Shown here: positions 1-64,000 of the stretch, one piece after another
Layout of the letters: each line of letters starts with the position of its first letter
How positions within the stretch are numbered: position 1 is the stretch's first letter
IMG/VR virus record: IMGVR_UViG_3300027659_003120
Span: 1 to 64,000 of that record
DNA from: a virus
Length of the DNA stretch: 64,000 nt
Reading direction: 5' to 3' (one strand)
Notes under the pieces: generated by a model
What the model saw: the letters and a program-made list of their open reading frames with translations, nothing else
The model's database searches: none
What the model was told of the DNA's origin: nothing
Translations under genes and position numbers: made by a program

Positions 1-1
1 T

Positions 2-860
2 ACTTCTAGATTTGATGGTAATGCTGCATTTGGTTCTTCTATGCAATCATATGCTAATGGAACATCTTTTGTTGCTAATGGTGGTTCTATTGTAGCGCAA
101 ACCGCTAGATTTAATGCCAACACTTCTATAGGAGAAGAATTAACAACGATTACCATTAATGCTGATAATGCCAGAATATCTGCTAATGCTAATGTTGTAT
201 TCGCTAATGTCACACAACTAAGAGTAAATGATACTTCTAGATTTGATGGTAATGCTGCATTTGGTTCTTCTATGCAATCATATGCTAATGGAACATCTTT
301 TGTTGCGCCTAGTGGTTCTGTTGTAGCAGACAATGCTAGAATAGCAGCCAATACAACTGGTGCTCATTTTGTAGCATCAGGTTCTGTTGTAGCAGACAAT
401 GCTAGAATAACAGCGAATACAACTGGTGCTCATTTTGTAGCATCTGATTCTGTTGTAGCAGACAATGCTAGAATAACAGCCAATACAACTGGTGCTCATT
501 TTGTAGCATCTGGTTCTGTCGTAGCCGATAATGCTAGAATAACAGCCAATACAACTGGTGCTCATTTTGTAGCATCTGGTTCTGTCGTAGCCGATAATGC
601 TAGAATAACTACAAACGCAGCATTTGGTTCTTCTATGCAATCATATGCTAATGGAACATCTTTTGTTGCTAATGGTGGTTCTATTGTAGCGCAATCTGCT
701 AGATTTAATGCTAATACTTCTGTTGGAGAAGAACTAAAAACAATTACCATTAATGCTGATAATGCCAGAATATCTGCTAATGCTAATGTTGTATTCGCTA
801 ATGTCACACAACTAAGAGTAAATGATACTTCTAGATTTGATGGCGATTCTACTTTTATTG
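2..860 (+). repeat. 66-bp tandem repeats inside a longer direct repeat
   Basis: About four 66-bp units (starts near 313, 379, 445, 511, 577) encode 22-residue repeats around the words VVADNARI and NTTGAHFVA. They are flanked by a longer direct repeat, about 2-290 against about 625-845, encoding the same NDTSRFDG-to-QLRVNDTSRF block. Copies differ by only a few bases, which suggests recent duplication or recombination. Confidence 0.85.
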
Positions 861-3640
861 GTAATATGTCGGTTGGTGGAAATATGTCCACGAATCAAAA
901 TTTGACGGTTGGAGGAAATTTTACTATTCTGGGTGATACTTTAATTGATACAAATAAAATTATATTACGGGCTACAACTAAGCAAGTTATAGATGCGGCT
1001 GAATTTGATTCTCTTATAGTTAACCGAACTTCAGGTACGGCTTTCATATATGAGGCTAACAATTCAATAAGATTAAATGGACATGGTTTTGCAAATGGTA
1101 ATGTAGTAACATTTACTTCTTTATTTAATGGACTAACAGGTATTTCAAATAGTACTAGTTTTTTTGTTGTATCATCCGGTGCCCCACTTGGCGGCAATGA
1201 ATTTAAAGTAGCACTAACTTCGGGCGGCACTGCAATTGATATTATTAGTGCATCACCAACATCAACAGCAACAGTAAAAAATACAAGTGAAATTGATGCA
1301 GAAATTCGTTGGAACGAAGCCACGAAAAACTGGCAACTAAGCGATAATGCCAATAAAGATTTAACTACTACATTTGCGAACATTAGTACAGCTAATTCAA
1401 TTCTAACAAGCACCGCATCGGCTCAAGCAAACGTAGGTGCAGCTAGAATAGCAGATGTTGCATCTGCTCAAGCAAACACAGGCGCTGGTTTAATAGCATT
1501 AACATCTTCATATGCAATTAATGGGTTAACTGTAAATTCTTTGAATATTGGTGCTCAAGCAGTTATTAATAGTTCGGGCGCATGGGTTGGGTCAAATTCA
1601 GGTCTTGTCGGTGCTCAAGGTGTTCAAGGACGCCAAGGATTTCAAGGTGTTGTCGGTGCTCAAGGAGTTCAAGGTGTTGTCGGTGCTCAAGGTGTTCAAG
1701 GTGTTGCTGGCGCTCAAGGTGTTCAAGGTGTCGTAGGTGCTCAAGGAGTTCAAGGTGTCGTAGGTGCTCAAGGAGTTCAAGGTGTCGTAGGTGCTCAAGG
1801 AGTTCAAGGTGTTGTTGGTGCTCAAGGAGTTCAAGGTGTCGTAGGTGCTCAAGGTGCTCAAGGACGCCAAGGTGCTCAAGGGTTTCAAGGATTTCAAGGT
1901 GTTGTTGGTGCTCAAGGAGTTCAAGGTGTTGTTGGTGCTCAAGGAGTTCAAGGTGTCGTAGGTGCTCAAGGAGTTCAAGGTGTCGTAGGTGCTCAAGGAG
2001 TTCAAGGTGTTGTCGGTGCTCAAGGCGTTCAAGGTGTTGTCGGTGCTCAAGGCGTTCAAGGTGTTGTCGGTGCTCAAGGTGTTCAAGGAACTGCTGGTGC
2101 TCAAGGCGTTCAAGGAACTGCTGGTGCTCAAGGAGTTCAAGGTGTTGTCGGTGCTCAAGGCGTTCAAGGTGTTGTCGGTGCTCAAGGCGTTCAAGGTGCT
2201 ACTGGTGCTCAAGGTGTTCAAGGAACTGCTGGTGCTCAAGGCGTTCAAGGAACTGCTGGTGCTCAAGGAGTTCAAGGTGCTACTGGTGCTCAAGGAGTTC
2301 AAGGTGCTCAAGGGTTTCAAGGATTTCAAGGTGTTGTCGGTGCTCAAGGAGTTGTCGGTGCTCAAGGCGTTCAAGGTGCTCAAGGACGCCAAGGTGTTCA
2401 AGGTGCAACAGGGCCCGGCACAGTATTCGTATGTAACTCAACCAACATTGTAAGTTGCATTGGTGGTAATGGTAGCAGTGGCGCACACAACAACTTCTTT
2501 GGTGAATTTGCTGGTGCAAGCAACTCAACTGGCAACAACAACAACTTTTTTGGTAGATATTCTGGTCGCTGCAACACCACAGGCGGATACAATAACTTCA
2601 TCGGGCGCCTGGCAGGTAACAAAAACACCTTTGGCTGCTTCAACAACTTCTTTGGCAATCAAGCTGGTTTCGGCAACACGACAGGTTGCAGCAACAACTT
2701 CTTTGGTTGCAATGCTGGTTGCAGTAACACCACTGGCAGCCACAACACCTTCTTTGGCGAACAAGCTGGTTATGCTAACACAACTGGATGCCACAACGCC
2801 TTTTTTGGTTATGAAGCTGGTGCCAATAACACCACTGGCTCCTACAACACCTACATTGGCCGCGCCGCTGGAGGCGGTTCCGGTACCAATGGCATCAATA
2901 ACTTCTATGTCGGTAATTGTGCTGGTCGCTACAACACCATTGGCTGCAACAACACCTTTTTTGGTGTACAAGCTGGTTATAGAAACACAACTGGCGTACA
3001 CAACAACTTCATTGGCCTGCTCGCCGGCGCCTGCAACACCATTGGCACCCATAACATCTTCTTTGGACGATGTGCTGGTTATAGTAACACCACGGGCACT
3101 ACCAACATATTTTTAGGTGACCGGGCAGGGCGAGATGTTACCACTGGCATCAACAACCTATTTTTTAGCGAAATGGCAGGCGTTGGCTTGGCTGGTCTCT
3201 GCAACACCACCACAGAGAGCAATCGCATTATTATGGGTAACCTTGGACATACTGAAGCTTATGTAAAAATTGCTTGGACTGTTACCTCGGATGTCCGTGA
3301 TAAGTGTATCTTCGGAAATGTACCACATGGTCGGAGTTTCTTTGAGAAAATTAATCCAATTAAGTTTGCATTCAAAGATAGAATTACTGGTCTCATAAAA
3401 GATGTAGAGGGAAAACAACGATACGGGTTTTCAGCACAAGAAGTCCTGGAAGCTGAAGGGAATAATCCAGTAATTGTAAATTCAGATAATCCAGAATTAC
3501 TAATGATGACTCCTGACCATATGTTACCTATTTTAGTGAATGCGATTAAAGAACTATCAGCAGAAGTAGATGCACTTATTCCTCTAAAAGAATTGGTGAA
3601 TGAATTGAAATTTGAAATAGAAGAATTAAAGAGAAGATAA
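2..3640 (+). CDS. Collagen-like tail fibre with C-terminal S74 intramolecular chaperone (5' end outside window)
   Basis: The frame is open to the left edge: codons before the first internal ATG at 41 repeat a segment seen again near 225-290, so the true start lies upstream and about 1212 residues are visible. In order: Ala/Asn-rich beta repeats (22-residue units around 313-640), a fibre connector, about 90 Gly-X-Y triplets (about 1608-2412, mostly GAQ and GVQ), about 16-residue Asn/Gly/Cys-rich repeats (about 2440-3230, core NTTG..N.FFG..AG), then a peptidase S74 domain (about 3280-3580) with the SDVRDK motif supplying the expected catalytic Ser and Lys. In known S74 fibres this domain trimerises the fibre and then cuts itself off. 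Likely a receptor-binding fibre. The Cys-rich repeats look more GC-rich than their surroundings. Confidence 0.9.
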   Translation, partial: TSRFDGNAAFGSSMQSYANGTSFVANGGSIVAQTARFNANTSIGEELTTITINADNARISANANVVFANVTQLRVNDTSRFDGNAAFGSSMQSYANGTSFVAPSGSVVADNARIAANTTGAHFVASGSVVADNARITANTTGAHFVASDSVVADNARITANTTGAHFVASGSVVADNARITANTTGAHFVASGSVVADNARITTNAAFGSSMQSYANGTSFVANGGSIVAQSARFNANTSVGEELKTITINADNARISANANVVFANVTQLRVNDTSRFDGDSTFIGNMSVGGNMSTNQNLTVGGNFTILGDTLIDTNKIILRATTKQVIDAAEFDSLIVNRTSGTAFIYEANNSIRLNGHGFANGNVVTFTSLFNGLTGISNSTSFFVVSSGAPLGGNEFKVALTSGGTAIDIISASPTSTATVKNTSEIDAEIRWNEATKNWQLSDNANKDLTTTFANISTANSILTSTASAQANVGAARIADVASAQANTGAGLIALTSSYAINGLTVNSLNIGAQAVINSSGAWVGSNSGLVGAQGVQGRQGFQGVVGAQGVQGVVGAQGVQGVAGAQGVQGVVGAQGVQGVVGAQGVQGVVGAQGVQGVVGAQGVQGVVGAQGAQGRQGAQGFQGFQGVVGAQGVQGVVGAQGVQGVVGAQGVQGVVGAQGVQGVVGAQGVQGVVGAQGVQGVVGAQGVQGTAGAQGVQGTAGAQGVQGVVGAQGVQGVVGAQGVQGATGAQGVQGTAGAQGVQGTAGAQGVQGATGAQGVQGAQGFQGFQGVVGAQGVVGAQGVQGAQGRQGVQGATGPGTVFVCNSTNIVSCIGGNGSSGAHNNFFGEFAGASNSTGNNNNFFGRYSGRCNTTGGYNNFIGRLAGNKNTFGCFNNFFGNQAGFGNTTGCSNNFFGCNAGCSNTTGSHNTFFGEQAGYANTTGCHNAFFGYEAGANNTTGSYNTYIGRAAGGGSGTNGINNFYVGNCAGRYNTIGCNNTFFGVQAGYRNTTGVHNNFIGLLAGACNTIGTHNIFFGRCAGYSNTTGTTNIFLGDRAGRDVTTGINNLFFSEMAGVGLAGLCNTTTESNRIIMGNLGHTEAYVKIAWTVTSDVRDKCIFGNVPHGRSFFEKINPIKFAFKDRITGLIKDVEGKQRYGFSAQEVLEAEGNNPVIVNSDNPELLMMTPDHMLPILVNAIKELSAEVDALIPLKELVNELKFEIEELKRR
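1608..2415 (+). repeat. Collagen-like 9-bp periodic repeat block
   Basis: Roughly 90 consecutive GGN-NNN-NNN triplets code for Gly-X-Y, dominated by GAQ, GVQ and GVV. Many 18- and 27-bp stretches are identical, so copy number can change by slippage or recombination without breaking the frame. Long apparent open frames on both strands here are by-products of this periodicity. Confidence 0.95.
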
Positions 3641-3641
3641 A

Positions 3642-3974
3642 ATGGCTGCATTTTCTGAAATAGTTATTGAACAGGGCGCAACATTTAGTACTACAATAAA
3701 TGTTGAAGATACTGCTGGTGCTGCAATTAATCTATATGGTTACACCGCAAATTCAATGATGCGTAAATCTTATTATTCATCTAGTGCTACTACGATTACA
3801 TCTACAGTAACCGGTACCGCAAATGGAGAAGTAACTCTTTCCTTAACTTCAGGTACTACTTCAGGATTAACTCCTGGAAGATATGTATATGACGTTATTA
3901 TTACATCATCAACTTCTGTTGTAACAAGAGTTATTGAAGGAATTGTTACTATTTTACCTTCAGTTACGAGATAA
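3642..3974 (+). CDS. Small beta-sandwich-like virion protein
   Basis: This 110-residue protein starts one base after the fibre stop codon. It is rich in Thr, Ser and Val, with an N-terminal IVIEQGATFSTTI stretch and a central TPGRYVYDV segment. The pattern resembles small Ig-like or BppU-N-like beta domains in phage baseplate and fibre proteins. No signal peptide or membrane segment is visible. Its position between fibre genes suggests a virion or adhesion accessory role. The family assignment is by general pattern only and could be wrong. Confidence 0.6.
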   Translation: MAAFSEIVIEQGATFSTTINVEDTAGAAINLYGYTANSMMRKSYYSSSATTITSTVTGTANGEVTLSLTSGTTSGLTPGRYVYDVIITSSTSVVTRVIEGIVTILPSVTR

Positions 3975-3976
3975 TA

Positions 3977-4231
3977 ATGGTAACAGCTAGAATTAATTCT
4001 TCAGGTGTAATTGGCATAGTTGCTGTTCGCCCAAATCAAAGAACAACGATTGCTGACCCAAAATTTGCTCCTAAACCTAATGTTGGTTTAGTTGAATTAT
4101 TTGATACCATTATAAGTTCGGCTCAAGATGGAGATGTAATCTCATTTGTTGCAAGTACAGGAAAATTTGAAAATAAATCTATAGAGACTTTATCGGTACC
4201 AGCTACATACATTAATGGCGGTTTATTTTAA
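3977..4231 (+). CDS. Small tail-associated protein ending in NGGLF
   Basis: This 84-residue protein of unrecognised family starts three bases after the preceding stop. The middle reads as a short helix-turn segment (NVGLVELFDTI) followed by beta-like sequence. The C-terminus, YINGGLF, is close to the C-termini of the next two genes (LNGGSF and KAGGTF), so the three may share an attachment or assembly signal. Probably a small structural or fibre-linking protein; that is inferred from position only. A late-promoter-like octamer begins one base after its stop codon. Confidence 0.6.
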   Translation: MVTARINSSGVIGIVAVRPNQRTTIADPKFAPKPNVGLVELFDTIISSAQDGDVISFVASTGKFENKSIETLSVPATYINGGLF

Positions 4232-4239
4232 CATAAATA
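4232..4239 (+). promoter_or_regulatory. T4-type late promoter (CATAAATA)
   Basis: CATAAATA, one mismatch from the T4 late consensus TATAAATA, lies in a short intergenic gap 45 bp before the ATG at 4285. That gene has a good Shine-Dalgarno (AAGGAGAG). It would be read by the gp55-type late sigma factor encoded at 46906. Confidence 0.6.
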
Positions 4240-4284
4240 TGTACATAAGAATAAAAAGATTTTTAAAAAATTAAGGAGAGAAAA

Positions 4285-6129
4285 ATGGCACTAATTCAAG
4301 TAAAATTTTCAGGCGAGACTAATAAACCACCTTCGCTAAATGTAGCGGAACCGGCATATTCTAATGTCTCTAATACCCTTTGGATTGATGATGGTAGAGG
4401 AGTTGTTCCTATTGGTGGTACAGCATACACTGAAAAAATTGATACGGCTGCATCTGCGGCTACTGCAAACGTAATAGTTAAAAGAGACACTACAGGAAAT
4501 GCAGCATTTAATTACATCACTAGTAATGTAATAGGTAATGCAACAAGTTCAGATAAATGGTTTACCCCTAGGTACATAGGTGTTTCTGGAGATGCTAGTG
4601 GTTTAATTTCAGTAGACGGCACTGCAAATGCTAATATTCCATTGATTCTTTCTAATACAGCAGTAACTCCTGGAAATTACGGTGGTTCCACAAATGCAGC
4701 AGTATTTACTGTTGATTCAAAAGGTCGCTTAACAAGTGCGGCTAATATTGCAATTTCCACAACATTATACTATAGTGGTGATAATAATGATGCTAACGGC
4801 AGTCTATCTTTAATTGAAGATTTTTTAAGAATCAAAGGTGGTCCTTCTGGAGGTATTAATACTATTGCAGTAGATGCAAATAATACGATACTTGTTGCAG
4901 TAGATAATACAGTAGTTAGAACTTCAGGTAATCAATCTATTGATGGTGATTTGTCATTAACAGGAAGTTTATTTGTTGCCGGAAACACAACAATAGTTAA
5001 TACAACAACAGTATCTACAGCAGACTCATTAATTAAACTAGCAGCAAATAATACAACAAGTGATATTTTAGATATTGGTTTCTATGGCGTTGCTAATACT
5101 GGCTTAGCCAATACACATCATGGTCTTATCCGTAGAGCAGCTGGCGATTTCTTTTTATTCAAAAATTTAACTTCTGACCCAACATCAAATGTTCTATCAG
5201 CAGGTTCTGTAACTGCTGCTAATACTGCTACCGTTCGTGCAAACTTAACTGGTGGTATGGTTTTCGCTTTAGCAAATACAATTAGTGTTGTTGACGGTGG
5301 TACTGGTGTAGGCACATTTTCTGTTGGTAGCATTCTAGTTGGCGATGGAACAAATTCATTAAAAGTTCTTGCTAATACTGGTACAGCCGGTGCTTACGGT
5401 TCCGCATCAAATACACTTATCCTTACAACTGATGCATATGGGCGCATATCTGCTATTACAAATAGTGCAATTTCTCTAGATATTAGTTCAATTACTTCTG
5501 GCGTTTTAGGAGTTAGTAGAGGTGGTACAAATAATGACACTTATACCACTGGTGCCTCAGTATTCTATGATGGTACTGGAATTAAAACACTTGCTAATAC
5601 AGGTACTGCTGGTGTATATGCAAATGCATCCCATGTTCCTGTTATTACTACTGATGCTTACGGCAGAGTTTCTGGTGTAACCAATACTGCAATTGCAATT
5701 GATGCAAATGCTGTTACTTCTGGCAAATTAGCGATTCTAAGAGGTGGTACAAATAATGACACTTATACCACTGGTGCCGCAGTATTCTATGATGGCACAT
5801 CTATTAAAACTCTCGCTAATACAGGTACTGCTGGTGTATTTGCAAATGCATCTCATGTTCCTGTTATTACCACTGATGCGTTAGGACGTATTTCTAATAT
5901 AACTAACACTGCAATCGTTATTGATACAAGTGCTGTTACTTCTGGTACATTTGGAGTTGTAAGAGGTGGTACTGGCAATAGTTCATTTGCAATTAAAGGT
6001 GTTATTGTTTCTGACCCAACTTCATCAACTGGCGCTTTATCTGCATTGACTTCAGCTACAGAGGGTCATATATTACAAATAGTATCAGGAGTGCCAACTT
6101 TTGGTCATTTAAACGGTGGTTCATTCTAA
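4285..6129 (+). CDS. Repeat-containing tail fibre protein
   Basis: This 614-residue protein has a strong ribosome-binding site (AAGGAGAG). The first half is typical of phage fibre connectors, including GNTTIVNTTTVSTADSLI-type sequence shared in style with neighbouring fibres. The second half carries near-identical 74-residue (222-bp) repeats starting GGTNNDTYTT at about 5521 and 5743, with a partial older copy before and a diverged one after. No catalytic motif or transmembrane segment is visible. It ends in LNGGSF. Probably a trimeric fibre or adhesin component of the baseplate periphery. Confidence 0.75.
   Translation: MALIQVKFSGETNKPPSLNVAEPAYSNVSNTLWIDDGRGVVPIGGTAYTEKIDTAASAATANVIVKRDTTGNAAFNYITSNVIGNATSSDKWFTPRYIGVSGDASGLISVDGTANANIPLILSNTAVTPGNYGGSTNAAVFTVDSKGRLTSAANIAISTTLYYSGDNNDANGSLSLIEDFLRIKGGPSGGINTIAVDANNTILVAVDNTVVRTSGNQSIDGDLSLTGSLFVAGNTTIVNTTTVSTADSLIKLAANNTTSDILDIGFYGVANTGLANTHHGLIRRAAGDFFLFKNLTSDPTSNVLSAGSVTAANTATVRANLTGGMVFALANTISVVDGGTGVGTFSVGSILVGDGTNSLKVLANTGTAGAYGSASNTLILTTDAYGRISAITNSAISLDISSITSGVLGVSRGGTNNDTYTTGASVFYDGTGIKTLANTGTAGVYANASHVPVITTDAYGRVSGVTNTAIAIDANAVTSGKLAILRGGTNNDTYTTGAAVFYDGTSIKTLANTGTAGVFANASHVPVITTDALGRISNITNTAIVIDTSAVTSGTFGVVRGGTGNSSFAIKGVIVSDPTSSTGALSALTSATEGHILQIVSGVPTFGHLNGGSF
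5521..5960 (+). repeat. 222-bp tandem repeat in fibre gene
   Basis: Two almost identical 222-bp units begin at about 5521 and 5743. Their first ~120 bp differ at only a few positions. A more diverged copy precedes them at about 5290-5520. The unit encodes a 74-residue beta-rich repeat. Confidence 0.85.
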
Positions 6130-6151
6130 ATTATAATGAAAGGGTTTTATT

Positions 6152-6955
6152 ATGGATGTGAGATTACAAAATGCTTATGTAGAGGTTCTGCTTAACAATT
6201 TTATAGAGGTTGTAAAGCAGAATCTATTACTTCAAGCACAACATGAAGTAAATAAAAATGGTTTTAAAGAAGCTGAGTATACGGTAGAAAAATTTAAAGA
6301 AATTTCTGATAATAATATTGTTTATCAAAATAAATTAACTGAAAATGATAATACAATAAATCAGTTAAATAATAGAGTAAATCAATTAATAACTGAAAGA
6401 GATGATATTAAATTACTATCTGCTAAAAACTATACAGACAAACAAGAAAAAGATAGGCTACAAAGCGCAGTTAATGATTATATGAGGCAATTAAAAACTG
6501 CTCAAGAAGACTTGTTATTAATTAAAAATGAATCCCTGTCAGATAAACTAGAAAAAAATAAACTACAAACCGTAGTTAATGATTACATGAGCCAATTGAA
6601 AACTGCTCAGGAAGAATTGTCGTCATTTAAAAATGTATCTCAAGAACTTAATGTTCAAAAAGATAAACTACAAACTGAAGTTAATGGATATATGACGCAA
6701 TTAAAAACTGCTCAGGAAGAATTGTCGTCATTTAAGAATGCATCGCAAGATGTTTTGTCGCAAAATAATAATCGCATTGAAGAACTCACCAGACATATTA
6801 TAAAATTGGAATCAGCATCTTCCGTTAACAAAATTAAAAAAGTTAAACCCGGTGAAATTTCTCAACTTAATCTTCAAGAGGATGAAGTTGAAATAGCAAA
6901 ATTACCAATGGAATATAGTACTAATGATATAGTCAAAGCTGGCGGAACATTCTAA
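6152..6955 (+). CDS. Long coiled-coil protein in the fibre cluster
   Basis: This 267-residue, Lys/Glu/Gln-rich protein is predicted to be almost wholly helical. Heptad-like sequence runs from about residue 40 to 225. It contains a roughly 39-residue repeat with the core MxQLKTAQEELSSFKN, present three times with variation. It ends in VKAGGTF, like the two preceding small and large fibre genes. The family is not recognised. It may be a coiled-coil spacer, a fibre chaperone or a tape-like connector. Placement between two fibre genes and the shared C-terminus favour a tail-periphery role. Confidence 0.6.
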   Translation: MDVRLQNAYVEVLLNNFIEVVKQNLLLQAQHEVNKNGFKEAEYTVEKFKEISDNNIVYQNKLTENDNTINQLNNRVNQLITERDDIKLLSAKNYTDKQEKDRLQSAVNDYMRQLKTAQEDLLLIKNESLSDKLEKNKLQTVVNDYMSQLKTAQEELSSFKNVSQELNVQKDKLQTEVNGYMTQLKTAQEELSSFKNASQDVLSQNNNRIEELTRHIIKLESASSVNKIKKVKPGEISQLNLQEDEVEIAKLPMEYSTNDIVKAGGTF

Positions 6956-6965
6956 AATTCTGTAA

Positions 6966-9653
6966 ATGAGTGCTCCGCCAGCTCCGTCAAATACAATAAT
7001 TCAGATAAAAAATTCTGGAGCAAGTGGTAATGTACCCAACTCATTATCGCCGGGTGAACTTGCAATCAATTATTTTGATGGTAAACTATATTATGGAAAC
7101 ACCACATCAAGCTCTATTTTATTTGATGTAATAACAGAACCTTCTGGATTAAATCAAGAGATACAATTCAATAATTCTGGTGCTTTTGGCGCATCGCCGA
7201 ATCTTAAATATAATACAGCAAATAATGAATTAATTGTTACTGGTAATGTAATTGTAGCTGGTGATATATCTCCAAACACAGATAATATTTACAGTTTAGG
7301 TACAAGTTCAAACCGCTGGAAAGATTTGTATGTTGGACCAGGATCAATTGACATTGATGGTGTTATTCTTGAAATAATTAACGGGCAATTGGTAATCACC
7401 AGTGCATCGGATATACTTTTAATATCAACAACAGGTCCTTCAGTATCAGTATTAGATAGTGCTAACACTGCAAACTTTGCTAATACTCAAGCAAATGCAG
7501 CTTATAATCTTGCAAATTCAGCAATATCTGTATCCGGTGGTACTATTAATGGAAATTTAATTATTACTGGAGATTTAACTGTTTCAGGTAATACAACAAC
7601 TATTAACACTACAGAATTAAATGTAGCGGATAGTGAAATAGTTCTTAACACCGATTGGCCTTCTGCTATTCCTACTCAAAATGCAGGAATAACAATCAAT
7701 AGAGGATCACTAGCTAATAATCCAAATGTTTTTATTCGTTGGAACGAAACCGATGACTATTGGGTTTTAAAAGATAATGTTGGTGAATTTATTATTGCTA
7801 CAACAGCAAATGTTGGTTCTGGTTTAATAGGGTTAACATCTTCATATGCAATTAATGGGTTAACTGTAAATTCTTTGAATATTGGCAACCAGACAGTTAT
7901 CAGCAGTTCGGGTCAATGGGTGGGTTCAAATACTGGACTTATTGGTGCTCAAGGAGTTCAAGGTGCAACAGGTGTTCAAGGATTTCAAGGTGTTGCTGGT
8001 GCTCAAGGTGTTTTAGGCGCTCAAGGAGTTCAAGGTGCAACTGGTGTTCAAGGATTTCAAGGTGTTGCTGGTGCTCAAGGTGTTTTAGGCGCTCAAGGAG
8101 TTCAAGGTGCAACTGGTGTTCAAGGATTTCAAGGTGTTGCTGGTGCTCAAGGTGTTTTAGGCGCTCAAGGAGTTCAAGGTGCAACTGGTGTTCAAGGATT
8201 TCAAGGTGTTGCTGGTGCTCAAGGTGTTTTAGGCGCTCAAGGAGTTCAAGGTGCAACTGGTGTTCAAGGATTTCAAGGTGTTGCTGGTGCTCAAGGAGAT
8301 GTTGGCGCTCAAGGCGCTACTGGCGTTCAAGGTGCAACTGGTGTTCAAGGATTTCAAGGTGTTGCTGGTGCTCAAGGAGATGTTGGCGCTCAAGGCGCTA
8401 CTGGCGTTCAAGGTCATCAAGGCGTTGCGGGTGCTCAAGGTGTTTTAGGTGCTCAAGGCGTTCAAGGTGCTCAAGGATTTCAAGGAACCGTAGGTGCTCA
8501 AGGAGTTCAAGGTGCAACAGGTGTTCAAGGAGTTCAAGGTGTTGCTGGTGCTCAGGGGGATGTTGGCGCTCAAGGATTTCAAGGTGCTGTTGGTGCTCAA
8601 GGAGTTCAAGGTACTAATGGAACTCAAGGCGCTGTTGGTGCCCAAGGTGCTGTTGGCGCTCAAGGAGTTCAAGGTACTAATGGTACTTTAGGTACTCAAG
8701 GTGCCCAAGGGTTTCAAGGTGATGTTGGTGCCCAAGGTGTTGTTGGTGCCCAAGGTGTTGTTGGTGCTCAAGGAGTTCAAGGTACTAATGGTACTTTAGG
8801 CACTCAAGGTGCTCAAGGGTTTCAAGGTGCTGTTGGTGCTCAAGGAGTTCAAGGAGCAACAGGACCTGTAGCAGGCAGTAACACACAAATCATATTCAAT
8901 GATGCAGGAGCAGCAGGAGCTAGTGCTAATTTAACATTCAACAAAACATCTAATGATTTACTACTTGCAGGCAATGCAAACATCACTGGTAATGTAACAC
9001 TAAGTGGTGCTAACATATCATTGGGTTCAGTTAGTAACGTACATATTACAGGAGGTGCTAACGGATATGTATTAAGCACTGATGGCGACGGCACATTAAG
9101 TTGGATACTAACATCAGCTTCTGGTTCTAATATAGTAATTGACACATTCTCTGGCACTGGTGCACAAACAGTTTTTACTTTATCCAATGCACCAACCTCA
9201 GAAGATTATACACTTATTAATATTGATGGTGTAAGTCAACTACATTCAGCATATACGGTTGTTAATTCGGATGTTACATTAAGTTCTCCGCCGGTTAGCG
9301 GAGCCGCAATTGAGGTAATGTCATTTACACTTGGCGGTGCTGGCGGTGGCGGCACATCTATTAACAATGGCACGAGTAATGTTAAGATTGCAACTTCTGG
9401 TGGTAATGTATCTACCAGTGTGGCAGGCAATTCTAATATTTTTGTAGTTACGGGTACTGGAGCAAACATTAATGGTACACTTGGAATAACAGGTCAAAGT
9501 AATTTAGGTGCAGTCGGTAATGTAGTCATTACAGGAGGTTCGCCAAATTATGTGTTACAGACTGACGGTTCTGGAACATTATCTTGGGTAACACAAAGTG
9601 GTGGAATAACAGCACAAGATTTATTAAGTCCTTTCTTATTAATGGGAGCATAA
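6966..9653 (+). CDS. Collagen-like tail fibre protein
   Basis: This 895-residue protein begins with a fibre N-terminal region (about 1-320) containing an RWKDLYVG segment, seen in many phage fibre stems, and a NTTTINTTELNVADSEI connector. About 103 Gly-X-Y triplets follow (about residues 327-634), then two beta domains with YVLSTDGDGTLSW and YVLQTDGSGTLSW motifs around a FSGTGAQTVFTL domain. A 53-bp stretch (7833-7885) is identical to 1499-1551 of the first fibre gene. No S74 chaperone is present. Probably a trimeric receptor-binding or spacer fibre. Confidence 0.85.
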   Translation: MSAPPAPSNTIIQIKNSGASGNVPNSLSPGELAINYFDGKLYYGNTTSSSILFDVITEPSGLNQEIQFNNSGAFGASPNLKYNTANNELIVTGNVIVAGDISPNTDNIYSLGTSSNRWKDLYVGPGSIDIDGVILEIINGQLVITSASDILLISTTGPSVSVLDSANTANFANTQANAAYNLANSAISVSGGTINGNLIITGDLTVSGNTTTINTTELNVADSEIVLNTDWPSAIPTQNAGITINRGSLANNPNVFIRWNETDDYWVLKDNVGEFIIATTANVGSGLIGLTSSYAINGLTVNSLNIGNQTVISSSGQWVGSNTGLIGAQGVQGATGVQGFQGVAGAQGVLGAQGVQGATGVQGFQGVAGAQGVLGAQGVQGATGVQGFQGVAGAQGVLGAQGVQGATGVQGFQGVAGAQGVLGAQGVQGATGVQGFQGVAGAQGDVGAQGATGVQGATGVQGFQGVAGAQGDVGAQGATGVQGHQGVAGAQGVLGAQGVQGAQGFQGTVGAQGVQGATGVQGVQGVAGAQGDVGAQGFQGAVGAQGVQGTNGTQGAVGAQGAVGAQGVQGTNGTLGTQGAQGFQGDVGAQGVVGAQGVVGAQGVQGTNGTLGTQGAQGFQGAVGAQGVQGATGPVAGSNTQIIFNDAGAAGASANLTFNKTSNDLLLAGNANITGNVTLSGANISLGSVSNVHITGGANGYVLSTDGDGTLSWILTSASGSNIVIDTFSGTGAQTVFTLSNAPTSEDYTLINIDGVSQLHSAYTVVNSDVTLSSPPVSGAAIEVMSFTLGGAGGGGTSINNGTSNVKIATSGGNVSTSVAGNSNIFVVTGTGANINGTLGITGQSNLGAVGNVVITGGSPNYVLQTDGSGTLSWVTQSGGITAQDLLSPFLLMGA
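7944..8303 (+). repeat. Five 72-bp tandem units in collagen-like region
   Basis: Units begin at 7944, 8016, 8088, 8160 and 8232, a spacing of exactly 72 bp. Each encodes the eight triplets [24 protein letters not shown]. The copies are nearly base-identical; the last diverges in its final triplet to GDV. Less regular Gly-X-Y triplets continue to about 8868. Confidence 0.95.
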
Positions 9654-9662
9654 AGAAATATC

Positions 9663-9992
9663 ATGGCAATCACATATAAAGTTTTAGGACAAAGTAATCC
9701 AGCAGCGAATACAGACACCGCTCTGTATACTGTACCAGCAGCTACTTCAGCAGTATGTAGTACTATTGTTGTCTGTAATCAAGCAGCAAGTGCAGCAACA
9801 TTTAGAATTGCAGTAAGAGTAGCTAATGCTTCACTAACAGCATCCCAATATATATCATATGATACTAATATAAATGCAAATGATAGTATTACTATTACTA
9901 TTGGTATTACGTTAGCGGCAACTGATGTAATTAGTGTACGTGCTAGTACAACAACAGTTAGTTTTAACTTATTTGGTTCACAGATAACATGA
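9663..9992 (+). CDS. Small beta-rich virion protein
   Basis: This 109-residue protein starts MAITYKVLGQ and is rich in Ala, Ser, Thr and Val. It contains the segments LYTVPAATSAVCSTIVVCNQ and ISVRASTTTVSFNLFG. Proteins of this look occur next to fibre genes in marine T4-like phages and are thought to be structural; that link is from memory of the family. No enzyme motif or membrane segment is visible. Its end overlaps the ATG of the large LamG gene by four bases (ATGA), so the two are probably translated together. Confidence 0.6.
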   Translation: MAITYKVLGQSNPAANTDTALYTVPAATSAVCSTIVVCNQAASAATFRIAVRVANASLTASQYISYDTNINANDSITITIGITLAATDVISVRASTTTVSFNLFGSQIT

Positions 9993-12900
9993 GTATAGCT
10001 TCAGTTAAAAATGATATACTAAGTAAAGAGAGTGTAATTAATGCTTTTACTCCATTAGCACCAACTATTTCTAGTTATAATATACTTGTTGATGCCGTAA
10101 TCATAAATGATACAGCTATAGATACAGCGGGTGGGCAAACTATACAAATAAATGGTACAAGTTTTGCACAAGGCGCAATAATTACACTTGATGGTAGTAC
10201 TGTAACTACAGCATATGTTAGTCCGAATAAACTAACATTCACCGCTCCAGTAAAAACTGCGGGTACATATGCAATCTATGTAGTTAATTTAGATGGTGGC
10301 ACCGCAATTTATATTCCTGGTCTAGTATATAGCGGAACACCTGTTTGGACAAGTGCCGCCGGTAGTTTAGGTAGTATATACGAAACAAACAGCATATCAA
10401 CTACTGCCTTTACAACTACGGGTGATGCACCAATTACATACGCACTTTATAGTGGTACATTACCAGTAGGGTCATCATTAAATACAGACACAGGAGTAAT
10501 AACTGGTACGGCTCCAGTTGATAGTGGTAGTACAGTATATTCATTTACTATAAAAGCAACGGATGCACAATTGCAAGACAGTTTGCAAAGTTTTTCTTTA
10601 ACAATTAATACTGATACGGTTACTTGGTCTAGCCCAGCAAATAACTCTACTACTACTTTAAGTCAAAATACAGCTTCAACCACTGCCTTATCCGCATCTA
10701 GTGCTGCTGGTAAATCTATAACATATACTTCAGATACATTACCAACCGGATTAAGTATTTCTGGTGCCTCAGTTACTGGTTCTCCTACCGTATTAGGAAG
10801 CACAACTTCTTTATTTACAGCCACAGCAGCTACTAGTGGAAGAACTGCTACCCGAACTATTAATTGGACAATAACTGTGGCAAATGATGTATACTTTATG
10901 TATGATTCATTATTACTATCTGGTGGAACATCTACTTCAACTTTTATAGCTGATGAAAGTGTAAATAATTTTGCACTAACCATTGCGGGAGATACCAAGC
11001 CTAACAATTTTAATCCTTATACGCCGGGTTATTACAGCAACTACTTTGATGGTACTGGCGATTACTTATCTGTGGCTGCAGGAAACGCAGCATTGGCATT
11101 TGGAACCGGGGATTTTACTGTTGAATTTTGGGTATACCCTGTAGTATTTGGCTCAGTATCAAATTCAGCACCAACTATGGTTGCAATACACGACGGTGCA
11201 AATAACACAGGTTGGCAACTTTATTTGACTGATGGTTCAATAGGTATTAGAACACACTACAGTAATGTAATGTATTTGACTGCAAGCATGGCTTCATATT
11301 TGGGTGTATGGACTCATATTGCATATGTTAGAAGTAGCGGAACTCAAAAGATATATATGAATGGTGTAGAAAAAGTAAGTACAAGTACTGTATGGAATTG
11401 GACAGATACTACATTAAAAATAGCTAGTCAGGCACAAGATTTTAATGGTTATTTTAGTAATGTACGTCTAGTAAAAGGAACTGCATTATATACCTCAGCA
11501 TTTACACCTCCAACTGCACCTTTGACGGCAATATCTGGTACAAGTGTACTAACCTGCCAAAGTAATCGTTTCATAGACAACTCAACAAACGCATTTACTA
11601 TAATAGTGGCAGGTAATACCAAAGTTGATCCAAAAACCCCATTCGTACCCAATACTCAATATGCTGCATACGGCAGCACCTACTTTGATGGTACGGGGGA
11701 TTATTTGTATACACCCCAAAATGCAGCATTTAGTTTTGGTACTGGGGATTTTACTGTTGAAGGTTGGTACTATCTTACTGCTATAGTAACTGACCAAGCG
11801 TTACTTATGTTAGGCACCGGTGCCAATGGTGCTGGTCCTATATACTGCGGATGGTGGTTGAAATACTCTAGTTATGGTGCACTTACTTTTTATCGGTATG
11901 ATGGAACAGAAACAACCTACAGCTTTTCAACAACGCTTGTTGTTAACACTTGGTACCATATTGCTTGTTCACGTAGTGGTACTAGTTTAAGAATGTTTTT
12001 GAATGGAACTCAGTTAGGGGCAACTGCTACATCAAGTATAAGTTTTAATAATGCTAATAGTGACCCATTACAAATTGGTAAATGTATTACAGGTCAAGGA
12101 ACTTTTTATTATAATGGGTATGTCAGTAATGTTCGTATCGTAAAAGGTACAGCAGTCTACACCAGCAACTTTACTCCAAGTACAACACCACTAACAGCCG
12201 TAACCGGAACCAGTTTACTAACCTGTCAAACAAATCAGCCGGTAAACAACAGTGTTTTCTTAGATAACAGCACTAATGCCTTAGCAATTACCAGTGCAGG
12301 TAATGCAACACAGGGCACGTTTAGCCCGTATGGTGCTAACTGGTCAAACTACTTTGATGGCACTGGGGATTATTTAAGTAGCACTCTTACTGCCATTGGA
12401 ACAAACGATTTTACTGTTGAATATTATTCATATTTGATTAGCCATTCGGGTTCAAACGAGGAATCTGGATATTTTCAAATATCTGGTGTTAACGGAGGAA
12501 TAAGTACCTCCTACTTAGTAGGAGTATGTGCGGCTAGAGCATCTCCGGGAAATGGTAGAGTACTAGTAATTTATATAGGCAGCTCTACTATTCTTACAAC
12601 TTATGTTCTTCCACTTAATACATGGTTTCATACAGCTATTGTAAGACAAAGCAATGTTGTAAAAGTCTATATAAACGGCACCTTAGTCTCAACACCTGCA
12701 ACAATTTCAACTAACTTAACTGGCGCATATTATGCTATAGGTGGAATATATAGTAGTAGTTATTTGATGAATGGTTATATTAGTAATTTTAGAGTAATAT
12801 CCAACACGGCTATATATACTGCAACTTTTACAACTTCAACATCACCGCTTACACCAATCAGCGGCACTTCAGTATTGACTTGCCAATCTAATCAAATTAT

Positions 12901-15511
12901 AGACAATAGTATAAACAACTCTACTATTACAAAAAACGGTGATGTTTCAGTTCAACGGTTCTCACCATTTGGCCCACAAACACAAACAGCAAATACGCAT
13001 AGTGCTTACTTTAGCACAAAAACTGATTTTATAAGCGTACCCGCAACCGCTGCACTCACAACATTTACTGGTGATTTTACATTTGAATGTTGGGTAAATC
13101 CAACAGATACAAGTATTAGTACAACTTGGGGAATTTGGGATAGTAGAAACTCAGGACAAACTGCATCTGCAATGATTTTTTTCTTGACAGGATTAGCTAG
13201 TCCTGTAACTGGTCAGTGGCGATTAAGCTATTATAATAGTGGATCTCAGTATTATGGAACTGGTGTTGTATACGCTAATCAGTGGACTCATGTGGCCTTT
13301 GTTCGCAGTGGCTCAACTCTTACATATTATGTTAATGGTGTAGCCGGTGGCACAACTAGTGTTGGAGCAGGAACAATTTCAGGTAGTGCAACTTCTAATC
13401 CTGTGTATATTGGAACTAAAGACGGTAGTTTAGCCGGTTACGGTAATGTTGGCTATATCAGCAATTTTCGTGTAGTAAAAGGTGTAGCAGTATATACAGG
13501 TAATTTTACAGTACCTACATCACCCCTAGCTGCTACACAGGCTGCGGGTACAAATATAACAGCCATTACAGGTACACAGACCAGCTTGTTAACCCTGCAA
13601 AGCTCAACCTTTGTGGACAACAGCAGCAATAATTTTGTTATAACGGCAGGCGGCACAACTAAACCAAGAACACTGAATCCGTTTGGTTTCACTAATACCC
13701 TAGCAGCATATAGCGCCGCAACATATGGTGCGTCAGCCTACTTTGATGGCTCTGGGGATTATTTGAGTGTGCCTAGCAGTTCTTCATCTTCTTTTGGCAC
13801 AGGTAATTTTACTGTTGAATGTTGGGTTTACATGACTGCAAATAGCAGTTATAGAATGTTATTAGGAAATGGTACTTCTTATCTATGTATTGTTGATGGC
13901 GCATTAAATGCCTATTATTCTGGTGTAAGTATTTCTAGTTCTGCTACTGTTGCTTTAAACACATGGACACATGTTGCGTTTGTACGTTCTGCAGGAACGA
14001 TGTATTTTTATATTAATGGTGCTTTATCCAATTCAACTGCTTTTGCAGGTACTTGGGGTACTACCGGAGTTAGTACCATTGGGTATTCACTAGCTTATAG
14101 TGGGCTTTATTACTATACAGGGTATATTTCTAATTTCCGCATAGTTAATGGTACAGCAGTTTACACCTCAAACTTTGTGCCACCAGCCGCACCTCTAACA
14201 GCCATCACCAATACCAGCTTGCTGCTTAACATGAACAGTGCTGGCATATATGACTCAGCCAGTATGAATGACTTGGAAACTGTAGCCGATGCAAAGATAC
14301 TAGCAACACAAACTCCCTATGCCGGCAGTTACTACAGCAACTACTTTGATGGCACTGGGGATTATTTATTAACTCCATCATCTAGTCAATTTAACTTAAC
14401 TGGTGATTTTACAATTGAATGCTGGATATATAAAAATAATCCGTTGGTTGACGGGAATGGTATATTTGGTATAGGCACAACAGATCCAGACAGTAGTTTG
14501 GTTAGAATATCCGCAGGGGTACTACAATTTTGGTTAGGTGGATCAAATGGAGCCGGACCCGGTACCGGTACAAAAACAGGAATAATATCTTGTGCTACAG
14601 CAATTTCAAGTTATACATGGTATCATGTTGCATTGGTTCGCAGTGGCTCATCAGCAAATAATGTTAAGTTATATCTTAATGGTGTATTAGATGGGCAGGG
14701 TACCGGAACATATCAAGTACCAACTGGTTATTTTGTTATTGGTCGGGATTATCCTACATATTCTATTGAATATTTTCCCGGATACATTTCAAATTTACGT
14801 GTTGTCCACGGAACCGCAGTCTACACCTCAACATTCACCCCAAGCACAACACCGCTAACTGCAATTGCAAACACCCGTCTACTAACCTGCCAGTCAAACC
14901 GTTTTGTAGACAACTCAACTAATGCTTTTGCCATAACAAAATATGATAATACCAGTGTTCAATCGTTTAATCCATTCCAGCGCAATAGTGCTACAACCAT
15001 GTATTTTGATGGTACTGGAGATTATTTAACTGCACCGTACAATCCAGCATTTAATTTTGGTACTGGTAATTTTACTATTGAATTTTGGGTCAATACTGCT
15101 TCAACAGCCGCATACGCAACCGCATTACGATTGGGAGATACTTGGACAACAGGTAGTTGGGCACTTTACTTAAATGATTCTGGTGGTAGTGGAATTCCAA
15201 GTTGGTGGTCATACACACTAAACACCGCACTAAGCACTTCGGGTGCAACAATTAATGACGGTGCTTGGCATCATATTGCATTAGTTAGAAATAGTACTAC
15301 TATGACAATGTATATAGATGGAACTAGTAGAGGAACATTGGCAGTTAGTACTAGTTCTGTTGGAGATACTACTACTAAGTTATGGATTGCCAGGGATTCT
15401 AGTAATGTTCGTGAATTAGCTGGTTACATCAACGACCTCAGAATCACCAAGGGTATTGCACGATATACAACAACCTTTACGCCATCAACTACGGCATTTT
15501 TAACATACTAA
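9989..15511 (+). CDS. Giant adhesin with seven LamG/concanavalin-like domains
   Basis: This 1840-residue protein begins with an IPT/TIG-like domain (about residues 20-115) and a putative Ig (He_PIG) domain with the classic LPVG...TGVITGTAP pattern. Seven LamG-type jelly-roll domains follow. Each opens with a version of YFDGTGDYL and closes with GYISN.R.VKGTA.YT and LTCQSN..DNS. Opening motifs lie near 11041, 11681, 12349, 13006, 13738, 14340 and 15001. LamG domains usually bind carbohydrate, so this is probably a receptor-binding or capsule-binding tail protein. The fourth copy (YFSTKTDFI) is the most diverged. Domain-level duplication is evident. No protease or hydrolase motif was recognised. 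Confidence 0.85.
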   Translation: MSIASVKNDILSKESVINAFTPLAPTISSYNILVDAVIINDTAIDTAGGQTIQINGTSFAQGAIITLDGSTVTTAYVSPNKLTFTAPVKTAGTYAIYVVNLDGGTAIYIPGLVYSGTPVWTSAAGSLGSIYETNSISTTAFTTTGDAPITYALYSGTLPVGSSLNTDTGVITGTAPVDSGSTVYSFTIKATDAQLQDSLQSFSLTINTDTVTWSSPANNSTTTLSQNTASTTALSASSAAGKSITYTSDTLPTGLSISGASVTGSPTVLGSTTSLFTATAATSGRTATRTINWTITVANDVYFMYDSLLLSGGTSTSTFIADESVNNFALTIAGDTKPNNFNPYTPGYYSNYFDGTGDYLSVAAGNAALAFGTGDFTVEFWVYPVVFGSVSNSAPTMVAIHDGANNTGWQLYLTDGSIGIRTHYSNVMYLTASMASYLGVWTHIAYVRSSGTQKIYMNGVEKVSTSTVWNWTDTTLKIASQAQDFNGYFSNVRLVKGTALYTSAFTPPTAPLTAISGTSVLTCQSNRFIDNSTNAFTIIVAGNTKVDPKTPFVPNTQYAAYGSTYFDGTGDYLYTPQNAAFSFGTGDFTVEGWYYLTAIVTDQALLMLGTGANGAGPIYCGWWLKYSSYGALTFYRYDGTETTYSFSTTLVVNTWYHIACSRSGTSLRMFLNGTQLGATATSSISFNNANSDPLQIGKCITGQGTFYYNGYVSNVRIVKGTAVYTSNFTPSTTPLTAVTGTSLLTCQTNQPVNNSVFLDNSTNALAITSAGNATQGTFSPYGANWSNYFDGTGDYLSSTLTAIGTNDFTVEYYSYLISHSGSNEESGYFQISGVNGGISTSYLVGVCAARASPGNGRVLVIYIGSSTILTTYVLPLNTWFHTAIVRQSNVVKVYINGTLVSTPATISTNLTGAYYAIGGIYSSSYLMNGYISNFRVISNTAIYTATFTTSTSPLTPISGTSVLTCQSNQIIDNSINNSTITKNGDVSVQRFSPFGPQTQTANTHSAYFSTKTDFISVPATAALTTFTGDFTFECWVNPTDTSISTTWGIWDSRNSGQTASAMIFFLTGLASPVTGQWRLSYYNSGSQYYGTGVVYANQWTHVAFVRSGSTLTYYVNGVAGGTTSVGAGTISGSATSNPVYIGTKDGSLAGYGNVGYISNFRVVKGVAVYTGNFTVPTSPLAATQAAGTNITAITGTQTSLLTLQSSTFVDNSSNNFVITAGGTTKPRTLNPFGFTNTLAAYSAATYGASAYFDGSGDYLSVPSSSSSSFGTGNFTVECWVYMTANSSYRMLLGNGTSYLCIVDGALNAYYSGVSISSSATVALNTWTHVAFVRSAGTMYFYINGALSNSTAFAGTWGTTGVSTIGYSLAYSGLYYYTGYISNFRIVNGTAVYTSNFVPPAAPLTAITNTSLLLNMNSAGIYDSASMNDLETVADAKILATQTPYAGSYYSNYFDGTGDYLLTPSSSQFNLTGDFTIECWIYKNNPLVDGNGIFGIGTTDPDSSLVRISAGVLQFWLGGSNGAGPGTGTKTGIISCATAISSYTWYHVALVRSGSSANNVKLYLNGVLDGQGTGTYQVPTGYFVIGRDYPTYSIEYFPGYISNLRVVHGTAVYTSTFTPSTTPLTAIANTRLLTCQSNRFVDNSTNAFAITKYDNTSVQSFNPFQRNSATTMYFDGTGDYLTAPYNPAFNFGTGNFTIEFWVNTASTAAYATALRLGDTWTTGSWALYLNDSGGSGIPSWWSYTLNTALSTSGATINDGAWHHIALVRNSTTMTMYIDGTSRGTLAVSTSSVGDTTTKLWIARDSSNVRELAGYINDLRITKGIARYTTTFTPSTTAFLTY

Positions 15512-15516
15512 TAAGA

Positions 15517-15524
15517 ACTAAATA
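15517..15524 (+). promoter_or_regulatory. Possible late promoter variant (ACTAAATA)
   Basis: ACTAAATA sits six bases after the stop of the LamG gene and 21 bp before the next ATG, in the position expected for a late promoter. It has two mismatches to TATAAATA, so support is weak. Confidence 0.35.
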
Positions 15525-15545
15525 CTACACTAAGGACAAGATACA

Positions 15546-17411
15546 ATGGCATTGACAGTAATTAAACCATCAGGAATAGATACAGCCGGTAACTATACAG
15601 TTAACGACATAACTGTTTCTGCCAATGCGTCTATTGCTAATCTTACTGTCACTACTTCAAGTAACTTAGGCGCAGTAGCAAATGTACATATCTATGGAGG
15701 TTCTAACGGAAATGTACTAAGCACAGATGGCTCAGGAATATTGAGTTGGTCCGCAGGTGGTGGCGGTGCTCAAGGTGCTACTGGTGCTCAAGGAGTTCAA
15801 GGTGCTACTGGTGCTCAAGGTGCTACTGGTGCTCAAGGTGCTACTGGTGCTCAAGGAGTTCAAGGTGCTACAGGCGCTCAAGGTGCTACTGGTGCTCAAG
15901 GTGCTACTGGTGCTCAAGGTGCAACTGGTGTTCAAGGATTTCAAGGTGTTGCTGGTGCTCAAGGTGTTTTAGGCGCTCAAGGAGTTCAAGGTGCAACTGG
16001 TGTTCAAGGTGCTACAGGTGTTCAAGGATTTCAAGGTGTTGCTGGTGCTCAAGGTGTTTTAGGTGCTCAAGGCGTTCAAGGAACTGCTGGTGCTCAAGGT
16101 GTTTTAGGTGCTCAAGGAGTTCAAGGTGCTACTGGTGCTCAAGGCGTTCAAGGAACTGCTGGTGCACAAGGTGCTACAGGTGCTCAAGGAGTTCAAGGTG
16201 CAACTGGTGTTCAAGGATTTCAAGGAACTGCTGGTGCACAAGGTGCTACAGGCGCACAAGGTGATATTGGCGCTCAAGGTGCTACAGGTGTTCAAGGAGT
16301 TCAAGGTGTCTTAGGTGCTCAAGGAGTTCAAGGCGCTCAAGGGTTTCAAGGTGATGTTGGCGCTCAAGGTACTGTAGGTGCTCAAGGTGCTACAGGTGTT
16401 CAAGGATTTCAAGGTGTAGCTGGCGCTCAAGGTACTGTTGGTGCTCAAGGCGCTACAGGCGCACAAGGTGATGTTGGCGCTCAAGGCGCTACAGGCGCAC
16501 AAGGTGCTGTTGGTGCTCAAGGCGCTACAGGCGCACAAGGTGATATTGGCGCTCAAGGTGCTACTGGTGCTCAAGGAGTTCAAGGTGTTGCTGGCGCTCA
16601 AGGTACTGTAGGTGCTCAAGGCGCTACAGGCGCACAAGGTGATATTGGCGCTCAAGGTGCTGTTGGTGCTCAAGGAGTTCAAGGTGCTACAGGCGCACAA
16701 GGTACTGTAGGTGCTCAAGGTGCTACAGGTGTTCAAGGCGCTACAGGCGCACAAGGTGATATTGGCGCTCAAGGAGTTCAAGGCGCTCAAGGGTTTCAAG
16801 GTGATGTTGGCGCTCAAGGTACTGTAGGTGCTCAAGGTGCTACAGGTGTTCAAGGAGTTCAAGGTGTTGCTGGCGCTCAAGGTACTGTAGGTGCTCAAGG
16901 CGCTACAGGCGCACAAGGTGATATTGGCGCTCAAGGTGCTGTTGGTGCTCAAGGAACTGCTGGTACAGGTGCTCAAGGAGTTCAAGGTGCTACTGGTGCT
17001 CAAGGAGTTCAAGGTGCTACTGGTGCTCAAGGAGTTCAAGGTGCTACTGGTGCTCAAGGAGTTCAAGGTGCCACTGGGTCTACATCAAGAGTAGTTTCTA
17101 TTGCAGACGGTACATCAATTACCATTAATGGTGATACGACTGATATTGCTACACAAACAAATACTCAATCAGCAGGCACACTAACAATAAATGCTATTAC
17201 CGGAACACTAGTAAACGGTCAAAAAATAATATTAAGACTACAATCTACAAATGTTCAAACTTTCTCCTGGAATGCAATATTTTCAGGTTCAACCGATTTA
17301 TCTTTACCCACAGCGTCATCGGGTAGTAGTAAATATGATTTTGTTGGGTTCATATATAATACCACAGCTACAAAATGGCAATTATTAGCTAAAACTTTTG
17401 GATTTACATAA
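15546..17411 (+). CDS. Collagen-like tail fibre protein (third copy)
   Basis: This 621-residue protein has a TAAGGA ribosome-binding site. A beta-rich head (residues 1-73) contains [13 protein letters not shown], also present in the 6966 gene. About 145 Gly-X-Y triplets follow (residues about 74-511), then a C-terminal beta domain of about 110 residues ([20 protein letters not shown] onward). One triplet is short by a residue (GTA-GT-GAQ, about 16950-16970), a likely kink in the triple helix. Stretches of its triplet region are base-identical to the 6966 gene. Probably a spacer or receptor-binding fibre. Confidence 0.85.
15766..17080 (+). repeat. Collagen-like triplet repeat block
   Basis: This is the longest Gly-X-Y run of the window, about 1.3 kb with 9-bp periodicity. 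Larger repeated cassettes such as [12 protein letters not shown] recur. About 15920-16010 matches the 72-bp unit of the 6966 gene almost exactly. Confidence 0.95.
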
Positions 17412-17421
17412 AAGAGGAAAT

Positions 17422-17643
17422 ATGGAAGATATTATTAATACAATTGACAATAAAGTTCAAATAATTTTTGAAAGAACTTCAACAACTAACATGACGTTCA
17501 GAGATGCATTGTGGTTTACACAAGAAGAATATAATGCACTTACACCAGAAAATATTTTAACTCTACAACAAGAAAGATTTGATAACTGGGAGGCTCTTGT
17601 CAATTCTCCGCCAACAGAATCAAGTGATGTTATAGACGTTTAA
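17422..17643 (+). CDS. Small acidic tail-cluster protein
   Basis: This 73-residue protein begins MEDIINTIDN. The ATG at 17422 is preferred because AAAGAGGAAA lies directly upstream; an earlier in-frame start would overlap the previous gene and lack a ribosome-binding site. It contains TFRDALWFTQEEYNAL, a pattern I associate with short proteins next to fibre genes in T4-like marine phages. It is probably helical and soluble, with no membrane segment. Function unknown; it could be a fibre chaperone or a minor virion component. Confidence 0.65.
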   Translation: MEDIINTIDNKVQIIFERTSTTNMTFRDALWFTQEEYNALTPENILTLQQERFDNWEALVNSPPTESSDVIDV

Positions 17644-17645
17644 GT

Positions 17646-20600
17646 ATGGCAACTAAATATTGGCGGGTAGGGGGGACAAACACCTGGAGTAGTACTGCCA
17701 ATTGGTCAGACGTAAGTCCAACTGGTGCGACCGGCGCCGCTATTCCTGTTATTGGTGATGATGTTGTTATTAGTAATGTTGGGCAAACAGCTGGAACAAT
17801 AAACATTACAGCAACTGCAACCGCAAAGTTGAATTCGTGGACTGTTATAGGCGGCACCTGGACTGTTGCTGGATCTCAGCAAGTTAATATTGCAGGTACT
17901 TTTGATTGTCAAAATGTTACTTGGACTAATACCGGTACTCTTTCTCTGCAAGGAACAGGTGGGTCATATGATATCACCGCCAGTGGTACAACTTTTAATT
18001 GTGCTGTTCAATTTAATGGATTCATTGTTGCCGGCTCTAGTTTTAATTTACTATCGGCATTCACTACTGGTGCAACTCAAACCACAACATTGACTGCGGG
18101 TACTTTAATATTAAATAATTTTACATTAACAACCGGAATATTCAACACCAACGCAACCAACACCAGACAAATTCAATTTGGTACTGGTAATATAGCGTTA
18201 ATACATACTACCGCAGCAACAACGGTGTTGGTGCTAAGTAATTATACAAATTTTTCTTGTTCTGGAACTGGCGGATTTACTTCGGCTATGTCTGTTACTA
18301 GAACATTTAATGTTGGTAGCACAGGCGCAACCAATTCAATTACAGCTAATCTTGCATTAACGTCTGGTTCAAGTGTACCAAGCTTTACCGCAGGTGGGTG
18401 GTTTAATCATTTAAATTTTACGGGCAGTAGTGTTACTGTGGCAACGCTTACTGTTAACATAAATTCACTTACATTAGCAAGTGGTAGTACATATACTGCA
18501 TTAACAGTAAATGCTGTAGGCACAGGTACTATAACTTCGGCTGGAAAATCATTAACAGCATTCACTGTCAATCATACGGGTACAACTACTCTTAGTGCTG
18601 CACTTAGTACGGGCGTGACTGCTACTACCACGCTAACTCAAGGCACGCTAGATTTGGGTGGATTTACGTTAACTACTGGGGCATTCAGTTCAAGCAATAG
18701 TAATACTCGTGCAATTGCTTTTGGTACTGGCAATATTGCATTGTCACATACTACCGCAGCAACCACTGTGTTGAATATGGCCACGGCTACAGGATTTACT
18801 TGGACAGGTACAGGTGGATTTACTGTGGCTGCTATGAGTAATACAAGAACATTTAGTTTTGGCAGTACTGCCGGCGGCACAACCACTAATGCACCTAACT
18901 TAACATTTACCAGTGGTGCTAGTATTGCAACAATAACCACCGCCGGTTGGTTTAATAAACTGGATTATGGAACTACCTCTTTCACTCAAGGGACAACAGC
19001 ACTAAACTTAAATGGATTAACATTATCAAGTAGTGGAACATATACTTCATTGAGTCCAACTATGAGAGGTACTGGTACTATAACTTCAAATGGAAAAACA
19101 ATAGCAGCATTCACTGTTAATCATGCAGGAACAACTACATTAGCGTCTGCATTAAGTTGTACTACTTATACTCAAACAGCAGGCACTATAAACCGTGCAG
19201 GTTTTAACTTATCATGTTCTAGCACAGCAACATATACAGCAGGTACAATAGCCGGTAATGGTACTATAAATTGCACCACATTTACCGTTTCTGGAACACT
19301 CACGCAAACTGTTGGTGGTATTTCAGCTAGTACAAGTTTTGTAATAACATCAGGTAGTTTCACATACGATGGAGGTACATTATTTGCAGTACCTACATTT
19401 ACTCATACTGCAGGTACTGTAACATTTAATATATCGTATGCATTAACTACAACCGGTACTTATACACACACAGCCGGCACAATAAACTTAGCAGATGGAG
19501 TAACATTATCTACTGGTATATTCAGTTCAAACAATACTAATACTCGTAGTATTGCATTTGGTACTGGCAATATCAATCTTACACATACTTCCGCAGCAAC
19601 CACGGTGTTGAGCATGGCCACTGCAACTGGATTTACATACACCGGTACAGGTGGATTTACTGTAGCTGCTATGTCCGCTACAAAAACATTTGTTTTTGGT
19701 ACCACTGGTGGCACTACATCTATTGCACCAAACTTAACATTTACAACTGGCGCCAGCGTTGCAACACTAACCACCGGCAGTTGGTTTAATACATTAGATT
19801 TTGGAACAACCTCATTCATTTTAGGAACAACATCACTAAACTTAAATGGATTAACATTATCAACTAGTGGCACCAGTACCTCATATAACTTGTTAACAGT
19901 AACTATGAGAGGCACTGGTACTATGAATAAAGGTGCTGGGGTGGGCAGGGCAATAGCAGCAATGACTATTAATCATACCGGTACTACTACGCTAGTCACC
20001 GGTCTCCAGATAAATGGTGCTCTTACTCTGACAGAGGGAACTTTGGATGGCGGTCTTGGCTATGGTATACAGTGTAATACATTTGCAAGTACCGGTACCG
20101 CAACTAGATCAATTACAGGACCCGACGGCAGCGTGATTAATGTAATGGGTTCTGGTGCTACCGCTTTTTCTAATGATTCGGCTGCTGGTATAACAATTGT
20201 TGGGTATACTATCAATATGAACAGTGATTCAGCAAAAACATTTGCGGGCGGCGGAGGATCTTATGCAGCACTGACTCAAAGCTATACAGACTTTTACGCA
20301 GTGGGCCCAGGTGTATTGACAATATCAGGTAACAATTCATTTACTAATTTAAAATATAATCAAGACCTGGGGTCGATCAGGACGTGTACAATTACATTTA
20401 CTATCTCAACAACACAAACAGTTACTGACTTTACTCTTTCCGGTGCAGCAGGCAACGTAATTACAATTAACAGTAGTACCCCAGGTACACAAGCTACTTT
20501 GAGTAAGTCGAGTGGAACTGTGAGTGTGGATTATCTATCAATAAAGGATTCTAATGCCACCGGTGGAGCAACTTGGTATGCCGGAGCAAACAGTGTGGAT

Positions 20601-20681
20601 GCGGGTAATAACACCGGATGGATATTTACGGCGCCGCCGTCACCATCTACAGCTGGAGGCAAGTTCTTTTTATTTTTTTAG
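17646..20681 (+). CDS. Large beta-helical fibre/adhesin protein
   Basis: This 1011-residue protein begins MATKYWRVGG with TWSSTANWSD, a start common among phage and autotransporter-like beta-helix adhesins. It is extremely rich in Thr, Ser and Gly. About three long internal repeats each carry a NTR.I.FGTGNI segment followed by H(T)..ATTVL and TGFT.TGTGGFT (near residues 163, 346 and 625). It ends GGKFFLFF. There is no catalytic motif, signal peptide or membrane helix. It is probably the distal or side fibre closing the adhesion block. A hairpin and a sigma-70 promoter follow. Confidence 0.75.
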   Translation: MATKYWRVGGTNTWSSTANWSDVSPTGATGAAIPVIGDDVVISNVGQTAGTINITATATAKLNSWTVIGGTWTVAGSQQVNIAGTFDCQNVTWTNTGTLSLQGTGGSYDITASGTTFNCAVQFNGFIVAGSSFNLLSAFTTGATQTTTLTAGTLILNNFTLTTGIFNTNATNTRQIQFGTGNIALIHTTAATTVLVLSNYTNFSCSGTGGFTSAMSVTRTFNVGSTGATNSITANLALTSGSSVPSFTAGGWFNHLNFTGSSVTVATLTVNINSLTLASGSTYTALTVNAVGTGTITSAGKSLTAFTVNHTGTTTLSAALSTGVTATTTLTQGTLDLGGFTLTTGAFSSSNSNTRAIAFGTGNIALSHTTAATTVLNMATATGFTWTGTGGFTVAAMSNTRTFSFGSTAGGTTTNAPNLTFTSGASIATITTAGWFNKLDYGTTSFTQGTTALNLNGLTLSSSGTYTSLSPTMRGTGTITSNGKTIAAFTVNHAGTTTLASALSCTTYTQTAGTINRAGFNLSCSSTATYTAGTIAGNGTINCTTFTVSGTLTQTVGGISASTSFVITSGSFTYDGGTLFAVPTFTHTAGTVTFNISYALTTTGTYTHTAGTINLADGVTLSTGIFSSNNTNTRSIAFGTGNINLTHTSAATTVLSMATATGFTYTGTGGFTVAAMSATKTFVFGTTGGTTSIAPNLTFTTGASVATLTTGSWFNTLDFGTTSFILGTTSLNLNGLTLSTSGTSTSYNLLTVTMRGTGTMNKGAGVGRAIAAMTINHTGTTTLVTGLQINGALTLTEGTLDGGLGYGIQCNTFASTGTATRSITGPDGSVINVMGSGATAFSNDSAAGITIVGYTINMNSDSAKTFAGGGGSYAALTQSYTDFYAVGPGVLTISGNNSFTNLKYNQDLGSIRTCTITFTISTTQTVTDFTLSGAAGNVITINSSTPGTQATLSKSSGTVSVDYLSIKDSNATGGATWYAGANSVDAGNNTGWIFTAPPSPSTAGGKFFLFF

Positions 20682-20701
20682 ATAGATTAAAAGGTACTTT
20701 C

Positions 20702-20726
20702 AAAAAGCATCTATGGGTGCTTTAAT
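20702..20726 (+). terminator. Weak terminator-like hairpin
   Basis: AAAGCATC (20704-20711) pairs with GGTGCTTT (20716-20723) around a TATG loop, with one G-T pair. It follows the last fibre gene and precedes a strong promoter, so a transcription boundary fits. There is no clean T tract, so efficiency is doubtful. Confidence 0.45.
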
Positions 20727-20750
20727 AGTGGTATAATTACAAGCTAAGTC

Positions 20751-20779
20751 TTGACATTTTTATATCTATGTGTTATAAT
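20751..20779 (+). promoter_or_regulatory. Consensus sigma-70 promoter of the glycan/modification island
   Basis: TTGACA (20751-20756), a 17-nt spacer and TATAAT (20774-20779) match the housekeeping consensus exactly, 24 bp before the ATG at 20804. The -10 sits in the context GTGTTATAATG, repeated at other promoters in this window. The island behind it can therefore be transcribed by host RNA polymerase without late factors. Confidence 0.9.
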
Positions 20780-20803
20780 GTAGTATAATTTATAGGAAAT
20801 ATT

Positions 20804-21448
20804 ATGAAAAAAATCTTAATTGCAACACCATGTCTTGACCAAAAAGTTGATGCTTATTTTGTCCATAGTCTTTGTGAATCTATCAAACTTGGTATTAAAA
20901 ATGACCTTGATATTAGGTGTGTCTTTCTTGCCAATGAGAGCATTCTTCCAATGGCAAGAAATGAACTCTTTGCACTAGCATATAAAGAAAACTATGACAT
21001 AATGGTTTTCATTGATGATGATGAAAGTTGGAAAGAACACGCACTAATTGAAATCATTCAATCAAATAAAGATGTTGTAGCTTTGCCTGTCGTAAATAAA
21101 AGCGACACGGTTATCGGATTTAATGTTTGGTTAAACAAAGATTCAGAAAAAGATCCATCTGATGGTTATATAAAAATCAATAAATGCGGTACAGGATTTC
21201 TAAAACTATCAAGAAAAGTAATTGAGGACCTCTGGAACTCAAACACAGAGTTGATGTTTAGAAACAAAAAACTGAAAAATATTTGTGAGTATACATATGT
21301 GAATGGTGATTTTATTGGCGAAGATATCACACTCACTAAAAAAATCAAAGAACTTGGATATGACATTTGGTTAAATCCAAATTATACAGTTTCCCATATT
21401 GGCAATAAAATGTACAAGGGAGACTTTAAGGCTAAAAATAATTTATGA
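20804..21448 (+). CDS. GT-A-fold glycosyltransferase-like protein
   Basis: This 214-residue protein opens with MKKILIATPCLDQ, a typical beta-strand start of GT-A enzymes. It carries VFIDDDESW near residue 71, which supplies the Asp-rich metal/nucleotide-sugar motif. GTGFLKLSR and DFIGEDITLTKK fit the acceptor-side acid region. It is similar in architecture to the protein at 57471. It is the first gene of the island, directly behind the consensus promoter, and overlaps the next start by four bases. Substrate unknown; it likely modifies a surface glycan, a virion glycoprotein or DNA. Confidence 0.7.
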   Translation: MKKILIATPCLDQKVDAYFVHSLCESIKLGIKNDLDIRCVFLANESILPMARNELFALAYKENYDIMVFIDDDESWKEHALIEIIQSNKDVVALPVVNKSDTVIGFNVWLNKDSEKDPSDGYIKINKCGTGFLKLSRKVIEDLWNSNTELMFRNKKLKNICEYTYVNGDFIGEDITLTKKIKELGYDIWLNPNYTVSHIGNKMYKGDFKAKNNL

Positions 21449-22197
21449 TTGATGTTATTATTCCGACAATGTGGATGGCTGAAATAACGCTAGATGCAAT
21501 ACAAAAATATTGCAAAAATCCAAAAGTCAGTAAAGTCATACTGATAGACAACAATGCCAAGATGCGACCTAAAGCATTTTCTAAAATTGCATCCGATTCA
21601 AAAATACAATACGTGTCATACGGAAAAAACCTATATGTAAATCCATCATGGAATGAAGGATATTACAGGTCCGAATCTGACATTATTGCAATCATCAATG
21701 ATGACATAATTGTGAGTGATGATGTATTTGATTTAGTATTGAAACACAATCCAGAGCCTGGCGATTTGATTGGTGTAAATCTGCGTGGTCGTCAAAACAA
21801 TTATAAGATTGATGATATCATTGACACCGAAGAAGAGATTGTTAAATTAAATTATAACAAGAATTCTCCTATTGGTGGGCAAGCATGGGCATTTGGAATT
21901 TGTTTGTTCATGCACAGAAAAACCTATAGAGTTATTCCTAGCATTTATCAGATTTGGTACGGCGATGATTATCTAGCGCAGAGTGCAAAAAATGTATATG
22001 CAATCAATAGCAATAAGATAAAAGGTACCATATCTGAAACTCTTAAAAAGTTTAATAATCCAAATGATGATATTTCTAAACGAATTGAGTTAGACTCTAA
22101 AAATTTTATAAGATTTAATCATTTCCAAAACGGAAAGAACTGGGATATACCAAAAAAAATGATTTCTACATATGAACGTCAAAGAAAATCTACATGA
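21445..22197 (+). CDS. Family-2-like glycosyltransferase
   Basis: This 250-residue protein begins MIDVIIPTMW with the GT2-type VILIDNNA strand-loop near residue 32 and AIINDDIIVSDD near residue 81 as the DxD-equivalent. The sequence then moves to PIGGQAWAFGICLFM and YGDDYLAQ, matching the acceptor region and the late acidic motif. No membrane helix is visible, so it is soluble. It is translationally coupled to both neighbours through ATGA overlaps. Probably a sugar transferase; the sugar and acceptor cannot be read from sequence. Confidence 0.75.
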   Translation: MIDVIIPTMWMAEITLDAIQKYCKNPKVSKVILIDNNAKMRPKAFSKIASDSKIQYVSYGKNLYVNPSWNEGYYRSESDIIAIINDDIIVSDDVFDLVLKHNPEPGDLIGVNLRGRQNNYKIDDIIDTEEEIVKLNYNKNSPIGGQAWAFGICLFMHRKTYRVIPSIYQIWYGDDYLAQSAKNVYAINSNKIKGTISETLKKFNNPNDDISKRIELDSKNFIRFNHFQNGKNWDIPKKMISTYERQRKST

Positions 22198-23102
22198 AAC
22201 AAATTATGAAGTATAGTATTTTTCACATACAAGGTGGCATCGGTAAACATATTGCAGCAACAGCAGTTGCAAAAGCAATTAAGAACAATCATCCAGATAG
22301 AAAACTAATTGTTGTTTGTGCTTATTCGGACATTTTCATAAATTTATCTTTTGTTGACCGTGTTTTTAATATAGGTAATACGAGATATTTTTACCAAGAA
22401 TACATTCAAGATAAAGATTCTATAATTTTTCACCATGAGCCTTACTACACAACAAATCACATTCACAAAAGAAAAAAACTCATTGAAAATTGGTGTGATT
22501 TATATAATCTAAAGTACAACGATGAAACGCCCGAATTGAAATTCAATAAACTACAATTTGATGTTTCTAAAACTGTTTGGGGTAGAAAAAAACCAATAAT
22601 GGTTCTACACACAAATGGTGGCATGATGACAACTGATGCTAAACCATATGCTTGGACAAGAGATATGCCTACTGACATTGCTCAAGAATTAGTTGAACAC
22701 TACAAAAAAGACTATCACATTTTTCAAATCACCAAAATAAATTCTCCTAAGTTAAAGAATGTTGAGCATGTATTTGCTACACCAGAACAGTCATTATCAC
22801 TAATGGAATTGTTTAGTATTTTTCTTCACAGTAAAAAAAGAGTATTAATTGACTCCTGTATGCAACATGCCGCGGCTGCAATGAAACGGAAATCAACTGT
22901 GTTATGGAATGGAACAAGCCCAAAAGTTTTTGGATATGAATTACATGATAATATATGCACTGATATACCATATAATTTTAAGCTTCCGGGCAGTTATCTG
23001 TTTGATTTTGACTTTAATGGGAATGAGGTTGAGTATCCGTTCGCAGATGATGTAAAATTATACGATATAAATAAAATCATAGAATCTATTGATAAACAAT
23101 GA
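22194..23102 (+). CDS. GT-B-fold heptosyltransferase-like protein
   Basis: This 302-residue protein has an N-terminal HIQGGIGKHIAATAVAKA segment resembling the glycine-rich loop of GT9 heptosyltransferases (GD.G..). The second half contains LMELFSIFLHSKK, VLIDSCMQHAAAA and VLWNGTSPKVFGY, matching the C-terminal donor-binding segment where a Ser/Asp-rich loop and WG.T.P motif occur. The start could be 22194 (overlapping the upstream stop) or 22206. It probably transfers a sugar to a lipopolysaccharide-like or protein glycan. No donor specificity is visible. Confidence 0.65.
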   Translation: MKQIMKYSIFHIQGGIGKHIAATAVAKAIKNNHPDRKLIVVCAYSDIFINLSFVDRVFNIGNTRYFYQEYIQDKDSIIFHHEPYYTTNHIHKRKKLIENWCDLYNLKYNDETPELKFNKLQFDVSKTVWGRKKPIMVLHTNGGMMTTDAKPYAWTRDMPTDIAQELVEHYKKDYHIFQITKINSPKLKNVEHVFATPEQSLSLMELFSIFLHSKKRVLIDSCMQHAAAAMKRKSTVLWNGTSPKVFGYELHDNICTDIPYNFKLPGSYLFDFDFNGNEVEYPFADDVKLYDINKIIESIDKQ

Positions 23103-23114
23103 AGGAGATGTGAA

Positions 23115-24068
23115 ATGAAAGAAATGATTAAAGAAATTATTCGTGAAGAAATGATGAGAGCTTCCATGAAAAAATATTACTTCATGTCGGGTTTACCTCG
23201 GTCTGGAAGCACTCTGCTATCTTCAATTTTAAACCAGAATCCTAGAATGTATTCCGGACCCAGTTCTCCTGTTGTAGCTATTATGCTTGCCCTGGAGAAT
23301 GCAATCTCAAGTGATGAATTATTTTTGGCTTTTCCGAAAACTGACCAAGCAGGAAAAATAATTAGTAGTGTTATTGAAAATTATTATTCTGATGTTGATA
23401 AACCGGTTATCATTGATAAAAATCGTTCATGGGTAAATCGTATGCATTATATTCCAGGTTATTTTGGAGTTGAAGCAAAAATTCTTTGCCCAGTAAGAAA
23501 CATGGATGAAATTCTGACTTCATTTATTACTATGCATCGTAGAAATCCATTTGAGATAAATGGTAAAATTAATTTCATTGATGAGATGTTGATTAAAAAT
23601 AATATACCACTGAATGATGAAAATAGATGCCAACTTCTATCGGGACCTAATGGAATTATTGGTCAAAGTTATGGCGGTATTCAACAAGCTATGATGGACG
23701 GCAAACAAAAACAACTTCATTTTATTGAGTATGATGATTTAATGAATGAACCTAAAGAAACGATGCGTAAAATTTATGAATTTTTAGATGAAGAATATTT
23801 TGAACATGATTTTTCAAAGATAGAAAATATACATAAAGAAAATGATGCGGCCGTATATGGTCTTTCAGATATGCATGATGTTCGGAATAATTTAGAAAAG
23901 ATTTCTAAGGACCCAAAAGAAGTATTGCCCGAGTCTATACTTGAAAAATGTCAAGGAACTGAATTTTGGAGAAATGTAAACGAAGATTACACTGAAGAAG
24001 TAGAAGATTTTACACCAAATGAAACCCCTCCCTCAAATGAAGATAACACAAAACTTATAGGACAATAA
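23115..24068 (+). CDS. PAPS-dependent sulfotransferase
   Basis: This 317-residue protein has an AAGGAG ribosome-binding site. After an amphipathic N-terminal helix (about 1-18) comes FMSGLPRSGSTLLSS; PRSGST at about 28-33 is the 5'-phosphosulfate-binding loop of sulfotransferases. CPVRNMDEILTSFI near residues 125-138 matches the 3'-phosphate-binding motif (Arg and Ser). The C-terminal 50 residues are acidic and probably disordered. Sulfotransferase-family genes occur in marine T4-like phages. The neighbouring kinase-nucleotidyltransferase could supply an activated donor. The acceptor is likely a carbohydrate or protein; this is inferred. Confidence 0.85.
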   Translation: MKEMIKEIIREEMMRASMKKYYFMSGLPRSGSTLLSSILNQNPRMYSGPSSPVVAIMLALENAISSDELFLAFPKTDQAGKIISSVIENYYSDVDKPVIIDKNRSWVNRMHYIPGYFGVEAKILCPVRNMDEILTSFITMHRRNPFEINGKINFIDEMLIKNNIPLNDENRCQLLSGPNGIIGQSYGGIQQAMMDGKQKQLHFIEYDDLMNEPKETMRKIYEFLDEEYFEHDFSKIENIHKENDAAVYGLSDMHDVRNNLEKISKDPKEVLPESILEKCQGTEFWRNVNEDYTEEVEDFTPNETPPSNEDNTKLIGQ

Positions 24069-24069
24069 A

Positions 24070-24357
24070 ATGGAAAAAACACCAAAAACACTTGTACAAA
24101 TTCAAGGCACCATTAAATCAGCTAGAGACAGCGTTTGGGTCATCACAGATGAAATTGAAAAACTAACTGCTGGTGCATTACCAAATGAAAACCATAAAGG
24201 CAACATCGGCCGAAATGTTGAACATCTAAAATTGGTTGTTGCAGATACTGAGATTGTTAATTCAGGTGAAGACATTGCCGACCTTATTGCAGCAATTGCC
24301 ACAGGCGAAGCAAAACTTGCTGAGAATATCTGGCCAGCAGCCGACAATACTGAATAA
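24070..24357 (+). CDS. Small helical hypothetical protein
   Basis: This 95-residue protein starts one base after the sulfotransferase stop. It is Ala/Glu/Lys-rich and predicted to be helical, with DSVWVITDEIEKL and a central histidine/asparagine patch (NENHKGNIGRNVEHL). No known domain is recognised. Lying between the sulfotransferase and the kinase-nucleotidyltransferase, it may be an accessory subunit, but nothing in the sequence proves it. There is no membrane segment or signal peptide. Confidence 0.6.
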   Translation: MEKTPKTLVQIQGTIKSARDSVWVITDEIEKLTAGALPNENHKGNIGRNVEHLKLVVADTEIVNSGEDIADLIAAIATGEAKLAENIWPAADNTE

Positions 24358-24374
24358 AAAATTTAATTTATATT

Positions 24375-25232
24375 ATGAAAAAAATTCTAATTATGGGATT
24401 ACCTGGTTCAGGTAAAACTTACCTCGCAGAAAAACTCAAAACATATCTTGAGTATAATGGTGATATTTTTAAAGTAAATCCATATAAGATGATGAATCTG
24501 GAAAGTGGACTTGGCCAAACACCATCAAAAGTTTCTGTTGATTGGTTTAATGCAGATGAAGTGCGTAAGAGATTTAACGACTGGGATTTTAGTAAAGAAG
24601 GCCGTATTCGTCAAAGCATACGAATGTTTGAATTTGCTATGAAATGTTCCAGTGATTTTGTCATATGTGATTTTGTTGCACCGCTGCCAGAAATGCGTCA
24701 CAATTTTAAAGCAGATTGGACAATTTGGATGGACACAATTGATGCTGGTAGATATGAGGACACGAATAAGGCTTTCGTTTCACCAGACTTATATGATTTT
24801 AGAATTACTGAACAGAATGCAGAAAAATGGGTTAAGTTTATTGGAAATCACATTCTTGAAAATATACGCAGACCAAGATTTGATTGGCAAAAAGAAACTG
24901 TGCAGATGCTGGGGCGTTGGCAACCTTGGCATCCTGGTCATAGAGCATTGTTTGATAGGGCAATTGAAAAGACTGGGCAAGTAGTTATACAGATTAGGGA
25001 TTGTCAGGGATGGCAAGGTTCTAATCCATTTGCAATTGAGCAAGTCAAAAATTATATTCAAAGAGACTTGGATCCGGTATATCAAGGGCAGTACGAAATT
25101 CAGATTGTGCCAAATATTGTCAACATTACATATGGGCGTGACGTTGGTTATAAGATAGAACAAGAGGTATTTACTGAAGAGATTCATTCAATCTCAGCGA
25201 CTAAGATTCGTAATGAAATGGGAATCGGATGA
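24375..25232 (+). CDS. P-loop kinase (APS-kinase-like) fused to HxGH nucleotidyltransferase
   Basis: This 285-residue protein has two domains. Residues 1-~165 form a P-loop kinase with GLPGSGKT at 8-15, WFNADEVRKRFNDWDFS resembling the APS-kinase DGDNVR region, and a switch-like DFVAPLPEMR. Residues ~175-285 form a nucleotidyltransferase with GRWQPWHPGH (HxGH about 186-189) and ISATKIR (273-279), the signature pair of NadM- and cytidylyltransferase-like enzymes. Bacterial PAPS synthesis also pairs an APS kinase with an HxxH adenylyltransferase, so activated-sulfate supply for the sulfotransferase is plausible. The second domain looks closer to NadM than to ATP sulfurylase, however. Confidence 0.75.
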   Translation: MKKILIMGLPGSGKTYLAEKLKTYLEYNGDIFKVNPYKMMNLESGLGQTPSKVSVDWFNADEVRKRFNDWDFSKEGRIRQSIRMFEFAMKCSSDFVICDFVAPLPEMRHNFKADWTIWMDTIDAGRYEDTNKAFVSPDLYDFRITEQNAEKWVKFIGNHILENIRRPRFDWQKETVQMLGRWQPWHPGHRALFDRAIEKTGQVVIQIRDCQGWQGSNPFAIEQVKNYIQRDLDPVYQGQYEIQIVPNIVNITYGRDVGYKIEQEVFTEEIHSISATKIRNEMGIG

Positions 25233-25936
25233 TTTATAATGAACCTTATCCACACCATATAATAGATAATTTTATTGATGATGAGATTGCTCATAAATTG
25301 TCAAATGACTTTATGAGTTATGATTCCCCAAATTGGTTTATTTACAACAATCAAATTGAAGTCAAAAAATCATGTAACAACTGGTACAATTTTCCAGAAG
25401 AAACGTATAAGTTTTTTCAGTATTTGAATTCTTCAACATTTGTTCAGAGTTTGTCGGATTTAACTGGTGTACAACTTATACCGGACCATGGATTACATGG
25501 CGCTGGTTGGCATATTCAACCCGCCCAAGGTAAACTGAATGTACATTTGGACTATTCAATTCATCCTAAGCTAGGTTTAGAGCGTAGATTCAATTTAATT
25601 TTTTACCTAACACCAAACTGGAATACATCTTGGGGAGGAAATCTTGAATTGTGGTCACATAACTCAGAGAATAATTCTCCAAAAGAATTGATAAAAATTG
25701 TGGAAAACAAATTCAATCGTGCATTAATTTTTGATACCACTTATAATTCATGGCATGGTTTTTCACAACCAATAACTTGCCCAGAAGGTGTATATAGAAA
25801 GAGTATTGCAATGTACTATCTATGTGAACCATCAAAAACTGCATCCAAACGACATAGAGCATTATTTTCAACAACTGAAGAACAGAAGAATAATGGGAGC
25901 GTTCTAAAATTGATTCAAGATAGGATTAAATTATGA
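25229..25936 (+). CDS. 2-oxoglutarate/Fe(II) oxygenase (prolyl-4-hydroxylase-like)
   Basis: This 235-residue protein overlaps the previous gene by four bases. It has the iron-binding HxD in LNVHLDYS (His about 105), the distal His in NSWHGFSQP (about 175) and the 2-oxoglutarate-binding Arg in VYRKSIAMYYL (about 189). The central FNLIFYLTPNWNTSWGGNLELW matches the P4Hc core. Such enzymes hydroxylate proteins, sugars or small molecules and are common in marine myoviruses. Its place in an island of glycosyltransferases suggests tailoring of a glycan or a virion protein. Confidence 0.85.
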   Translation: MIYNEPYPHHIIDNFIDDEIAHKLSNDFMSYDSPNWFIYNNQIEVKKSCNNWYNFPEETYKFFQYLNSSTFVQSLSDLTGVQLIPDHGLHGAGWHIQPAQGKLNVHLDYSIHPKLGLERRFNLIFYLTPNWNTSWGGNLELWSHNSENNSPKELIKIVENKFNRALIFDTTYNSWHGFSQPITCPEGVYRKSIAMYYLCEPSKTASKRHRALFSTTEEQKNNGSVLKLIQDRIKL

Positions 25937-28278
25937 CAGAAACATGTACAGATAAAATTGTTGAGATACTAAAATCTAAAAAAATTGATAGTTTTGAAGT
26001 TCGTGGCGGCACAGATAAAATCTCTGGGCACAGCTACTCTGAGATATATGGAAAACATTTAAACAAATACTTAGACAAAAAAGGATCTCTCCTGGAAATA
26101 GGAGTATTTTGGGGCGGTTCTGCGGTTTTATGGAACGACTTACTTCCTAATTTTAATTTGTGTTTGTTGGATATAGTAAATGTAATCACTCCAGATAATT
26201 GGGAACAACTTGATAAGAATAGGATGGAATATCTAATTGCAGATGCTTACAATGATGTAACAAGAAACCAGATAAAAGAAAAATATCCAGATGGATTTGA
26301 TGTTATTACTGAAGATGGTCCTCACACTTTAGATAGTCAGTTAAGTTGTATTAAACTTTATTTGCCTCTAATCAAAGAAGATGGAGTAATGATTATTGAG
26401 GACATTGCAAATATAGAAAATTTAAATACATTAATGAAATCAGTTGATAGTAATTATGATTGTATTTCATATGATTATAGGCATATAAAAAATCGTTCGG
26501 ATGATATTGTTTTAGTTATTAAAAAAAGAATGAAAAAATGTAAAATAGTAATGACTGCTATGTTTAAGAATGAGGCATCAGTGACGAAAAAGATGCTTGA
26601 ATCTTGCTACAAATATATTGATTTTTGGGTTGTTCAAGATAATGGATCCACAGACGGAACAGATAAAATAGTTAAAGATTTTTTTACAGAGAAAAATATA
26701 CCCGGCCACTATTATCAAGTAGAAGAAGGTTGGGTTGGTTTTGGATGGAATAGAGACCACTTAATACAAGTGTGCCAGAGTATTGACCATGGGTGCGACT
26801 GGATTTTAAAAATGGATTGTGATGAAACTTTAGAAGTTGATGCTGATTTTGATTGGTCTTTACTTGATGATAAGTCTCAACATTCATTTCATATACCAGC
26901 TGTACAGCCTGGATTATTATATTACAGGGCATGGATGTGGAATGCACAAATGCCTTGGAGATTTAATCACGACCCGTGCCACGAAACTAGTTACTGTGAT
27001 ATAGAGGGTATTGGCGAAAACTACAATAGATTCAACTTGCCTCTTTCTTTTAGACAGGTTGGAACCAGAGGAGGTCAAAGTTGGACTGTGCCAACAAAGT
27101 TTATTAGTGATGCATTAATACTTGAAGAAAAAATGATTCGTGAAAATACAATGTTAACAGATTCATATCATTTTTGGTATATTGGAAAAAGTTATAGTGA
27201 TGCATATTCTAGCAATGCTTTTCCTTTAGGCGAATCTCAACAGAAAGAATATGCGAGAAGAACAATTTATTATTTTCAAGAATTTTTAAATTTCACTCAC
27301 GATTTTGCAAATACAAAAAAATCAAAACATATTGACGAAACCGCTTACATGTCTCTGTTGTTAATGGGAGATGCAAATTGGTATTTAGGACAAAAAGAAT
27401 CTAGTGTTGAATGTTATAAATTAGCTGCTCAATTTGCACCAGAAAGAAATGAACATTTATATCTTTTAGCTGAGAAGAATAAATATCTTGGAAATTTTAA
27501 AGAAATGTTAATTTGTACCTCTATAATGATGCAACCCGAAAGAACAAATCCATTTCCAAAATATATTAACTTCATTGATCCAACTTTATATCACGATGGC
27601 GGTGATAGGATTAAAAATTTACACGCCGAGGCTTTTTCATATGTTCAATCTATTTGTGTTGCCGAACAAGAACCAGTTGAATTTTTACCAGTACAAAAAA
27701 ATATTATGACAAATTTTAATATAAACAAAAATTATCAAAACAGAATGTTTATTGTGGATAATTTTTATGAGAATCCAGATTCTATTAGGCAACATGCACT
27801 CACAATGGAATTCAAAGAAGACATAAGATATTATAAAGGTTTAAGAACGACTACACACTTTCACCCAAATGGAATTAAAGAATCATTTGAATCTATAATG
27901 GGTAAAAAAATTAACAATTTTGATGGAGGCATCAATGGTTGTTTTCAAATAACTACAGCAAATGATGTTCAGGTGTATCATTATGATTTACAAACTTGGG
28001 CTGCTATGATATACTTGACGCCAAATGCTCCTATTGAAAGTGGAACTAGATTACATCGCTCAAAGATTAATGGCACAAGACATTCAAGTGAGCCCAATAT
28101 AGATGATGCGTTTACTGGTGGCTTCTTGGATTCTACAAAATTTGAGGTTACCGATTCGGCTGCTAATATATACAATAGACTAGTCATTATGGATGCAAAA
28201 TGTATTCATTCAGCAGGTGCATATTTTGGCGACAACAAATATAATGGTAGACTAACTCATTTATTCTTTTTTGATTAA
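25933..28278 (+). CDS. Three-enzyme fusion: methyltransferase, GT2 glycosyltransferase, 2OG-Fe oxygenase-like
   Basis: This 781-residue protein is modular. Residues ~1-200 form a class I SAM methyltransferase (LEIGVFWGGSAVLW as motif I, LCLLDI, and DVITEDGPHTLDSQL typical of CmcI/Methyltransf_24). Residues ~202-440 form a GT2 domain (VMTAMFKNEASV, VVQDNGSTDGTD, WILKMDCDETLEV). A helical, TPR-like linker (~465-540) follows. Residues ~600-781 form a jelly-roll oxygenase of DUF6445 type with VYHYD (HxD about 683), CIHSAGAYFG (second His about 758) and a late Arg (GRLTHLFFF). The fusion suggests sequential tailoring of one acceptor. It overlaps the upstream gene by four bases. Confidence 0.8.
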   Translation: MTETCTDKIVEILKSKKIDSFEVRGGTDKISGHSYSEIYGKHLNKYLDKKGSLLEIGVFWGGSAVLWNDLLPNFNLCLLDIVNVITPDNWEQLDKNRMEYLIADAYNDVTRNQIKEKYPDGFDVITEDGPHTLDSQLSCIKLYLPLIKEDGVMIIEDIANIENLNTLMKSVDSNYDCISYDYRHIKNRSDDIVLVIKKRMKKCKIVMTAMFKNEASVTKKMLESCYKYIDFWVVQDNGSTDGTDKIVKDFFTEKNIPGHYYQVEEGWVGFGWNRDHLIQVCQSIDHGCDWILKMDCDETLEVDADFDWSLLDDKSQHSFHIPAVQPGLLYYRAWMWNAQMPWRFNHDPCHETSYCDIEGIGENYNRFNLPLSFRQVGTRGGQSWTVPTKFISDALILEEKMIRENTMLTDSYHFWYIGKSYSDAYSSNAFPLGESQQKEYARRTIYYFQEFLNFTHDFANTKKSKHIDETAYMSLLLMGDANWYLGQKESSVECYKLAAQFAPERNEHLYLLAEKNKYLGNFKEMLICTSIMMQPERTNPFPKYINFIDPTLYHDGGDRIKNLHAEAFSYVQSICVAEQEPVEFLPVQKNIMTNFNINKNYQNRMFIVDNFYENPDSIRQHALTMEFKEDIRYYKGLRTTTHFHPNGIKESFESIMGKKINNFDGGINGCFQITTANDVQVYHYDLQTWAAMIYLTPNAPIESGTRLHRSKINGTRHSSEPNIDDAFTGGFLDSTKFEVTDSAANIYNRLVIMDAKCIHSAGAYFGDNKYNGRLTHLFFFD

Positions 28279-28280
28279 TT

Positions 28281-29552
28281 ATGAAAAATTTGAAATTTAG
28301 TATTATTACTCCATCACATGATCCAGGAAACATTCCTTACTTGTTAGAAGCATTTGAAAGTTTGTGTGAACAAACTCATGCCAATTGGGAATGGATATTA
28401 GCTATAAACAATAAATTTTTACCACAACTTGTTCCAAAGATAATCAAAGAACATCCAAAAGTAAAAATATATCATACTTATATTGAATCATCAAATATTG
28501 GTGCAATTAAGCATGAATCATTTTTCTTGGGTGAGGGTGATGTTTTAGTAGAACTAGACCATGATGATATGCTTACTTCTAATTGTTTGAAGAAATTAAA
28601 CGAAGCATATCAAGATGATGATGTTGGATTTGTTTATAGTGATAATGCAACATTACATATGGAGAACAATTTTATTCCATTTAATAATTCATACGGCTGG
28701 ACACATAGGCCGTTTGAGTGGAAAGACAAAGAACTCATTGCAATGAATTCTTTCAAACCAACAAGCCATGCAATGTCTTATATTTGGTTTGCTCCAGACC
28801 ATGTTAGGTCATGGAGAAAAGAACATTATGTCAATATTGGTGGACATAATCCTGATATGTTTGTTTGTGAAGACCATGAATTGTGTATTAGAACTTACCT
28901 AACTACAAAAATGGTTTTTATACCTGAACCACTTTATGTTTACAGAATAACAGGAAACAATACTTCTATAAACAAAAGAAATCCAGAAATTCAACAAAAG
29001 ACTAAAGAACTACATGCTCAGTATGCACAAAAATTGGCAGAGAAAGATGCTAAGGATAGAAAATTATTATGTGTGGATATTGGTGGAGGTTTGAATCCTT
29101 ATCCAAATTATTTATCTATTGATTTAAGAAAAGATGCGGATGTCATACATGACTTAAATGATGGTATACCTCTCAGAGATAACACGGTAGGTGTACTAAA
29201 CGCAAGTCATATACTAGAACACTTGCACGATAAGACGAAAATAATGGCAGAAATACATCGTGTATTAGCACCGGGAGGATGGGCGTTCATTCAAGTTCCA
29301 AGTACCGATGGAAGAGGTGCATTTCAAGACCCAACACATGTTAGTTACTGGAACGAAAATTGCTTTTTATATTATACCGATGCATATTTGGCTAATTTTA
29401 TAGATAACAAAGATATCCGTTTTCAAGAATATCGTAGAGAGACATACTTTCCTAATGAATGGATGAAAAATCTAGGCGTATGTGTCACGGACGCTTGGTT
29501 AGTTGCAATTAAAGATGATATGCCAAGATTACCTGGTCCATTAAAGATATAA
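28281..29552 (+). CDS. GT2 glycosyltransferase fused to SAM methyltransferase
   Basis: This 423-residue protein starts two bases after the preceding gene. Residues 1-~250 are GT2: FSIITPSHDPGN, a VELDHDDML metal-binding motif near 90-97, and the late VCEDHELCIRTYL acid motif. Residues ~262-423 are a class I methyltransferase: CVDIGGGLNPYPNYLSIDLR (motif I), ASHILEHLHD and HRVLAPGGWAFIQVPS (type-11 signature). Similar glycosyltransferase-methyltransferase fusions make methylated sugars in O-antigen-type clusters. Its stop codon lies within the late promoter of gp13, so it ends the island. Confidence 0.85.
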   Translation: MKNLKFSIITPSHDPGNIPYLLEAFESLCEQTHANWEWILAINNKFLPQLVPKIIKEHPKVKIYHTYIESSNIGAIKHESFFLGEGDVLVELDHDDMLTSNCLKKLNEAYQDDDVGFVYSDNATLHMENNFIPFNNSYGWTHRPFEWKDKELIAMNSFKPTSHAMSYIWFAPDHVRSWRKEHYVNIGGHNPDMFVCEDHELCIRTYLTTKMVFIPEPLYVYRITGNNTSINKRNPEIQQKTKELHAQYAQKLAEKDAKDRKLLCVDIGGGLNPYPNYLSIDLRKDADVIHDLNDGIPLRDNTVGVLNASHILEHLHDKTKIMAEIHRVLAPGGWAFIQVPSTDGRGAFQDPTHVSYWNENCFLYYTDAYLANFIDNKDIRFQEYRRETYFPNEWMKNLGVCVTDAWLVAIKDDMPRLPGPLKI

Positions 29553-29555
29553 ATA
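29548..29555 (+). promoter_or_regulatory. T4-type late promoter for the neck genes
   Basis: The perfect TATAAATA octamer overlaps the stop codon of the preceding gene and lies 24 bp before the gp13 ATG. This matches the T4 late consensus recognised by gp55-loaded RNA polymerase. Confidence 0.85.
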
Positions 29556-29579
29556 GATAATAACTATTGGAAACTATAA

Positions 29580-30539
29580 ATGGCTAAACCCACAACTAGA
29601 GCAACATTCAAAGACTACTGCTTACGCAGATTAGGTCATCCAGTGATTCAAATCAATGTAGACGATGACCAGGTTGAAGACCGCATAGATGATGCACTAC
29701 AATTCTTTGAGGACTATCATTTTGATGGTTGCGAAGAAATTTATATGAAACATAAAATCACACAAACTGACATTAACCGCAGGTATATTCCTTGCCCAGA
29801 TGCAGTTATTTTTGTGACCGGTATCATACCATTTGACCAGTCTTCTTCATCAATCAATATGTTTGATTTGCGTTACCAATTGCGGTTGCATGATTTATAT
29901 GACTTCACATCCGTGTCATATGTTTCATATGAGATTACCATGCAACACATTCGTACTTTGAATTTATTGTTCTCCGGAACACCGATGTTCAGATTTAATC
30001 GTAAACAAAATAAAATTTTCTTAGACATTGATTGGTCTAGAGATTTACTAGTTGGAGATTATGTAGTGGTTCAGTGTTATCGTGCTATGCGACCAGACAC
30101 TGTTACTTTAACTGGCACATTAGCAGGCAACACAGTTTCTAATATCATTGTTGGAACATCAACAATATTTGACCAAGAAGTAATTGAGAATGATTTTATT
30201 ACTCTGTCAAGCGGAGAAGAAGTTCAAATTAGTAAAATAAATTCTCCAACAAATATACAAATTATTGGAACCGGGTTATCTTCAAATGTAACATCCAACA
30301 CCGCAACTAAAACCGGCATTTCTGATGTATGGGATGATAGATTTCTTAAAAGATATGGTACAGCATTAATTAAAAAACAGTGGGGAGAAAATTTGAAAAA
30401 ATTTGGAGGAATTCAGATGCCTGGTGGCGTAACTCTAAATGGAAAAGAAATTTGGGACGAAGCAGACACTGAAATTAAATCTATAGAAGAAGAAATGTAT
30501 AATTTTAATAGTTTACCTAGTGAAATATTTACAGGTTAA
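29580..30539 (+). CDS. gp13: Neck protein gp13
   Basis: This 319-residue protein begins with the characteristic TTRATFKDYCLRRLGHPV.QINV.D.Q.EDRIDDAL sequence of T4-family gp13. In T4, gp13 and gp14 form the neck that closes the packaged head and accepts the tail. A middle region (about 175-245) adds a small beta insert. The gene follows a perfect late promoter. Its TAA stop is in the same frame as the gp14 coding sequence that follows, so only this stop separates the two proteins. Confidence 0.9.
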   Translation: MAKPTTRATFKDYCLRRLGHPVIQINVDDDQVEDRIDDALQFFEDYHFDGCEEIYMKHKITQTDINRRYIPCPDAVIFVTGIIPFDQSSSSINMFDLRYQLRLHDLYDFTSVSYVSYEITMQHIRTLNLLFSGTPMFRFNRKQNKIFLDIDWSRDLLVGDYVVVQCYRAMRPDTVTLTGTLAGNTVSNIIVGTSTIFDQEVIENDFITLSSGEEVQISKINSPTNIQIIGTGLSSNVTSNTATKTGISDVWDDRFLKRYGTALIKKQWGENLKKFGGIQMPGGVTLNGKEIWDEADTEIKSIEEEMYNFNSLPSEIFTG

Positions 30540-30551
30540 TCGGAGTTTAAA

Positions 30552-31457
30552 ATTCCTACTAATTTCTATTTTAACAATTTTCCTCAACATCAAATAACTA
30601 GTGAGCAATTACTAGTAGAGGACCTCGTCATAGAAGCCATGCAAATACATGGTATGGATGTTTTCTATCTTCCAAGAACAAGTAGAGATTCTGTTGATAT
30701 GTTATATGGTGAAGACACTATAAAAGAATATCGCACTGCTCATGCTATAGAAATGTACCTTGAAAATGTTACAGGTATGGATGGCGAAGGTGATTTTATT
30801 TCTAAATTTGGTCTAGAAATTAGAGATGAATTAACTTTACTTTTAGCCAGAAGACGTTTCTCGGCTACAGTGCCTTTAACACGCCCGAGAGAAGGTGATT
30901 TAGTTTATATTCCTTTAGTAAAGAACTTTTTTGAAATTTCTTTTATTGAACATGAAAATGACCAAGCAATGTTCTATACTCTTGGTAGAGGGCGAGCTGG
31001 TAATGTATATGTTTATGCATTGAAATTAAAACAATTTGTATTTAGTGAAGAAATAATATCTACCGGAATTGATGAAATTGATGACCAAATATTTAATAGT
31101 TATAAACGTGTTTCATTACCATTAGCAAATACTGTTGTATTTCCAGCAGGTACCGGTTCATTTGTTCCTGGAGAAATTATTTACCAAGGCACTTCATTAG
31201 CCACAGCAAACGCACAAGCAATAGTGTATTCATATACCGCACACAGTTCAATAGATGTAATTAGAGTTCAAGGAACATTTACTACTGCTAATGTACGTGG
31301 AAATACAAGTAGTGCATTAAGAAAAACTATTGGGTATAATGATGACTCTCAAGTTGGTAATAATATATTTGAAGATTTTGCTGATAATGTTAGAGTAGAA
31401 ACAGAAGCAGATTCTATTTTAGATTTCTCTGAAAATAATCCATTTGGAGAAGCTTAA
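30552..31457 (+). CDS. gp14: Neck protein gp14, probable ATT start
   Basis: The product contains EDLVIEAMQIHGMDVFYLPR, a hallmark of T4-family gp14. The first ATG (30639) would remove this conserved N-terminal segment and has no well-placed ribosome-binding site. The frame is open from the gp13 stop, and its only start-like codon with a good Shine-Dalgarno is ATT at 30552: GGAG at 30542-30545, six bases upstream. Starting there gives (M)PTNFYFNNFPQHQ, 301 residues, like other marine gp14 N-termini. An ATT start is rare in bacteria (infC and pcnB are known), so this deserves checking. The role is neck assembly with gp13. Confidence 0.8.
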   Translation: MPTNFYFNNFPQHQITSEQLLVEDLVIEAMQIHGMDVFYLPRTSRDSVDMLYGEDTIKEYRTAHAIEMYLENVTGMDGEGDFISKFGLEIRDELTLLLARRRFSATVPLTRPREGDLVYIPLVKNFFEISFIEHENDQAMFYTLGRGRAGNVYVYALKLKQFVFSEEIISTGIDEIDDQIFNSYKRVSLPLANTVVFPAGTGSFVPGEIIYQGTSLATANAQAIVYSYTAHSSIDVIRVQGTFTTANVRGNTSSALRKTIGYNDDSQVGNNIFEDFADNVRVETEADSILDFSENNPFGEA

Positions 31458-31459
31458 AA

Positions 31460-32461
31460 ATGTTAAATAATTCTCATTTTTATAATAGAACAATACGAAA
31501 AGTTGTAGTAGGGTTTGGTACAATATTCAATGATATATTATTGGTTCGTTATAATAGAGCAGGAACTGTAGAGCATGAAAGAATTCGTGTGCCGCTTACA
31601 TACAGCCCTAAAGAAAAATTTATTACTAGACTTACATCAGACCCAGATTTAACAAAATCTATAGCCACTTATGTACCAAGAATATCTTTTGATTTGGTTG
31701 GTCTAGCTTACGATTCTTCAAGAAAATTTAACACAATAAATAAAAACTTCTCTGTCAACACTGTTTCCGGTGCAGCAAGTTCTCAATATGCTCCAGTTCC
31801 GTATAATTTTGATTTTAATTTATCAATTTATGTCCGAAATACTGAAGATGGCACACAAATTTTAGAACAAATATTGCCGTATTTTACGCCAGATTTTACT
31901 GTAACATTAGATTACATTTCAACTTTGGGGCGAAAATATGATATGCCAGTTATACTCAATAGTGTAACTCCAGAAATAGAGTATGAAGGAGATATGTCCA
32001 GCACTAGAATTGTTATCTGGAACTTGACATTCACTGCTAAGGCTTATATTTTTCCTCCTGTAAATACTGCAGGATTAATTAAGCAAGCTAACACTAACAT
32101 ATTTACAGATACCAGAAGCACTCTATCACAAAAAGTTTATGTAGATTATGCAAACGGTTCTGGTGTTTTAGTTACTGGTGAAGGGTTTAGAGATATCGCA
32201 AATACGAAAACCGGAACTATTGTTTATTTTGCTAATAATAGTTTAGGAATTTTAGTAGTTTCTGACATGAATGAGTTACTAGAAGAAAATGATGTTATTG
32301 TTGGAGATTATTCTAATGCTAGATATACGATAGACACTGTTGATATGAATCCACTAAGGACTGTAGCAATAATAACAGTACCAGACCCAATCACCGCAAA
32401 CGCATCTTCTAATTATTCATATACAGAAACAATTACTGAATTTCCAAATTCTCTAACATGA
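31460..32461 (+). CDS. gp15: Proximal tail sheath stabilisation protein gp15
   Basis: This 333-residue protein opens MLNNSHFYNRTIRKVVVGFGTIFNDI and continues with RVPL.Y.PKEKF..RL, the diagnostic region of T4-family gp15. A conserved VPRISFDLVGLAYDSSRK segment follows. In T4, gp15 forms a hexameric ring on top of the tail, joining tube and sheath to the neck. The length is slightly above the T4 protein owing to a C-terminal extension from about residue 215. It overlaps the gp16 start by four bases. Confidence 0.9.
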   Translation: MLNNSHFYNRTIRKVVVGFGTIFNDILLVRYNRAGTVEHERIRVPLTYSPKEKFITRLTSDPDLTKSIATYVPRISFDLVGLAYDSSRKFNTINKNFSVNTVSGAASSQYAPVPYNFDFNLSIYVRNTEDGTQILEQILPYFTPDFTVTLDYISTLGRKYDMPVILNSVTPEIEYEGDMSSTRIVIWNLTFTAKAYIFPPVNTAGLIKQANTNIFTDTRSTLSQKVYVDYANGSGVLVTGEGFRDIANTKTGTIVYFANNSLGILVVSDMNELLEENDVIVGDYSNARYTIDTVDMNPLRTVAIITVPDPITANASSNYSYTETITEFPNSLT

Positions 32462-32844
32462 AAAAATTAAATGAAAATCTATCTAATATTTTCGGAGTCC
32501 GTCCATTAGAGGAAGGAGAGTCTTCTTTAGTTGAAATTATACCATCTGAAGTTGATTCTGATTTTGAATTTGCTAGAAATAACATTAGATTATTAGCAGA
32601 AAAAGGACAAGTTGCTGTAGACCATATTATTCAAGTAGCAAAAGCAACAGACCATCCTAGAGCTTATGAAGTTGTTGCAACTCTTATCAAAAGTATGTCT
32701 GAGGTAAACAAAGATTTGATTGAACTACAAAAAAGAAAAAAAGATTTATCACCAATTAAAGAACCAACTATTGTGAATGTAGAGAAGGCAGTGTTCGTTG
32801 GCTCTACACGAGAATTAATTAATCAAATTAAACAGGTACAGTAA
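32458..32844 (+). CDS. gp16: Small terminase subunit gp16
   Basis: This 128-residue protein is helical and charged. The central DFEFARNNIRLLAEKGQVAVDHIIQVAK and HPRAYEVVATLIKSMSEVNKDLIELQ segments match the coiled-coil core of T4-family gp16, which forms the ring that recognises DNA and regulates the gp17 motor. The start overlaps gp15 (ATGA). A Dps-like gene, not the large terminase, follows it. The C-terminus (VFVGSTRELINQIKQ) is typical of the family. Confidence 0.85.
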   Translation: MKKLNENLSNIFGVRPLEEGESSLVEIIPSEVDSDFEFARNNIRLLAEKGQVAVDHIIQVAKATDHPRAYEVVATLIKSMSEVNKDLIELQKRKKDLSPIKEPTIVNVEKAVFVGSTRELINQIKQVQ

Positions 32845-32845
32845 A

Positions 32846-33283
32846 ATGGAAGAACTCATTCAACAATTAAAGGTAATATTAGCTACGAACTTTGCTTTAT
32901 ATTTAAAGACACATAATTATCATTGGAACATAGAAGGTTCAAATTTTCCTCAATATCATACATTTTTAGATGTTCTGTATAATGCAATATTCCTTCAAAA
33001 TGATCCTATAGCAGAACACATTAGGTATCTTGATGCATATGCACCAGGTTCGTTTACTAGATTTCAAGAGCTATCTACTGTTAAAGACCAATACTTAATA
33101 CCAACCCCCAATAAGATGTTTGAAGAATTAAAAGAGGATAATGAAAAATACATCATAGAATTGAGGGCTGGCATTGAATTAGCAGACGATGCAGACGAGC
33201 CTGCAATTGGAAATTTTCTACAAGAGTTGTTAGGCGCACACCAAAAACATTCTTGGATGTTAAGAAGCATTCTTAAATCATGA
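32846..33283 (+). CDS. dps: Dps/ferritin-like protein inserted between terminase genes
   Basis: This 145-residue protein contains THNYHWNIEGSNFPQYHTFL, matching the Dps signature KxHxxHWxVxGxxFxxxH. All five ferroxidase-centre positions are present with the exact spacing of Dps: His26, His38, Asp42, Asp53 and Glu57. Dps dodecamers oxidise and store iron and protect DNA from peroxide. The gene starts one base after gp16 and overlaps gp17 by four bases, so it is co-expressed with the packaging motor. A Lys-rich DNA-binding tail is absent, which argues for iron or peroxide chemistry rather than direct DNA compaction. The function in infection is inferred. Confidence 0.9.
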   Translation: MEELIQQLKVILATNFALYLKTHNYHWNIEGSNFPQYHTFLDVLYNAIFLQNDPIAEHIRYLDAYAPGSFTRFQELSTVKDQYLIPTPNKMFEELKEDNEKYIIELRAGIELADDADEPAIGNFLQELLGAHQKHSWMLRSILKS

Positions 33284-34911
33284 TAGATGGTTATTTAGGT
33301 AATTCAAAACTAAAAAAACCTGGCATAGAAATAGAATATTCCCAGGAACAATTAATTGAAATTACAAAGTGCATTAAAGACCCAGTACATTTTATTAAAA
33401 ACTATGTAAAGATTGTCAATGTAGACAGAGGTTTGATTTCATTTGATATGTGGCCATTTCAAGAAGAAATGATTCGTGGATTTCATAGTAATCGGTTCTC
33501 AATATGTAAAATGCCTCGGCAGATTGGAAAAACTACTACATCAGCAAGTTATATGCTTTGGTGTATATTATTTTCAGATGATTATAAGATAGCCATCTTA
33601 GCGAATAAAGGTGATTTGGCAAGAGAGATTTTAGGAAGAATAAAGTATGCTTACGAATATTTACCTATTTGGTTACAACAAGGTATTATTGAATGGAACA
33701 AAGGAAACATTATTCTTGAAAATGGTTCCATGATATCAGCATATGCTACAAGCGCAAGTGGTGTCCGTGGAGGTACTTATAATTTAGTTTTTCTTGATGA
33801 ATTTGCTTTCGTTCCGCACAATATGGCACAAGAATTTTTTACGTCCACCTATCCGGTAATCTCTTCTGGTAAAAGCACAAAGGTTATTATAGTATCAACT
33901 CCTCATGGATTAAATCAATTTTACAAGATGTGGATAGATGCGGTTGAGCAAAGGTCTACTTACATACCTTTTGAGGTACACTGGTCTATGGTGCCAGGGC
34001 GTGATGAAAAATGGAAAGAAGAAACGATTAGAAACACAAGCGAAGAGCAATTTAGGCAGGAATTTGAATGCGAATTTTTAGGTTCTTCGGCTACATTGAT
34101 ACCGGGTTCTAAATTAAAATCTCTTGTTTTTAGTAAGCCACTATCGTCAAAAGAAGGTATTGATATATACGAAGAACCAAAATCTGGGCATACTTATATC
34201 GCTATTGTAGATTCGGCCGAAGGAGTTGCGAGAGATTATTCGGTGGTTTCAATAGTTGATGTAACAGAGATACCTTATAGACATGTTGCTAAGTACCGGG
34301 ATAATAAGATATCTCCTCTTATCTTTCCTACAATGGTTTATAATATTGCCAATAAATATAACCGCGCTTATATACTAGTAGAGACTAATAATATTGGTCA
34401 GCAAGTTGTTGACATTTTACATTTTGATTTGGAATATGAAAATATATTTAGAATTGAAAGCCATGAGATAAAAGGACAACACATTTCAAGTGGGTTTAAA
34501 AAAGGCGCAGCTTATGGGGTTAAAACTTCCAAAACAGTAAAAAAGATTGGTTGCGCTAATTTAAAGACATTGATTGAGAGCGATAAGCTTTCTACTCCAG
34601 ATTTTGACACTATCGCCGAACTAAATACATTCGTGAGGAATAAAGATTCTTATGCCGCAGAAGAAGGCAATAATGATGATATTGTAATGACTTTGGTACT
34701 TTTTTCATGGCTAACAGCACAAAGTTATTTTAAAGAAATCACAAATTCCGATGTTAGACAGAAATTGTTGGACGAAAGAAACATTCAAATGGATGAAGAA
34801 ATGTTGCCTATGGGTATTTTGAATGACGGGCTGGAAGAACAAAAACACTTTGATGGCGAAGACCTCTGGACTTTAACTAAGAACAGAGGGTATTTTTCGT
34901 CAACTTTATAA
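33280..34911 (+). CDS. gp17: Large terminase subunit gp17
   Basis: This 543-residue DNA-packaging motor has CKMPRQIGKTTTSASYMLW as Walker A (about residues 77-90) and NLVFLDEFAF as Walker B with catalytic Glu (about 169-177). VSTPHGLN is the coupling motif. The RNase H-like nuclease domain is in the C-terminal half (IVDSAEGVARDYSVVSIVDV giving one Asp; GNNDDIVMTLVLFSW giving the late acidic pair). The length is close to other marine homologues. The start overlaps the Dps gene by four bases. Confidence 0.97.
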   Translation: MIDGYLGNSKLKKPGIEIEYSQEQLIEITKCIKDPVHFIKNYVKIVNVDRGLISFDMWPFQEEMIRGFHSNRFSICKMPRQIGKTTTSASYMLWCILFSDDYKIAILANKGDLAREILGRIKYAYEYLPIWLQQGIIEWNKGNIILENGSMISAYATSASGVRGGTYNLVFLDEFAFVPHNMAQEFFTSTYPVISSGKSTKVIIVSTPHGLNQFYKMWIDAVEQRSTYIPFEVHWSMVPGRDEKWKEETIRNTSEEQFRQEFECEFLGSSATLIPGSKLKSLVFSKPLSSKEGIDIYEEPKSGHTYIAIVDSAEGVARDYSVVSIVDVTEIPYRHVAKYRDNKISPLIFPTMVYNIANKYNRAYILVETNNIGQQVVDILHFDLEYENIFRIESHEIKGQHISSGFKKGAAYGVKTSKTVKKIGCANLKTLIESDKLSTPDFDTIAELNTFVRNKDSYAAEEGNNDDIVMTLVLFSWLTAQSYFKEITNSDVRQKLLDERNIQMDEEMLPMGILNDGLEEQKHFDGEDLWTLTKNRGYFSSTL

Positions 34912-34914
34912 AAT

Positions 34915-34922
34915 CATAAATA
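34915..34922 (+). promoter_or_regulatory. T4-type late promoter for gp18
   Basis: CATAAATA lies just after the gp17 stop and 44 bp before the gp18 ATG. It sits in a longer word, ATAAATAGATAATA, shared with the gp13 promoter at 29549. gp18 also has a strong AAAGGAGA ribosome-binding site. Confidence 0.7.
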
Positions 34923-34966
34923 GATAATACAATTTAGTTCTATAATAATAAAAAGGAGAACACAAA

Positions 34967-36649
34967 ATGGCTTTCCAATTATCACCAGGTGTTAATGTCT
35001 CTGAAATTGACTTGACAACAGTGGTTCCTTCTGTTGCAACTACAATAGGAGGTTTAACCGGCGAATTTTTATGGGGACCGGCTAACGAAATCACTATCAT
35101 TAACAATGAAGTACAACTTGCAGAAAGATTTGGTAAACCTGATGCAAATACTGCTCAGACTTTTTTTACCGCAGCTAACTTTCTTTCTTATGGTTCGGAT
35201 TTAAGAGTTGTTCGTTCTGTTGGCGCTAACGCTAAAAATGCTACTGCAAATAGTTCAGCAAACACAGTATTAATTGAAAACAATACTGATTATGAACAAA
35301 ATCATTCATCAAATACTACAACAAGTTTTCATGCAAAATGGGCTGGAGCTTTAGGAAATTCTATCAAAGTTTCTATGGCCGATTCCCTATCAAATACTAC
35401 TTTATATTCAGCTTGGACTTACTCTGGAGAGTTTGATTCTATACCAGCAACTTCAACTTTTGCTTCACGTACAAGTTCTGCTAATGATGAAATGCATATT
35501 ATAGTTTTAGATGTTACAGGTAAACTATCAGGCACAGCTGGAACAATTCTAGAAAAATTTGCATTCGTTTCTAAAGCATCTGATGCTAAAAATCCAGACG
35601 GTTCTTCTAATTACTATGTAGATGTAATAAATTCTCGGTCAAAATATTTATGGTGGGGTGGGCATCTTGCAGCCAATTGGGGAACATCTTCTGCTGCTAC
35701 AGTCAATTATGCAAATATGACGGCAAACACCACTGCAACATTATCGGGTGGAATAGACGTAACACCTACAGCAGGTAATATTAACACTTCCTCAGATAAA
35801 TTTGCTAATCCAGATGCTGTAGATGTTTCATTAATAATGGCTGGACCTACTACTGGAACAACAATTCCTAATTATTTAATTGCTTTAGCTGAAAGTCGTA
35901 AAGATTGTGTAGTTTTTGTTTCTCCGCCAAAGAGTGATGTTGTATATGCTGGCGCTGGAGCAGAAGTCACAAACATAACAACAACAGCAGGAACATACAC
36001 TAAATCTAGTTTTGCAGTTATGGATACAGGTTGGAAATATCAATTTGATAAGTATAATGATGTTTATCGTTGGGTACCTCTAAACGGTGATATTGCTGGA
36101 CTATGCGCTAGAACAGACAATGAAAGAGACCCATGGTTTTCACCTGCTGGATTAAATAGAGGTGTAATTAAAAATGTTGTTAAACTTGCGTGGAATCCAA
36201 CAAAAGCTGAACGGGATACTTTATATAAACTAGGCGTTAATCCTGTTGTTACTTTTCCTGGTGAAGGCACTATTCTATATGGTGATAAAACACTATTGAA
36301 TAAACCAAGTGCATTTGATAGAATAAATGTTAGAAGATTGTTCATCGTATTAGAAAAATCTATTGCTAAAGCAGCAAGGTCTTCTTTGTTTGAATTCAAT
36401 GATGAATTTACAAGAGCATCTTTCATTAATCTTGTAGAACCATTTTTGCGAGATGTGCAGGGTCGCAGAGGAATATATGATTTCCGTGTTGTATGTGATA
36501 CAACAAATAACACAGGAGAAATTATTGACAAGAATCAATTTGTTGGTGACATATACATTAAACCGGCACGGTCTATCAATTACATTCAACTGAATTTCGT
36601 TGCAGTAAGAACTGGCGTAGCATTTGAAGAAATTGTTGGAAAATTTTAA
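34967..36649 (+). CDS. gp18: Tail sheath protein gp18
   Basis: This 560-residue protein begins MAFQLSPGVNVSEIDLTTVVPSVATTIGG, the conserved N-terminal arm of T4-family sheath proteins. It ends with the C-terminal sheath core: FVVCD-like RVVCDTTNNTGEIIDKNQFVGDIYIKPARSINYIQLNFVAVRTG. The contractile sheath surrounds the gp19 tube and drives it through the envelope. A variable outward-facing middle region (about 100-330) is typical. It is highly expressed, with a late promoter and a strong ribosome-binding site. Confidence 0.97.
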   Translation: MAFQLSPGVNVSEIDLTTVVPSVATTIGGLTGEFLWGPANEITIINNEVQLAERFGKPDANTAQTFFTAANFLSYGSDLRVVRSVGANAKNATANSSANTVLIENNTDYEQNHSSNTTTSFHAKWAGALGNSIKVSMADSLSNTTLYSAWTYSGEFDSIPATSTFASRTSSANDEMHIIVLDVTGKLSGTAGTILEKFAFVSKASDAKNPDGSSNYYVDVINSRSKYLWWGGHLAANWGTSSAATVNYANMTANTTATLSGGIDVTPTAGNINTSSDKFANPDAVDVSLIMAGPTTGTTIPNYLIALAESRKDCVVFVSPPKSDVVYAGAGAEVTNITTTAGTYTKSSFAVMDTGWKYQFDKYNDVYRWVPLNGDIAGLCARTDNERDPWFSPAGLNRGVIKNVVKLAWNPTKAERDTLYKLGVNPVVTFPGEGTILYGDKTLLNKPSAFDRINVRRLFIVLEKSIAKAARSSLFEFNDEFTRASFINLVEPFLRDVQGRRGIYDFRVVCDTTNNTGEIIDKNQFVGDIYIKPARSINYIQLNFVAVRTGVAFEEIVGKF

Positions 36650-36655
36650 TAAATA
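36648..36655 (+). promoter_or_regulatory. Late promoter for gp19 (AATAAATA)
   Basis: AATAAATA overlaps the gp18 stop codon and lies 22 bp before the gp19 ATG, with a TAGGAGA ribosome-binding site between. It has one mismatch to the T4 late consensus and the same placement as the other late promoters here. Confidence 0.65.
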
Positions 36656-36677
36656 TAGAGAGATAGGAGAAAAATAA

Positions 36678-37223
36678 ATGGCATTTAACATTAACGAATT
36701 CCGCTCTCAGATGCAGGGAGATGGAGCAAGACCAAATTTATTTGAAGTCACGCTTCCTTTTCCCGCATTCTCTTTGCCCGGAAATGCACAAACTAAATTG
36801 AGTTTTTTATGTAAAACTGCTCAATTGCCAGGTTCATCATTAGGAACAATTCCAATCCAATATTTCGGACGAGAATTAAAATTTGCTGGAAATAGGTCAT
36901 TTCAAGATTGGAGTATCACCATCATTAATGATGAAGATTTCCTTATCAGAAATGCATTTGAGCGTTGGATGAATGGTATCAATAGTCACAATCTAAATAT
37001 TCGTAACCCAATTGCGGCAACACAATTAGGATACAGTGTAGATGGTGAAGTTCGTCAATATGGAAAATCAGGTTCTGTTCTGAAGAAATACAAATTTATT
37101 GGATTATTCCCAACAGACCTCTCAGCAATTGATGTTGATTGGGGTTCTAATGATGCAATTGAAGATTTTACTGTTAACCTTACCTATCAATGGTGGGAAT
37201 CAGTAGAGGATGCAGTAGTCTAA
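36678..37223 (+). CDS. gp19: Tail tube protein gp19
   Basis: This 181-residue protein, close in length to T4 gp19 (163), reads MAFNINEFRSQMQGDGARPNLFEVTLPFP, with CKTAQLPGSSLGTIPIQYFGRELKFAGNR as the conserved tube beta-strand region and W.ITI.ND.DF.IRN.FERWM. Hexameric rings of gp19 stack inside the sheath to form the DNA conduit. A strong terminator follows directly, as expected for an abundant structural transcript. Confidence 0.95.
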   Translation: MAFNINEFRSQMQGDGARPNLFEVTLPFPAFSLPGNAQTKLSFLCKTAQLPGSSLGTIPIQYFGRELKFAGNRSFQDWSITIINDEDFLIRNAFERWMNGINSHNLNIRNPIAATQLGYSVDGEVRQYGKSGSVLKKYKFIGLFPTDLSAIDVDWGSNDAIEDFTVNLTYQWWESVEDAVV

Positions 37224-37227
37224 GTAG

Positions 37228-37255
37228 GAGGGGAACTCACGTTTCCCTCTTTTTT
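37228..37255 (+). terminator. Intrinsic terminator after gp19
   Basis: GAGGGGAAC (37228-37236) pairs with GTTTCCCTC (37241-37249) around a TCAC loop, with one G-T pair, followed by six T residues. A classic rho-independent terminator. Confidence 0.9.
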
Positions 37256-37275
37256 ATAATGTAAAGGAAATAACC

Positions 37276-38943
37276 TTGGCAATCAAGCTATTCGGTTTCA
37301 CATTAGGTGAAAAAGATATTGTTCAGAAACAAGCACCTGAACAATCTTCTTTTGCGCTTCCAACAGACACGTTGGATGACGGCGCAGTTACAATTACACA
37401 AAATTCTCATTACGGTACCTATGTAGATTTAGAAGGTTCCGTTCGTAATGAATTGGAATTAATTACACGCTATCGTGAAATGGCAAATCATCCAGAGTGT
37501 GATATGGCAATCACTGAAATCGTTGATGAAGCAATTAGCCATGATGATAAAGGTAAAGTTGTTGACATTAAGATGGATGACTTAAAACAACCAGAAAGTA
37601 TTAAGAAAAAAATAAGAGATGAATTTAAAAACATATTAGGTATGTTAAATTTTTCTAATTTATCAGATGATATTTTTAGACGCTGGTATGTTGACGGAAG
37701 AATTTACTTTCATATAATTGTAAATGAAAAAAATCCTAAAGAAGGTATACAAGAATTAAGATACATTGACCCACGAAAAATTAGAAAAGTTCGTGAGATA
37801 CAAAAAGGTAAAGATATCAAAACAAATGCTGATATTATTAAATCGTTAGCAGAGTATTATGTTTATAATGATAAAATTAGTTCTACAAATAACTATTCAG
37901 CTGGTTCGGCTGGGTCTGTAAATTCCGGTTTAAAAATTGCTCCTGATTCCATTATAAATGTGACTTCTGGTATGATGGATGCAAAAAATACTTTTATCAT
38001 TTCATACTTACATAAAGCAATAAAACCTTTAAATCAATTGCGTATGATTGAAGATGCAATTGTTATCTACCGAGTGTCAAGAGCACCAGAACGCAGAGTG
38101 TTTTATATAGATGTTGGCAATTTACCTAAAGGTAAAGCAGAACAATATCTACGTGATGTTATGATTAAGTATAAAAATAAAGTTGTGTATGATGCTCAAA
38201 CTGGTGAATTGCGTGATGACAGAAAACACATGTCAATGCTTGAAGATTTTTGGTTACCTCGTAGAGAAGGCGGTAAAGGCACAGAGATAACAACACTACC
38301 AGCCGGTCAAAATCTTGGTCAAATGGAAGATGTACAATACTTTCAAAAGAAATTATTACAATCATTAAATGTGCCATACTCTAGACTTGAACCTCAAGGC
38401 GGTGGATTAGTTGGATTAGGAAGAACAACCGAAGTTACACGAGATGAATTAAAATTTAATAAATTTATTGTAAAGTTGCGTAATAAATTCTCTCAAATTT
38501 TTGACCATGCACTAAAAGTACAACTGTCTTTAAAAGGTATATGTTCTCAAGAAGAATGGGAAACTTTTAAAGAAGAAATATTTTATGATTACATAAAAGA
38601 TAATAATTTTACAGAATTACGAGATGCAGAATTACTAACTCAAAGATTGCAAACATTAACACTAATAGATCCATACGTTGGCAGATATTACTCACAAGAA
38701 TGGGTAAATAAAAATGTTTTACATTTGACTGACGATGAATTAGAAGAAATGAAAAAACAAATAGATTCAGAGCCTGCGCCAGTTCAAGTTGGTCCTGACG
38801 GAAACCCAGTGGGTCAAGAACAAGCTACTCCGGAAGAATTTCCACCAGAAGATAATGTGACAGAAAAAGACACAACAGAATCCGAAACACCAGATTTAGA
38901 TAATGTTGTACAAAAGTTTAGTAGAAAATTAATAAATAGATAA
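37276..38943 (+). CDS. gp20: Portal protein gp20 (TTG start)
   Basis: This 555-residue protein begins at TTG (37276), with AAAGGAAA nine bases upstream; no in-frame ATG occurs before residue 50, so TTG is the credible start. Family landmarks include YRVSRAPERRVFYIDVGNLPKGKAEQYL, SMLEDFWLPRREGGKGTEI.TLPAGQNLG and YSRLEPQGGG.GLGR..EVTRDE.KF.KF, which are diagnostic for T4 gp20. It forms the dodecameric vertex through which DNA enters. The C-terminal ~60 residues are acidic and proline-rich. It follows the gp19 terminator. Confidence 0.97.
   Translation: MAIKLFGFTLGEKDIVQKQAPEQSSFALPTDTLDDGAVTITQNSHYGTYVDLEGSVRNELELITRYREMANHPECDMAITEIVDEAISHDDKGKVVDIKMDDLKQPESIKKKIRDEFKNILGMLNFSNLSDDIFRRWYVDGRIYFHIIVNEKNPKEGIQELRYIDPRKIRKVREIQKGKDIKTNADIIKSLAEYYVYNDKISSTNNYSAGSAGSVNSGLKIAPDSIINVTSGMMDAKNTFIISYLHKAIKPLNQLRMIEDAIVIYRVSRAPERRVFYIDVGNLPKGKAEQYLRDVMIKYKNKVVYDAQTGELRDDRKHMSMLEDFWLPRREGGKGTEITTLPAGQNLGQMEDVQYFQKKLLQSLNVPYSRLEPQGGGLVGLGRTTEVTRDELKFNKFIVKLRNKFSQIFDHALKVQLSLKGICSQEEWETFKEEIFYDYIKDNNFTELRDAELLTQRLQTLTLIDPYVGRYYSQEWVNKNVLHLTDDELEEMKKQIDSEPAPVQVGPDGNPVGQEQATPEEFPPEDNVTEKDTTESETPDLDNVVQKFSRKLINR
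38931..38938 (+). promoter_or_regulatory. Late promoter inside the 3' end of gp20
   Basis: AATAAATA (38931-38938) is followed by GATAATA and lies 18 bp before the ATG at 38957, spanning the end of gp20. The TAAATAGATAATA word is again shared with the gp13 and gp18 promoters. Confidence 0.65.
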
Positions 38944-38956
38944 TAAAAGGAATAAC

Positions 38957-39277
38957 ATGGACTCAAGACAATTTATAGATTTACTAGGAGCAGGAGAAAG
39001 TTCTGATGCTAAAGACGCATTAGGAGAATTGATTTCGTCTACTGCATTTGAAGCATTAAATTCTAGAAAACAAGAAATTGCTTCTACACTTTTTGGCGGA
39101 AATCAACCAGAACCTGAAATGCAAGAAGAAGCTAATGAAGTAACGCCTGAACAAGGTAAAAAAATGATGGATAGTGATGACCCTAATGTGTATAATAAAA
39201 TAAAGAAAATACCAACACCAATAGTTCCTAAGAAAAAAGTAACCGACCCAGAGCCTAATACAACAGTAACAAAATGA
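38957..39277 (+). CDS. Prohead-core-like acidic protein
   Basis: This 106-residue protein lies between portal and protease genes, the position of T4 genes 67 and 68, which encode prohead core components. MDSRQFIDLLGAG and ALGELISSTAFEALNSRKQEIASTLFG form two helical segments, followed by an acidic, low-complexity Pro/Thr tail. Marine T4-like phages usually have a short protein like this here. Assignment as a core/scaffold accessory rests on position and composition; sequence identity to gp67 or gp68 cannot be judged by eye. Confidence 0.6.
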   Translation: MDSRQFIDLLGAGESSDAKDALGELISSTAFEALNSRKQEIASTLFGGNQPEPEMQEEANEVTPEQGKKMMDSDDPNVYNKIKKIPTPIVPKKKVTDPEPNTTVTK

Positions 39278-39981
39278 AATTATTATCTGAGTTTAAAAAT
39301 TTAATTGAACTAGAAGAGAAACAAGATTTCTCTAAATTTGATGCACTTATTCGTGCTGGATTAGGTAATAAGGCGCAAATTCAAAGATTGCATACCATAT
39401 TAGGAAAAATGTCGGAAGAAAAACCTAATTTTTCAGTAGCAGACCGAGCAATCATTCAAAACATTTTTAATAAAATGGTGGATTTAATTACAAATAATTC
39501 ACAAATTTTTAGACAAACTCGTAAAGCAGTTTCGGAAGAAATAGAAGAGCCAGAAATTATTAGTGAAGATGTACATAAAGAGCCACCTTTTATTTTATTA
39601 CTGAAAAGAACTGCGGTAAGATTATATCCAGGTAATCTTAAAGTTGCAACATATCATAATCAAAAATTAGATAGAGATTTTGCAATACCATTTAAGACAA
39701 CTGGTGCTGGAGATATACAATCAGAGGAAGTAGTTAACGAACAAGACATAGTAGAAAATGTAATGGACACTTTACATAAAATTGTAGATGGTAAATCTGC
39801 TCAGAAAGTTAAGTTCGCTACTGGCGAAACTCGTAAAGTTGACCAATATACAGCATCTGCAATAACACAAGTACATAAAGCACTTAATCCATTAAACAAA
39901 AAGAAATTTGCAGATATGGTTCATAAATCACCTGGTCATTTTTCTAAAGCATCAGATTTTGCATTCAGTAAAGCAAAATGA
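39274..39981 (+). CDS. Head-cluster hypothetical protein
   Basis: This 235-residue protein overlaps the upstream gene by four bases. An N-terminal helical region (LLSEFKNLIELEEKQDFSKFDALIRAGLGN) precedes repeated helices, and a charged C-terminus ends KKKFADMVHKSPGHFSKASDFAFSKAK. The SKFDALIRAGL word resembles short repeats in other phage internal-head proteins. It may be a prohead core or internal head protein cleaved by gp21. No catalytic motif is recognised. It overlaps the next, highly basic gene by four bases. Confidence 0.6.
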   Translation: MKLLSEFKNLIELEEKQDFSKFDALIRAGLGNKAQIQRLHTILGKMSEEKPNFSVADRAIIQNIFNKMVDLITNNSQIFRQTRKAVSEEIEEPEIISEDVHKEPPFILLLKRTAVRLYPGNLKVATYHNQKLDRDFAIPFKTTGAGDIQSEEVVNEQDIVENVMDTLHKIVDGKSAQKVKFATGETRKVDQYTASAITQVHKALNPLNKKKFADMVHKSPGHFSKASDFAFSKAK

Positions 39982-40409
39982 ATTTTATTAATTTATTAAT
40001 TGAGCATAAATATAATGAAGCAAAAGAAATAATTTATGCTCAATTGAATGAAATTTCTTCTAAGAAATTAGAGGAAATAAAACGCACTGTAGCAGCAGAT
40101 ATATATGAAGAAGTTGAAGTTGTAGATGAGGCTAATGTTCAAACTATAGGAAGAATTTCTAAAGTAAGAAGAAGAATAAGAAGAAATAAACAAGGAAGAA
40201 TTGTACTTCAAAGAAATATAAGAAAGTCTGCAATAAAAGGTTTTAGAATTTCTGGAAATACAGTTAAGCGTATATCTGCAATATCAAGAATAAAGAAATC
40301 TAGGAAATTAAAAAAGTATTGGAACACAAAAGGAAGAGCAAAGTTAACTAGAACATTACTAAGAAGAAAAATGTCTATGCGGCGCCGAACCTCAATAGGA
40401 ATAAAATAA
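39978..40409 (+). CDS. Highly basic internal-head-like protein
   Basis: This 143-residue protein has two parts. An N-terminal helical part (MNFINLLIEHKYNEAKEIIY, KLEEIKRTVAADIYEEVEVVDEA) resembles T4-like prohead core proteins. A C-terminal half (about 60-143) is strongly basic with runs such as VRRRIRRNKQGRI and RRKMSMRRRTS. The acidic EEVEVVDEA word between them is a plausible gp21 cleavage region. After cleavage the basic part could bind packaged DNA, as T4 internal proteins do. This is inference from position and charge. Confidence 0.65.
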   Translation: MNFINLLIEHKYNEAKEIIYAQLNEISSKKLEEIKRTVAADIYEEVEVVDEANVQTIGRISKVRRRIRRNKQGRIVLQRNIRKSAIKGFRISGNTVKRISAISRIKKSRKLKKYWNTKGRAKLTRTLLRRKMSMRRRTSIGIK

Positions 40410-40410
40410 A

Positions 40411-40779
40411 ATGGCATTTGAAATAACAAACCAATTAAGAAGCCCTAGTATTATTAGGGTAGAAGGTGCTTCAACCGTAAATGTTAATATAAGTCAATTA
40501 TCTACAAACACTGCATTAGAAACTGTAGTGTCTGCTAATATCAAACGCATCGCTTGGTCAACCGGCGGTAGCATAGTCGTTGGTAGACATGACGCAAGTA
40601 ATACCTTAATAACTTTAGCCACATTATTTAATAGTGGGCAAATAAATTTTGATGAATTAGGTACTACTTTAGCCAATACTAATACAGGTAATGTTACAGT
40701 TACTATTAATACTAGCGGTACTGTTATATTAGAGGTGTCTAAAAATACAACTTATTCAACAGATTTGGACAGAACATAA
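40411..40779 (+). CDS. Small beta-rich head-cluster protein
   Basis: This 122-residue protein starts one base after the basic gene. It is Thr/Asn/Val-rich with IKRIAWSTGGSIVVGRHD and NVTVTINTSGTVILEVSK segments, suggesting a beta-sandwich. Similar short beta proteins stand beside head genes in marine T4-like phages. It may be a capsid decoration or minor virion protein. No known family is confidently recognised. The protease gene gp21 follows one base after its stop. Confidence 0.6.
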   Translation: MAFEITNQLRSPSIIRVEGASTVNVNISQLSTNTALETVVSANIKRIAWSTGGSIVVGRHDASNTLITLATLFNSGQINFDELGTTLANTNTGNVTVTINTSGTVILEVSKNTTYSTDLDRT

Positions 40780-40780
40780 A

Positions 40781-41431
40781 ATGAAACTGATTACAGAAAC
40801 TATAGAAAACGTCAAATACTTATTTGAAAAAACCGAAAGTGGAAAGAAAAATCTTTTCATTGAAGGTGTATTTCTTGTTGGCGAACAAGCCAATAAAAAT
40901 CGTAGAGTATATAAAATGAATACTCTACGAGAAGAAGTTAATCGTTACACAAATGAATACATAACAACCAATCGGGCATTAGGTGAGTTAGGTCATCCAG
41001 ATACTCCATCAATTAATCTTGAGAGAGTATCACATAAAATAATTTCATTAAAAGAAAACGGAAATGTATTCATAGGAAAAGCGCAAATTTTAGAAACTCC
41101 ATATGGCAACATTGTAAAAAACTTCATTGATTCTGGTGTCAGTCTTGGTGTTTCTTCTAGAGGTATGGGTTCTTTAATTCCAGGAGAAGATGGAATTAAC
41201 ATTGTAGGCGAAGATTTTCGTTTAGCAACTGCGGCGGACATTGTTGCGGACCCATCTGCACCAGGTGCTTTTATAAATGGTATCATGGAAAACAAAGAAT
41301 GGTTATTCGTTGAAGGTCGTTTTGTAGAAATTGATATTGATAGAACGAAACGAGAGATTCAGAAAGCCCCAAGAAAAGAAGTTGAAAAAGTAGCCGCACG
41401 GCTCTTTGAAAATTTTCTATCAAAACTTTAA
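40781..41431 (+). CDS. gp21: Prohead core protease gp21
   Basis: This 216-residue protein matches T4-family gp21: an N-terminal GVFLVGEQANKNRRVYKMNTL, RALGELGHPDTPSINLERVSH with the catalytic His, and SGVSLGVSSRGMGSL with the catalytic Ser. FRLATAADIVADPSAPGAF is also strongly conserved. The serine protease cleaves scaffold and capsid precursors at (I/L)xE sites during head maturation. It sits directly upstream of its main substrates gp22 and gp23. Confidence 0.97.
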   Translation: MKLITETIENVKYLFEKTESGKKNLFIEGVFLVGEQANKNRRVYKMNTLREEVNRYTNEYITTNRALGELGHPDTPSINLERVSHKIISLKENGNVFIGKAQILETPYGNIVKNFIDSGVSLGVSSRGMGSLIPGEDGINIVGEDFRLATAADIVADPSAPGAFINGIMENKEWLFVEGRFVEIDIDRTKREIQKAPRKEVEKVAARLFENFLSKL

Positions 41432-41435
41432 TTTT

Positions 41436-41447
41436 TATAAATAAATA
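41436..41447 (+). promoter_or_regulatory. Late promoter for gp22-gp23 (TATAAATA overlapping AATAAATA)
   Basis: A perfect TATAAATA (41436-41443) overlaps a second octamer AATAAATA (41440-41447), four bases downstream, in the gap between gp21 and gp22. The ATG at 41468 has an AAAAGGAGA ribosome-binding site. This is the natural strong promoter for scaffold and major capsid protein. Confidence 0.85.
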
Positions 41448-41467
41448 TACACAAAAGGAGATTCCTA

Positions 41468-42439
41468 ATGGCTACAAATAAACTTTTAGAGGCGGCTGCT
41501 GAAATTCTTGCATCAGGCAAGGGTAAAAATGCTATGCCTCCAGAAAAGCTACCTGCAGAAATACATGATGCCGGCGGTCCAACACCAGAAAATGCTAAAC
41601 CGGATGATGATTCTCACAAAATTACGCCGTCAACAAAAAGCGCAACCGCTCCTACAACTCATTCAACTAAAAAAGAAGAAGTTGAAGAAGAAGAATATGA
41701 ATTAGATTTATCTGAAGATATTAATTCTTTATTCTCAGATGATGATACAATTTCTGAAGAATTTAAACAAAAAGTTACTACAATTTTTGAAGCTCGTGTC
41801 TATGACCGTGTTAAACAAATTGAAGAAAACATTGAAGAACAATATGCGTCCATGCTAGAAGAAGCCGTGGAAACAGTTAAAGAAGACTTAACCGAAAAAG
41901 TAAATGATTACATTTCTTATGTGGTTGAGCAATGGATGTCCGATAATGAAATCGCAATAGAAAAAGGAATTCGTTCCGAATTAACTGAAGATTTTATTTC
42001 TGGACTCCGTAATTTATTTGCAGAACACTATATTGATGTTCCTACAGATAAAGTAGATTTAGTTGATGAGTTGTCTAGTAAAGTTGATGAACTTGAAGAT
42101 AAACTCAACGAAGAAGTAGAACGCTCAGTAGAATATCGTAAAGCTCTTACTGAAGCCTATAAAAATGAAGTTACCCGAGATGTGTGTGAAGGTTTAACAG
42201 ATACACAAGTTGAAAAAATTAAAACACTCGCAGAGAGTGTGGATTTTTCTACAGAGGAAGAATACCAAGAAAAACTTGTAACTATCCGCGAAAATTATTT
42301 CCCATCTGGAGTAAAAAAGGCAGACGAAGCCCTACTTCACGAACAAGTAATTGACAATGGACAAGAAGAAATTAAACAGTCTAATGACCCATTCATTAAT
42401 TCCATTGTTCAGTCAATTTCAAAAACAAACAGATTTTAA
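41468..42439 (+). CDS. gp22: Prohead scaffolding core protein gp22
   Basis: This 323-residue, very acidic, helical protein has long coiled-coil segments (about 95-265) and an Ala/Pro-rich N-terminus. The FEARVYDRVKQIEE and LRNLFAEHYIDVPTDKVDLVDELSSKVDELEDKLNEE segments and the C-terminal NSIVQSISKTNRF are hallmarks of the T4-family scaffold. It directs gp23 assembly and is destroyed by gp21. It lies between the protease and the major capsid gene. Confidence 0.93.
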   Translation: MATNKLLEAAAEILASGKGKNAMPPEKLPAEIHDAGGPTPENAKPDDDSHKITPSTKSATAPTTHSTKKEEVEEEEYELDLSEDINSLFSDDDTISEEFKQKVTTIFEARVYDRVKQIEENIEEQYASMLEEAVETVKEDLTEKVNDYISYVVEQWMSDNEIAIEKGIRSELTEDFISGLRNLFAEHYIDVPTDKVDLVDELSSKVDELEDKLNEEVERSVEYRKALTEAYKNEVTRDVCEGLTDTQVEKIKTLAESVDFSTEEEYQEKLVTIRENYFPSGVKKADEALLHEQVIDNGQEEIKQSNDPFINSIVQSISKTNRF

Positions 42440-42459
42440 TTAAACCAAGGAGACTCTAA

Positions 42460-43788
42460 ATGTATCTTTCCGAAGACCTACAAAAAAAATGGGCACCTGT
42501 TCTAGAACACAGTGACCTTCCAAAAATTACTGATCCATACCGTCGTGCAGTTACTGCATTGGTGTTGGAAAATCAACAAACAGCTATGTTGAAAGAAGCT
42601 GGAATCAATGAAGTAGCAACTAATGCTGCAGGCACAGGTGGTTTTGGCGGTGGTGCTACTGCCACAGGCCCTGTTGCCGGTTTTGACCCAATTCTTATCA
42701 GTTTGGTTCGCCGTTCTTTACCTAATCTTATTGCATATGATGTTTGCGGTGTTCAGCCAATGACTGGACCTACAGGCATGATTTTTGCAATGCGTTCAAT
42801 GTATGGTACTGACCGTGTGCCTTCAACAGGTACAGAAGCCTTCTACAACGAAGCTAATACAAACTTTTCTGCTGCTGGTGCTGCTCTTAACCAACAAACA
42901 TTTGGATTAAAAGCAAGTACATCCGATCGTCTATATGGCGTTTTTGATGCTAACACATCTACAGGACTTGTAACAGCTTCTGGTGAAGGTGACGCATTCC
43001 AAGAAATGGGTTTCTCAATTGAGAAAGTTACTGTTACTGCTAAAACTCGTCAGTTAAAAGCAGAATACACAATGGAACTTGCACAAGACTTGAAAGCAGT
43101 TCACGGATTAGATGCAGAAACTGAATTAAGTAATATTCTTTCTACAGAAATTCTTGCTGAAATTAATCGTGAAATTTTACGCACAATTTACACTGTTGCT
43201 AAAGTTGGTTGCAAAGTTGGCACAACAACAGTTGGTACTTTTGACCTTGATACAGATTCCAATGGTCGTTGGATGGTTGAAAAAGTTAAAGGTCTTGCTT
43301 TCCAAATTGAACGTGAAGCAAATGCCATCGCTAAATTGACACGGCGCGGTAAAGGTAATGTGCTAATCTGTTCTTCTGATGTGGCTTCTGCTCTTGCAAT
43401 GGCAGGCATTTTAGATTACAGTTCTGGCATGGCAGCAGCAGTTAACTTAACTGTAGATGATACAGGTAATACTTTTGCTGGTACATTGTTCGGTAGAATT
43501 AAAGTGTATGTTGATCCTTATTTTGCAGTTGCTAGTTCGTCAGAATTCGCTGTACTAGGGTACAAAGGTACAAACGCATATGATGCAGGTTTGTTCTATT
43601 GCCCATACGTTCCATTACAAATGGTTCGTGCAGTTGATACTACTACTTTTGCACCAAAAATTGGTTTCAAAACACGTTATGGCATTGTTGCTAATCCATT
43701 CGCAGAAGGTACCGCACAAGGTGCTGGCGCATTGAATCCAGCTGCAAGCATGTACTACAGAGCATTCAAAATCTCTAATATCATGTAA
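42460..43788 (+). CDS. gp23: Major capsid protein gp23
   Basis: This 442-residue protein has an AAGGAGA ribosome-binding site. N-terminal LQKKWAPVLEH...IKDPYRRAVTA-like sequence, QTAMLKEA, and GFDPILISLVRRSLPNLIAYDVCGVQPMTGPTGMIFAMRS are diagnostic of T4-family gp23. The gp21 site is expected near residue 45-65. AYTMELAQDL-like EYTMELAQDLKAVHGLDAETEL and the C-terminal VDTTTFAPKIGFKTRYGIV are also conserved. Two hairpins, the second a strong terminator, follow the gene. Confidence 0.98.
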   Translation: MYLSEDLQKKWAPVLEHSDLPKITDPYRRAVTALVLENQQTAMLKEAGINEVATNAAGTGGFGGGATATGPVAGFDPILISLVRRSLPNLIAYDVCGVQPMTGPTGMIFAMRSMYGTDRVPSTGTEAFYNEANTNFSAAGAALNQQTFGLKASTSDRLYGVFDANTSTGLVTASGEGDAFQEMGFSIEKVTVTAKTRQLKAEYTMELAQDLKAVHGLDAETELSNILSTEILAEINREILRTIYTVAKVGCKVGTTTVGTFDLDTDSNGRWMVEKVKGLAFQIEREANAIAKLTRRGKGNVLICSSDVASALAMAGILDYSSGMAAAVNLTVDDTGNTFAGTLFGRIKVYVDPYFAVASSSEFAVLGYKGTNAYDAGLFYCPYVPLQMVRAVDTTTFAPKIGFKTRYGIVANPFAEGTAQGAGALNPAASMYYRAFKISNIM

Positions 43789-43794
43789 GCTTAA

Positions 43795-43812
43795 CCCTCC
43801 TTAAAGAGAGGG
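43795..43812 (+). terminator. Small hairpin directly after gp23
   Basis: CCCTC (43795-43799) pairs with GAGGG (43808-43812), followed by ATTTTAAA. It precedes the stronger terminator and may aid termination or protect the 3' end of the capsid mRNA. Confidence 0.5.
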
Positions 43813-43817
43813 ATTTT

Positions 43818-43851
43818 AAAAGAGGAGTTCTCACGGGCTCCTCTTTTTTTT
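43818..43851 (+). terminator. Strong intrinsic terminator after gp23
   Basis: AAAAGAGGAG (43818-43827) pairs with CTCCTCTTTT (43838-43847), with the T tract running to 43851. A ten-base-pair stem with T tract is a textbook terminator for the highly expressed capsid gene. Confidence 0.92.
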
Positions 43852-43854
43852 GTG

Positions 43855-43862
43855 TATAAATA
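43855..43862 (+). promoter_or_regulatory. Late promoter giving a very short or absent leader for the gp3-like gene
   Basis: A perfect TATAAATA ends only five bases before the ATG at 43868. In T4, transcription starts about six bases after the octamer, so the mRNA would begin at or near the start codon. Upstream lies the gp23 terminator, so readthrough should be limited. Confidence 0.75.
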
Positions 43863-43867
43863 TTCAT

Positions 43868-44404
43868 ATGGCAAATACAGCAATAATAACACCGTCAAAT
43901 CAGAATTTTTTACACCCAAATAAGTTTCAATTAACTTTTTCTCGGGTACCAAATATTCAATATTTTTGTCAAGCAGTAACAGTGCCTGGTATTTCTATGG
44001 GCGAAATACCAGTGGCTACACCATTCGTTGAAAAATATTCTCCTGGTGAAAAAGCAATCTATGATATGCTTAATGTAACTTTTGCTATTGATGAAGAGAT
44101 GCAATCTTGGATTGAAATTCATAACTGGATTCGTGCTATGACTTTTCCAGAAAGTTATGAACAATATCAAGAATTACCAAGACTCGCAAGAAATATTGGT
44201 AATCCAAAAACACCACAATTTTCTGATGCAACACTTACAGTATATTCGTCTGCATATACTCCTCTGTATAGGTTTAAATTTGTTGATGTATTTCCCACAT
44301 CATTAGCATCATTTATACTAGCAACACAAGATTCACCGGATAGTATTTTAACATCCGATGCAACATTCAGATTTACCTACTATCATATTGACAAATTATT
44401 CTAA
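43868..44404 (+). CDS. gp3: Tail-tube-like protein, probable tail completion protein gp3
   Basis: This 178-residue protein starts at ATG 43868 (MANTAII); an earlier TTG would lie in the terminator T tract. The NKFQLTFSRVPNIQYFCQAVTVPGISMGEI region resembles the tube fold of gp19, and the size is close to T4 gp3 (176). In marine T4-like phages gp3 stands between gp23 and uvsY, as here. gp3 caps the tail tube and stabilises the sheath end. A second tube-like paralogue is the alternative reading. Confidence 0.75.
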   Translation: MANTAIITPSNQNFLHPNKFQLTFSRVPNIQYFCQAVTVPGISMGEIPVATPFVEKYSPGEKAIYDMLNVTFAIDEEMQSWIEIHNWIRAMTFPESYEQYQELPRLARNIGNPKTPQFSDATLTVYSSAYTPLYRFKFVDVFPTSLASFILATQDSPDSILTSDATFRFTYYHIDKLF

Positions 44405-44416
44405 ATGATGTATACT
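44388..44416 (+). promoter_or_regulatory. Sigma-70 promoter for uvsY
   Basis: TTGACA (44388-44393), a 17-nt spacer and TATACT (44411-44416) lie across the 3' end of the gp3-like gene, 20 bp before uvsY. A GTAGGAGG ribosome-binding site follows. This would let recombination genes be expressed before late transcription. Confidence 0.75.
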
Positions 44417-44435
44417 CCATGTAGGAGGATTTAAT

Positions 44436-44870
44436 ATGACTAAAATTGATGATTTATTAAGTGAATGGGCTACAGACTCTAAAATAGACAGAACAGAGCC
44501 TGGAAAAGCACTAATTGATATTCCAAAACTTCACAGTAAGTATTTGAATATTCTATCAAGAAATAAGTTGCTATGTAAAGAATCTGAATTCAAATATTCC
44601 AAAATGAAAAAGATTAAATGGGAATATTACACAGGTAAAATGGGTGATGATGATTTAAAAAAATATGGTTGGAATGCATTTCCATTTACCATCAAATCAG
44701 AAATATCTATTTTTATGGAATCAGATGATGACCTTAATAAACTTATAGCAAGTAAAATGATTTATGAAGAAGTTGTTAGTTGTTGCGAATTGATAATGAA
44801 AGAGTTGCATAGTAGAACTTTTCAATTAAAAACATTTGTAGATTGGGAAAAATTTATTCAAGGTATCTAA
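44436..44870 (+). CDS. uvsY: Recombination mediator UvsY
   Basis: This 144-residue protein (T4 UvsY is 137) begins MTKIDDLLSEWATDSKID, with IDIPKLHSKYLNILSRNKLLCKE and WEYYTGKMGDDDLKKYGWNAFPF as family-specific landmarks. UvsY loads UvsX recombinase onto single-stranded DNA coated with gp32. It is helical and charged. Its stop codon overlaps the uvsW start (TAATG). A sigma-70 promoter lies just upstream. Confidence 0.93.
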   Translation: MTKIDDLLSEWATDSKIDRTEPGKALIDIPKLHSKYLNILSRNKLLCKESEFKYSKMKKIKWEYYTGKMGDDDLKKYGWNAFPFTIKSEISIFMESDDDLNKLIASKMIYEEVVSCCELIMKELHSRTFQLKTFVDWEKFIQGI

Positions 44871-46333
44871 TGGACAATATAATTATTAGTAAGGTGAACG
44901 AAGCTTATATAAAAATAGATTGCGAAAAAAGTATTGCACAAGAACTTTCGGATCATTTTACTTTTTATGTTCCGGGGTACCAATTTGTACCCTCATATAA
45001 AAATAGGTTGTGGGACGGAAAAATTAGGTTGATGGATTTACGAACTAATTTTTTGTATTATGGATTAATTCCATATATAAAAGCATTTTGTGAAACCAGA
45101 AATTATAATATATTTTTTGAACCTGATGTTAACCTCACTAATAATTTCTCTATTAAAGAATCCCTAGAATTTGTAGAAACATTAAATTTGCCATTAGTGC
45201 CAAGAGATTATCAATTAGAGGCATTTGTTCATGCGATACGGAATAAGCGAACACTTCTACTATCGCCAACAGCATCAGGAAAATCTTTAATAATCTATTT
45301 GATTCTGCGTAAAATTCAAAGCGAGACTAGCAAAAAAGGACTATTGATTGTTCCAACTACATCATTGGTGCAACAGATGTATTCTGATTTTCAATCTTAT
45401 GGTTATGATTCGGAACAATACTGCCATCAGCAATATGCAGGTAAAGATAAAACTACAGATAAATTTTTAACTATCAGTACATGGCAATCAGTATACACTA
45501 GAGATAAAGAATATTTTGAACAATTTGATTTTGTTTTTGGAGATGAGGCGCATCAATTCAAGGCAAAATCATTAGGCACTATTATGACAGGTTTAACTAA
45601 TACTGAATTTCGTATTGGTTGTACAGGTACCCTGGATGGCACTCAAACTCATAAATTAGTATTAGAAGGATTATTTGGTCCTGTATTCAAAGTAACAACA
45701 ACCAAAGAGTTGATTGATAATAAACAATTGACAGATTTTAAAATCAAATGTTTAGTATTAAAATATCCAGAAGTTATTTGCAAATTATCCAAGTCTTGGG
45801 ACTATCAAGCAGAAATTGATTACATAGTTCAAAATACGCAAAGAAATACTTTTATTAAAAATCTAGCATTGTCACTAAAAGGAAATTCTCTAATACTTTT
45901 TCAATTGGTACAAAAGCAAGGTAAAGAATTATATAAAATTATTGATTCTGAAAAAAATAATCGCAAAGTTTTCTTTGTGTATGGTGCCACTGATGTTGAA
46001 ACTAGAGAATCTATTCGTGCGATTACAGAAAAAGAAACAGATGCAATTATAGTTGCTTCATATGGAACTTTTGCTACCGGGATAAATATAAGAAATCTAC
46101 ATAATGTAGTCTTTGCTTCACCCTCAAAATCACGAATAAGAAATTTACAATCAATAGGTCGTGGTTTACGAATAGGTGAAAATAAAACTCAATGTATCTT
46201 ATTTGATATATCTGATGATTTCAGAGTAGGAAAACATACTAATTTTACTCTCAAACATTTAGTTGAGCGTTTAAAAATATATGACTCGGAAAACTTTGTA
46301 TATAAATTATATAATATAGATTTAAAAATATAA
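44870..46333 (+). CDS. uvsW: Recombination DNA/RNA helicase UvsW
   Basis: This 487-residue SF2 helicase is read from ATG 44870, which overlaps the uvsY stop; an earlier in-frame start at 44843 is less likely. The N-terminal beta domain (FYVPGYQFVPSYKNRLWDGKIRLMD) is typical of UvsW. Motif I is LLLSPTASGKSLIIYL, motif II GDEAHQF, motif III GCTGTLDG, and motif VI SIGRGLRIGENK. It unwinds branched DNA and R-loops and helps switch origin-dependent to recombination-dependent replication. Confidence 0.96.
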   Translation: MDNIIISKVNEAYIKIDCEKSIAQELSDHFTFYVPGYQFVPSYKNRLWDGKIRLMDLRTNFLYYGLIPYIKAFCETRNYNIFFEPDVNLTNNFSIKESLEFVETLNLPLVPRDYQLEAFVHAIRNKRTLLLSPTASGKSLIIYLILRKIQSETSKKGLLIVPTTSLVQQMYSDFQSYGYDSEQYCHQQYAGKDKTTDKFLTISTWQSVYTRDKEYFEQFDFVFGDEAHQFKAKSLGTIMTGLTNTEFRIGCTGTLDGTQTHKLVLEGLFGPVFKVTTTKELIDNKQLTDFKIKCLVLKYPEVICKLSKSWDYQAEIDYIVQNTQRNTFIKNLALSLKGNSLILFQLVQKQGKELYKIIDSEKNNRKVFFVYGATDVETRESIRAITEKETDAIIVASYGTFATGINIRNLHNVVFASPSKSRIRNLQSIGRGLRIGENKTQCILFDISDDFRVGKHTNFTLKHLVERLKIYDSENFVYKLYNIDLKI

Positions 46334-46340
46334 AAAAAGC

Positions 46341-46369
46341 TTTACTTTTTTCTGAAAGTGTGTTATAAT
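46341..46369 (+). promoter_or_regulatory. Sigma-70 promoter
   Basis: TTTACT (46341-46346), a 17-nt spacer and TATAAT (46364-46369) in the context GTGTTATAATGATG, 29 bp before the ATG at 46399. An AGGAG ribosome-binding site follows. Confidence 0.75.
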
Positions 46370-46398
46370 GATGTTGCTCACAATAGGAGATATAACAA

Positions 46399-46833
46399 AT
46401 GCAAGAAGAAATTAAAATTATAAGATTAAATGATGGAGAGGATATTATATCTTCTTACCATGTAGATGAGTCTGATGAAGGCTTAATAGTCAATAATCCA
46501 ATGACTCTCTTCTTTAAGAGGTTAGGCTCTACTCGGTCTGTTGTTATGATGGCACCATGGTTACCAATTGAACTAATATGTAATACATCTACAAGAATAA
46601 ATAATAGTCAAATTTTAACTATAATGGAACCTAGGAAATCACTTATAGAATATTACCTTAATGCTGTGAATAATATCACAGAAAATATACGAATGAATGA
46701 AGACTCTATAGATGAATCTTTACTGGACAATAATCATCAAGAAGATGATGATTTGGATGAAGAAGACTCTATAGAAGAGGATGTAGAAATACATAAGCTT
46801 CTAGAAGGTACATCTAAAGTAACATTACATTGA
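46399..46833 (+). CDS. Small LSm-like acidic protein
   Basis: This 144-residue protein begins MQEEIKIIRLNDGEDIISSYHVDE, resembling the LSm-fold start (IRLKNGEDVIG) seen in short marine T4-like phage proteins. A conserved-looking MMAPWLPIE and LTIMEPRKSLIEYYLNAVNN follow. The last ~40 residues are strongly acidic (EDDDLDEEDSIEED). Such proteins are of unknown function; an RNA-binding role is suggested only by the fold resemblance. It has its own sigma-70 promoter, immediately before the late sigma gene. Confidence 0.65.
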   Translation: MQEEIKIIRLNDGEDIISSYHVDESDEGLIVNNPMTLFFKRLGSTRSVVMMAPWLPIELICNTSTRINNSQILTIMEPRKSLIEYYLNAVNNITENIRMNEDSIDESLLDNNHQEDDDLDEEDSIEEDVEIHKLLEGTSKVTLH

Positions 46834-46905
46834 TACTTAACGAACCCACAAGGCATTATACTATGAACAAAAAATCTTGTCAAGTCTTTTTTTAGGAAAT
46901 ATTGA

Positions 46906-47505
46906 ATGAAACCAAAACACTATGTTAATAATACCGATTTTCTAAATGCTCTAATAGAGTATAAATTGGTATGCAAAAAAGCAGAGATGGAAAATACGAC
47001 TGAACCTCTTATACCAAATTATATTGGTGAGTGTTTTCTTAAAATTGCTAACCATCTCTCACGAAAACCTAATTTTGTACTCTACTCATTTAGGGAAGAA
47101 ATGGTAGGAGATGGAATTGAAAATTGTATTATGTATTTTAGAAATTTTGATCCAATAAAATCTTCTAATCCATTTGCTTATTTTACCCAAATTATTTACT
47201 TTGCTTTTTTGCGTAGAATACAGAAAGAGAAGAAACAGATGTATGTAAAATATAAAGCAACTGAACAGTCTAGTATACTCCATGACGGTGAGTATTATGA
47301 AGACGTAGAAGGTAATATGAAACAATTTGCACTGTATGACAATCTATCCGAATTCATCCAAACATATGAGGCAAAAAGAAATGAGAAAAAAATAACAAAA
47401 CTAAAAGTTCTTGATAAATTTTTAGAAGATAGTTTACCAGAAATTCTTAACGAATCGCTTGACAACACCCAAAAAACGGAGTATAATGATGCTAGTGCTA
47501 CCTGA
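46906..47505 (+). CDS. gp55: Late transcription sigma factor gp55
   Basis: This 199-residue protein (T4 gp55 is 185) starts MKPKHYVNNTDFLNALIEYK, with IANHLSRKPNF and NCIMYFRNFDPIKSSNPFAYFTQIIYFAFLRRIQKEKKQMYVKYK, the compact sigma region 2 equivalent with aromatic DNA-melting residues typical of gp55. It replaces sigma-70 on host RNA polymerase to read TATAAATA promoters, several of which are present in this window. Its 3' end contains the sigma-70 promoter of the next gene. Confidence 0.95.
   Translation: MKPKHYVNNTDFLNALIEYKLVCKKAEMENTTEPLIPNYIGECFLKIANHLSRKPNFVLYSFREEMVGDGIENCIMYFRNFDPIKSSNPFAYFTQIIYFAFLRRIQKEKKQMYVKYKATEQSSILHDGEYYEDVEGNMKQFALYDNLSEFIQTYEAKRNEKKITKLKVLDKFLEDSLPEILNESLDNTQKTEYNDASAT
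47459..47487 (+). promoter_or_regulatory. Consensus sigma-70 promoter within the gp55 3' end
   Basis: TTGACA (47459-47464), a 17-nt spacer and TATAAT (47482-47487) match the consensus exactly but lie inside gp55 coding sequence. The -10 overlaps the ATG candidates of the downstream gene, so a transcript from here would be nearly leaderless or would use a later start. Confidence 0.7.
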
Positions 47506-47938
47506 AAACATATTAGGTAAACCTGTTGGTTTTACCTGCTCAACTTTTGATTTATTACATGCTGGACATATTTTGATGTTAGCAGAAGCCAAATCGGTAT
47601 GTGAATACCTAATTGTAGGATTACAGTTGGACCCATCTATTGATAGACCAGAAAACAAAAATAAACCAGTGCAGTCTATAGTTGAAAGATATGTGCAATT
47701 ATCAGCAGTGAAATTTGTGGATGAAATTATCGTCTATCAAAATGAAAAAGATTTGGAAGATTTATTAATGTTTTTACCAATTACAATTCGGATTATTGGA
47801 GAAGAATATCGTGATAAGAATTTCACAGGAAAAGAAATTTGTGAACAGCGAGGAATTAGAATTTTTTACAATGACAGAAAACATAGTTTTTCTACCACTG
47901 AATTGAGAAAGAGAATTTCTAGCAAAAACACACTATGA
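47486..47938 (+). CDS. Cytidylyltransferase-like nucleotidyltransferase
   Basis: About 150 residues. The start may be ATG 47486 or 47489; GTG 47495 is possible if the promoter at 47459-47487 is used. VGFTCSTFDLLHAGHILMLAEAK carries the HxGH motif (HAGH), and HSFSTTELRKRI is the C-terminal (I/F)STTxLRxRI signature of the cytidylyltransferase family (TagD, RfaE C-terminal, FAD synthetase-like). Such enzymes activate sugar- or alcohol-phosphates with CTP or ATP. It lies between gp55 and gp47 and overlaps gp47 by four bases. It may feed the glycan genes elsewhere in the window. Confidence 0.85.
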   Translation: MMLVLPENILGKPVGFTCSTFDLLHAGHILMLAEAKSVCEYLIVGLQLDPSIDRPENKNKPVQSIVERYVQLSAVKFVDEIIVYQNEKDLEDLLMFLPITIRIIGEEYRDKNFTGKEICEQRGIRIFYNDRKHSFSTTELRKRISSKNTL

Positions 47939-49005
47939 AAATTTGTTTAATTAATGATACACATGCTGGTGCAAGAGGTGATAGTTTATTGTTCAATGAA
48001 TTCTTTTTTAAGTTTTGGGAAGGAACTTTCTTTCCGTACTTAAAAGAACATAACATTAAACAGATTATACATTTAGGTGATGTTGTAGACCGCAGAAAAT
48101 ATATTAATTACATTATATTAAATCAATGGCGAAAAAGATTCTTTGATGTATTAGAGCGTGAAAACATTCAGATGGATATAATTGTAGGTAACCACGATGT
48201 TACCTATAAGAATACCAATGAAATTAATGCAATGCATGAGTTGTTTAACAAATATAATAATGTTAATGTCTTTATTGAGCCAGTTGAAAGAATTTATGAT
48301 GAATTGCAAATCGCCCTTGTTCCATGGATTAATTCCTCAAATCATGAAAGTACATTACAGTTCTTAGATAAAACTACATCTGAATTAGTATTTGGTCATT
48401 TTGAAATTTCTGGTTTTGAAATGGACCGAGGCAGCATTTGTCACAATGGATTGAACAAAAAAATATTTGATAGATTTGATATGGTTTTATCCGGTCATTT
48501 TCATCATAAATCTTCTGATGGCACAATTCATTATCTTGGCAACCAATATGAAATTTCTTGGGCAGACTTTAATGACCAAAGAGGATTTCATGTTTTTGAT
48601 ACCGAAACTAGAGAACTAACTTTTATTCCAAATCCTCATAAAATATTTTATAAAATTAACTATGATGATTCTACCGAGTCTTTTGAACATTGGAAAAAAT
48701 ATGATTTTACACAACACCAAAATTCTTTTATTAAAATTGTTGTAATTAATAAAACAAATGCATACTTATTTGATTATGTTTTGGAACAATTGAATAACGC
48801 TGGTGCTGCTGATGTTGCTGTGGTAGAAGATTTTTCTGATACCTCTATTGAAGATGCCGAAGAAATGGTGAATCAATCTGAAGATACCATTTCTATTCTT
48901 TCCAAATTTATTGATGGGTTAAGTGTTGATGTTGATTCAGATAAACTTAAAAAACTTATGCGTGAGTTATATGTTGAGTCTTTGAATGTTGAAATAATTG
49001 AATGA
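47935..49005 (+). CDS. gp47: Recombination endonuclease subunit gp47 (Mre11/SbcD-like)
   Basis: This 356-residue calcineurin-fold nuclease has metal-binding motifs in order: INDTHAGARGDS, IHLGDVVDRRKYIN, VGNHDV, VFGHFEISGF and LSGHFHHKSSD. With gp46 it forms the Mre11-Rad50-type complex that resects double-strand ends for recombination and degrades host DNA. It overlaps its neighbours by four bases on both sides, so gp47 and gp46 are translationally coupled. Confidence 0.96.
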   Translation: MKICLINDTHAGARGDSLLFNEFFFKFWEGTFFPYLKEHNIKQIIHLGDVVDRRKYINYIILNQWRKRFFDVLERENIQMDIIVGNHDVTYKNTNEINAMHELFNKYNNVNVFIEPVERIYDELQIALVPWINSSNHESTLQFLDKTTSELVFGHFEISGFEMDRGSICHNGLNKKIFDRFDMVLSGHFHHKSSDGTIHYLGNQYEISWADFNDQRGFHVFDTETRELTFIPNPHKIFYKINYDDSTESFEHWKKYDFTQHQNSFIKIVVINKTNAYLFDYVLEQLNNAGAADVAVVEDFSDTSIEDAEEMVNQSEDTISILSKFIDGLSVDVDSDKLKKLMRELYVESLNVEIIE

Positions 49006-50714
49006 TATTTTTTAAGTATATAAAGTTTCGTAATTTTCTAAGTACCGGTAATTATTTTACTGAAATTGCATTAGATAATTCTACCAACACATTAGTTGTT
49101 GGTACTAATGGTTCAGGTAAATCTACCTTACTTGATGCATTGTGTTTTGTGCTATTTGGTAAACCCTTTCGTGGAATCAATAAGCCACAGTTATGCAATT
49201 CTATCAATCAAAAAGATTGTTTGGTTGAATGTGGTTTTGACATTGGTAATAAAAAATATAAAATCATTCGTGGCATAAAGCCTAATGTTTTTGAAATTTA
49301 TATTGATGGTGAATTGTTAAATCAAGATGCTGCGTCCAGAGATTATCAAGAGCATTTAGAAAAATTTATTTTAAAATTAAATTACAAGTCGTTCACACAA
49401 ATTGTTATATTAGGGTCTGCATCTTTTGTTCCATTTATGCAATTATCTTCTTCCGATAGAAGAGCGATTATTGAAGATTTACTAGATATTCAAATATTTT
49501 CCGTAATGAATGGAGTAGTTAAAGATAGATTATCTGTAAATAAAGATTCAATTATTCGTAATAAGAGTAAGAATGATATACTCTCTACGAAATATGATAT
49601 CCAGAAAGAACACATACAAAAGTTAAAACAAAATAATGAAGAACAAATTACAGTAAAAGAAAATGAAATTTCAAATGTTGTTGTGATAATAGAAAATGTA
49701 CAATCTACAGTAAATACATTGAGTTTGGAAGTGGTACAGTTGCACCAATTGATAACAGATAAATCTACAATAGAATCTAAAATAAAAAAACTACATCAAT
49801 TTGAAACACAAATTGAAACTAATATATCAGATTTCGGAAAAAAGTTAAAGTTTTATGAATCAAATGATTCTTGCCCAACATGTAAACAAGTAATAGAACT
49901 GGATTTTAAGACTACACAAATTACGGAACTCAATAGTAAAACACATAAATGTTCGGATGGATTAATTACATTAGAATCACAAATTTTGGAACAACAAGCC
50001 AAGTTAAATGATATACAAAAAATATCATTGCAGATTCAATGTAGGCAAGTTGATATTGCTTCCAACACTATGTCTATCGTAGAATCTAATAAGTATATTG
50101 GTAAATTACAAAAAGAAATAAAACAACTTTCTGAAACAAAAGAAGATTTGTCTATTGAAACTAATAAGCTTGCTGATTTACAAAAACAGTTAGAGGAATT
50201 GAATAACGAAAAGAAAGTGTTTTTAGATGAAAGATTATACTTAGATGCTGCTGGGCTGTTATTAAAAGATACTGGTATTAAAACTAAAATTATCAAACAG
50301 TATTTACCTATCATAAACAAATTAGTAAATAAGTATTTGGCGTCTTTAGATTTCTTTGTTAATTTTAATCTAAGTGAAACTTTTAGTGAAACTATTAAAT
50401 CCCGGCACAGAGATGAATTTTCTTATGAATCTTTTAGTGAAGGTGAAAAGCAACGAATTGATATGGCACTTATGTTAACGTGGCGGGCTGTTGCGAAACT
50501 TAAAAATTCCACTAATACAAATTTATTAATATTGGATGAAGTGTTTGATAGTAGCCTAGATAATAATGGCACCGAATATTTGATGACGATTTTACAAATG
50601 CTTGAGGATGTTAATCTGTTTGTAATTTCCCATAAAGGTGACATTCTACAAGATAAATTTAGGTCAATAATTAGGTTTGAGAAGGTTAATAATTTTTCAA
50701 GGATAGTAAAATGA
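49002..50714 (+). CDS. gp46: Recombination endonuclease subunit gp46 (Rad50/SbcC-like)
   Basis: This 570-residue SMC-type ATPase has Walker A VVGTNGSGKSTLLDA (about 33-46), a long coiled coil (about 170-440) broken by the zinc hook CPTCK (about 291-295), signature SFSEGEKQRIDMAL and Walker B NLLILDEVFDSSLD. It tethers and powers the gp47 nuclease. The N-terminal FRNFLSTGNYFTEI is characteristic of the T4 family. It overlaps gp47 by four bases upstream and the deformylase gene downstream. Confidence 0.97.
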   Translation: MIFFKYIKFRNFLSTGNYFTEIALDNSTNTLVVGTNGSGKSTLLDALCFVLFGKPFRGINKPQLCNSINQKDCLVECGFDIGNKKYKIIRGIKPNVFEIYIDGELLNQDAASRDYQEHLEKFILKLNYKSFTQIVILGSASFVPFMQLSSSDRRAIIEDLLDIQIFSVMNGVVKDRLSVNKDSIIRNKSKNDILSTKYDIQKEHIQKLKQNNEEQITVKENEISNVVVIIENVQSTVNTLSLEVVQLHQLITDKSTIESKIKKLHQFETQIETNISDFGKKLKFYESNDSCPTCKQVIELDFKTTQITELNSKTHKCSDGLITLESQILEQQAKLNDIQKISLQIQCRQVDIASNTMSIVESNKYIGKLQKEIKQLSETKEDLSIETNKLADLQKQLEELNNEKKVFLDERLYLDAAGLLLKDTGIKTKIIKQYLPIINKLVNKYLASLDFFVNFNLSETFSETIKSRHRDEFSYESFSEGEKQRIDMALMLTWRAVAKLKNSTNTNLLILDEVFDSSLDNNGTEYLMTILQMLEDVNLFVISHKGDILQDKFRSIIRFEKVNNFSRIVK

Positions 50715-51304
50715 TAGAAGATGAGTACATAGTTTTAAATACGGACAAAACCGCTAAATCGCCAACAAGGATTACAGAAGAAAAAATCACACAGTTTCAA
50801 ATTTTACCAGAAGGTAATGTAGCATTAAATACTGTAATAGAAGAGTTTGATATAACTCAAATTTCTCAGCCAGAAATTCAAACTTTTATCAAACGATTAA
50901 AGTTTACAATGAAACATTATCAGGGACTTGGTTTATCTGCCAATCAATGTGGTTATAAATTTAGAATGTTTATTATTGGTACTGATAGTTTTCAAATGAC
51001 ATGTATAAACCCAAAGATTATTGAGACATTTGGTGAAATGAAACCTTTGCGAGAAGGATGCTTATCTTACCCTGCTTTATTTTTAAATGTTCCTAGGTAT
51101 GAAAATATTCGTGTGGAGTATTATGATGAAGACACCCAAAAAAGAGATTTGTCTATTAATGGATTAACTGCTCAGTGCTTTCAACACGAATTAGAACATC
51201 TAAATGGTAAAACATTTACAGAGAATATTAAACCTCTTGCTCTATTAATGGCAAGAAAAAGACAAAAAAATACTATTAAGAAAATTATTAGGAGTACAAA
51301 ATGA
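50711..51304 (+). CDS. def: Peptide deformylase
   Basis: This 197-residue protein has all three motifs of the family: GLGLSANQCG (about 72-81), REGCLSYP with the metal-binding Cys (about 117) and CFQHELEHLNG with metal-binding His 159 and 163 and catalytic Glu160. The usual HExDH reads HELEH here. It removes the N-formyl group from new proteins. Phage deformylases occur in marine myoviruses. It overlaps gp46 by four bases and the next gene by four. Confidence 0.93.
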   Translation: MIEDEYIVLNTDKTAKSPTRITEEKITQFQILPEGNVALNTVIEEFDITQISQPEIQTFIKRLKFTMKHYQGLGLSANQCGYKFRMFIIGTDSFQMTCINPKIIETFGEMKPLREGCLSYPALFLNVPRYENIRVEYYDEDTQKRDLSINGLTAQCFQHELEHLNGKTFTENIKPLALLMARKRQKNTIKKIIRSTK

Positions 51305-51672
51305 GTGATGTAAAAGTCCAAGAAACAACTGAGTATGAAAGTTGCCTTGATTTTGAAAGTGATGATATCAACGATGTTTCCAAATTCATGGATGGTCATG
51401 AAGAACAAAAAGAAGAACTTCCTGTAGTTGAAGTTGATGATTCACTGCTTACCAGAGACCAATTCTTTAAGAAGTATTGGAAAGGTATGCCAACTTTTGA
51501 CCAGAATGATAATCCTCCATGGAAACAAATTTATGTAAACTTCCGAAATGAAGGAGATTACAATGCATTTGCCAAGTTGATTGACCAAGCATTAACTGAT
51601 AAGAGCAAAAGTATTTGGTATCCAAAACTTGACATTGAAGAAAACTCTTTGAATCGTTGGATTGTAGAATGA
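51301..51672 (+). CDS. Small acidic protein partnering the TAGT-type glycosyltransferase
   Basis: This 123-residue protein has an acidic N-terminal half and a conserved-looking C-terminal half, KYWKGMPTFDQNDNPPWKQIYVNFRNEGDYNAFAKLIDQALTDKSKSIWYP. Short phage proteins with this MPxF...KSIWYP pattern occur, to my recollection, next to glycosyltransferases like the following gene, sometimes with ParB-like domains. No catalytic residue is evident. It overlaps the deformylase and glycosyltransferase genes by four bases each. A role in guiding DNA modification is inferred from the neighbourhood only. Confidence 0.6.
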   Translation: MSDVKVQETTEYESCLDFESDDINDVSKFMDGHEEQKEELPVVEVDDSLLTRDQFFKKYWKGMPTFDQNDNPPWKQIYVNFRNEGDYNAFAKLIDQALTDKSKSIWYPKLDIEENSLNRWIVE

Positions 51673-52571
51673 CTAATCCTAAGTATCCAGTTTATATTAT
51701 ATCTAAAGGTCGGCATGAATCTATGTTGACTTCTCGGTCACTTGCTCGTATGAAGATTCCTCATTACATTGCAATTGAACCACAGGACTTAGAGAATTAT
51801 GAAAAAGCATTGGATGAATTTAATATTCGCCCATATGTAACATTATTAGTTGCGCCATTCAGCAATCACGGAGATGGTCCAGGTCGTGCTAGAAATTGGT
51901 GTTGGGACCATGCGATTGAAATTGGTACAGAAAAACATTGGGTACTAGATGACAACATTTCTGATTTCTACCGATTGAATCAGAACAAACGATATCGTGT
52001 TGAGTCTGGTGTTATTTTCAGAGCAGCCGAAGATTTTGTTGACCGCTTTGAGAATGTGCCAATCTCGGGCTTTCAGTATAGATTCTTCATTGCGCCAAAC
52101 TCTAAGTATCCACCTTTCGTAACAAACACACGAATCTATTCCTGTTTGTTAATCTCTAATGATTGTAAACATCGTTGGCGTGGTCGTTACAATGAAGACA
52201 CCGATATTTGTCTCCGTGTATTGAAAGATGGAGATTGCACTATTCAATTCAATGCATTCTTGCAAGGCAAAGCAGCAACACAAACAGTTAAAGGTGGTAA
52301 CACCGAAGAGTTTTACCATAAAGAATTTGCGGATGATGAAAACTTCAAGAAGACTGGTTATAACAGTAGCGGCACAATTAACAAATCACAGATGCTTGCT
52401 GATATGCATCCTGATGTTGCAAGAGTTGTTTGGCGTTATGGTCGTTGGCATCATTATGTAGACTACAATCCATTCAAAGTCAACAAACTAAAAATGAAGT
52501 CCAACATCGTAATTCCAGAAGGCAACAATGAATATGGAATGAAGTTGATTCATAACTGGAAAGCAGATTAA
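51669..52571 (+). CDS. TET-associated-type glycosyltransferase (putative DNA-modifying)
   Basis: Start ATG 51669, overlapping the upstream stop (ATGA), giving 300 residues. KYPVYIISKGRHESMLTSRSLARMKIPHYIAIEPQD, then LLVAPFSNHGDGPGRARNWCWDHAI and HWVLDDNISDFYRLN match the GT-A-fold TAGT family, which comparative genomics linked to glycosylation of oxidised cytosines in phage DNA. The LDDNI motif is the DxD equivalent, and NEDTDICLRVLKDG is the catalytic-side acid motif. No TET-like oxygenase lies adjacent in this window. Acceptor therefore uncertain. Confidence 0.8.
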   Translation: MTNPKYPVYIISKGRHESMLTSRSLARMKIPHYIAIEPQDLENYEKALDEFNIRPYVTLLVAPFSNHGDGPGRARNWCWDHAIEIGTEKHWVLDDNISDFYRLNQNKRYRVESGVIFRAAEDFVDRFENVPISGFQYRFFIAPNSKYPPFVTNTRIYSCLLISNDCKHRWRGRYNEDTDICLRVLKDGDCTIQFNAFLQGKAATQTVKGGNTEEFYHKEFADDENFKKTGYNSSGTINKSQMLADMHPDVARVVWRYGRWHHYVDYNPFKVNKLKMKSNIVIPEGNNEYGMKLIHNWKAD

Positions 52572-53416
52572 TGAGTATCGTTGATGAAATAGGTAAAGAG
52601 AGTCTAAAGCGATATCTTGAAAACTGTGCTAAGGTTGCAGATATAGATATTGATGCAGCATTCAAAGTTACTTTGAATTGTATGAAGGCGCATGATGGTG
52701 CAATCATACCAGATGATGAAATGCGTCAAATGAAAGACCTTGAGAACAGATGGTATGCATCATTGGAAACAGGAACTCCTGACTATTCTGTTTACACTGA
52801 TGCTTATTATTTCTGTGAAGTTTGGATGTGCTGGTCAAAATATTCCAGAAGATATCTCAAAGAAATCAATGCACCAAAGTCTATGTTTGGTAAAAGTATA
52901 GTTGAATATATAGGTAATGTAGACAATGTGGTTGACTTAGGTTGCGGTTTCGGTTATACTACAGTTGGTATGAAAGAAATGTTTCCTAATTCCAATGTTT
53001 ATGGTACAAATCTAAAAGATAGTTACCAGTACAAGATGGCAACAGAGTTGGGCGACAAACATAATTTTAAAATCATTGAGAATCTTACACAAGTTGAAAA
53101 GCCAGGAACAAGCTTGTTTTTTGCTTCCGAATACTTTGAGCATTTTGACCGACCGATTGAGCATTTGATTGATGTAATTGAACAAGGCTCACCAACTTAT
53201 ATGTTGATTGCTAACACATTCAACGGAAAAGCCATCGGTCACTTCAATCAATACAAAGATGGTACCGAAGTGTATGATGGAAAACATATGGGAAGATTGT
53301 TCGCAAAAACACTCAGGAAATATGGTTATAAAACAGTTAATACCGCTTGTTGGAATAGTAGACCAGCTTTTTGGCAGAGAGAAAGTAGTTGTTTTTTAAC
53401 AACAGATATCAAATAA
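52571..53416 (+). CDS. SAM-dependent methyltransferase
   Basis: This 281-residue protein starts at the last base of the glycosyltransferase stop (TAATG). A helical N-terminal part (about 1-100) precedes a class I methyltransferase fold with VDLGCGFGYTTVGMKEMFPNSNVYGTNL (motif I and the following acidic strand) and SLFFASEYFEHFDRPIEHL (motif IV-like). It lacks the DPPY/NPPY of adenine N6-methylases and the PC motif of cytosine C5-methylases. It may act on a small molecule, protein or modified base. It forms a tight unit with the two preceding genes. Confidence 0.75.
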   Translation: MSIVDEIGKESLKRYLENCAKVADIDIDAAFKVTLNCMKAHDGAIIPDDEMRQMKDLENRWYASLETGTPDYSVYTDAYYFCEVWMCWSKYSRRYLKEINAPKSMFGKSIVEYIGNVDNVVDLGCGFGYTTVGMKEMFPNSNVYGTNLKDSYQYKMATELGDKHNFKIIENLTQVEKPGTSLFFASEYFEHFDRPIEHLIDVIEQGSPTYMLIANTFNGKAIGHFNQYKDGTEVYDGKHMGRLFAKTLRKYGYKTVNTACWNSRPAFWQRESSCFLTTDIK

Positions 53417-53419
53417 TAC

Positions 53420-53447
53420 TTGACAATCCCTGTGGTTGTGTTACAAT
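53420..53447 (+). promoter_or_regulatory. Sigma-70-like promoter for the peptidase-vWA gene
   Basis: TTGACA (53420-53425), a 16-nt spacer and TACAAT (53442-53447) lie in the gap before the ATG at 53473. The -10 has one mismatch. A TTAGGA ribosome-binding site follows. Confidence 0.65.
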
Positions 53448-53472
53448 TCATTTATGAAATTTAGGAACACCT

Positions 53473-55752
53473 ATGGAATTCACTCAAGAATCTAAGACTC
53501 AACTAGCCAAACTGATGGCTACCGAGAATGTTACTGTAGAACACCGTAAGGTGCAAACTGCAACATTCAACCTAACTACCCGAATACTTACTCTTCCTAT
53601 ATGGAAAGATATGTCTGGTGATATGTATGACTTGCTGACAGGTCATGAAGTTGGTCACGCACTAGAAACACCAGAAGAAGGTTGGCATAATGCTTTAACT
53701 GGAACAGGGAAATTCAATAAAAATTACAAAAACTTCTTGAATGTTGTAGAAGATTCTCGCATTGAAAAGAAAATGAAACGGCGTTTTCCTGGATTAAAAC
53801 CAGCATTCATTCGTGCGTATAAACAATTAATAGAACAAGATTTTTTTGGCATTAAGAATTATGATATTAATGGATTGTCTTTTATTGACAGGCTGAACCT
53901 CTATACTAAAGCAGGAGTTTCATTAGGTATTAATTTTACTGATATAGAATTAAATTTGTTATCTGGCGTAGAAGCCTGTGAAACCTGGAATGATGTTCTA
54001 GAAATTACTGAATCTATTTACGAATATTCTAAGGATGAACAACAACAAAATCAAAAAGAAAAATATTACACATTGCAAAACACCGATTTTGATGAATCCG
54101 ATGAAGATTCAGACTCTGATTTTAAAGATGATTATGTTGAAACAGATGAGGATTTGGACGACAATAATGAATCTGAAGAAGATGGTGTAGATGAAGACGA
54201 ATCGGAAGAAGATTCATCAGACAATTATAATGAATTTTTACGGGAAAAAGAATCAAAATCCACAACAAGTGAAAATTTTGTACCGTCATGCGAAACTGAT
54301 GAGTTCTTTAGAAAAAACGAAGCCAAATTACTTTCTGAAAAATCTAAAGAATATGTTTATTTAAATATTCCTACTCCTAATTTATCTGAGATTATTACAC
54401 CACATAAAATAGTACATGATTTAATGCAAAAGTTTTGGAAAGACTATTATCATTTTAGACCATTATCTAATAGTTTTGGTATTATGCAAGATAAACTATT
54501 GAAGGAATTTAAAAGCAAAAACGAACAATATGTGTCTCTACTTGCAAAAGAATTTGAAATGCTTAAGGCTGCTAGAAAATTTGCTAAACAAAAAATTAGC
54601 GAAACTGGTGATATTGATGTTAATCGTATTTGCCGATACAAAATTGATGATAACATTTTTAAAAAATCAACATATGTACCTAACGGAAAATCACATGGGT
54701 TAATATTATTATTGGACCGTTCTGGTTCTATGTCTAGTAATTTACATGCATCTATTGAACAGGTTATGGTATTAGCTATGTTTTGCCGCAAAGTGAATAT
54801 TCCTTTTGTATTTTATGGTTTCGGCAATGAAGATAGTGGATTTGGGTATGACCACAATAGAAGCCCAGGTTCCTCTTTTTCTACTAATTCAAATGAAATA
54901 CGAATGTCTAATGTTTATCTAAGAGAATATTTAAATTCTCAAATGACTGCTACCGAATTTAATTGCGCCTTGAAAAACTTAATTACTTTATCTGAGGCAT
55001 TCGGTTCAAACAAACGTGGATTAGCTATTCCTTGCCCAAGAAGTGAGCATTTATCTAATACTCCTATGACCGAAGCATTGGTTGCATTAAGACCAATTTT
55101 AATGCAATTTAAGAAAAAACACAATATTGATATAGTTAATACTGTTATTATGCATGACGGCGATGCAGATTCTATCCGTACTTATCATACAACTAACACC
55201 AATTCTAAAGGAGAAAAATATCAAACTTATGCTCAATTTAGTACGATTCGTGATAATATTGTATTGAGAGATAAAAATAATAAATTTGAAGATATACTCA
55301 TTGAAGATAAACGAGAGTGTGAAATAAAAAAATCAATATTTAAATGGTATCGTAAAAGTACAGGCACTAAAATAATTGGTTTTTTTATTGCGGGAACTGG
55401 TAGTAGTTTGCGTAATGGAATACAAAATCGTTATTATGATGCTGATGGTAAAAGTTTTGCAGAACATAGATGGGTTGCAAATGATATGACTGCTTATGCT
55501 AAAACTAAAGAAAAAGTTAGAGAGTTGGCATCAAGAGTTAGAGTGGAAAAATTTCTAGAATCTAATAATGAAGGATATAATAAGTTTTTCATTATACCTG
55601 GCGGAGAAGATTTGCTTGTTGAAAATGAATCTCTTCAAATAACTGGTACAGTAACAGCAAGTAAGTTAAAAAGTGCATTCATTAAAATGAATAAAAGAAG
55701 ACAAATCAGTAGAGTTTTGGTCAATAGATTTATAAAAGAAATTGCCGTATGA
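53473..55752 (+). CDS. Metallopeptidase-like protein with C-terminal vWA domain (CobT-like)
   Basis: This 759-residue protein has a zincin-type HEVGH at residues 58-62 in DLLTGHEVGHALETPEEGW, followed by NFLNVVEDSRIEKKMKRRFPGL, which fits the third-ligand region. Residues ~195-265 are very acidic and low-complexity. A vWA domain follows with the MIDAS motif LLLDRSGSMSSN (about 411-420). CobT-like proteins pair a vWA domain with a MoxR/CobS AAA ATPase; the next gene is such an ATPase. Phage copies are often labelled cobalamin enzymes, but the HExxH and vWA suggest a remodelling or proteolytic system. Confidence 0.8.
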   Translation: MEFTQESKTQLAKLMATENVTVEHRKVQTATFNLTTRILTLPIWKDMSGDMYDLLTGHEVGHALETPEEGWHNALTGTGKFNKNYKNFLNVVEDSRIEKKMKRRFPGLKPAFIRAYKQLIEQDFFGIKNYDINGLSFIDRLNLYTKAGVSLGINFTDIELNLLSGVEACETWNDVLEITESIYEYSKDEQQQNQKEKYYTLQNTDFDESDEDSDSDFKDDYVETDEDLDDNNESEEDGVDEDESEEDSSDNYNEFLREKESKSTTSENFVPSCETDEFFRKNEAKLLSEKSKEYVYLNIPTPNLSEIITPHKIVHDLMQKFWKDYYHFRPLSNSFGIMQDKLLKEFKSKNEQYVSLLAKEFEMLKAARKFAKQKISETGDIDVNRICRYKIDDNIFKKSTYVPNGKSHGLILLLDRSGSMSSNLHASIEQVMVLAMFCRKVNIPFVFYGFGNEDSGFGYDHNRSPGSSFSTNSNEIRMSNVYLREYLNSQMTATEFNCALKNLITLSEAFGSNKRGLAIPCPRSEHLSNTPMTEALVALRPILMQFKKKHNIDIVNTVIMHDGDADSIRTYHTTNTNSKGEKYQTYAQFSTIRDNIVLRDKNNKFEDILIEDKRECEIKKSIFKWYRKSTGTKIIGFFIAGTGSSLRNGIQNRYYDADGKSFAEHRWVANDMTAYAKTKEKVRELASRVRVEKFLESNNEGYNKFFIIPGGEDLLVENESLQITGTVTASKLKSAFIKMNKRRQISRVLVNRFIKEIAV

Positions 55753-55786
55753 ACTTTTAATATGTTGTATATTTACAACAATATAC

Positions 55787-55815
55787 TTGACAGAATAATT
55801 TTTCCGTGTTATAAT
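55787..55815 (+). promoter_or_regulatory. Consensus sigma-70 promoter for the AAA ATPase gene
   Basis: TTGACA (55787-55792), a 17-nt spacer and TATAAT (55810-55815) in GTGTTATAATGATA match the consensus exactly. The ATG is at 55849, after an AAAAGGAA ribosome-binding site. Confidence 0.88.
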
Positions 55816-55848
55816 GATATATTGATTAGTTGAAAAGGAATTTAAATT

Positions 55849-57003
55849 ATGCGTACTCCAAATATTACTTCTCGCCAAAAATTTATTACTCTTGCATTGT
55901 CAACTGGTAAGAATACTCTTACCCGACAAGAAATTAAATTTATTTGTGATGAAAATAAATTAGGATATCCTCAATGGTTTTTGAATGATACTGCTTACCG
56001 AAAATCTCGTGGTGTTTATTCCGTAAGTAATTTACAGAATACTTCCCAAACAGTCAATCTATCTGCTCAAGTTATACCTATGAAAAAAGTAGAAAGTGAA
56101 CCTATTATTAAAAATAAGATTTCTAATATTACTACAGATTTAGAAATTGGTGATTTGATTCCTAAAGTGTATAAGAATTATGTTCCTTTTGGAAATTTTG
56201 AAGACTTGTTATCTGTTGTTCAGAGTAAACAATTTTTTCCAATTTTTATTACTGGTCAATCTGGTAATGGAAAAACAATGTCGGTTGAACAAGCTTGCGC
56301 TAAAGCACAAAGAAAATTTGTATGTGTCAGCATGACGCCAGAAACCGATGAGGGCGACCTTTTAGGTAATTATGTTCTAATAAATGGACAAATGGAATGG
56401 CGTGATGGTCCTGTAACTACAGCGGCTCGTCAGGGTGCGGTATTGTGTATTGACGAAATTGATTACGGCGCACAAAATCTATCTTGTTTGCAAAGAATTT
56501 TAGAAGGCAAACCTTTTCTGCTAAAGAAAAAAGGTGAATTGATTTATCCTGAGAATGGTTTTACTGTTGTTGCTACAGCAAACACAAAGGGTAAAGGTTC
56601 TGAAGATGGGCGATATATGTTTACTAATGTATTGAATGAGGCTTTCCTAGAACGATTTTTGAATACATATGAGCAAGAATTTCCTCCTGTAGCAATTGAG
56701 AAAAGAATTATCAAAAAAGAATTGACTTCGGTTGGGCGCACCGACGATTCTTTTGCTGACAAACTAGTTGTTTGGGCTGATGTAATACGAAAAACATTCC
56801 TTGAAGGTGGTATTGACGAAATCATTTCTACCCGTAGACTTGTGCATATTTGTAAAACATATGGTGTATATGGTGATAAAATGAAATCTATTTCATTATG
56901 TCTAAATCGTTTTGATATGGATACCAAATTGTCTTTCCTAGATTTATATTCAAAACTAGAGAATCCAACAGTTGAACCAATTATGCCAATAATGCAAGAA
57001 TAA
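55849..57003 (+). CDS. MoxR/CobS-like AAA+ ATPase
   Basis: This 384-residue protein has an N-terminal ~110-residue region (about 10-70 resembling a small DNA- or partner-binding fold) followed by the AAA core: ITGQSGNGKTMSVEQACA (Walker A, about 135-150), ETDEGDLLGNY, GAVLCIDEIDYG (Walker B, about 197-208) and FTVVATANTKGKG (sensor 1). ATNTL-type and ERF motifs fit the MoxR/CobS class. It likely powers remodelling by the vWA-peptidase protein upstream. CobS genes are known in marine T4-like phages. Each gene of the pair has its own sigma-70 promoter. Confidence 0.88.
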   Translation: MRTPNITSRQKFITLALSTGKNTLTRQEIKFICDENKLGYPQWFLNDTAYRKSRGVYSVSNLQNTSQTVNLSAQVIPMKKVESEPIIKNKISNITTDLEIGDLIPKVYKNYVPFGNFEDLLSVVQSKQFFPIFITGQSGNGKTMSVEQACAKAQRKFVCVSMTPETDEGDLLGNYVLINGQMEWRDGPVTTAARQGAVLCIDEIDYGAQNLSCLQRILEGKPFLLKKKGELIYPENGFTVVATANTKGKGSEDGRYMFTNVLNEAFLERFLNTYEQEFPPVAIEKRIIKKELTSVGRTDDSFADKLVVWADVIRKTFLEGGIDEIISTRRLVHICKTYGVYGDKMKSISLCLNRFDMDTKLSFLDLYSKLENPTVEPIMPIMQE

Positions 57004-57027
57004 TTTAATCATTTACCATAAAAAGTA

Positions 57028-57056
57028 TTGACATATGTTTGTTTTTTTGCTATAAT
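57028..57056 (+). promoter_or_regulatory. Consensus sigma-70 promoter with structured leader
   Basis: TTGACA (57028-57033), a 17-nt spacer and TATAAT (57051-57056) match the consensus exactly. The leader then folds: CTTGAGA (57064-57070) pairs with TCTCAAG (57080-57086), and a T7 run (57104-57110) precedes the coding start. Confidence 0.88.
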
Positions 57057-57120
57057 GATGAATCTTGAGAAACACCACCTCTCAAGTGTCTTCTAAAGTG
57101 TGGTTTTTTTATGGATTTTT

Positions 57121-57402
57121 ATGTCTAAATTGAATGTTAAAGAAAAAATGCTTGCTGTTTTGAGCAAGTCTGAAGGTTACAATACCTTCACTGTGTCTCA
57201 AGCACAAGCCCGTTTCGGTATCACAAATGTGGCCGCACGGATTAATGAGTTGCGGGATGAAGGTAATGCTATTTACACCAACAGAAAAACTCTTTCTAAT
57301 GGTCGCAAAATTTCTTTCTATCGCCTCGGTACTCCTACAAAGAGTATGGTTGCAGAAGGAATTAAATCCCTGCGTTCTAAAGGTCAGAACATTTTTGCCT
57401 AA
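57121..57402 (+). CDS. Small winged-helix-like DNA-binding protein
   Basis: This 93-residue basic protein starts at ATG 57121 (MSKLNVKEKML). The sequence FTVSQAQARFGITNVAARINELRDEGNAIYTNR fits a winged helix-turn-helix: helix, turn, recognition helix, then wing. ISFYRLGTPTKSM completes the wing. Short HTH proteins of this type are found in many T4-like phages, with unknown targets. A consensus sigma-70 promoter and hairpin leader precede it, and a 13-bp perfect inverted repeat follows. It may regulate these promoters; that is a guess from location. Confidence 0.75.
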   Translation: MSKLNVKEKMLAVLSKSEGYNTFTVSQAQARFGITNVAARINELRDEGNAIYTNRKTLSNGRKISFYRLGTPTKSMVAEGIKSLRSKGQNIFA

Positions 57403-57420
57403 TTTTTAGGTAACTTTTGT

Positions 57421-57460
57421 ATAAGTTGTGATATATAATAGTATCACAACTTATTTTTTA
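57421..57460 (+). promoter_or_regulatory. 13-bp perfect inverted repeat with TATAAT in the loop
   Basis: ATAAGTTGTGATA (57421-57433) is the exact reverse complement of TATCACAACTTAT (57442-57454). The 8-nt loop TATAATAG contains a -10-like hexamer, and a TTTTTT run follows the second arm. It may be an AT-rich terminator for the HTH gene, an operator for the HTH protein, or both. No good -35 is present at 17 nt upstream. Confidence 0.7.
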
Positions 57461-57470
57461 TGGATTAATT

Positions 57471-58286
57471 ATGGAAATAAAAATAAAATCGGAAGATATG
57501 AAGAAGAATAAACTCTTTGTGGCTACACCAATGTATGGTGGTATGGCACATGGAATGTATATGAAATCTTCTTTAGACCTTCAAGGAATAATGTCTAAGT
57601 ATGGAGTGGAAACTAGATTCTCATTTCTATTTAATGAATCATTAATAACAAGAGCAAGAAATTATTTAGTAGATGAATTTCTGCGTTCAGAATGTACTCA
57701 TTTACTATTCATAGATTCGGATATACATTACAACCCAGAAGATGTGGTTGCACTTTTGGCATTAGATAAAGATGTTATTGGTGGACCTTATCCTAAAAAA
57801 TCTATCAACTGGAACAATGTGGCACTCGGAGCCCGTAATCATCCAAATATGGCTCCACATGAATTAGAAGGTCTCGTTGGCGATTATGTATTTAATGTTG
57901 TTAAAGGCACTCAACAATTCACAGTGACTGAGCCTCTTGAAGTGATGGAAATTGGCACAGGCTATATGATGATTAAACGTAGTGTTTTTTCTGTTATGGA
58001 AACTGCATATCCACAATTGAGGTACAAACCAGACCATGTCGGTCAAGCACATTTTGATGGCAGTCGTTATATCCATGCATATTTTGATACGATTATTGAC
58101 ACATTAGATAGTGCAACTGGCGGTGGCTCTGACCGGTATCTTTCAGAGGATTATATGTTCTGTCAATTGTGGCGCAAAACTGGTGGGTCTATTTTTCTAT
58201 GCCCATGGATGAAAACACAACATATTGGCACATATCCATTTTCTGGCAATCTTTCTAAAATTGCAGAGTTAACTGGTAAATTGTAA
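57471..58286 (+). CDS. GT-A-fold glycosyltransferase-like protein
   Basis: This 271-residue protein has a VATPMYGGMAHGMYMKSS start, SFLFNESLITRARNYLVDEFL, and LLFIDSDIHYNPEDVVALL with the DxD-type metal site near residue 83. GGPYPKKSINW and EIGTGYMMIKRSVF match the acceptor half. YLSEDYMFCQLWRKTGG is the late acidic motif. Similar proteins are common in marine T4-like phages, next to replication genes, with unknown substrate. It resembles the 20804 gene in layout. The start is preceded by a long inverted repeat. Confidence 0.75.
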   Translation: MEIKIKSEDMKKNKLFVATPMYGGMAHGMYMKSSLDLQGIMSKYGVETRFSFLFNESLITRARNYLVDEFLRSECTHLLFIDSDIHYNPEDVVALLALDKDVIGGPYPKKSINWNNVALGARNHPNMAPHELEGLVGDYVFNVVKGTQQFTVTEPLEVMEIGTGYMMIKRSVFSVMETAYPQLRYKPDHVGQAHFDGSRYIHAYFDTIIDTLDSATGGGSDRYLSEDYMFCQLWRKTGGSIFLCPWMKTQHIGTYPFSGNLSKIAELTGKL

Positions 58287-58619
58287 ATGAACTTGGTTAA
58301 AATGTCTCAAAATTCTTCCACTGGTGGTCGTAAATTTGACGGCGATAAATTAGAATATGGATTAATTCCTCCATTAGCCCTGCAGGAAATGGTAAGAGTT
58401 TTAACTTTTGGATGCAAAAAATATGAAAGAGATAATTGGAAAAAAGTTCCTGAATCTAAACGAAGATATTTTGATGCATTAGAACGACACCTCTGGGCAT
58501 GGAAAATGGGTGAACAACTAGACCCAGAATCTGGTATGCATCACCTAGCACATGCTATGTGTTGTTTATCATTTTTATTTGAGCATGATGTTAAGTATTC
58601 TCTTGACAAAGCTGAATAA
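58287..58619 (+). CDS. dATP/dGTP diphosphohydrolase-like (DUF5664) protein
   Basis: This 110-residue protein reads GGRKFDGDKLEYGLIPPLALQEMVRVLTFGCKKYERDNWKK, then RRYFDALERHLWAWKMGEQLDPESGMHHLAHAMCCLSFLFE, which matches the phage family now described as dATP/dGTP diphosphohydrolase N-terminal (MazG-like, helical). In some phages this enzyme removes dATP to favour 2-aminoadenine; no purZ or special polymerase is visible here, so ordinary nucleotide-pool adjustment is more likely. An alternative start at 58302 is possible. The next promoter overlaps its 3' end. Confidence 0.85.
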   Translation: MNLVKMSQNSSTGGRKFDGDKLEYGLIPPLALQEMVRVLTFGCKKYERDNWKKVPESKRRYFDALERHLWAWKMGEQLDPESGMHHLAHAMCCLSFLFEHDVKYSLDKAE

Positions 58620-58631
58620 ATGTTGTATAAT
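58603..58631 (+). promoter_or_regulatory. Consensus sigma-70 promoter for the sliding clamp
   Basis: TTGACA (58603-58608), a 17-nt spacer and TATAAT (58626-58631) match the consensus exactly and overlap the end of the preceding gene. The gp45 ATG is at 58652. Confidence 0.88.
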
Positions 58632-58651
58632 TAAATTTTTGAAAGTATATT

Positions 58652-59335
58652 ATGAAATTGTCTAAAGACACACTAACGGTATTAAAAAACTTTGCGACTA
58701 TCAATGATGGCATTATGTTTCGCAAAGGTAGTGTATTGCGTACTTGTGATGCACAAAAGCAAGTATTGGCTGAAACTACAATCGCAGAAACGATTGATGA
58801 AGATTTTGGTATCTATGACTTGAATAAATTTCTTGCAGTTCTAGGATTGCATGAAGATAATTCACAACTTCAAATTGATATGGCAACTAAATCGGCTATC
58901 ATCAATGACACCACTGGTCGTAGTAAAATCACATATCGTATTTGTGATTCAGTTATGATTAAAAATGTATTAGACAAATCTGTTAAGATGCCAGAACCAG
59001 AGGTAACTTTCACACTGAAACAAGAAGACCTTGAATTTATTTTGCGTTCTGCATCTATTCTTGCTACTCCTCACATTGCAGTAACGTCTGATGGAAATAA
59101 AGTTTTTGTATCTGCTCTTGATGACAAAAATACATCTACACATACCAATCAACTTGAGGTTGGAAATGGTAATCAAAAGAAATATAAAATGGTGTTCAAG
59201 ACTGAGAACATGAAAATGATTTCTGGTGTATATGAAGTTTCTATTTCATTTAAGGGTATTGCACATTTTAAAAATACTAAAAAACCATTACAGTATTGGA
59301 TTGCTACAGAACTCGGCTCAACAAACGAAGGTTGA
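58652..59335 (+). CDS. gp45: DNA polymerase sliding clamp gp45
   Basis: This 227-residue protein (T4 gp45 is 228) begins MKLSKDTLTVLKNFATINDGIMF, with GIYDLNKFLAVLGL and VTFTLKQEDLEFILRSASILATPHIAV, diagnostic for T4-family clamps. The C-terminus holds KPLQYWIATE. The trimeric clamp tethers polymerase; in T4 it also activates late transcription with gp55, linking replication to the late promoters in this window. A consensus sigma-70 promoter drives the clamp-loader region. Confidence 0.97.
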   Translation: MKLSKDTLTVLKNFATINDGIMFRKGSVLRTCDAQKQVLAETTIAETIDEDFGIYDLNKFLAVLGLHEDNSQLQIDMATKSAIINDTTGRSKITYRICDSVMIKNVLDKSVKMPEPEVTFTLKQEDLEFILRSASILATPHIAVTSDGNKVFVSALDDKNTSTHTNQLEVGNGNQKKYKMVFKTENMKMISGVYEVSISFKGIAHFKNTKKPLQYWIATELGSTNEG

Positions 59336-59364
59336 TTTTTTGATTTTTTTATTATGGAGTTTTT

Positions 59365-60297
59365 ATGCAACATTTATTGTGGACAGAATCACATCGTCCA
59401 AAAACAATTGAGGAGTGTATTTTACCTGAACGATTGAAAAAGCCGTTTCAGGAATATGTTAATACAAAGAAGATTCCACACTTGCTATTATCCGGTGGTG
59501 CAGGTGTAGGAAAAACAACAGTTGCGAAAGCAATGTGTAATCAGATTGATGCAGATTACATTATGATTAATGGTTCCGATGAATCGGGCATTGATGTTTT
59601 TCGTACTAAGATTAAGGACTTTGCATCGTCAATGTCCTTCACTGGCGGGCGTAAGGTTATTATCATTGATGAGGCTGATTATTTAAATCCAAACTCAACA
59701 CAACCTGCATTGCGTAATGCAATGGAAGAGTTTGCATCAAACTGTTCTTTTATTTTTACTTGCAATTTTAAAAATCGTATCATTGACCCATTACATAGCC
59801 GCTGTGCTGTGGTTGACTTTACTCTGAGAAATGAAGACAAGACAAAAATGGCGACTCAGTTTTTCAAGCGAATTCAATTAATATTACAAAGTGAAAAAGT
59901 TGAGTATGAAGATATGGTAATCGCTGAATTAATCAAAAAACATTTTCCCGACTTTCGGCGAATACTAAATGAGTTACAACGATACTCACAATTTGGTAAG
60001 ATTGATGTGGGCATTCTTACTCACATAGGTGAAGTATCAATTGCAGAAATCATTAAGCACCTAAAGAACAAAGATTTTGGTGCAATTCGTAAGTGGGTTG
60101 CTACTGCTGATTTTGATGCAGCAACCCTATATCGTAAACTATATGACAACCTTTATGATGTATTACAACCTCAGAGCATACCTCAAGCAGTTATCATTCT
60201 AGCAGATTATCAGTATAAGCAAGCATTTGTTGCCGATGTTGAAATCAATACTGTCGCATGTCTAACAGAAATTATGGTAAGTGTAGAGTTCAAATGA
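59365..60297 (+). CDS. gp44: Clamp loader large subunit gp44
   Basis: This 310-residue AAA+ ATPase has LWTESHRPKTIEECILPERLK at the N-terminus, Walker A SGGAGVGKTTVAKA (residues 43-56), Walker B VIIIDEADYLN and the SRC motif in DPLHSRCAVVDF. Family members open gp45 and load it on DNA together with gp62. It overlaps the following small gene by four bases. The length is close to T4 gp44 (319). Confidence 0.97.
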   Translation: MQHLLWTESHRPKTIEECILPERLKKPFQEYVNTKKIPHLLLSGGAGVGKTTVAKAMCNQIDADYIMINGSDESGIDVFRTKIKDFASSMSFTGGRKVIIIDEADYLNPNSTQPALRNAMEEFASNCSFIFTCNFKNRIIDPLHSRCAVVDFTLRNEDKTKMATQFFKRIQLILQSEKVEYEDMVIAELIKKHFPDFRRILNELQRYSQFGKIDVGILTHIGEVSIAEIIKHLKNKDFGAIRKWVATADFDAATLYRKLYDNLYDVLQPQSIPQAVIILADYQYKQAFVADVEINTVACLTEIMVSVEFK

Positions 60298-60479
60298 AAG
60301 ATTATGAAGTACATCCTATTGGAACATTTACTGAGATTAAATTCTCAAGGGCGTTAGTTGATGCAATTGAACAGATTACACAACAGTATGGAAATGGTAT
60401 TGTGCCCAATTCTGTTTTCAATGCATACTGTAAATTAAAAACACATTATGATGTTCAACTTGAATCGGAAAATATATGA
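60294..60479 (+). CDS. Small hypothetical protein after gp44
   Basis: This 61-residue protein starts at ATG 60294, overlapping the gp44 stop (ATGA); a longer reading from 60258 lies inside gp44 and is less likely. It reads MKDYEVHPIGTFTEIKFSRALVDAIEQI and is predicted alpha/beta. It resembles short proteins in this position in other marine T4-like phages. Function unknown. It overlaps the GIY-YIG gene by four bases. Confidence 0.6.
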   Translation: MKDYEVHPIGTFTEIKFSRALVDAIEQITQQYGNGIVPNSVFNAYCKLKTHYDVQLESENI

Positions 60480-60961
60480 TTAGAAATGTTTTTGGTGATT
60501 ATCAAATCACGGGCAAAGATTATGCCATAATAATCTTGAGAGAATTAATATTATCACAGTTTATTTCAATAACACCTAATCTTAAAACAGATAAGGGTGT
60601 TAATAGTGATAGATATATTAATGTAGCAGGATTTTATTTTATATACAACAATGAAGAATTGGTTTATATCGGTTACACAAATCATAGTATTCATGGAAGA
60701 ATTGGTAGATTTTTTGCAGGTGTTAGGGGCACCGAAAGGTATGATGAAAACCATCCCGCAGCCTATAAGTTTGTTGCAAAGTATGGATGTAAATGTGAAA
60801 ACGTGTTTTTAAAAATTATTCCTGTTGATTATAATTCATTATTGTCCGATATTACTATGACCGATATAGAAGATGAATTGATTCAATCTATGAAGCCCAC
60901 ATTAAATAATGAAATTTATAGAAATAGAGATGTGTTATCACATTCTTTTGAGTTGCAATGA
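60476..60961 (+). CDS. GIY-YIG nuclease-like protein inserted in the clamp-loader operon
   Basis: This 161-residue protein has GFYFIYNNEELVYIGYTNHSIHGRIGRFF, matching the GIY (here FYF/IY) and YIG motifs with the following Arg of GIY-YIG nucleases. DIEDELIQSMKPTLNNEIYRN contains the catalytic-type Glu and the typical KPxLN ending. About 45 residues precede the domain. No DNA-binding homing tail is evident. It lies between gp44 and gp62 in tight overlaps, so it is co-translated. It may be a free-standing homing-type or defence nuclease. Confidence 0.75.
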   Translation: MIRNVFGDYQITGKDYAIIILRELILSQFISITPNLKTDKGVNSDRYINVAGFYFIYNNEELVYIGYTNHSIHGRIGRFFAGVRGTERYDENHPAAYKFVAKYGCKCENVFLKIIPVDYNSLLSDITMTDIEDELIQSMKPTLNNEIYRNRDVLSHSFELQ

Positions 60962-61245
60962 ATAAATTATTAAAGCCAACATTTGATTGGATTCGTGATG
61001 ATTTTAAATCTAACTCTTTTCGCTTTTGTATTGAGCTTTTGGCTTGGGCTATTAGCATCGGTTGCGCCATTACTATGGCAGCAACAGTCCCTAATCCGCC
61101 TCTGCTTATCTTGTATCCTATTTGGATTACTGGTTGCGCTCTCTACGCTTGGGCTGCTTTTACTAGGAAATCCTTTGGCATGTTGGCTAACTATATGCTA
61201 TTAGTTACGATTGATAGTGTAGGATTGATTAGAATGCTAACATGA
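60958..61245 (+). CDS. Small integral membrane protein
   Basis: This 95-residue protein has a charged N-terminus (MNKLLKPTFDWIRDDFKSN) and then three hydrophobic segments at about 24-43, 48-67 and 74-94. Similar short membrane proteins sit between gp44 and gp62 in some marine T4-like phages. No enzyme motif is visible. It could influence the host membrane or anchor replication; no evidence decides. It overlaps both neighbours by four bases. Confidence 0.7.
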   Translation: MNKLLKPTFDWIRDDFKSNSFRFCIELLAWAISIGCAITMAATVPNPPLLILYPIWITGCALYAWAAFTRKSFGMLANYMLLVTIDSVGLIRMLT

Positions 61246-61628
61246 GTAATCCATTTGAATATGTAAATCAAATTCTGCAGGGTAAAAAGCAGTTAATTGT
61301 TGATGGTGCGACCGAGAAATTATATGAGCCATTTCTCGTAAATCGGGCGCTTTCCTACCACAAAGACTGTATTATGTATGCTAATGAGATGAATCGTAGG
61401 CATTTCATAGATAAAAAACTACAGAATGATTTTTTGATAAATACTATTAGGTCCTATAAAAGACCTTTCAATAAGTGGATTAAGGCTGAAAAAAGTGAAG
61501 ATATAGCATGTATAAAGACCTATTTTGGTCTCTCGGATGCTAAAGCACGGGAAGCATTAAAACTCCTTAATGAAGAGCAAATCCTAGAATTAAAAGAAAA
61601 AACCGATATTGGCGGATTAAGGAAATGA
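61242..61628 (+). CDS. gp62: Clamp loader small subunit gp62
   Basis: This 128-residue protein reads MSNPFEYVNQIL.GKK.LI, followed by YEPFLVNRALSYHKDCIMYANEMNRRHFIDKKLQNDFLINTIRSYKRPFNKW, the signature of marine-type gp62 (shorter than the 187-residue T4 protein). It completes the gp44/62 loader. Its overlap with the preceding membrane-protein gene suggests coupling. RegA follows one base after its stop. Confidence 0.93.
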   Translation: MSNPFEYVNQILQGKKQLIVDGATEKLYEPFLVNRALSYHKDCIMYANEMNRRHFIDKKLQNDFLINTIRSYKRPFNKWIKAEKSEDIACIKTYFGLSDAKAREALKLLNEEQILELKEKTDIGGLRK

Positions 61629-61629
61629 A

Positions 61630-62025
61630 ATGGTTAATTTATCAACCTTTATTGAGGTGTCACTAAAAGAACAAGATGATTTCTTGAAAGTGCGGGAAAC
61701 ATTAACCAGAATTGGTGTGTCTTCTCGTAGAGAAAAGATTTTATATCAGTCGTGTCATATTTTACATAAAAGAGGCCAATATTATATTGTCCATTTCAAA
61801 GAGCTATTTGCTTTGGATGGTAAAGACTCAAGTATAGTAGATAATGATATAGAAAGACGAAATGCCATAGCAAAGCTTTTAGAAGAATGGGAATTGGTAA
61901 AAATTGTTAATCCAGAAATTATGATAGATAAAATTGCACCAATACATCAAATTAAAATTATATCATTTCGTGAAAAAGACCAGTGGGAATTAGTAAGTAA
62001 GTATAACATCGGAAAAAAACTTTAA
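61630..62025 (+). CDS. regA: Translational repressor RegA
   Basis: This 131-residue protein (T4 RegA is 122) has the family core: EVSLKEQDDFLKVRETLTRIGVSS, KILYQSCHILHKRGQYYIVHFKELFALDGK and DIERRNAIAKLLEEWELVKI. RegA binds start regions of early mRNAs and blocks their translation, including clamp and clamp-loader messages in T4. As in T4, the gene is directly downstream of gp62. Its stop overlaps the next start (TAATG). Confidence 0.95.
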   Translation: MVNLSTFIEVSLKEQDDFLKVRETLTRIGVSSRREKILYQSCHILHKRGQYYIVHFKELFALDGKDSSIVDNDIERRNAIAKLLEEWELVKIVNPEIMIDKIAPIHQIKIISFREKDQWELVSKYNIGKKL

Positions 62026-62228
62026 TGGTTGTTGAATATATTATGAGAATAATTAAAGAAAAAATTGTAGAACTAAAAAATATATACTCTGGAGAGATTG
62101 TTTTCTCTAGTAATTTGTATGAAAAAAGAGTTGATGGCACAATGACATTTATTCAAGTTTATAAATCGGAAGATCCGCAAAGAAAATATCTTGTAAATTC
62201 TGCTGCGTTTGTAAAAGTGCATAAATAA
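62025..62228 (+). CDS. Small hypothetical protein after regA
   Basis: This 67-residue, basic protein starts at ATG 62025 overlapping the regA stop (62043 is an alternative). It contains IVELKNIYSGEIVFSSNLYEKR and YLVNSAAFVKVHK, with beta-rich character. No family is recognised. Its last codons (CAT AAA TAA) form part of a late-promoter octamer, so its 3' end has a regulatory role for what follows. Confidence 0.6.
   Translation: MVVEYIMRIIKEKIVELKNIYSGEIVFSSNLYEKRVDGTMTFIQVYKSEDPQRKYLVNSAAFVKVHK
62220..62227 (+). promoter_or_regulatory. Late promoter upstream of the structured RNA (CATAAATA)
   Basis: CATAAATA spans the stop codon of the small gene and would start transcription about 62233, at the first base of the structured, higher-GC segment. 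It is the same octamer variant as at 4232 and 34915. Confidence 0.65.
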
Positions 62229-62232
62229 AAGT

Positions 62233-62352
62233 ACCCACCTTAGGGCTGTTTGATGCTACGGTATAAGGCGTCCGTGTAATTACACCTTCAGTACGTTAAT
62301 CTGGACCAGTATAAGGTAAGCTGGAGTTATGCCTTCGGGATAACATTTTTTT
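62233..62352 (+). ncRNA. Candidate structured non-coding RNA or leader with intrinsic terminator
   Basis: This ~120-nt gap has no ORF, looks more GC-rich than its surroundings, and is dense in hairpins. ACGG (62258-62261) pairs with CCGT (62272-62275). GTGTAATTACAC (62274-62285) is a perfect palindrome competing with it. CCAG (62306-62309) pairs with CTGG (62321-62324). The first and last hairpins present the same loop word TATAAGG. A terminator hairpin ends the unit at 62326-62352. Late promoter at the 5' end, terminator at the 3' end: either a free-standing phage RNA or an attenuating leader of the phasin-like and Hsp20 genes. It does not fold as a tRNA and matches no RNA family I recognise. 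Confidence 0.6.
62326..62352 (+). terminator. Intrinsic terminator with UUCG tetraloop
   Basis: GTTAT (62326-62330) plus CC pairs with GG plus ATAAC (62340-62344), with one bulged G, around a TTCG tetraloop, followed by A and seven T residues. A typical stable rho-independent terminator placed 29 bp before the next start codon. Confidence 0.88.
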
Positions 62353-62380
62353 AACTTGCTTTTTAAAGGAGAAAACAACT

Positions 62381-62596
62381 ATGTTGTTATACGCAAACAT
62401 GGCTATTGATGCGATTCAAAATGCCAAAAATACCTTTCTTGACAACTCTGTTAAGGAAGAATCTATTAAAAAACCACTCAAAGCATTTGTTGAATCTCAA
62501 AGAGTATTCACTAAACAAATAGCTAAGTCTTTTTCTGATATAACTACAGCATACTCATCATATGATTATGCTAGTATCTTTAAACCGACTAAGTAA
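62381..62596 (+). CDS. Phasin-like small helical protein
   Basis: This 71-residue protein has a strong AAAGGAGAA ribosome-binding site. ANMAIDAIQNAKNTFLDNSVKEESIKKPLKAFVESQRVFTKQIAKSF is an amphipathic helical pattern close to the phasin family, which coats polyhydroxyalkanoate granules in bacteria. It ends with a short tyrosine-rich tail (YSSYDYASIFK). It is paired with Hsp20 in the same short operon, and both have the same TTTTTAAAGGAGAA ribosome-binding region. A chaperone-like coating role is possible; evidence is by pattern. Confidence 0.65.
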   Translation: MLLYANMAIDAIQNAKNTFLDNSVKEESIKKPLKAFVESQRVFTKQIAKSFSDITTAYSSYDYASIFKPTK

Positions 62597-62615
62597 TTTT
62601 TTAAAGGAGAACTAT

Positions 62616-63065
62616 ATGACATTGCATAAATTTACACACCTGTATCCTTCGGTTGTTGGATTTGATAGACTTTTAGATACCTTTGATAATATGTTATCTG
62701 AAAAACCTACAACATTTCCACCACATAATATTATTAAAATTGATGACAATAATTATTCTGTTGAACTAGCAGTTGCTGGTTTCAATGAAGATGAAATTAG
62801 TGTTGAAATTTTAAAAGGTAATTTGACCATCAGTGGCACAAAAAGAAAAACTGAAGGAGAAACAAATTATCTATATCATGGAATTGGCGTTCGTTCATTT
62901 CAAAAGAATGTTAGATTAGCTGATACTGTAGAGGTTGCAGGAGCAATTTTAGATAATGGTATTCTTACTGTGAAACTTGTTAATATTACACCGATTGAAA
63001 AACAACCGGTAAAAATTGCAATTAAAACAGTAGGTAAAACTCAACTTTTGCAAGAAAGAGTTTAA
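62616..63065 (+). CDS. hsp20: Small heat-shock protein Hsp20
   Basis: Start ATG 62616 has AAAGGAGA five bases upstream; an earlier in-frame reading lies inside the phasin-like gene. 149 residues. The alpha-crystallin domain runs about 38-125: IIKIDDNNYSVELAVAGFNEDEISVEILKGNLTISG, then YLYHGIGVRSFQKNVRLADTVEVAGAILDNGILTVKLVN, with the DNGIL motif. Hsp20 genes are common in marine T4-like phages and may assist capsid or scaffold assembly. Regulated with the upstream late promoter/RNA element if that leader is read through. Confidence 0.93.
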   Translation: MTLHKFTHLYPSVVGFDRLLDTFDNMLSEKPTTFPPHNIIKIDDNNYSVELAVAGFNEDEISVEILKGNLTISGTKRKTEGETNYLYHGIGVRSFQKNVRLADTVEVAGAILDNGILTVKLVNITPIEKQPVKIAIKTVGKTQLLQERV

Positions 63066-63072
63066 AAAACAC

Positions 63073-63101
63073 TTGACTTTTCTGCCTATTTGTGCTATAA
63101 T
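63073..63101 (+). promoter_or_regulatory. Sigma-70 promoter for the phosphoesterase gene
   Basis: TTGACT (63073-63078), a 17-nt spacer and TATAAT (63096-63101), with one mismatch in the -35, lie 25 bp before the ATG at 63127. Confidence 0.8.
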
Positions 63102-63126
63102 ACAGCATTAATAGGTAGATTATATT

Positions 63127-64000
63127 ATGAAAATTGCTCTCGCTTCCGACGTACACCTTGAGTTTGGTCAACTTGAAATTAAAAACACCGAGAATGCCGA
63201 TGTGCTTATTCTATCGGGCGATATCTGTGTTGCTAAGGACTTGAATGACCGGGCTGATATTAACATCCTTGGTGAATCACACAAGTCTAATAGATACCAT
63301 GCGTTTTTTCAAAAGTGCTCCGAAGAATTTAAGAATGTGATATACATTGCAGGAAATCATGAGCATTATCACGGTGATTTTGCTGTGTCTATCCCACGAA
63401 TTCGTGAGAAACTTGCATACTTGCCTAACATTCATTTTCTTGATAAAGAGTTTATTGCATTTGATGATGTAACTTTCATTGGTGGTACTCTTTGGACAGA
63501 TATGAACGAAGAAGACCCAAACACACTATACTCAATCAAGAGACATATGAATGATTACCAAATCATTAAGAACTCTAACCGAGAAGTGAGTATTAAGTCG
63601 CCAATCTTTGAAATTAATGATGATGGTTCTACCGATTATACAAAAATTTTAAGTTATCACCGTCAAACTCGTGCAGCAACATTCTGCCCAGAAGATTCTG
63701 TTGAAGACCATAAGGCAATGTTGAACTTTATCCATGAAACTGCTGTAGGTGTACAAGAAAAGTTTGTTGTTGTGGGTCACCACTCGCCATCTAAACTTTC
63801 TACAAAACCTCAATATGAGGATGATGTGATAGTTAATGGCGCTTACTCTTCTGATTTGTCGGAGTTCATTCTGGACCATCCGCAGATTAAGGTATGGACA
63901 CATGGTCACACTCACCATAAGTTTGACTATATGCTTGGCTCTACTCGTATTATCTGCAACCCTCGTGGTTACATTAATTACGAACCAGATGCTGATTTTT
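63127..64000 (+). CDS. Calcineurin-like metallophosphoesterase (3' end outside window)
   Basis: ATG 63127 opens a frame that reaches the right edge, giving 291 visible residues. Metal-binding motifs appear in order: ASDVHLEFG, VLILSGDICV, YIAGNHEHYHG, VVGHHSP and WTHGHTHHKFDY, the full set of the calcineurin-like phosphoesterase fold. A GGTLWTDMN segment lies between them. Phage members can be nucleases, phosphatases or cyclic-nucleotide hydrolases; the substrate is not readable here. Its own sigma-70 promoter lies 25 bp upstream. Confidence 0.9.
   Translation, partial: MKIALASDVHLEFGQLEIKNTENADVLILSGDICVAKDLNDRADINILGESHKSNRYHAFFQKCSEEFKNVIYIAGNHEHYHGDFAVSIPRIREKLAYLPNIHFLDKEFIAFDDVTFIGGTLWTDMNEEDPNTLYSIKRHMNDYQIIKNSNREVSIKSPIFEINDDGSTDYTKILSYHRQTRAATFCPEDSVEDHKAMLNFIHETAVGVQEKFVVVGHHSPSKLSTKPQYEDDVIVNGAYSSDLSEFILDHPQIKVWTHGHTHHKFDYMLGSTRIICNPRGYINYEPDADF

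Follow-up and report, generated by a model that had tools for sequence, protein, structure and literature searches.

In a freshwater-type T4-like phage, an island of nine genes is best understood as a glycosylation–sulfation cassette, mobile and linked to fibres, followed by an accessory module of oxygenase, glycosyltransferase and methyltransferase domains. The reading we prefer, with slightly better than even confidence, is that the cassette glycosylates and sulfates the phage's own fibres in the cytoplasm. The stretch of DNA analysed, referred to here as the window, comprises the first 64,000 nucleotides of an IMG/VR record of 91,816 bases (91.8 kb). A search of phage records for near-identical DNA found none. 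The features to which the text refers are:

41–3640, plus strand: fibre with collagen-like residues 521–793, eleven 17-residue NTTG repeats from residue 819 and a weak S74-like tail
17646–20681, plus strand: Thr-rich fibre directly upstream of the island in the window, without the 17-residue repeat
20751–20779, plus strand: extended -10 sigma-70 promoter, TTGACA-N17-TATAAT with TG, a perfect match
20804–21448, plus strand: i1, GT2-like (GT-A) glycosyltransferase (weak PF00535; phrog_1574; invariant DDD)
21445–22197, plus strand: i2, GT2 glycosyltransferase (PF00535 above cut-off)
22194–23102, plus strand: i3, predicted GT9-fold (heptosyltransferase-like) glycosyltransferase and cassette core (AlphaFold model, fold search)
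23115–24068, plus strand: i4, sulfotransferase (PF13469 2e-15 and PF00685 9e-12, both above cut-off)
24070–24357, plus strand: i5, 95-residue protein that comes after i4 in most cassettes
24375–25232, plus strand: i6 (KNT), fusion of an APS-kinase-like kinase and a NadM-like HxGH nucleotidyltransferase (PF01583 above cut-off)
25229–25936, plus strand: i7, 2OG-Fe(II) oxygenase (PF13640 2e-14)
25933–28278, plus strand: i8, sugar-O-methyltransferase-like, GT2, TPR and DUF6445 2OG-type oxygenase domains
28281–29552, plus strand: i9, GT2 and class I methyltransferase (domain matches)
29548–29555, plus strand: TATAAATA, plausible T4-type late promoter -10 element, overlapping the i9 stop 32 nt ahead of the gp13 ATG

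An initial annotation, made from the sequence alone, had described nine plus-strand genes in near-continuous overlap behind a perfect sigma-70 promoter, with at least five glycosyltransferase domains, two methyltransferase domains, a sulfotransferase, a kinase–nucleotidyltransferase and two 2OG-oxygenase domains, and our analysis bears out this inventory. The nine ORFs (20804–29552) are tightly spaced, with junctions from i1 to i9 of -4, -4, +12, +1, +17, -4, -4 and +2 nt. The glycosyltransferases are i2, i8 and i9, which exceed the PF00535 cut-off, i1, which matches weakly, and i3, assigned to GT9 by its predicted fold; the island accounts for all four PF00535 (GT2) matches in the 91.8-kb record. 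The methyltransferase domains form the N-terminus of i8 and the C-terminus of i9, and a third, carried by relatives as a tail on i2, is deleted here. The island consists of two modules: the i1–i6 cassette (GT2-like, GT2, GT9, sulfotransferase, 95-residue protein, APS-kinase-like/nucleotidyltransferase) and the rarer accessory genes i7–i9, which are present in few relatives.

On both sides of the island the gene content is T4-like, with fibres and a giant protein of baseplate-wedge type upstream, and gp13, gp14, gp15, terminase, sheath, tube, portal and the major head protein downstream. The cultured relatives identified by gp13, all below 60% identity, infect Methylophilales, Pelagibacter and cyanobacteria. 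When we surveyed their slot between fibres and gp13, it was empty in Melnitz, held 2OG/phytanoyl-CoA oxygenases and a ferrochelatase in HTVC008M, and held 2OG, heme and bilin enzymes in Mosig. The slot is a variable site, and the cassette is a special feature of the window. A defence-system identity was dropped, as a PADLOC search for such a system returned a generic 2OG match as its sole result.

The first glycosyltransferase, i1, scores 17.5 bits against PF00535 (cut-off 23.3). Residues D71–D73 are invariant, 3 of 14 i1 relatives reach an E-value of 0.01, and a PDB sequence search with i1 gave no convincing match. A 450-residue relative of i2 carries a C-terminal Methyltransf_24 domain; relative to contig L083, a deletion of 603 bp that shows ACA microhomology has removed this tail from the window. 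The AlphaFold2 model of i3 (pLDDT 85) predicts a GT9-type GT-B fold glycosyltransferase. Its top fold matches are GT9 enzymes, followed by GT9-like chains of NDH supercomplexes, with Z-scores of 17–23 over 243–268 residues; 3tov reaches 23.2, WaaF 21.2, WaaC 19.8 and TibC 19.7, and non-GT9 enzymes stay below 11. The model fits LPS heptosyltransferases and TibC about equally. Against PF01075, i3 scores 12.4 bits (cut-off 22), and its homologue in phage HTVC112P scores 22.1.

The PAPS-binding motifs of i4 (5'-PSB and 3'-PB) are invariant in 13 relatives, comprising G26-L27-P28-R29, G31-S32-T33, R128 and S136. In tyrosylprotein sulfotransferases the catalytic Glu lies within a CGEETRVI stretch; the aligned stretch of i4 is SGPSSPVV, which does not retain the Glu, and we rejected this identity. 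Bacterial homologues of i4, 51–54% identical, occur in three Burkholderiales MAGs (L267, L268 and L270, at about 10000–13400). They adjoin a fusion of Asp/Asn-hydroxylase and sulfotransferase of about 615 residues, whose domains were checked in L267, and the same loci hold a large opposite-strand protein that resembles TonB-dependent receptors by eye only.

In a fold search with the kinase domain of i6, the first 30 rows were APS kinases or APS-kinase-type domains (Z 15.4–17.8), with gluconate kinase next at 15.2. The residues that contact APS in the Penicillium enzyme, which we take to be Arg66, Phe75, Arg80, Asn83 and Ser107, align by eye with R64, F72 and R77, all invariant, and with Gln80 and Ala102. 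The C-terminal domain matches NMN adenylyltransferases and carries the NadM-type motif GRWQPWHxGH together with ISATxIR. The gene is widespread in phages and is not confined to the cassette; a sulfotransferase lies nearby in 42 of 80 loci, versus 0 of 32 gp13 loci lacking i6. Because many i6-bearing contigs have no detectable sulfotransferase, a role for i6 in supplying PAPS or another donor is no more than possible. We rejected i6 as an established PAPS synthetase, since the ATP-sulfurylase motif is absent and the gene often occurs without any detected sulfotransferase. In Stenotrophomonas and Clavibacter phages (L111–L113), the i6 homologue variously adjoins a NADAR gene (Bhz60), sits close to a MazG-like gene or has an Fe(II) oxygenase nearby (DLP_6), hinting at a different role there. 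Between i5 and i6, contig L096 (11272–12033) and its relatives L086, L087 and L100 encode a fusion resembling heptose-1-phosphate adenylyltransferase and mannose-6-phosphate isomerase, which is absent from the window.

In the accessory module, the PDB matches of i7 are OGFOD1 and prolyl hydroxylase. The DUF6445 C-terminus of i8 bears an HxD...H...R motif (H94, D96, H170 and R184) that is invariant in 13 sequences, by which it counts as the second 2OG-type oxygenase of the island. A full-length homologue of i9, 50% identical, is found in Synechococcus phage S-CRM01. Three fibres of the window (ORFs 41–3640, 6966–9653 and 15546–17411) are collagen-like, with 91–147 Gly-X-Y triplets each, almost no Pro, no Lys, and mostly Gln, Val or Thr at the Y position. 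We considered collagen hydroxylation, with 2OG and glycosyltransferase activities acting on Gly-X-Y as in PLOD, and rejected it on this composition and on the absence of collagen repeats near most cassettes.

Dozens of viral contigs carry the i1–i6 cassette. An i3 search of viral contigs yielded 80 loci, 73 of them newly fetched, and a sulfotransferase adjoins the GT9 gene in 72 of these 73, the exception being a contig that ends just past i3. Genes are usually arranged as fibre, i1, i2 with its methyltransferase tail, i3, sulfotransferase and i5, sometimes followed by the adenylyltransferase-like/isomerase-like fusion and i6. The order and linkage of i1–i5 are retained across divergent phages; in the most divergent loci the sulfotransferase precedes i3, with the pair still together. 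Cassettes are 49–93% identical between phages, and the neck, tail and terminase genes of the same phages mostly 25–62%. In 23 loci with both cassette and neck genes, mean identity of the GT9 and sulfotransferase to the window is 60–92% (median 71), versus a median of 44% for the core genes gp13, gp14, gp15 and gp17. Cassette identity exceeds core-gene identity in 21 of these 23 loci, most clearly in L085, where GT9 and sulfotransferase are 93 and 90% identical and the core genes 25–47%. Since the cassette is far more similar than the core genes, the block spreads horizontally; it is mobile and moves as a module.

Relatives add sugar-building genes to the cassette, among them heptose-1-phosphate-adenylyltransferase-like genes, a GDP-mannose/dTDP-glucose dehydratase-type enzyme (L217), a DegT aminotransferase with an epimerase, GT25 and FkbM (L264), and a UDP-galactopyranose mutase between i9 and i8 homologues (L222). 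Their presence supports a glycan product, which would vary between phages. After the cassette, L089 (5918–8545) encodes a single 875-residue protein combining FkbM methyltransferase and radical-SAM/SPASM parts, and L238 (14300–16895 of a 260-kb record) has opposite-strand genes that are iron-sulfur-scaffold-like by eye only.

Perfect sigma-70 sites number six in the window, where 0.16 are expected, and seven in the whole record, in which the reversed pattern does not occur. In the structural half the site at 20751 stands alone; the other six, at 46–76 kb (46855, 47459, 55787, 57028 and 58603 in the window and 75727 in the record), are probably early promoters. The cassette promoter is kept at -52 to -64 of i1 in seven relatives (L083, L085 and L087–L091; 11–12 of 12 positions matching), even where gp13 is merely 43–51% identical, and is absent from most other cassettes examined. 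The annotated end of the island at a late promoter of gp13 stands as to position; identification of TATAAATA as a late promoter is no more than plausible, because the motif, with 4 observed against 10 expected, is rarer than chance overall.

The recurrent companion of the cassette is a fibre with the repeat F-[FI]-G-x2-A-G-x2-N-T-T-G-x2-N, of period 17, and an S74-like, coiled-coil-like tail. Of 28 cassettes, 21 have this NTTG fibre no more than 8 kb upstream, versus 0 of 63 controls (0 of 16 gp13 loci and 0 of 47 i6 loci without a cassette), a contrast whose Fisher tests overstate independence because the loci are phylogenetically related. Conversely, a search with the fibre tail recovered the GT9–sulfotransferase pair in 17 of the 23 contigs found. 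Fibres accompany the cassette with no neck gene nearby in L222–L230 and L235–L237; neck genes are optional neighbours and the repeat fibre is the usual one. In the cultured 32-kb Pelagibacter phages HTVC111P and HTVC112P, the stop of an S74-tailed fibre gene overlaps by 1 nt the start of an i3 homologue (HMM E-value 1e-20), with the 17-residue-period NTTG repeats demonstrated for the HTVC112P fibre. We regard this overlap as the strongest argument that the GT9 enzyme may serve the fibre. The association is not universal. Seven of the 28 cassettes lack an NTTG fibre in the 8-kb interval, the NTTG fibre of the window genome is 17 kb upstream of the island, whose immediate neighbour is another fibre, and vir515, Venkman, CRP-1 and PT1-4 carry NTTG-like or S74-tailed fibres without an adjacent glycosyltransferase.

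Because the cassette repeatedly accompanies a repeat-rich fibre gene in unrelated phages, it probably decorates the phage's own fibres. TibC, an adhesin glycosylator, is among the closest folds to i3, and i1–i9 have no predicted membrane segment (maximum 19-residue hydropathy 1.43) and no membrane-family match. From the gene content, folds, linkage, horizontal movement and promoter observed here, we infer the acceptor, the donor sugars, the sulfation and the order of steps. Cytoplasmic glycosyltransferases, led by the GT9-fold enzyme, would assemble a short glycan attached to the side chains of the repeat fibre. SAM-dependent domains would methylate this glycan, and i4 would sulfate it with PAPS, an activated donor that the APS-kinase-like i6 may help supply. 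Hydroxylation of the fibre or the sugar may fall to the 2OG oxygenases of i7 and i8, and the early sigma-70 promoter would allow the enzymes to be made ahead of the late fibres. The initial annotation had left the target as fibres, host surface or both; with the repeat fibre rather than the neck genes as usual neighbour, the survey favours fibres. Its proposal of a pathway for a methylated, sulfated glycan is well supported by the domains, the obligate GT9–sulfotransferase linkage and the nucleotide-sugar genes added in relatives. A single pathway for the whole island stands in part: i7–i9 form a separate module, and the slots of cultured relatives hold unrelated sets or nothing.

The main alternative, which we hold less probable, is that the cassette remodels the LPS core or capsule of the host with a methylated, sulfated glycan that blocks superinfection or alters recognition, fibre and cassette being adjacent because both concern the same receptor. 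The predicted fold of i3 is as close to WaaC and WaaF as to TibC, relatives encode an HldE-like adenylyltransferase, and the promoter is early; clusters in cyanophages P-SSM2, S-SM2, S-SSM7 (PMC3037559) and S-SCSM1 (PMC9602691) have been discussed in this way. Against host remodelling, i1–i9 include no membrane protein, flippase, polymerase or ligase, the neighbour is one particular repeat fibre, and the minimal version in HTVC111P and HTVC112P is a fibre with a single glycosyltransferase. Cytoplasmic modification of the LPS core would, however, require no flippase, polymerase or membrane glycosyltransferase.

We consider it unlikely that auxiliary genes with nothing in common merely piled up by chance in the hypervariable slot ahead of gp13, with i6 serving nucleotide or cofactor metabolism, i7 and i8 2OG turnover, and the glycosyltransferases something separate. 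The contents of the slot in HTVC008M, Mosig and Melnitz agree with this reading, as do the scarcity of i7–i9, the many phages with i6 and no sulfotransferase, and a Casjensviridae phage with i6 beside NADAR; the retained order and linkage of i1–i5 across divergent phages and the excess of sulfotransferases near i6 speak against it. DNA hypermodification, in which oxygenases hydroxylate a base that glycosyltransferases and a kinase then decorate, is very improbable: phage clusters of that type do combine oxygenases, glycosyltransferases and kinases, but i7 matches PF13640 and OGFOD1/prolyl hydroxylases, i8 matches DUF6445, no island gene convincingly matches a DNA-modification family, and the linkage is to fibres rather than replication genes.

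More speculatively, and with considerable doubt, we propose a transferable, phage-encoded system for the sulfation and glycosylation of a phage's own 17-residue-repeat fibres, in which i6 would be a compact enzyme that makes the donor, possibly as a minimal fusion of an APS-kinase-like and an HxGH domain able to produce PAPS. Our literature searches found no report of a sulfated glycan on a phage's own fibres or of virion sulfation for any phage, and nothing on a phage-encoded sulfotransferase, also when combined with tail fibre and glycosyltransferase. Host range is determined by the tail fibres, which are hypervariable. If the proposal is true, part of the phage recognition surface would be a sulfated sugar that cannot be read from the fibre sequence. 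HTVC111P and HTVC112P are cultured phages in which fibre glycosylation is directly testable, and the question bears on the many aquatic-phage genes for glycosyltransferases, sulfotransferases and 2OG enzymes, which commonly carry a host-surface or auxiliary-metabolic label.

Several known systems resemble parts of the island. Like it, the LPS/cell-wall clusters of T4-like cyanophages belong to aquatic T4-like phages and group glycosyltransferases with 2OG oxygenases and genes for sugar nucleotides. In P-SSM2, S-SM2 and S-SSM7 their reported position is close to hli03 or phoH (PMC3037559), and the literature treats such clusters as host-surface genes or as stuffer DNA (PMC3037559, PMC9602691); in contrast, the cassette is mobile, goes with fibres and centres on the GT9–sulfotransferase pair. 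Mycobacteriophages reportedly glycosylate proteins of their own virions, at the C-termini of capsid and tail-tube proteins (Freeman et al. 2023, as cited in PMC12619734), whereas for the cassette we infer fibres as the target, with sulfation and methylation in addition. TibC, which glycosylates adhesin autotransporters (PMC4358343), shares the GT9-type fold predicted for i3. Its iron finger is formed by C339, 342, 358 and 370 (PMC4358343); the cysteines of i3 are at 42, 101, 222 and 255, only two columns are Cys in at least 80% of relatives, and we rejected i3 as a BAHT-type autotransporter heptosyltransferase for want of the four-cysteine finger. PAPS synthetase and i6 both join an N-terminal kinase domain to a C-terminal HxGH-type nucleotidyltransferase, and i6 often lies near sulfotransferases, but its C-terminal domain has about 110 residues and the NadM-type motif, unlike PAPS synthetase with the ATP-sulfurylase motif QxRNPxHxxH. 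HTVC111P and HTVC112P share the S74-tailed NTTG fibre with the cassette loci and have a homologue of i3 directly after it, with no sulfotransferase, methyltransferase, GT2 or kinase annotated nearby. The cassette is a variant of the phage glycan-modifying clusters and is itself new.

Follow-up and report, generated by a model that had tools for sequence, protein, structure and literature searches.

An AUU start codon in the neck protein gene of a T4-like phage, probably left by a homing endonuclease gene

Introduction

Which codon starts the neck protein gene gp14 of a T4-like phage when no ordinary start codon stands at its head, and how could such a start have arisen? The question is raised by a stretch of 64,000 nucleotides (hereafter the window), which belongs to a virus record of 91.8 kb (IMG/VR IMGVR_UViG_3300027659_003120). 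The gp14 reading frame is open here from 30540 to the TAA at 31455-31457, and no in-frame ATG, GTG, TTG or CTG is found between the gp13 stop and 30639. An earlier sequence-only reading had proposed that the gene starts at an ATT preceded by GGAG. AUU starts occur in infC, where the codon serves IF3 feedback, in pcnB and internally in T4 gene 26, and gp14 would resemble these phage and bacterial genes. Prokaryote genes are generally held to have next to no AUU, AUC and AUA (AUH) starts, and gene finders ignore these codons.

Results

The gp14 locus of the window

The gene order gp13-gp14-gp15 (Table 1) and a PF11649 (T4_neck-protein) score of 106.8 bits, against a cut-off of 25, place gp14 in the T4 gp14 family by both sequence and synteny; the window differs from that family in starting with AUU instead of NUG. 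Counted from ATT, gp14 has 301 codons before its stop. The bases cited by the sequence-only reading (the frame open from the gp13 TAA, the GGAG, the ATT and the first ATG) were confirmed, with a spacing of 6 nt between GGAG and ATT. Its remark that conserved gp14-like residues are encoded ahead of that ATG also held: codons 2-29, from ATT to the first ATG, differ from those of the related locus L004 at 13 nucleotides and 0 amino acids. As these differences are silent only, the segment is evidently translated and the start lies upstream of 30639. ATT is the sole near-start codon suitably placed, and this conservation indicates translation from AUU. RNA folding at the gp14 start was ordinary (z -0.28).

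Table 1. Features around the gp14 start in the window. HEG, homing endonuclease gene; SD, Shine-Dalgarno sequence.
Feature	Position	Strand	Basis or remark
gp13, neck protein, head-tail adaptor Ad2	29580..30539	+	PHROG 211, E 7e-41
gp13 stop TAA	30537-30539	+	shares the gp14 frame by coincidence; frame relation varies among relatives
TC, possible left end of former insertion	30540..30541	+	two bases only, weak
GGAGTTTAAA, gp14 SD and spacer, interpreted as HEG scar	30542..30551	+	13-nt exact run with HEG 3' end
GGAG, SD of gp14	30542-30545	+	read from bases
ATT, gp14 start codon	30552..30554	+	comparison of aligned codon, conservation of codons 2-29
gp14, neck protein, head closure Hc2	30552..31457	+	PF11649 E 1.7e-30; phrog_460 E 2e-63
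First in-frame ATG of gp14	30639..30641	+	rejected as start: 29 conserved codons before
gp15, tail sheath stabiliser, ordinary ATG start	31460..32461	+	PF16724 E 3e-71

The start codon of gp14 among related phages

A first search returned 80 related loci, of which 14 have ATT at the gp14 start column and one is incomplete; the rest have ATG. Four loci from other samples (L001, L002, L003 and L016) carry the same ATT, with gp14 99-100% identical to that of the window. Scanning IMG/VR for ATH-NNN-TNFYFNNF yielded 51 contigs, all of them gp14 (ATT 39, ATC 7, ATA 5), and an exhaustive scan for codons with a non-G third base in this column added 27 more. Eighteen of these 27 are gp14, all with an in-frame ATG 3-6 nt (1-2 codons) upstream, and nine are chance matches outside gp14. 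All 80 matches listed for the BTG scan had GTG or TTG, and an unbiased motif scan gave AUH in 7 of 80, likewise among the matches listed. Apart from the genes with an in-frame ATG 1-2 codons further upstream, gp14 therefore has only ATG, GTG, TTG, ATT, ATC and ATA at the aligned codon, a restriction that, as judged from the alignment, fits nothing but a start codon. The ATT of the window sits in the column of the ATG, GTG and TTG starts, so that the comparison strongly supports the proposed ATT start with its SD.

In a phylogeny of 203 gp14 proteins, built without the first residue, AUH requires 23 changes, at least 15 of which are forced by well supported branches, and the AUH loci are mostly tips next to ATG, GTG or TTG relatives. 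The idea that these phages use AUH starts generally was rejected: in a comparison of six genomes, gp14 alone was affected, being the sole real gene with conserved coding sequence before the first NTG in G000, G005 and G006, among the matches listed. A special phage tRNA was rejected as well, the sole tRNA-Met(CAT) in G000 being, by eye, without the GGG/CCC initiator anticodon stem. The 91.8 kb record yielded a single tRNA; a related 162 kb phage (L367/L368; G001, 115.6-121.5 kb) has 26 in one cluster.

Homing endonuclease genes at the gp13-gp14 junction

In many ATT and ATC loci the gene preceding gp14 is not gp13 but a free-standing GIY-YIG HEG, and these inserted genes measure 0.6-0.9 kb. 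They were identified by PF01541 (GIY-YIG), NUMOD3 and PHROG 314 (homing endonuclease); the GIY-YIG domain exceeds the Pfam cut-off in the L005 and L102 types, and the L084 type has no Pfam match and is recognized by PHROG 314 (E 5e-19). Family A (L005, L082, L088, L090, L102, L109) fills the whole gap between gp13 and gp14. A group I intron was rejected, with an Rfam match at gathering score in 0 of 7 loci, and the HEGs are by these two observations free-standing rather than intron-borne. Family A genes end in GGA GTT TAA-A-ATT or in GGA GTT CAA AAT TAG, the stop TAG of the latter overlapping the ATT AGT of gp14.

Family B (L084/L409, L107/L430, L126/L425, L421, L434, L436, L444) is a distinct set of endonucleases, found in 46 contigs and mostly ahead of gp14. 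Seven distinct junctions of this family lead into a gp14 with an ATT or ATC start, and at least seven more into one with an NTG start. Loci at which gp14 kept an NTG start despite HEG insertion are L143, L249, L414, L419, L422, L433, L437, L443 and L446. The C-termini of the HEGs differ, yet they end in Gly codons spelling GGAG or GGAGG (e.g. GGA GTT TAA, GGA GGC TAA), so that the last HEG codons contain the SD of gp14, and the HEG stop abuts or overlaps its ATT or ATC.

The junction is a hot spot in many T4-like phages, with at least two endonuclease families sharing the insertion point. In some family B loci (L084/L409, L107/L430, L126/L425, L249), TATAAATA-like sequences, which we take to resemble the T4 late promoter consensus, lie 10-30 nt after the gp13 stop, together with an SD of the HEG's own before its start; family A, unlike family B, relies on the gp13 stop. 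Other inserts occur as well: L353 has one of 2.3 kb without a recognized HEG, and L125 has one of 893 nt, with an ORF giving weak HTH_20 and Sleeping Beauty HTH matches below the Pfam cut-offs, after which gp14 begins with ATT behind GGAGGCTAAA.

The window itself has no HEG here: only 12 nt separate gp13 from gp14, and phrog_314 matches nothing in the genome of the window. None of the contigs found carries a HEG beside a gp14 more than 90% identical to that of the window. Elsewhere in the window, the ORF at 60464-60961 gives a weak GIY-YIG match (19.7 bits, below the cut-off).

Replacement of the start codon and changes in early gp14

Presence of the HEG is polymorphic between close relatives, and five sister pairs were compared, whose gp13 ends are 91.5-100% identical (L082/L306, L005/L007, L090/L203, L103/L183, L085/L173). 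In the near-identical phages without HEG, gp14 starts with ATG, GTG or TTG. In L005/L007, with gp13 ends 99.5% identical over 200 nt, both share the leader TAA-AC, after which follows the ATG of gp14 in L007 and the ATG of the HEG in L005. The HEG of L090 starts with GTG, as does gp14 of its partner L203, and the HEG of L102 opens with ATGGCTACTAAA, where gp14 genes of that kind open with ATGGCTACTAAT. Exact replacement is not universal: in L082 the HEG begins one base off the position at which gp14 begins in L306.

The last 200 nt of gp13 are identical in L082 and L306, and their gp14 genes differ at positions 2-5, 8, 11, 14, 17 and 20, the next difference being at 254 (8/30 early versus 10/567 later, p 5e-7). 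Early clustering was similar in L085/L173 and L090/L203 and reached 5/30 versus 0/567 in L103/L183; in L005/L007 it was below significance (p 0.09). Differences clustered in the first ~21 nt of gp14 look like a co-conversion tract. The HEGs of L005 and L088 are 93% identical in nucleotides (dN 0.036, dS 0.24), with gp14 at 71%; HEGs more alike than the adjoining genes indicate transfer between these lineages. In all HEG comparisons made, dN was lower than dS.

Remnants of the HEG and the leader of the window

Several loci retain fragments of the HEG. In L402, 31 N-terminal codons are fused in frame to the last HEG codons; L112 has the HEG start and the last ~26 codons (81 nt); L006, L013 and relatives are left with GTG GGA GTT TAA, a three-codon remnant; and in further HEG-less AUH loci the tail alone is left. 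Read together, L402, L112, L006 and the bare tails form an apparent series of HEG decay. Leaders matching a HEG tail at 9/12 nt or more were found in 14/17 HEG-less AUH loci and in 13/170 NTG loci (none of the latter above 10), and the leader of L100 matches the L402 remnant at 24/26 nt.

For the lineage of the window (L001), GGAGTTTAAA-ATT equals the HEG tail of L005 and L082 at 13/13 nt (GGA GTT TAA, then A-ATT). The leader is therefore most likely the scar of a former HEG, an insertion suggested by this match of 10-13 nt together with the relatives. The TC ahead of it is the same two bases that separate the gp13 stop from the HEG start in L090 and L112. L285 (TAGGAGTTTAA-ATG) was considered as a reverted scar and rejected, as it is located behind an unrelated tail-like gene. 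L103 and the ATA loci (L097, L098, L117 and L127, with GGAGTTTGTGYC-ATA, and L104) are without a clear HEG tail; the gp14 genes of these ATA loci have an SD.

Association of AUH starts with SD sequences and inserts

AUH loci were oversampled by design, and the contingency counts, uncorrected for relatedness, express association and not frequency. An SD is present in 31/33 AUH loci versus 40/187 of the rest, and the association persists in phylogenetically independent pairs (about 10:0, median p 0.002). AUH starts occur in 13/17 loci with an insert versus 17/196 with adjacent genes (Fisher p 1e-9, phylogeny uncorrected); with phylogenetic pairing, present inserts gave about 6:1 (median p 0.125), which is not significant because scars carry no insert. 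We infer that an SD brought by the HEG may make the weak AUH codon tolerable.

Discussion

Origin of the AUU start

Taken together, the sequence comparisons make it probable that gp14 of the window is initiated at AUU 30552 with GGAG as its SD, and that its leader was left as a scar by a free-standing GIY-YIG HEG once located between gp13 and gp14. Such a HEG would insert precisely between the two genes, its start falling at, or a few bases from, the gp14 start site of HEG-less relatives (ATG in the ATG lineage, GTG in the GTG lineage). Its C-terminal codons would then provide the SD of gp14, its stop would abut or overlap the first gp14 codon, now ATT or ATC, and co-conversion would alter the first ~21 nt of gp14. 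Internal deletions could subsequently erode the HEG to its tail, the AUH start staying behind. The lineage of the window presumably went through the same steps, with AUU decoded by the initiator tRNA-fMet and the strong SD compensating for the weak start codon. More generally, the AUU, AUC and AUA starts of gp14 are most likely the footprint of a HEG that inserted repeatedly at the start codon and took the normal start.

Alternative explanations

The main alternative, which we consider unlikely, is that ordinary mutation gave rise to AUH codons with a strong SD and selection kept them to tune or regulate gp14 in the manner of infC and IF3, the HEGs arriving later at the same spot. The pairing of weak start with strong SD, versus strong start with weak SD, does look like compensation, and similar compensation is known for GUG and UUG (PMC5622118). 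However, AUG changed to AUU in 1 of 61,358 ancestral AUG starts of bacterial genomes (PMC5622118), against the at least 15 AUH changes within gp14 alone. The alternative also leaves aside that HEG-less AUH leaders match HEG tails, that the first ~21 nt of gp14 form a changed tract, and that, among the matches listed, AUH starts in these phages are confined to gp14. The AUU start and strong SD of an infC-type gene are indeed present in gp14, whose product is a neck protein; translational control, as suggested by the sequence-only reading, explains the ATT less well than a HEG footprint.

Readthrough of the TAA at 30537 into a gp13-gp14 fusion, also raised by that reading, is very improbable. 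The two genes share a frame in the window, L076, L085 and L095, but other AUH relatives have a gap of 9-17 nt after the gp13 stop, with all three frames represented, or a whole gene between the two where a HEG is present. The occurrence of every frame makes the shared one incidental, and we know of no leaky stop context of the form UAA-U. A start at ATG 30639, with the upstream part untranslated, is just as improbable: it is the first canonical start, but codons 2-29 are conserved in amino acids despite 13 silent differences, and the first-search loci other than the 14 with ATT and the incomplete one have ATG at the ATT column. Finally, a sequencing or assembly error for ATG is refuted by independent assemblies, the ATT recurring in L001, L002, L003 and L016 from separate samples and 51 contigs having one of the three AUH codons.

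Relation to known systems and implications

The HEG footprint that we favor has its closest counterpart in the free-standing GIY-YIG HEGs of T4 (seg genes; PMC2988022), which are likewise intergenic and patchy in occurrence, with co-conversion of their flanks; a start that overlaps or abuts the upstream stop is also known among T4 HEGs (mobE, UAAUGA; PMC2988022). The seg genes differ in that the HEG is here inserted at the downstream gene's start codon and takes its place, that the SD of the host gene derives from the C-terminal HEG codons and the host gene is left with AUU, AUC or AUA, and that the window retains the scar only. In the T4 mobA/gene 39-60 split (PMC3014915), an oddity in the translation of a host gene is similarly tied to a neighboring homing endonuclease, there an HNH HEG with ribosome bypassing, here a GIY-YIG HEG with a non-AUG start. 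Compared with infC, gp14 encodes a structural protein and its AUH start is tied to a mobile gene. In the open papers searched, we found no description of a HEG at gp13-gp14 or of an AUU start made by a HEG.

One essential structural gene thus appears to have switched to AUH many times, the identifiable cause being a selfish gene that inserts at its start codon. Homing endonucleases may then rewrite the initiation signal of a host gene and leave a lasting scar. The AUH loci offer a natural experiment on the trade-off between weak start codons and SD strength, and mis-annotated gp14 starts are predicted in many T4-like phages. More tentatively, and we regard this as rather doubtful, capture of the start codon could itself be a homing strategy. 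The HEG would target the conserved gp13 end and gp14 start (ATG-NNN-TNFYFNNF), take over the native initiation site, carry the SD in its own C-terminus and swap NUG for AUH so that the rebuilt junction misfits the target; the AUH scar could then outlast the HEG by shielding the phage from re-invasion.

Neighboring genes of the window

Two long ORFs just before gp13 (25933-29552) look by eye like methyltransferase/glycosyltransferase/oxygenase-like fusions, and HTVC008M has dioxygenase-like genes at the matching position. Between gp15/small terminase and large terminase, a small ORF (32846-33283) resembles, again by eye, Dps/ferritin-like proteins, with the motif LKTHNYHWN.

Follow-up and report, generated by a model that had tools for sequence, protein, structure and literature searches.

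A gene for a Dps-type mini-ferritin was found between the genes for the small (gp16) and large (gp17) terminase subunits of a T4-like virus, and this place was kept in most of its relatives. The window analysed made up the initial 64 kb of an IMG/VR virus record with a length of 91.8 kb, and its gene order was T4-like (Table 1). The dps gene started 1 nt past the end of gp16, and its TGA shared the four nucleotides ATGA with the ATG of gp17, confirming the location and the four-base overlap that the first-pass annotation had described. An assembly artefact was ruled out, the gp16-Dps-gp17 block being 98-100% identical in three other contigs. In itself the protein is a tail-less Dps of ordinary type, and its position in the packaging operon is the interesting part: a fixed place for Dps in this operon, shared through a large clade of uncultured phages, has apparently not been described in the literature searched.

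Table 1. Positions of the dps-like gene, its neighbours and the late-promoter motif in the window.
Feature	Position	Strand	Basis
TATAAATA, late-promoter motif of the T4 type, 32 nt ahead of gp13	29548..29555	+	
gp13, first gene of the putative late operon	29580..30539	+	Placed solely by T4 gene order; relatives carry homologues at the corresponding position
gp14, neck / head closure, same operon	30639..31457	+	PF11649 E 1e-25; PHROG 460 E 2.6e-56
gp15, tail sheath stabiliser, same operon	31460..32461	+	PF16724 E 3e-71
gp16, small terminase, 128 aa	32458..32844	+	DNA_Packaging PF11053 E 3.3e-13; PHROG 445 E 1.3e-31
dps-like mini-ferritin gene, 145 aa	32846..33283	+	ATG to TGA; PF00210 E 2.3e-24
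gp17, large terminase, 543 aa	33280..34911	+	Terminase_6N/6C: PF03237 E 5e-31, PF17289 E 7.5e-13
gp18	start 34967		Assigned by gene order

The window protein matched the Ferritin domain PF00210 with a score of 86.4 bits (cut-off 24.5 bits) and PHROG 3636 with an E-value of 1.1e-33. A phmmer search against the PDB returned 58 distinct sequences at a cut-off of E 1e-3, almost all of them Dps, the top match being PA0962 of Pseudomonas aeruginosa (8ff9; E 2.7e-24 over 139 residues). The AlphaFold2 monomer model, made with 48 phage homologues (pLDDT 97.1), was a four-helix bundle (helices at residues 2-28, 34-61, 88-115 and 119-144) with no fifth C-terminal helix, and it included the short BC helix (70-76) that is a hallmark of Dps. 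Dps proteins also occupied the top PDB rows in Foldseek and VIA-align, the latter giving Z 23.3 and an rmsd of 1.1 over 144-145 residues for 8ff9, and Z 23.6 for 2c41. From its sequence and modelled fold, the gene product is identified as a genuine Dps-type mini-ferritin. A non-Dps four-helix protein, the alternative raised in the first-pass annotation, was ruled out by the PF00210 match and the structure matches. The protein falls outside the named NCBIfam Dps subfamilies, because its scores stayed below the equivalog cut-offs (NF006975, 45 vs. 114 bits; NF041388, 47 vs. 170; NF052461, 34 vs. 300).

All five residues of the ferroxidase centre that had been called complete (His26, His38, Asp42, Asp53 and Glu57) were present in the window Dps at the claimed spacing. 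The pattern was unique to the dps ORF among the 65 main window ORFs, and a chance motif was ruled out by this single occurrence in 20,708 residues. The description held for the four core residues at family level but not for the fifth. In an alignment of 122 proteins from the slot between gp16 and gp17 (121 distinct relatives and the window Dps), H26, H38, D53 and E57, together with W27, Y45 and R60, were invariant (122/122). Position 42 was G in 64 proteins, N in 34, D in 19, K in 2, A in 2 and E in 1, Gly or Asn standing in place of Asp42 in 98 of the 122. The equivalent position in 79 bacterial relatives was mostly E (59; M in 16, Q in 2, G in 1 and K in 1); these relatives were found by patterns, one of which contained H26-W27, so that these two residues were partly preselected.

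The solved structure of PA0962 helps to interpret this variation. There, Fe1 is bound directly by H37, D64 and E68, and Fe2 by H49 and E68 alone (PMC10002758); H37, D64, E68 and H49 are the equivalents of H26, D53, E57 and H38 in the window Dps, and the position of Asp42 provides no iron ligand in this closest solved relative. On the alignment, the four-residue core is intact and under constraint, and Asp42 is best regarded as accessory and not as a signature of the group, because position 42 varies in the relatives and no PA0962 ligand lies there. The carboxylate four residues after His38 was lost in about 80% of the relatives, and the second iron site may therefore be weak. The residues expected of an inter-subunit ferroxidase site (His, His, Asp, Glu) were found as H26, H38, D53 and E57, a correspondence of residues and not of geometry. 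W27 and Y45 occupied the positions of W32 and Y50 of Listeria Dps in 122/122 proteins; in the Listeria protein these two residues form a radical trap, and W27 and Y45 may, from their position, be its equivalents.

The ends and charge of the protein bear on whether it could coat DNA. In the AlphaFold2 model, helix A began at residue 2 and the last helix ended at residue 144 of 145, and neither a basic N-terminal nor a basic C-terminal tail was present. No slot protein had any extra N-terminal residue (0 in 122/122), whereas the nearest bacterial relatives had a median extension of 12 residues. The pI was 5.0 for the window Dps (slot median 5.2, maximum 5.8), with a net charge of about -9 per subunit. 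A DNA-coating role of the E. coli type is not favoured on the sequence and the model, because of the missing N-terminal tail and the pI of 5.0, and the earlier suggestion that the protein protects phage DNA loses ground, as far as protection by binding is concerned, for the same reasons. DNA binding through surface patches, without a tail, is possible.

PA0962, which likewise has no basic tail, cleaves DNA in vitro (PMC10002758), which raises the question of whether the phage 12-mer might hydrolyse DNA with divalent metals and so degrade host DNA or trim DNA. We consider this highly improbable: a nuclease beside the packaging motor would endanger the phage's own DNA, and the catalytic residues of PA0962 are undefined, so that the activity cannot be read from a sequence, while its in vivo role is unknown even in Pseudomonas.

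Conservation of the slot was examined with a gp17-seeded scan in which Dps was not used, giving 80 loci with gp17 68-100% identical, 77 of them with readable upstream DNA. In this survey of gp16-gp17 gaps in related phages, of the kind proposed with the original observation, Dps was directly upstream of gp17 in 67 of the 77 readable loci (in a few, with one gene inserted between), and in 10 of the 77 gp16 abutted gp17 and Dps was absent. When all scans were pooled and duplicates removed by gp17 DNA, 174 loci were obtained (150 with Dps, 13 with gp16-gp17 and 11 truncated, that is 150 of 163 readable), some of them found through Dps, so that 67/77 is the fairer figure. The distance between Dps and gp17 was between -30 and +20 nt in 137 of 142 loci. 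In several loci gp16 was located away from Dps, and Dps was still at gp17 (L092, L096, L098, L100, L108, L111, L112, L115 and L124).

Among 50,697 annotated phage records, 2536 had a gp17 homologue and 16 had a similar Dps (E <= 1e-5). The sole T4-like phage among these 16 was Synechococcus phage S-SRM01 (two records, one genome), with Dps outside the structural block; Dps in the gp16-gp17 slot was found in no annotated T4-like isolate in this set, and no report of it was found in the open-licence literature.

Other insertions were observed around the slot. An ORF of about 190 aa lay between Dps and gp17 at L020:4112-4690 (the same gene in L021-L023 and L026, and similar 191 aa ORFs in L098 and L123); the L020 copy has a NUMOD3 motif (PF07460) and is probably a homing endonuclease. 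In L025, gp17 itself was broken by a 193-aa ORF. Between gp15 and gp16, a gene resembling window ORF 41-3640 was inserted in L031-L042 (e.g. L032:4801-5619), and an unmatched 412-aa ORF was present in L029.

The history of the gene was followed on a tree built from 80 gp17 sequences, with its root placed by cyanophages and pelagiphages, in which the Dps-bearing clade had a support of 100/100. Dps presence took three changes on this tree, the simplest course being a single basal gain followed by two losses, in L073 and in the clade of L103, L107, L110, L114, L129 and L133. Two lineages thus seem to have lost dps, which would therefore be dispensable under some conditions. A further three changes were needed for two deep lineages of Dps, A and B. 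Loci L077-L085 carried lineage B proteins, 43-46% identical to the window Dps, within a gp17 group that otherwise carried lineage A and whose gp17 was ~80% identical; the tree points to a replacement in place, that is, at least one swap. Pairwise NG86 omega over 150 pairs had a median of 0.09 (IQR 0.07-0.12, median dS 0.65), indicating purifying selection and ruling out a decaying gene.

No close bacterial donor was found in the first genome scan, and the best matches of the profile scan were ~45% identical, mostly from Proteobacteria. A contig with a 53% identical Dps (L281, CAIWHI010000271.1, labelled as a Bacteroidetes MAG) was dismissed as a donor: its Dps sits among ORFs resembling phage structural proteins with near-zero gaps, and the 132 kb contig resembles phage DNA that was binned together with a bacterium. 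We therefore name no donor. A second Dps site, outside the packaging operon, was seen at L047:1266-1700, in a relative of the window phage, where a 46% identical Dps comes right after clamp-loader and regA (PF01818) genes. Dps-like ORFs of ~300 aa, each made up of a Dps domain and a C-terminal extension of ~160 residues, were present at L057:1049-1954, L058:6001-6924 and L059:2112-3035.

The persistence of the slot allows two further readings to be weighed. Dps might physically join packaging, by binding phage DNA, gp16 or gp17, or by being co-packaged in the head, and so protect or condense the DNA. The adjacency of Dps and gp17 after displacement of gp16, the near-zero gene spacing and the retention of the slot when a different Dps substitutes all agree with such a role, but the protein is acidic and lacks a DNA-binding tail, 10 of the 77 gp17 relatives do without it, and a gp17-specific surface would not be expected where a distant Dps (43-47% identity) replaces another while gp17 stays ~80% identical. 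We consider a physical role unlikely.

Alternatively, the gene could be neutral or host-range cargo with no packaging-stage role, parked in the g15-g18 hyperplastic region. Position alone is weakly informative, because this region is a known insertion hotspot of cyanomyoviruses (PMC2984593), and the same gap holds a dioxygenase and a halogenase in Pelagibacter phage HTVC008M and three ORFs in S-PM2. The Dps gene resembles hyperplastic-region genes in lying between g15 and g18 and in being missing from other T4-like phages, but it was not variable among close relatives: it was nearly fixed down to a gp17 identity of 68%, with only two putative losses and an omega of about 0.09. Cargo is accordingly given very little weight.

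Late expression was suggested by the anatomy of the operon. Among the relatives, the motif TATAAATA preceded gp13 in 14 of the 32 distinct regions compared, in 13 cases at a distance of 32-35 nt, and was absent upstream of gp14 (0/82), gp15 (0/112), gp16 (0/132) and gp17 (0/140). It preceded Dps in 5 of 137 regions; in the three loci identified (L092, L098 and L100) gp16 was not adjacent and Dps had its own TATAAATA 28 nt upstream. Across the window the motif was rarer than chance (4 observed vs. 10 expected) and only its placement is informative. These data fit a late transcript shared by Dps and gp17, preserved even after rearrangement, and the co-expression with the packaging motor proposed earlier is supported by the near-zero gaps to gp16 and gp17 in most loci and by the late motif at gp13 and not at gp14-gp17. 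The other TATAAATA sites of the window (23066, 41436 and 43855, all on the + strand) lay at ORF starts or a short distance ahead of them and fit late promoters. In Lake Baikal viral-fraction metatranscriptomes, one transcript is listed as a DNA-binding ferritin-like protein of Pithovirus (PMC9611531, Table 1); it could instead stem from lake phages of the window's kind.

Taking these results together, we regard it as reasonably probable that this is a late, cytoplasmic, tail-less Dps which clears Fe(II) and peroxide by sequestration while genomes are being packaged, and not by coating DNA or as a part of the motor. It would be made late, from the gp13-gp17 operon, and would assemble into a hollow 12-mer; this would oxidise Fe(II), preferring H2O2, and then store the ferric iron. 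Fenton damage to replicating or packaging phage DNA, or to host machinery needed until lysis, would thereby be averted while the host cell was losing iron and redox control. The place beside gp17 would provide late timing and dosage, not a physical link to the motor. PA0962 works with H2O2 rather than O2, and its deletion renders the cells sensitive to H2O2 (PMC10002758); during infection by phage YerA41, the dps and catalase of the Yersinia host are among the strongly induced genes (PMC7354516). A stronger proposal, that Dps is a near-core late gene of this T4-like clade, needed for intact packaging in iron- or peroxide-stressed hosts and possibly touching the motor or the virion, is considered unlikely. 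A cyanophage host, sought through psbA (PF00124), was set aside: psbA was not found in 12 records (the Synechococcus elongatus control was positive), which gave no sign of a photosynthetic host.

Stored iron might also be handed to iron enzymes of the phage or the host, such as 2OG-Fe(II) oxygenases or ribonucleotide reductase, as the first-pass annotation had suggested for the oxygenases. The window encodes one such oxygenase (25229-25936, + strand; 2OG-FeII_Oxy_3, PF13640, E 2e-14), located within a block (20804-29552) that directly precedes gp13 and carries glycosyltransferase, sulfotransferase and methyltransferase genes, and a PF13640 gene was present in 6 of the 12 records searched. This reservoir role was weakened by two Dps-bearing records, G001 (162 kb) and G002 (158 kb), without a match to PF13640, the sole 2OG family searched (these records may be incomplete), by the HTVC008M dioxygenase, which occurs without Dps, and by the late position of the gene, which comes after the action of most metabolic genes. 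We judge it distinctly unlikely, and sequestration of iron and peroxide remains the preferred function.

Compared with known systems, the window Dps most resembled PA0962 (8ff9; PMC10002758), with 33% identity over the full length, an rmsd of 1.1, the same four direct iron ligands, a conserved Trp next to Fe1 and no basic N-terminal tail. It differs in lacking about 11 residues ahead of helix A, with which it begins, in having Asp instead of Glu at the +4 position, and in having Phe16 where PA0962 has Tyr27.

Dps was already known in gut phages (Gratiaviridae and others; PMC8008677) and in Lactobacillus phages (PMC6669764). These proteins, and those of Proteus, Cronobacter and Aeromonas phages and of the Synechococcus phages S-SRM01 and S-EIVl, share with the window Dps a proposed role in oxidative stress or iron handling, but are 27-36% identical to it, and none lay between gp16 and gp17 in the annotated regions examined: Dps is near a porin and small ORFs in S-SRM01, beside a sulfate adenylyltransferase in S-EIVl, and among nucleotide-metabolism genes in Privateer. 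Where the gp16-gp17 gap itself was compared, Mosig had one small ORF and S-PM2 three ORFs. The related T4-like HTVC008M holds a phytanoyl-CoA dioxygenase, a member of an iron enzyme family, in this interval; it differs in having a tryptophan halogenase as well and no Dps by tblastn.

The g15-g18 hyperplastic region of cyanomyoviruses carries accessory metabolic genes among structural genes (Millard 2009, as reviewed in PMC2984593). The interval is the same, but in cyanomyoviruses the genes it holds are hyper-variable, while in the present clade a single family is nearly fixed with gp17 identity down to 68%. Phage Dps genes have so far been treated as occasional accessories; here the gene had a fixed, tightly spaced place in a putative late operon in most members of the clade. 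Dps was swapped in place yet rarely lost, suggesting that late control of iron and peroxide may be a standing need of these phages, and the relatives with and without Dps provide a comparison set for whether oxidative damage limits the packaging of phage genomes.

Follow-up and report, generated by a model that had tools for sequence, protein, structure and literature searches.

ROSE-like elements are defined by a U(U/C)GCU sequence that pairs imperfectly, leaving a bulged G, with the Shine-Dalgarno (SD) sequence in the last hairpin of the leader, and they usually precede small heat-shock genes (PMC3669281, PMC11342760). In the ROSE_3 family (Rfam RF02523) and Pseudomonas ibpA (PMC3669281), as in the leader described here, two consecutive hairpins each carry a bulged G after a pyrimidine, U(U/C)GCU being paired to the SD in the second of them, and a small heat-shock protein operon is controlled (putatively so in the present case). 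The present leader differs in belonging to a phage, in lying behind a T4-type late promoter and in being preceded by a pseudoknot domain; in addition, its score against the family model is below the cutoff and its first gene is a 71-aa ORF without a Pfam match (see below).

RNA thermometers have been reported in phages for lambda cIII, for SPbeta blyA (a fourU element) and for sigma70 of a gut Caudoviricetes (PMC11182007, PMC10586365), that of SPbeta being counted as no more than the second of its kind in phage genomes (PMC11182007). They share with the present leader a temperature-sensing structure at the start of a phage gene (here a predicted one), but they are not ROSE-like, do not precede chaperone genes and are each a single case, whereas the ROSE-like motif is nearly universal before the phage hsp20 genes examined here. 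No ROSE element in a phage was found in the open literature, subscription papers being outside the search and priority therefore uncertain. The hsp20 gene belongs to the core genes shared by all T4-like cyanophages compared, and help in capsid maturation has been guessed as its role (PMC3037559). Two papers on cyanophage small heat-shock proteins mention neither a thermometer nor a 5'UTR (PMC3827213, PMC5028025), and there is apparently no prior study of how cyanophage hsp20 is switched on.

The DNA analysed here (the window) comprises positions 1 to 64,000 of the 91.8-kb IMG/VR virus record IMGVR_UViG_3300027659_003120. An original prediction, made from its letters, had proposed an undescribed structured RNA between a late promoter and a terminator, which would be either a free RNA of about 120 nt made late in infection or a leader of the two genes that follow. 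What it had observed was confirmed overall; of its interpretation, the structured RNA and the leader role stood, and the free RNA, the terminator and a repeated binding site did not. The RNA is real, an mRNA leader rather than a free small RNA. We put at about 0.78 the probability that this segment forms the 5' leader of an mRNA made late by the phage, in which a ROSE-like thermometer guards the operon of the 71-aa ORF and Hsp20.

Layout of the leader and its operon

The T4-type late promoter, CATAAATA, is present as claimed at 62220-62227 on the plus strand (to which all the features described below also belong), and a transcription start is predicted near 62233, one nucleotide before the first hairpin, P1. 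In 137 of 193 relatives a late-promoter-like box is found no more than 230 nt before the SD motif, compared with 129 of 1910 random stretches. No ORF of at least 60 aa occurs in 62229-62380, in line with the ORF-free stretch that had been noticed there, and the segment is indeed richer in GC, with 46% over 62233-62344 where the window as a whole has 35% and the flanks have 29-30%, a level that is notable, not extreme, because 7.7% of 112-nt windows reach it. A check against Rfam gave no family at the curated cutoff for the segment, and a separate search found no tRNA or tRNA remnant.

The segment is the leader of a two-gene operon, which agrees with the second of the two roles proposed for it. 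The first gene is the 71-aa ORF (62381-62596, from the ORF list), which had been labelled phasin-like, a label without support in Pfam, as neither this ORF nor its varied relatives have a match at cutoff; the second is hsp20 (62616-63065, 149 aa; PF00011, E = 1.2e-16; PHROG 432, E = 2.3e-31). In freshwater phages the ORF is steadily placed ahead of hsp20, which suggests that the two function together. The genes of the window run from regA through one small ORF, the leader and the 71-aa ORF to hsp20, an order close to that of several named cyanophages, S-SSM6a, S-CAM7, S-CAM1 and S-CREM2 (L407, L408, L411 and L413), in which regA is found directly before hsp20; the proximity of regA and hsp20 is an old shared neighbourhood.

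Using the 71-aa ORF as a query, 53 related loci were found, and pattern scans of IMG/VR added many further leaders. The gaps of these relatives contain, in this order, a late promoter, one or more pseudoknots, a bulged-G hairpin, the sequence ACTCGCTTAn AAGGAG and the start codon. A low-stringency similarity search of a phage collection with the leader DNA gave no match. The motif site occurs once in the 91.8-kb record, at 62355, and most of the larger relatives that were searched with a model of the leader gave a single copy; a dispersed small RNA or repeat was also considered and rejected, the segment being single copy in the genome of the window.

The last two hairpins and the ROSE assignment

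A ROSE signature opposite the SD, overlooked in the original prediction, lies just beyond the interval described there. This hairpin (P5, CUUGCUUUUUAAAGGAG, 62355-62371) has the form CUU-G-CUU(UUUA)AAG-GAG, so that the U(U/C)GCU sequence faces the SD (62366-62371) around a bulged G (G62358). It is preceded by P4 (62326-62344), GUUAU-G-CC(UUCG)GG-AUAAC, with a bulged G at 62331, which corresponds to the first ROSE hairpin; the two to four 5'UTR hairpins of a ROSE element are represented by P4, P5 and the upstream helices, and the small heat-shock gene downstream is the second of the operon in the window and the first in most cyanophages. In S-CREM2, UUGCC is found opposite GGGAG, a natural compensatory change, and in S-CAM7 the same SD hairpin is closed by UUCG. 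The ROSE_3 model aligns over its full length (69 model positions) to 62323-62386, both bulged G included, with a score of 18.2 bits (E = 0.043 in a search of 81 bases), while relatives reach 28.0 (Atu_ph07), 28.9 (L199) and, for the best phage relative, Melnitz-1, 34.1 bits (E = 5e-4); the curated cutoff of 43 bits was reached by no sequence scored. Because its score is below this gathering cutoff, the leader of the window is ROSE-like by its motif and not a member of RF02523. Although the window has UUUUU near the SD, it is U(U/C)GCU and not UUUU that the relatives keep, which argues against a fourU element. The hsp20 leaders of two jumbo phage contigs (L324 and L325, of 245 and 215 kb) read CUUACUUUAAAAGGAG, a natural variant in which A replaces the bulged G of the ROSE motif.

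P4 is also the UUCG-capped hairpin that had been taken for an intrinsic terminator, and it is indeed followed by seven T in the window, where they make a plausible terminator and where some termination is possible. Across the relatives the combination of a hairpin with a U-tract is not conserved, since a run of at least five T follows P4 in only 38 of 166 (23%); what is conserved is the bulged base. P4 was recognised in 166 of the 193 leaders, with G as the bulged base in 166/166 and a pyrimidine before it in 163/166, in spite of 92 different outer strands, and in nearly all relatives a distance of 7-16 nt separates it from the U(U/C)GCU/SD hairpin that follows. P4 is the first hairpin of the ROSE pair, and the element always stands before the same operon, most of the genomes searched having a single copy. 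That a free late RNA of some 120 nt is made and ends at this UUCG hairpin is highly improbable.

P4 does not touch the SD, and a bulged G retained in 166 of 166 cases is more than mere folding would need. This would be understandable if the two bulged-G hairpins were mainly a binding site that lets Hsp20 repress translation of its own mRNA, in the manner of E. coli IbpA, which acts via its 5'UTR, and if unfolded phage or host protein titrated Hsp20 away and so induced the operon, whether or not temperature is also sensed directly. E. coli IbpA represses translation of its own mRNA through R93, in the crystallin domain (PMC10474464), and an equivalent arginine is present in 110 of 110 aligned phage Hsp20 proteins, that of the window included. 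This arginine is, however, common in proteobacterial IbpA generally and therefore says little about self-repression, and the U(U/C)GCU/SD core accounts for repression by itself; we regard self-repression as the main function as a possible but less likely explanation. It is compatible with a thermometer: both layers coexist in E. coli and, by analogy, both may operate here.

The conserved anatomy of the leader, its covariation, the pairing of its SD and its near-exclusive linkage to hsp20 operons were established by computation. As regards the linkage, the gene following CTYGCTTn(0-7)AGGAG was hsp20 or the small ORF that precedes it in 184 of 193 distinct cases (many of the relatives are close kin, and neither the motif counts nor the covariation changes given below are independent events). 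Of the 111 distinct cases that a gene-blind scan with ACTCGCTTAn(0-5)AAGGAG gave, 103 led to hsp20 or the partner ORF, and among the other eight were two cut-off Hsp20 starts and one DnaK. When loci were chosen blind to the motif, CTYGCT..AGGAG was found before 105 of 123 hsp20 or partner starts and before 0 of 71 other SD-led ORFs (Fisher p = 2e-36, with related rows); most of the 18 starts without it are those of an hsp20 that comes second in a two-gene operon. Among the cyanophage-type Hsp20 loci selected by single-protein scans, 72 of 73 carried the motif. Most of the named isolates that were read have it, namely P-SSM2, P-SSM4, S-SSM5, S-SSM6a and S-CAM1, together with S-CAM7, S-CAM8, S-RIM2, S-M1 and Melnitz-1. 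Matches of CTTGCTGG..AGGAG within the coding sequence of cyanophage hsp20 were discarded as chance.

The same kind of leader is also present in bacteria: hsp20 genes of SAR11 (L296 and L300), of a Rhodospirillaceae MAG (L294) and of a Burkholderiaceae MAG (L305) are preceded by a bulged-G hairpin and CTCGCTTA/SD, as in the phages, and this likeness suggests exchange between hosts and phages. A contig binned with a Bacteroidota (Lewinella) MAG (L298) carries a cyanophage-type hsp20 with its leader and is probably phage contamination of that bin. CTCGCTT..AAGGAG was furthermore seen on the minus strand of two contigs classed as viral, before a DnaK gene (L262, position 9108) and before a peroxiredoxin-like gene (L179, position 4874); these contigs may be host DNA or hold phage copies.

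The upstream pseudoknot domain

The domain upstream of P4, 62234-62324, is composed of P1, two tandem H-type pseudoknots and a further hairpin, P3. P1 (CCC-ACCUUA-GGG, 62234-62245) stands at the predicted 5' end; ACCTTAGG is kept in all aligned relatives, and in the short-type relatives two of its four pairs changed on both sides. Pseudoknot a (62246-62272) is formed by CUGU (62246-62249) with ACGG (62258-62261) and by GAUGC (62252-62256) with GCGUC (62268-62272), and its pairs occur as CUGU/ACGG, CCGU/ACGG and CCGUU/AACGG; in L018 an automatic search recovers the same pseudoknot, above 60 of 60 random controls. Pseudoknot b (62273-62305) is formed by CGUG (62273-62276) with UACG (62292-62295) and by UUCAG (62287-62291) with CUGGA (62301-62305), and the palindrome that had been pointed out, GTGTAATTACAC, lies within it at 62274-62285. 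Its crossing helix varies in a compensatory manner (CGUG/UACG, CGGG/CCCG, CGAG/CUCG), a gap having kept it out of the column-wise count, and its second helix is the strongest covarying one, with 6/6 pairs changed on both sides and 98.8% paired. The loop-closing pair of P2 is U-A in 14, A-U in 11 and C-G in one of the sequences. P3 (CCAGU-AUAAGGUAA-GCUGG, 62306-62324), the loop of which ends with a conserved GUAA, is 100% paired and shows a compensatory A-U/U-A/C-G change, while in P4 four of seven pairs changed on both sides.

Taken over 28 aligned leaders, the four helices P1, P2/S2b, P3 and P4 are 98% paired, and 13 of 22 pairs changed on both sides, against a shuffle mean of 6.0 (0/500 as high) and 0-7 in slid controls. 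In the subtype of the window itself (8 distinct sequences) 99% of the cells are paired and the covariation score is above all shuffles, the number of pairs changed on both sides being matched by 161 of 500 shuffles. Nested minimum-energy folding of the segment shows no excess stability (z = 0.22), a value that is expected if pseudoknots carry much of the fold, and the case for structure rests on comparison, in which covariation exceeds all shuffles. These compensatory changes in relatives bear out the claim of an undescribed structured RNA behind the late promoter: judged by its strong covariation and by the lack of an Rfam match for 62234-62324, the pseudoknot domain is a new RNA structure.

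Two copies of TATAAGG, starting at 62262 and 62310, are the only ones in the window, as claimed; the first lies in a pseudoknot loop and strand and the second in P3, mostly in the loop. They had been proposed as a repeated binding site, which is contradicted by most relatives, in which both copies do not occur together. The loops of P1 (CCUUA) and P3 (UAAGG) could form a kissing interaction of 5 bp in the window, but the bases hardly vary and so offer no covariation, and L018, which first seemed to be a compensatory case, carries a different pseudoknot there; the interaction is no more than a possibility.

The domain precedes the hsp20 operon in 71 of 71 complete leaders collected and hsp20 operons in every clear case, and its conserved loops (UACCUUAGG, ACGNUA and AGUAA) are found in dozens of freshwater phage contigs. 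Other phages have a different pseudoknot in this place, or none, and for this reason the domain is considered accessory. The pseudoknots of the relatives are either of the window type or H-type ones such as CUAGG-C-UGGUA-C-CCUAG-UAAAAAC-UACCA. The leaders L007-L010, L015-L017, L022-L038 and L044-L051 are without the window-type domain and have other H-type pseudoknots with A-rich loops directly after a 5' hairpin ..GGGATGGGAAC, with stems that vary widely and are still complementary. The T4 gene 32 leader likewise has, close to the 5' end of the mRNA of a T4-type phage, an H-type pseudoknot whose loop is A-rich; the likeness is limited by the different gene and by the tandem arrangement of the pseudoknots in the window.

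It is conceivable, if rather unlikely, that the leader is a two-input device, in which 62234-62324 would sense a further signal and cooperate with the ROSE-like hairpin in controlling how the chaperone operon is translated; this signal could be a ligand, Hsp20 itself or another protein of the phage or the host.

Temperature and control of the chaperone operon

According to the preferred reading, the last two hairpins (62326-62371) would act as a ROSE-like RNA thermometer. When the temperature is low, U(U/C)GCU would pair with the SD around the bulged G, excluding ribosomes, and heat would open the weak SD hairpin, so that the chaperone operon is translated. The part formed by 62234-62324 would be an extra structure which, as a guess, probably protects the 5' end of the late mRNA or lets the thermosensor fold independently. 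As the thermometer of the window precedes the partner ORF, control of hsp20 would need co-transcription or coupling.

At 15 °C the computed pairing of the SD has a median of 0.85, compared with 0.56 for control leaders, which belong to other SD-led genes in these loci; the comparison is not independent of the motif because the controls exclude CTYGCT leaders and pairing follows partly from the motif. On warming from 15 to 42 °C the leaders are predicted to lose no more of this pairing than the controls do (medians of 0.07 and 0.06), and SD pairing in the window barely changes over this range, in a model that handles bulges and non-canonical pairs poorly. Since computed melting equals that of the controls, the temperature response is one that we infer from the motif and its gene linkage.

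That melting does not exceed the controls would agree with a leader that merely stabilises or insulates the late mRNA, its SD pairing being a constitutive tuning of translation without temperature sensing. The predicted start immediately before P1 is in favour of such a role, as are the different pseudoknots with which the relatives' leaders of the same operon begin at the same place. It leaves unexplained, however, why a bulged-G U(U/C)GCU is found almost only before heat-shock genes, both in phages and in bacteria, and why ROSE_3 aligns over its full length, and we consider it improbable compared with a ROSE-like thermometer.

ROSE-like leaders before hsp20 span cyanophages, a methylotroph phage and freshwater phages. 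If the proposed thermometer is true, this family of ROSE-like thermometers would be the first to be described in phages, and very abundant viruses would sense temperature directly through RNA, late in infection.
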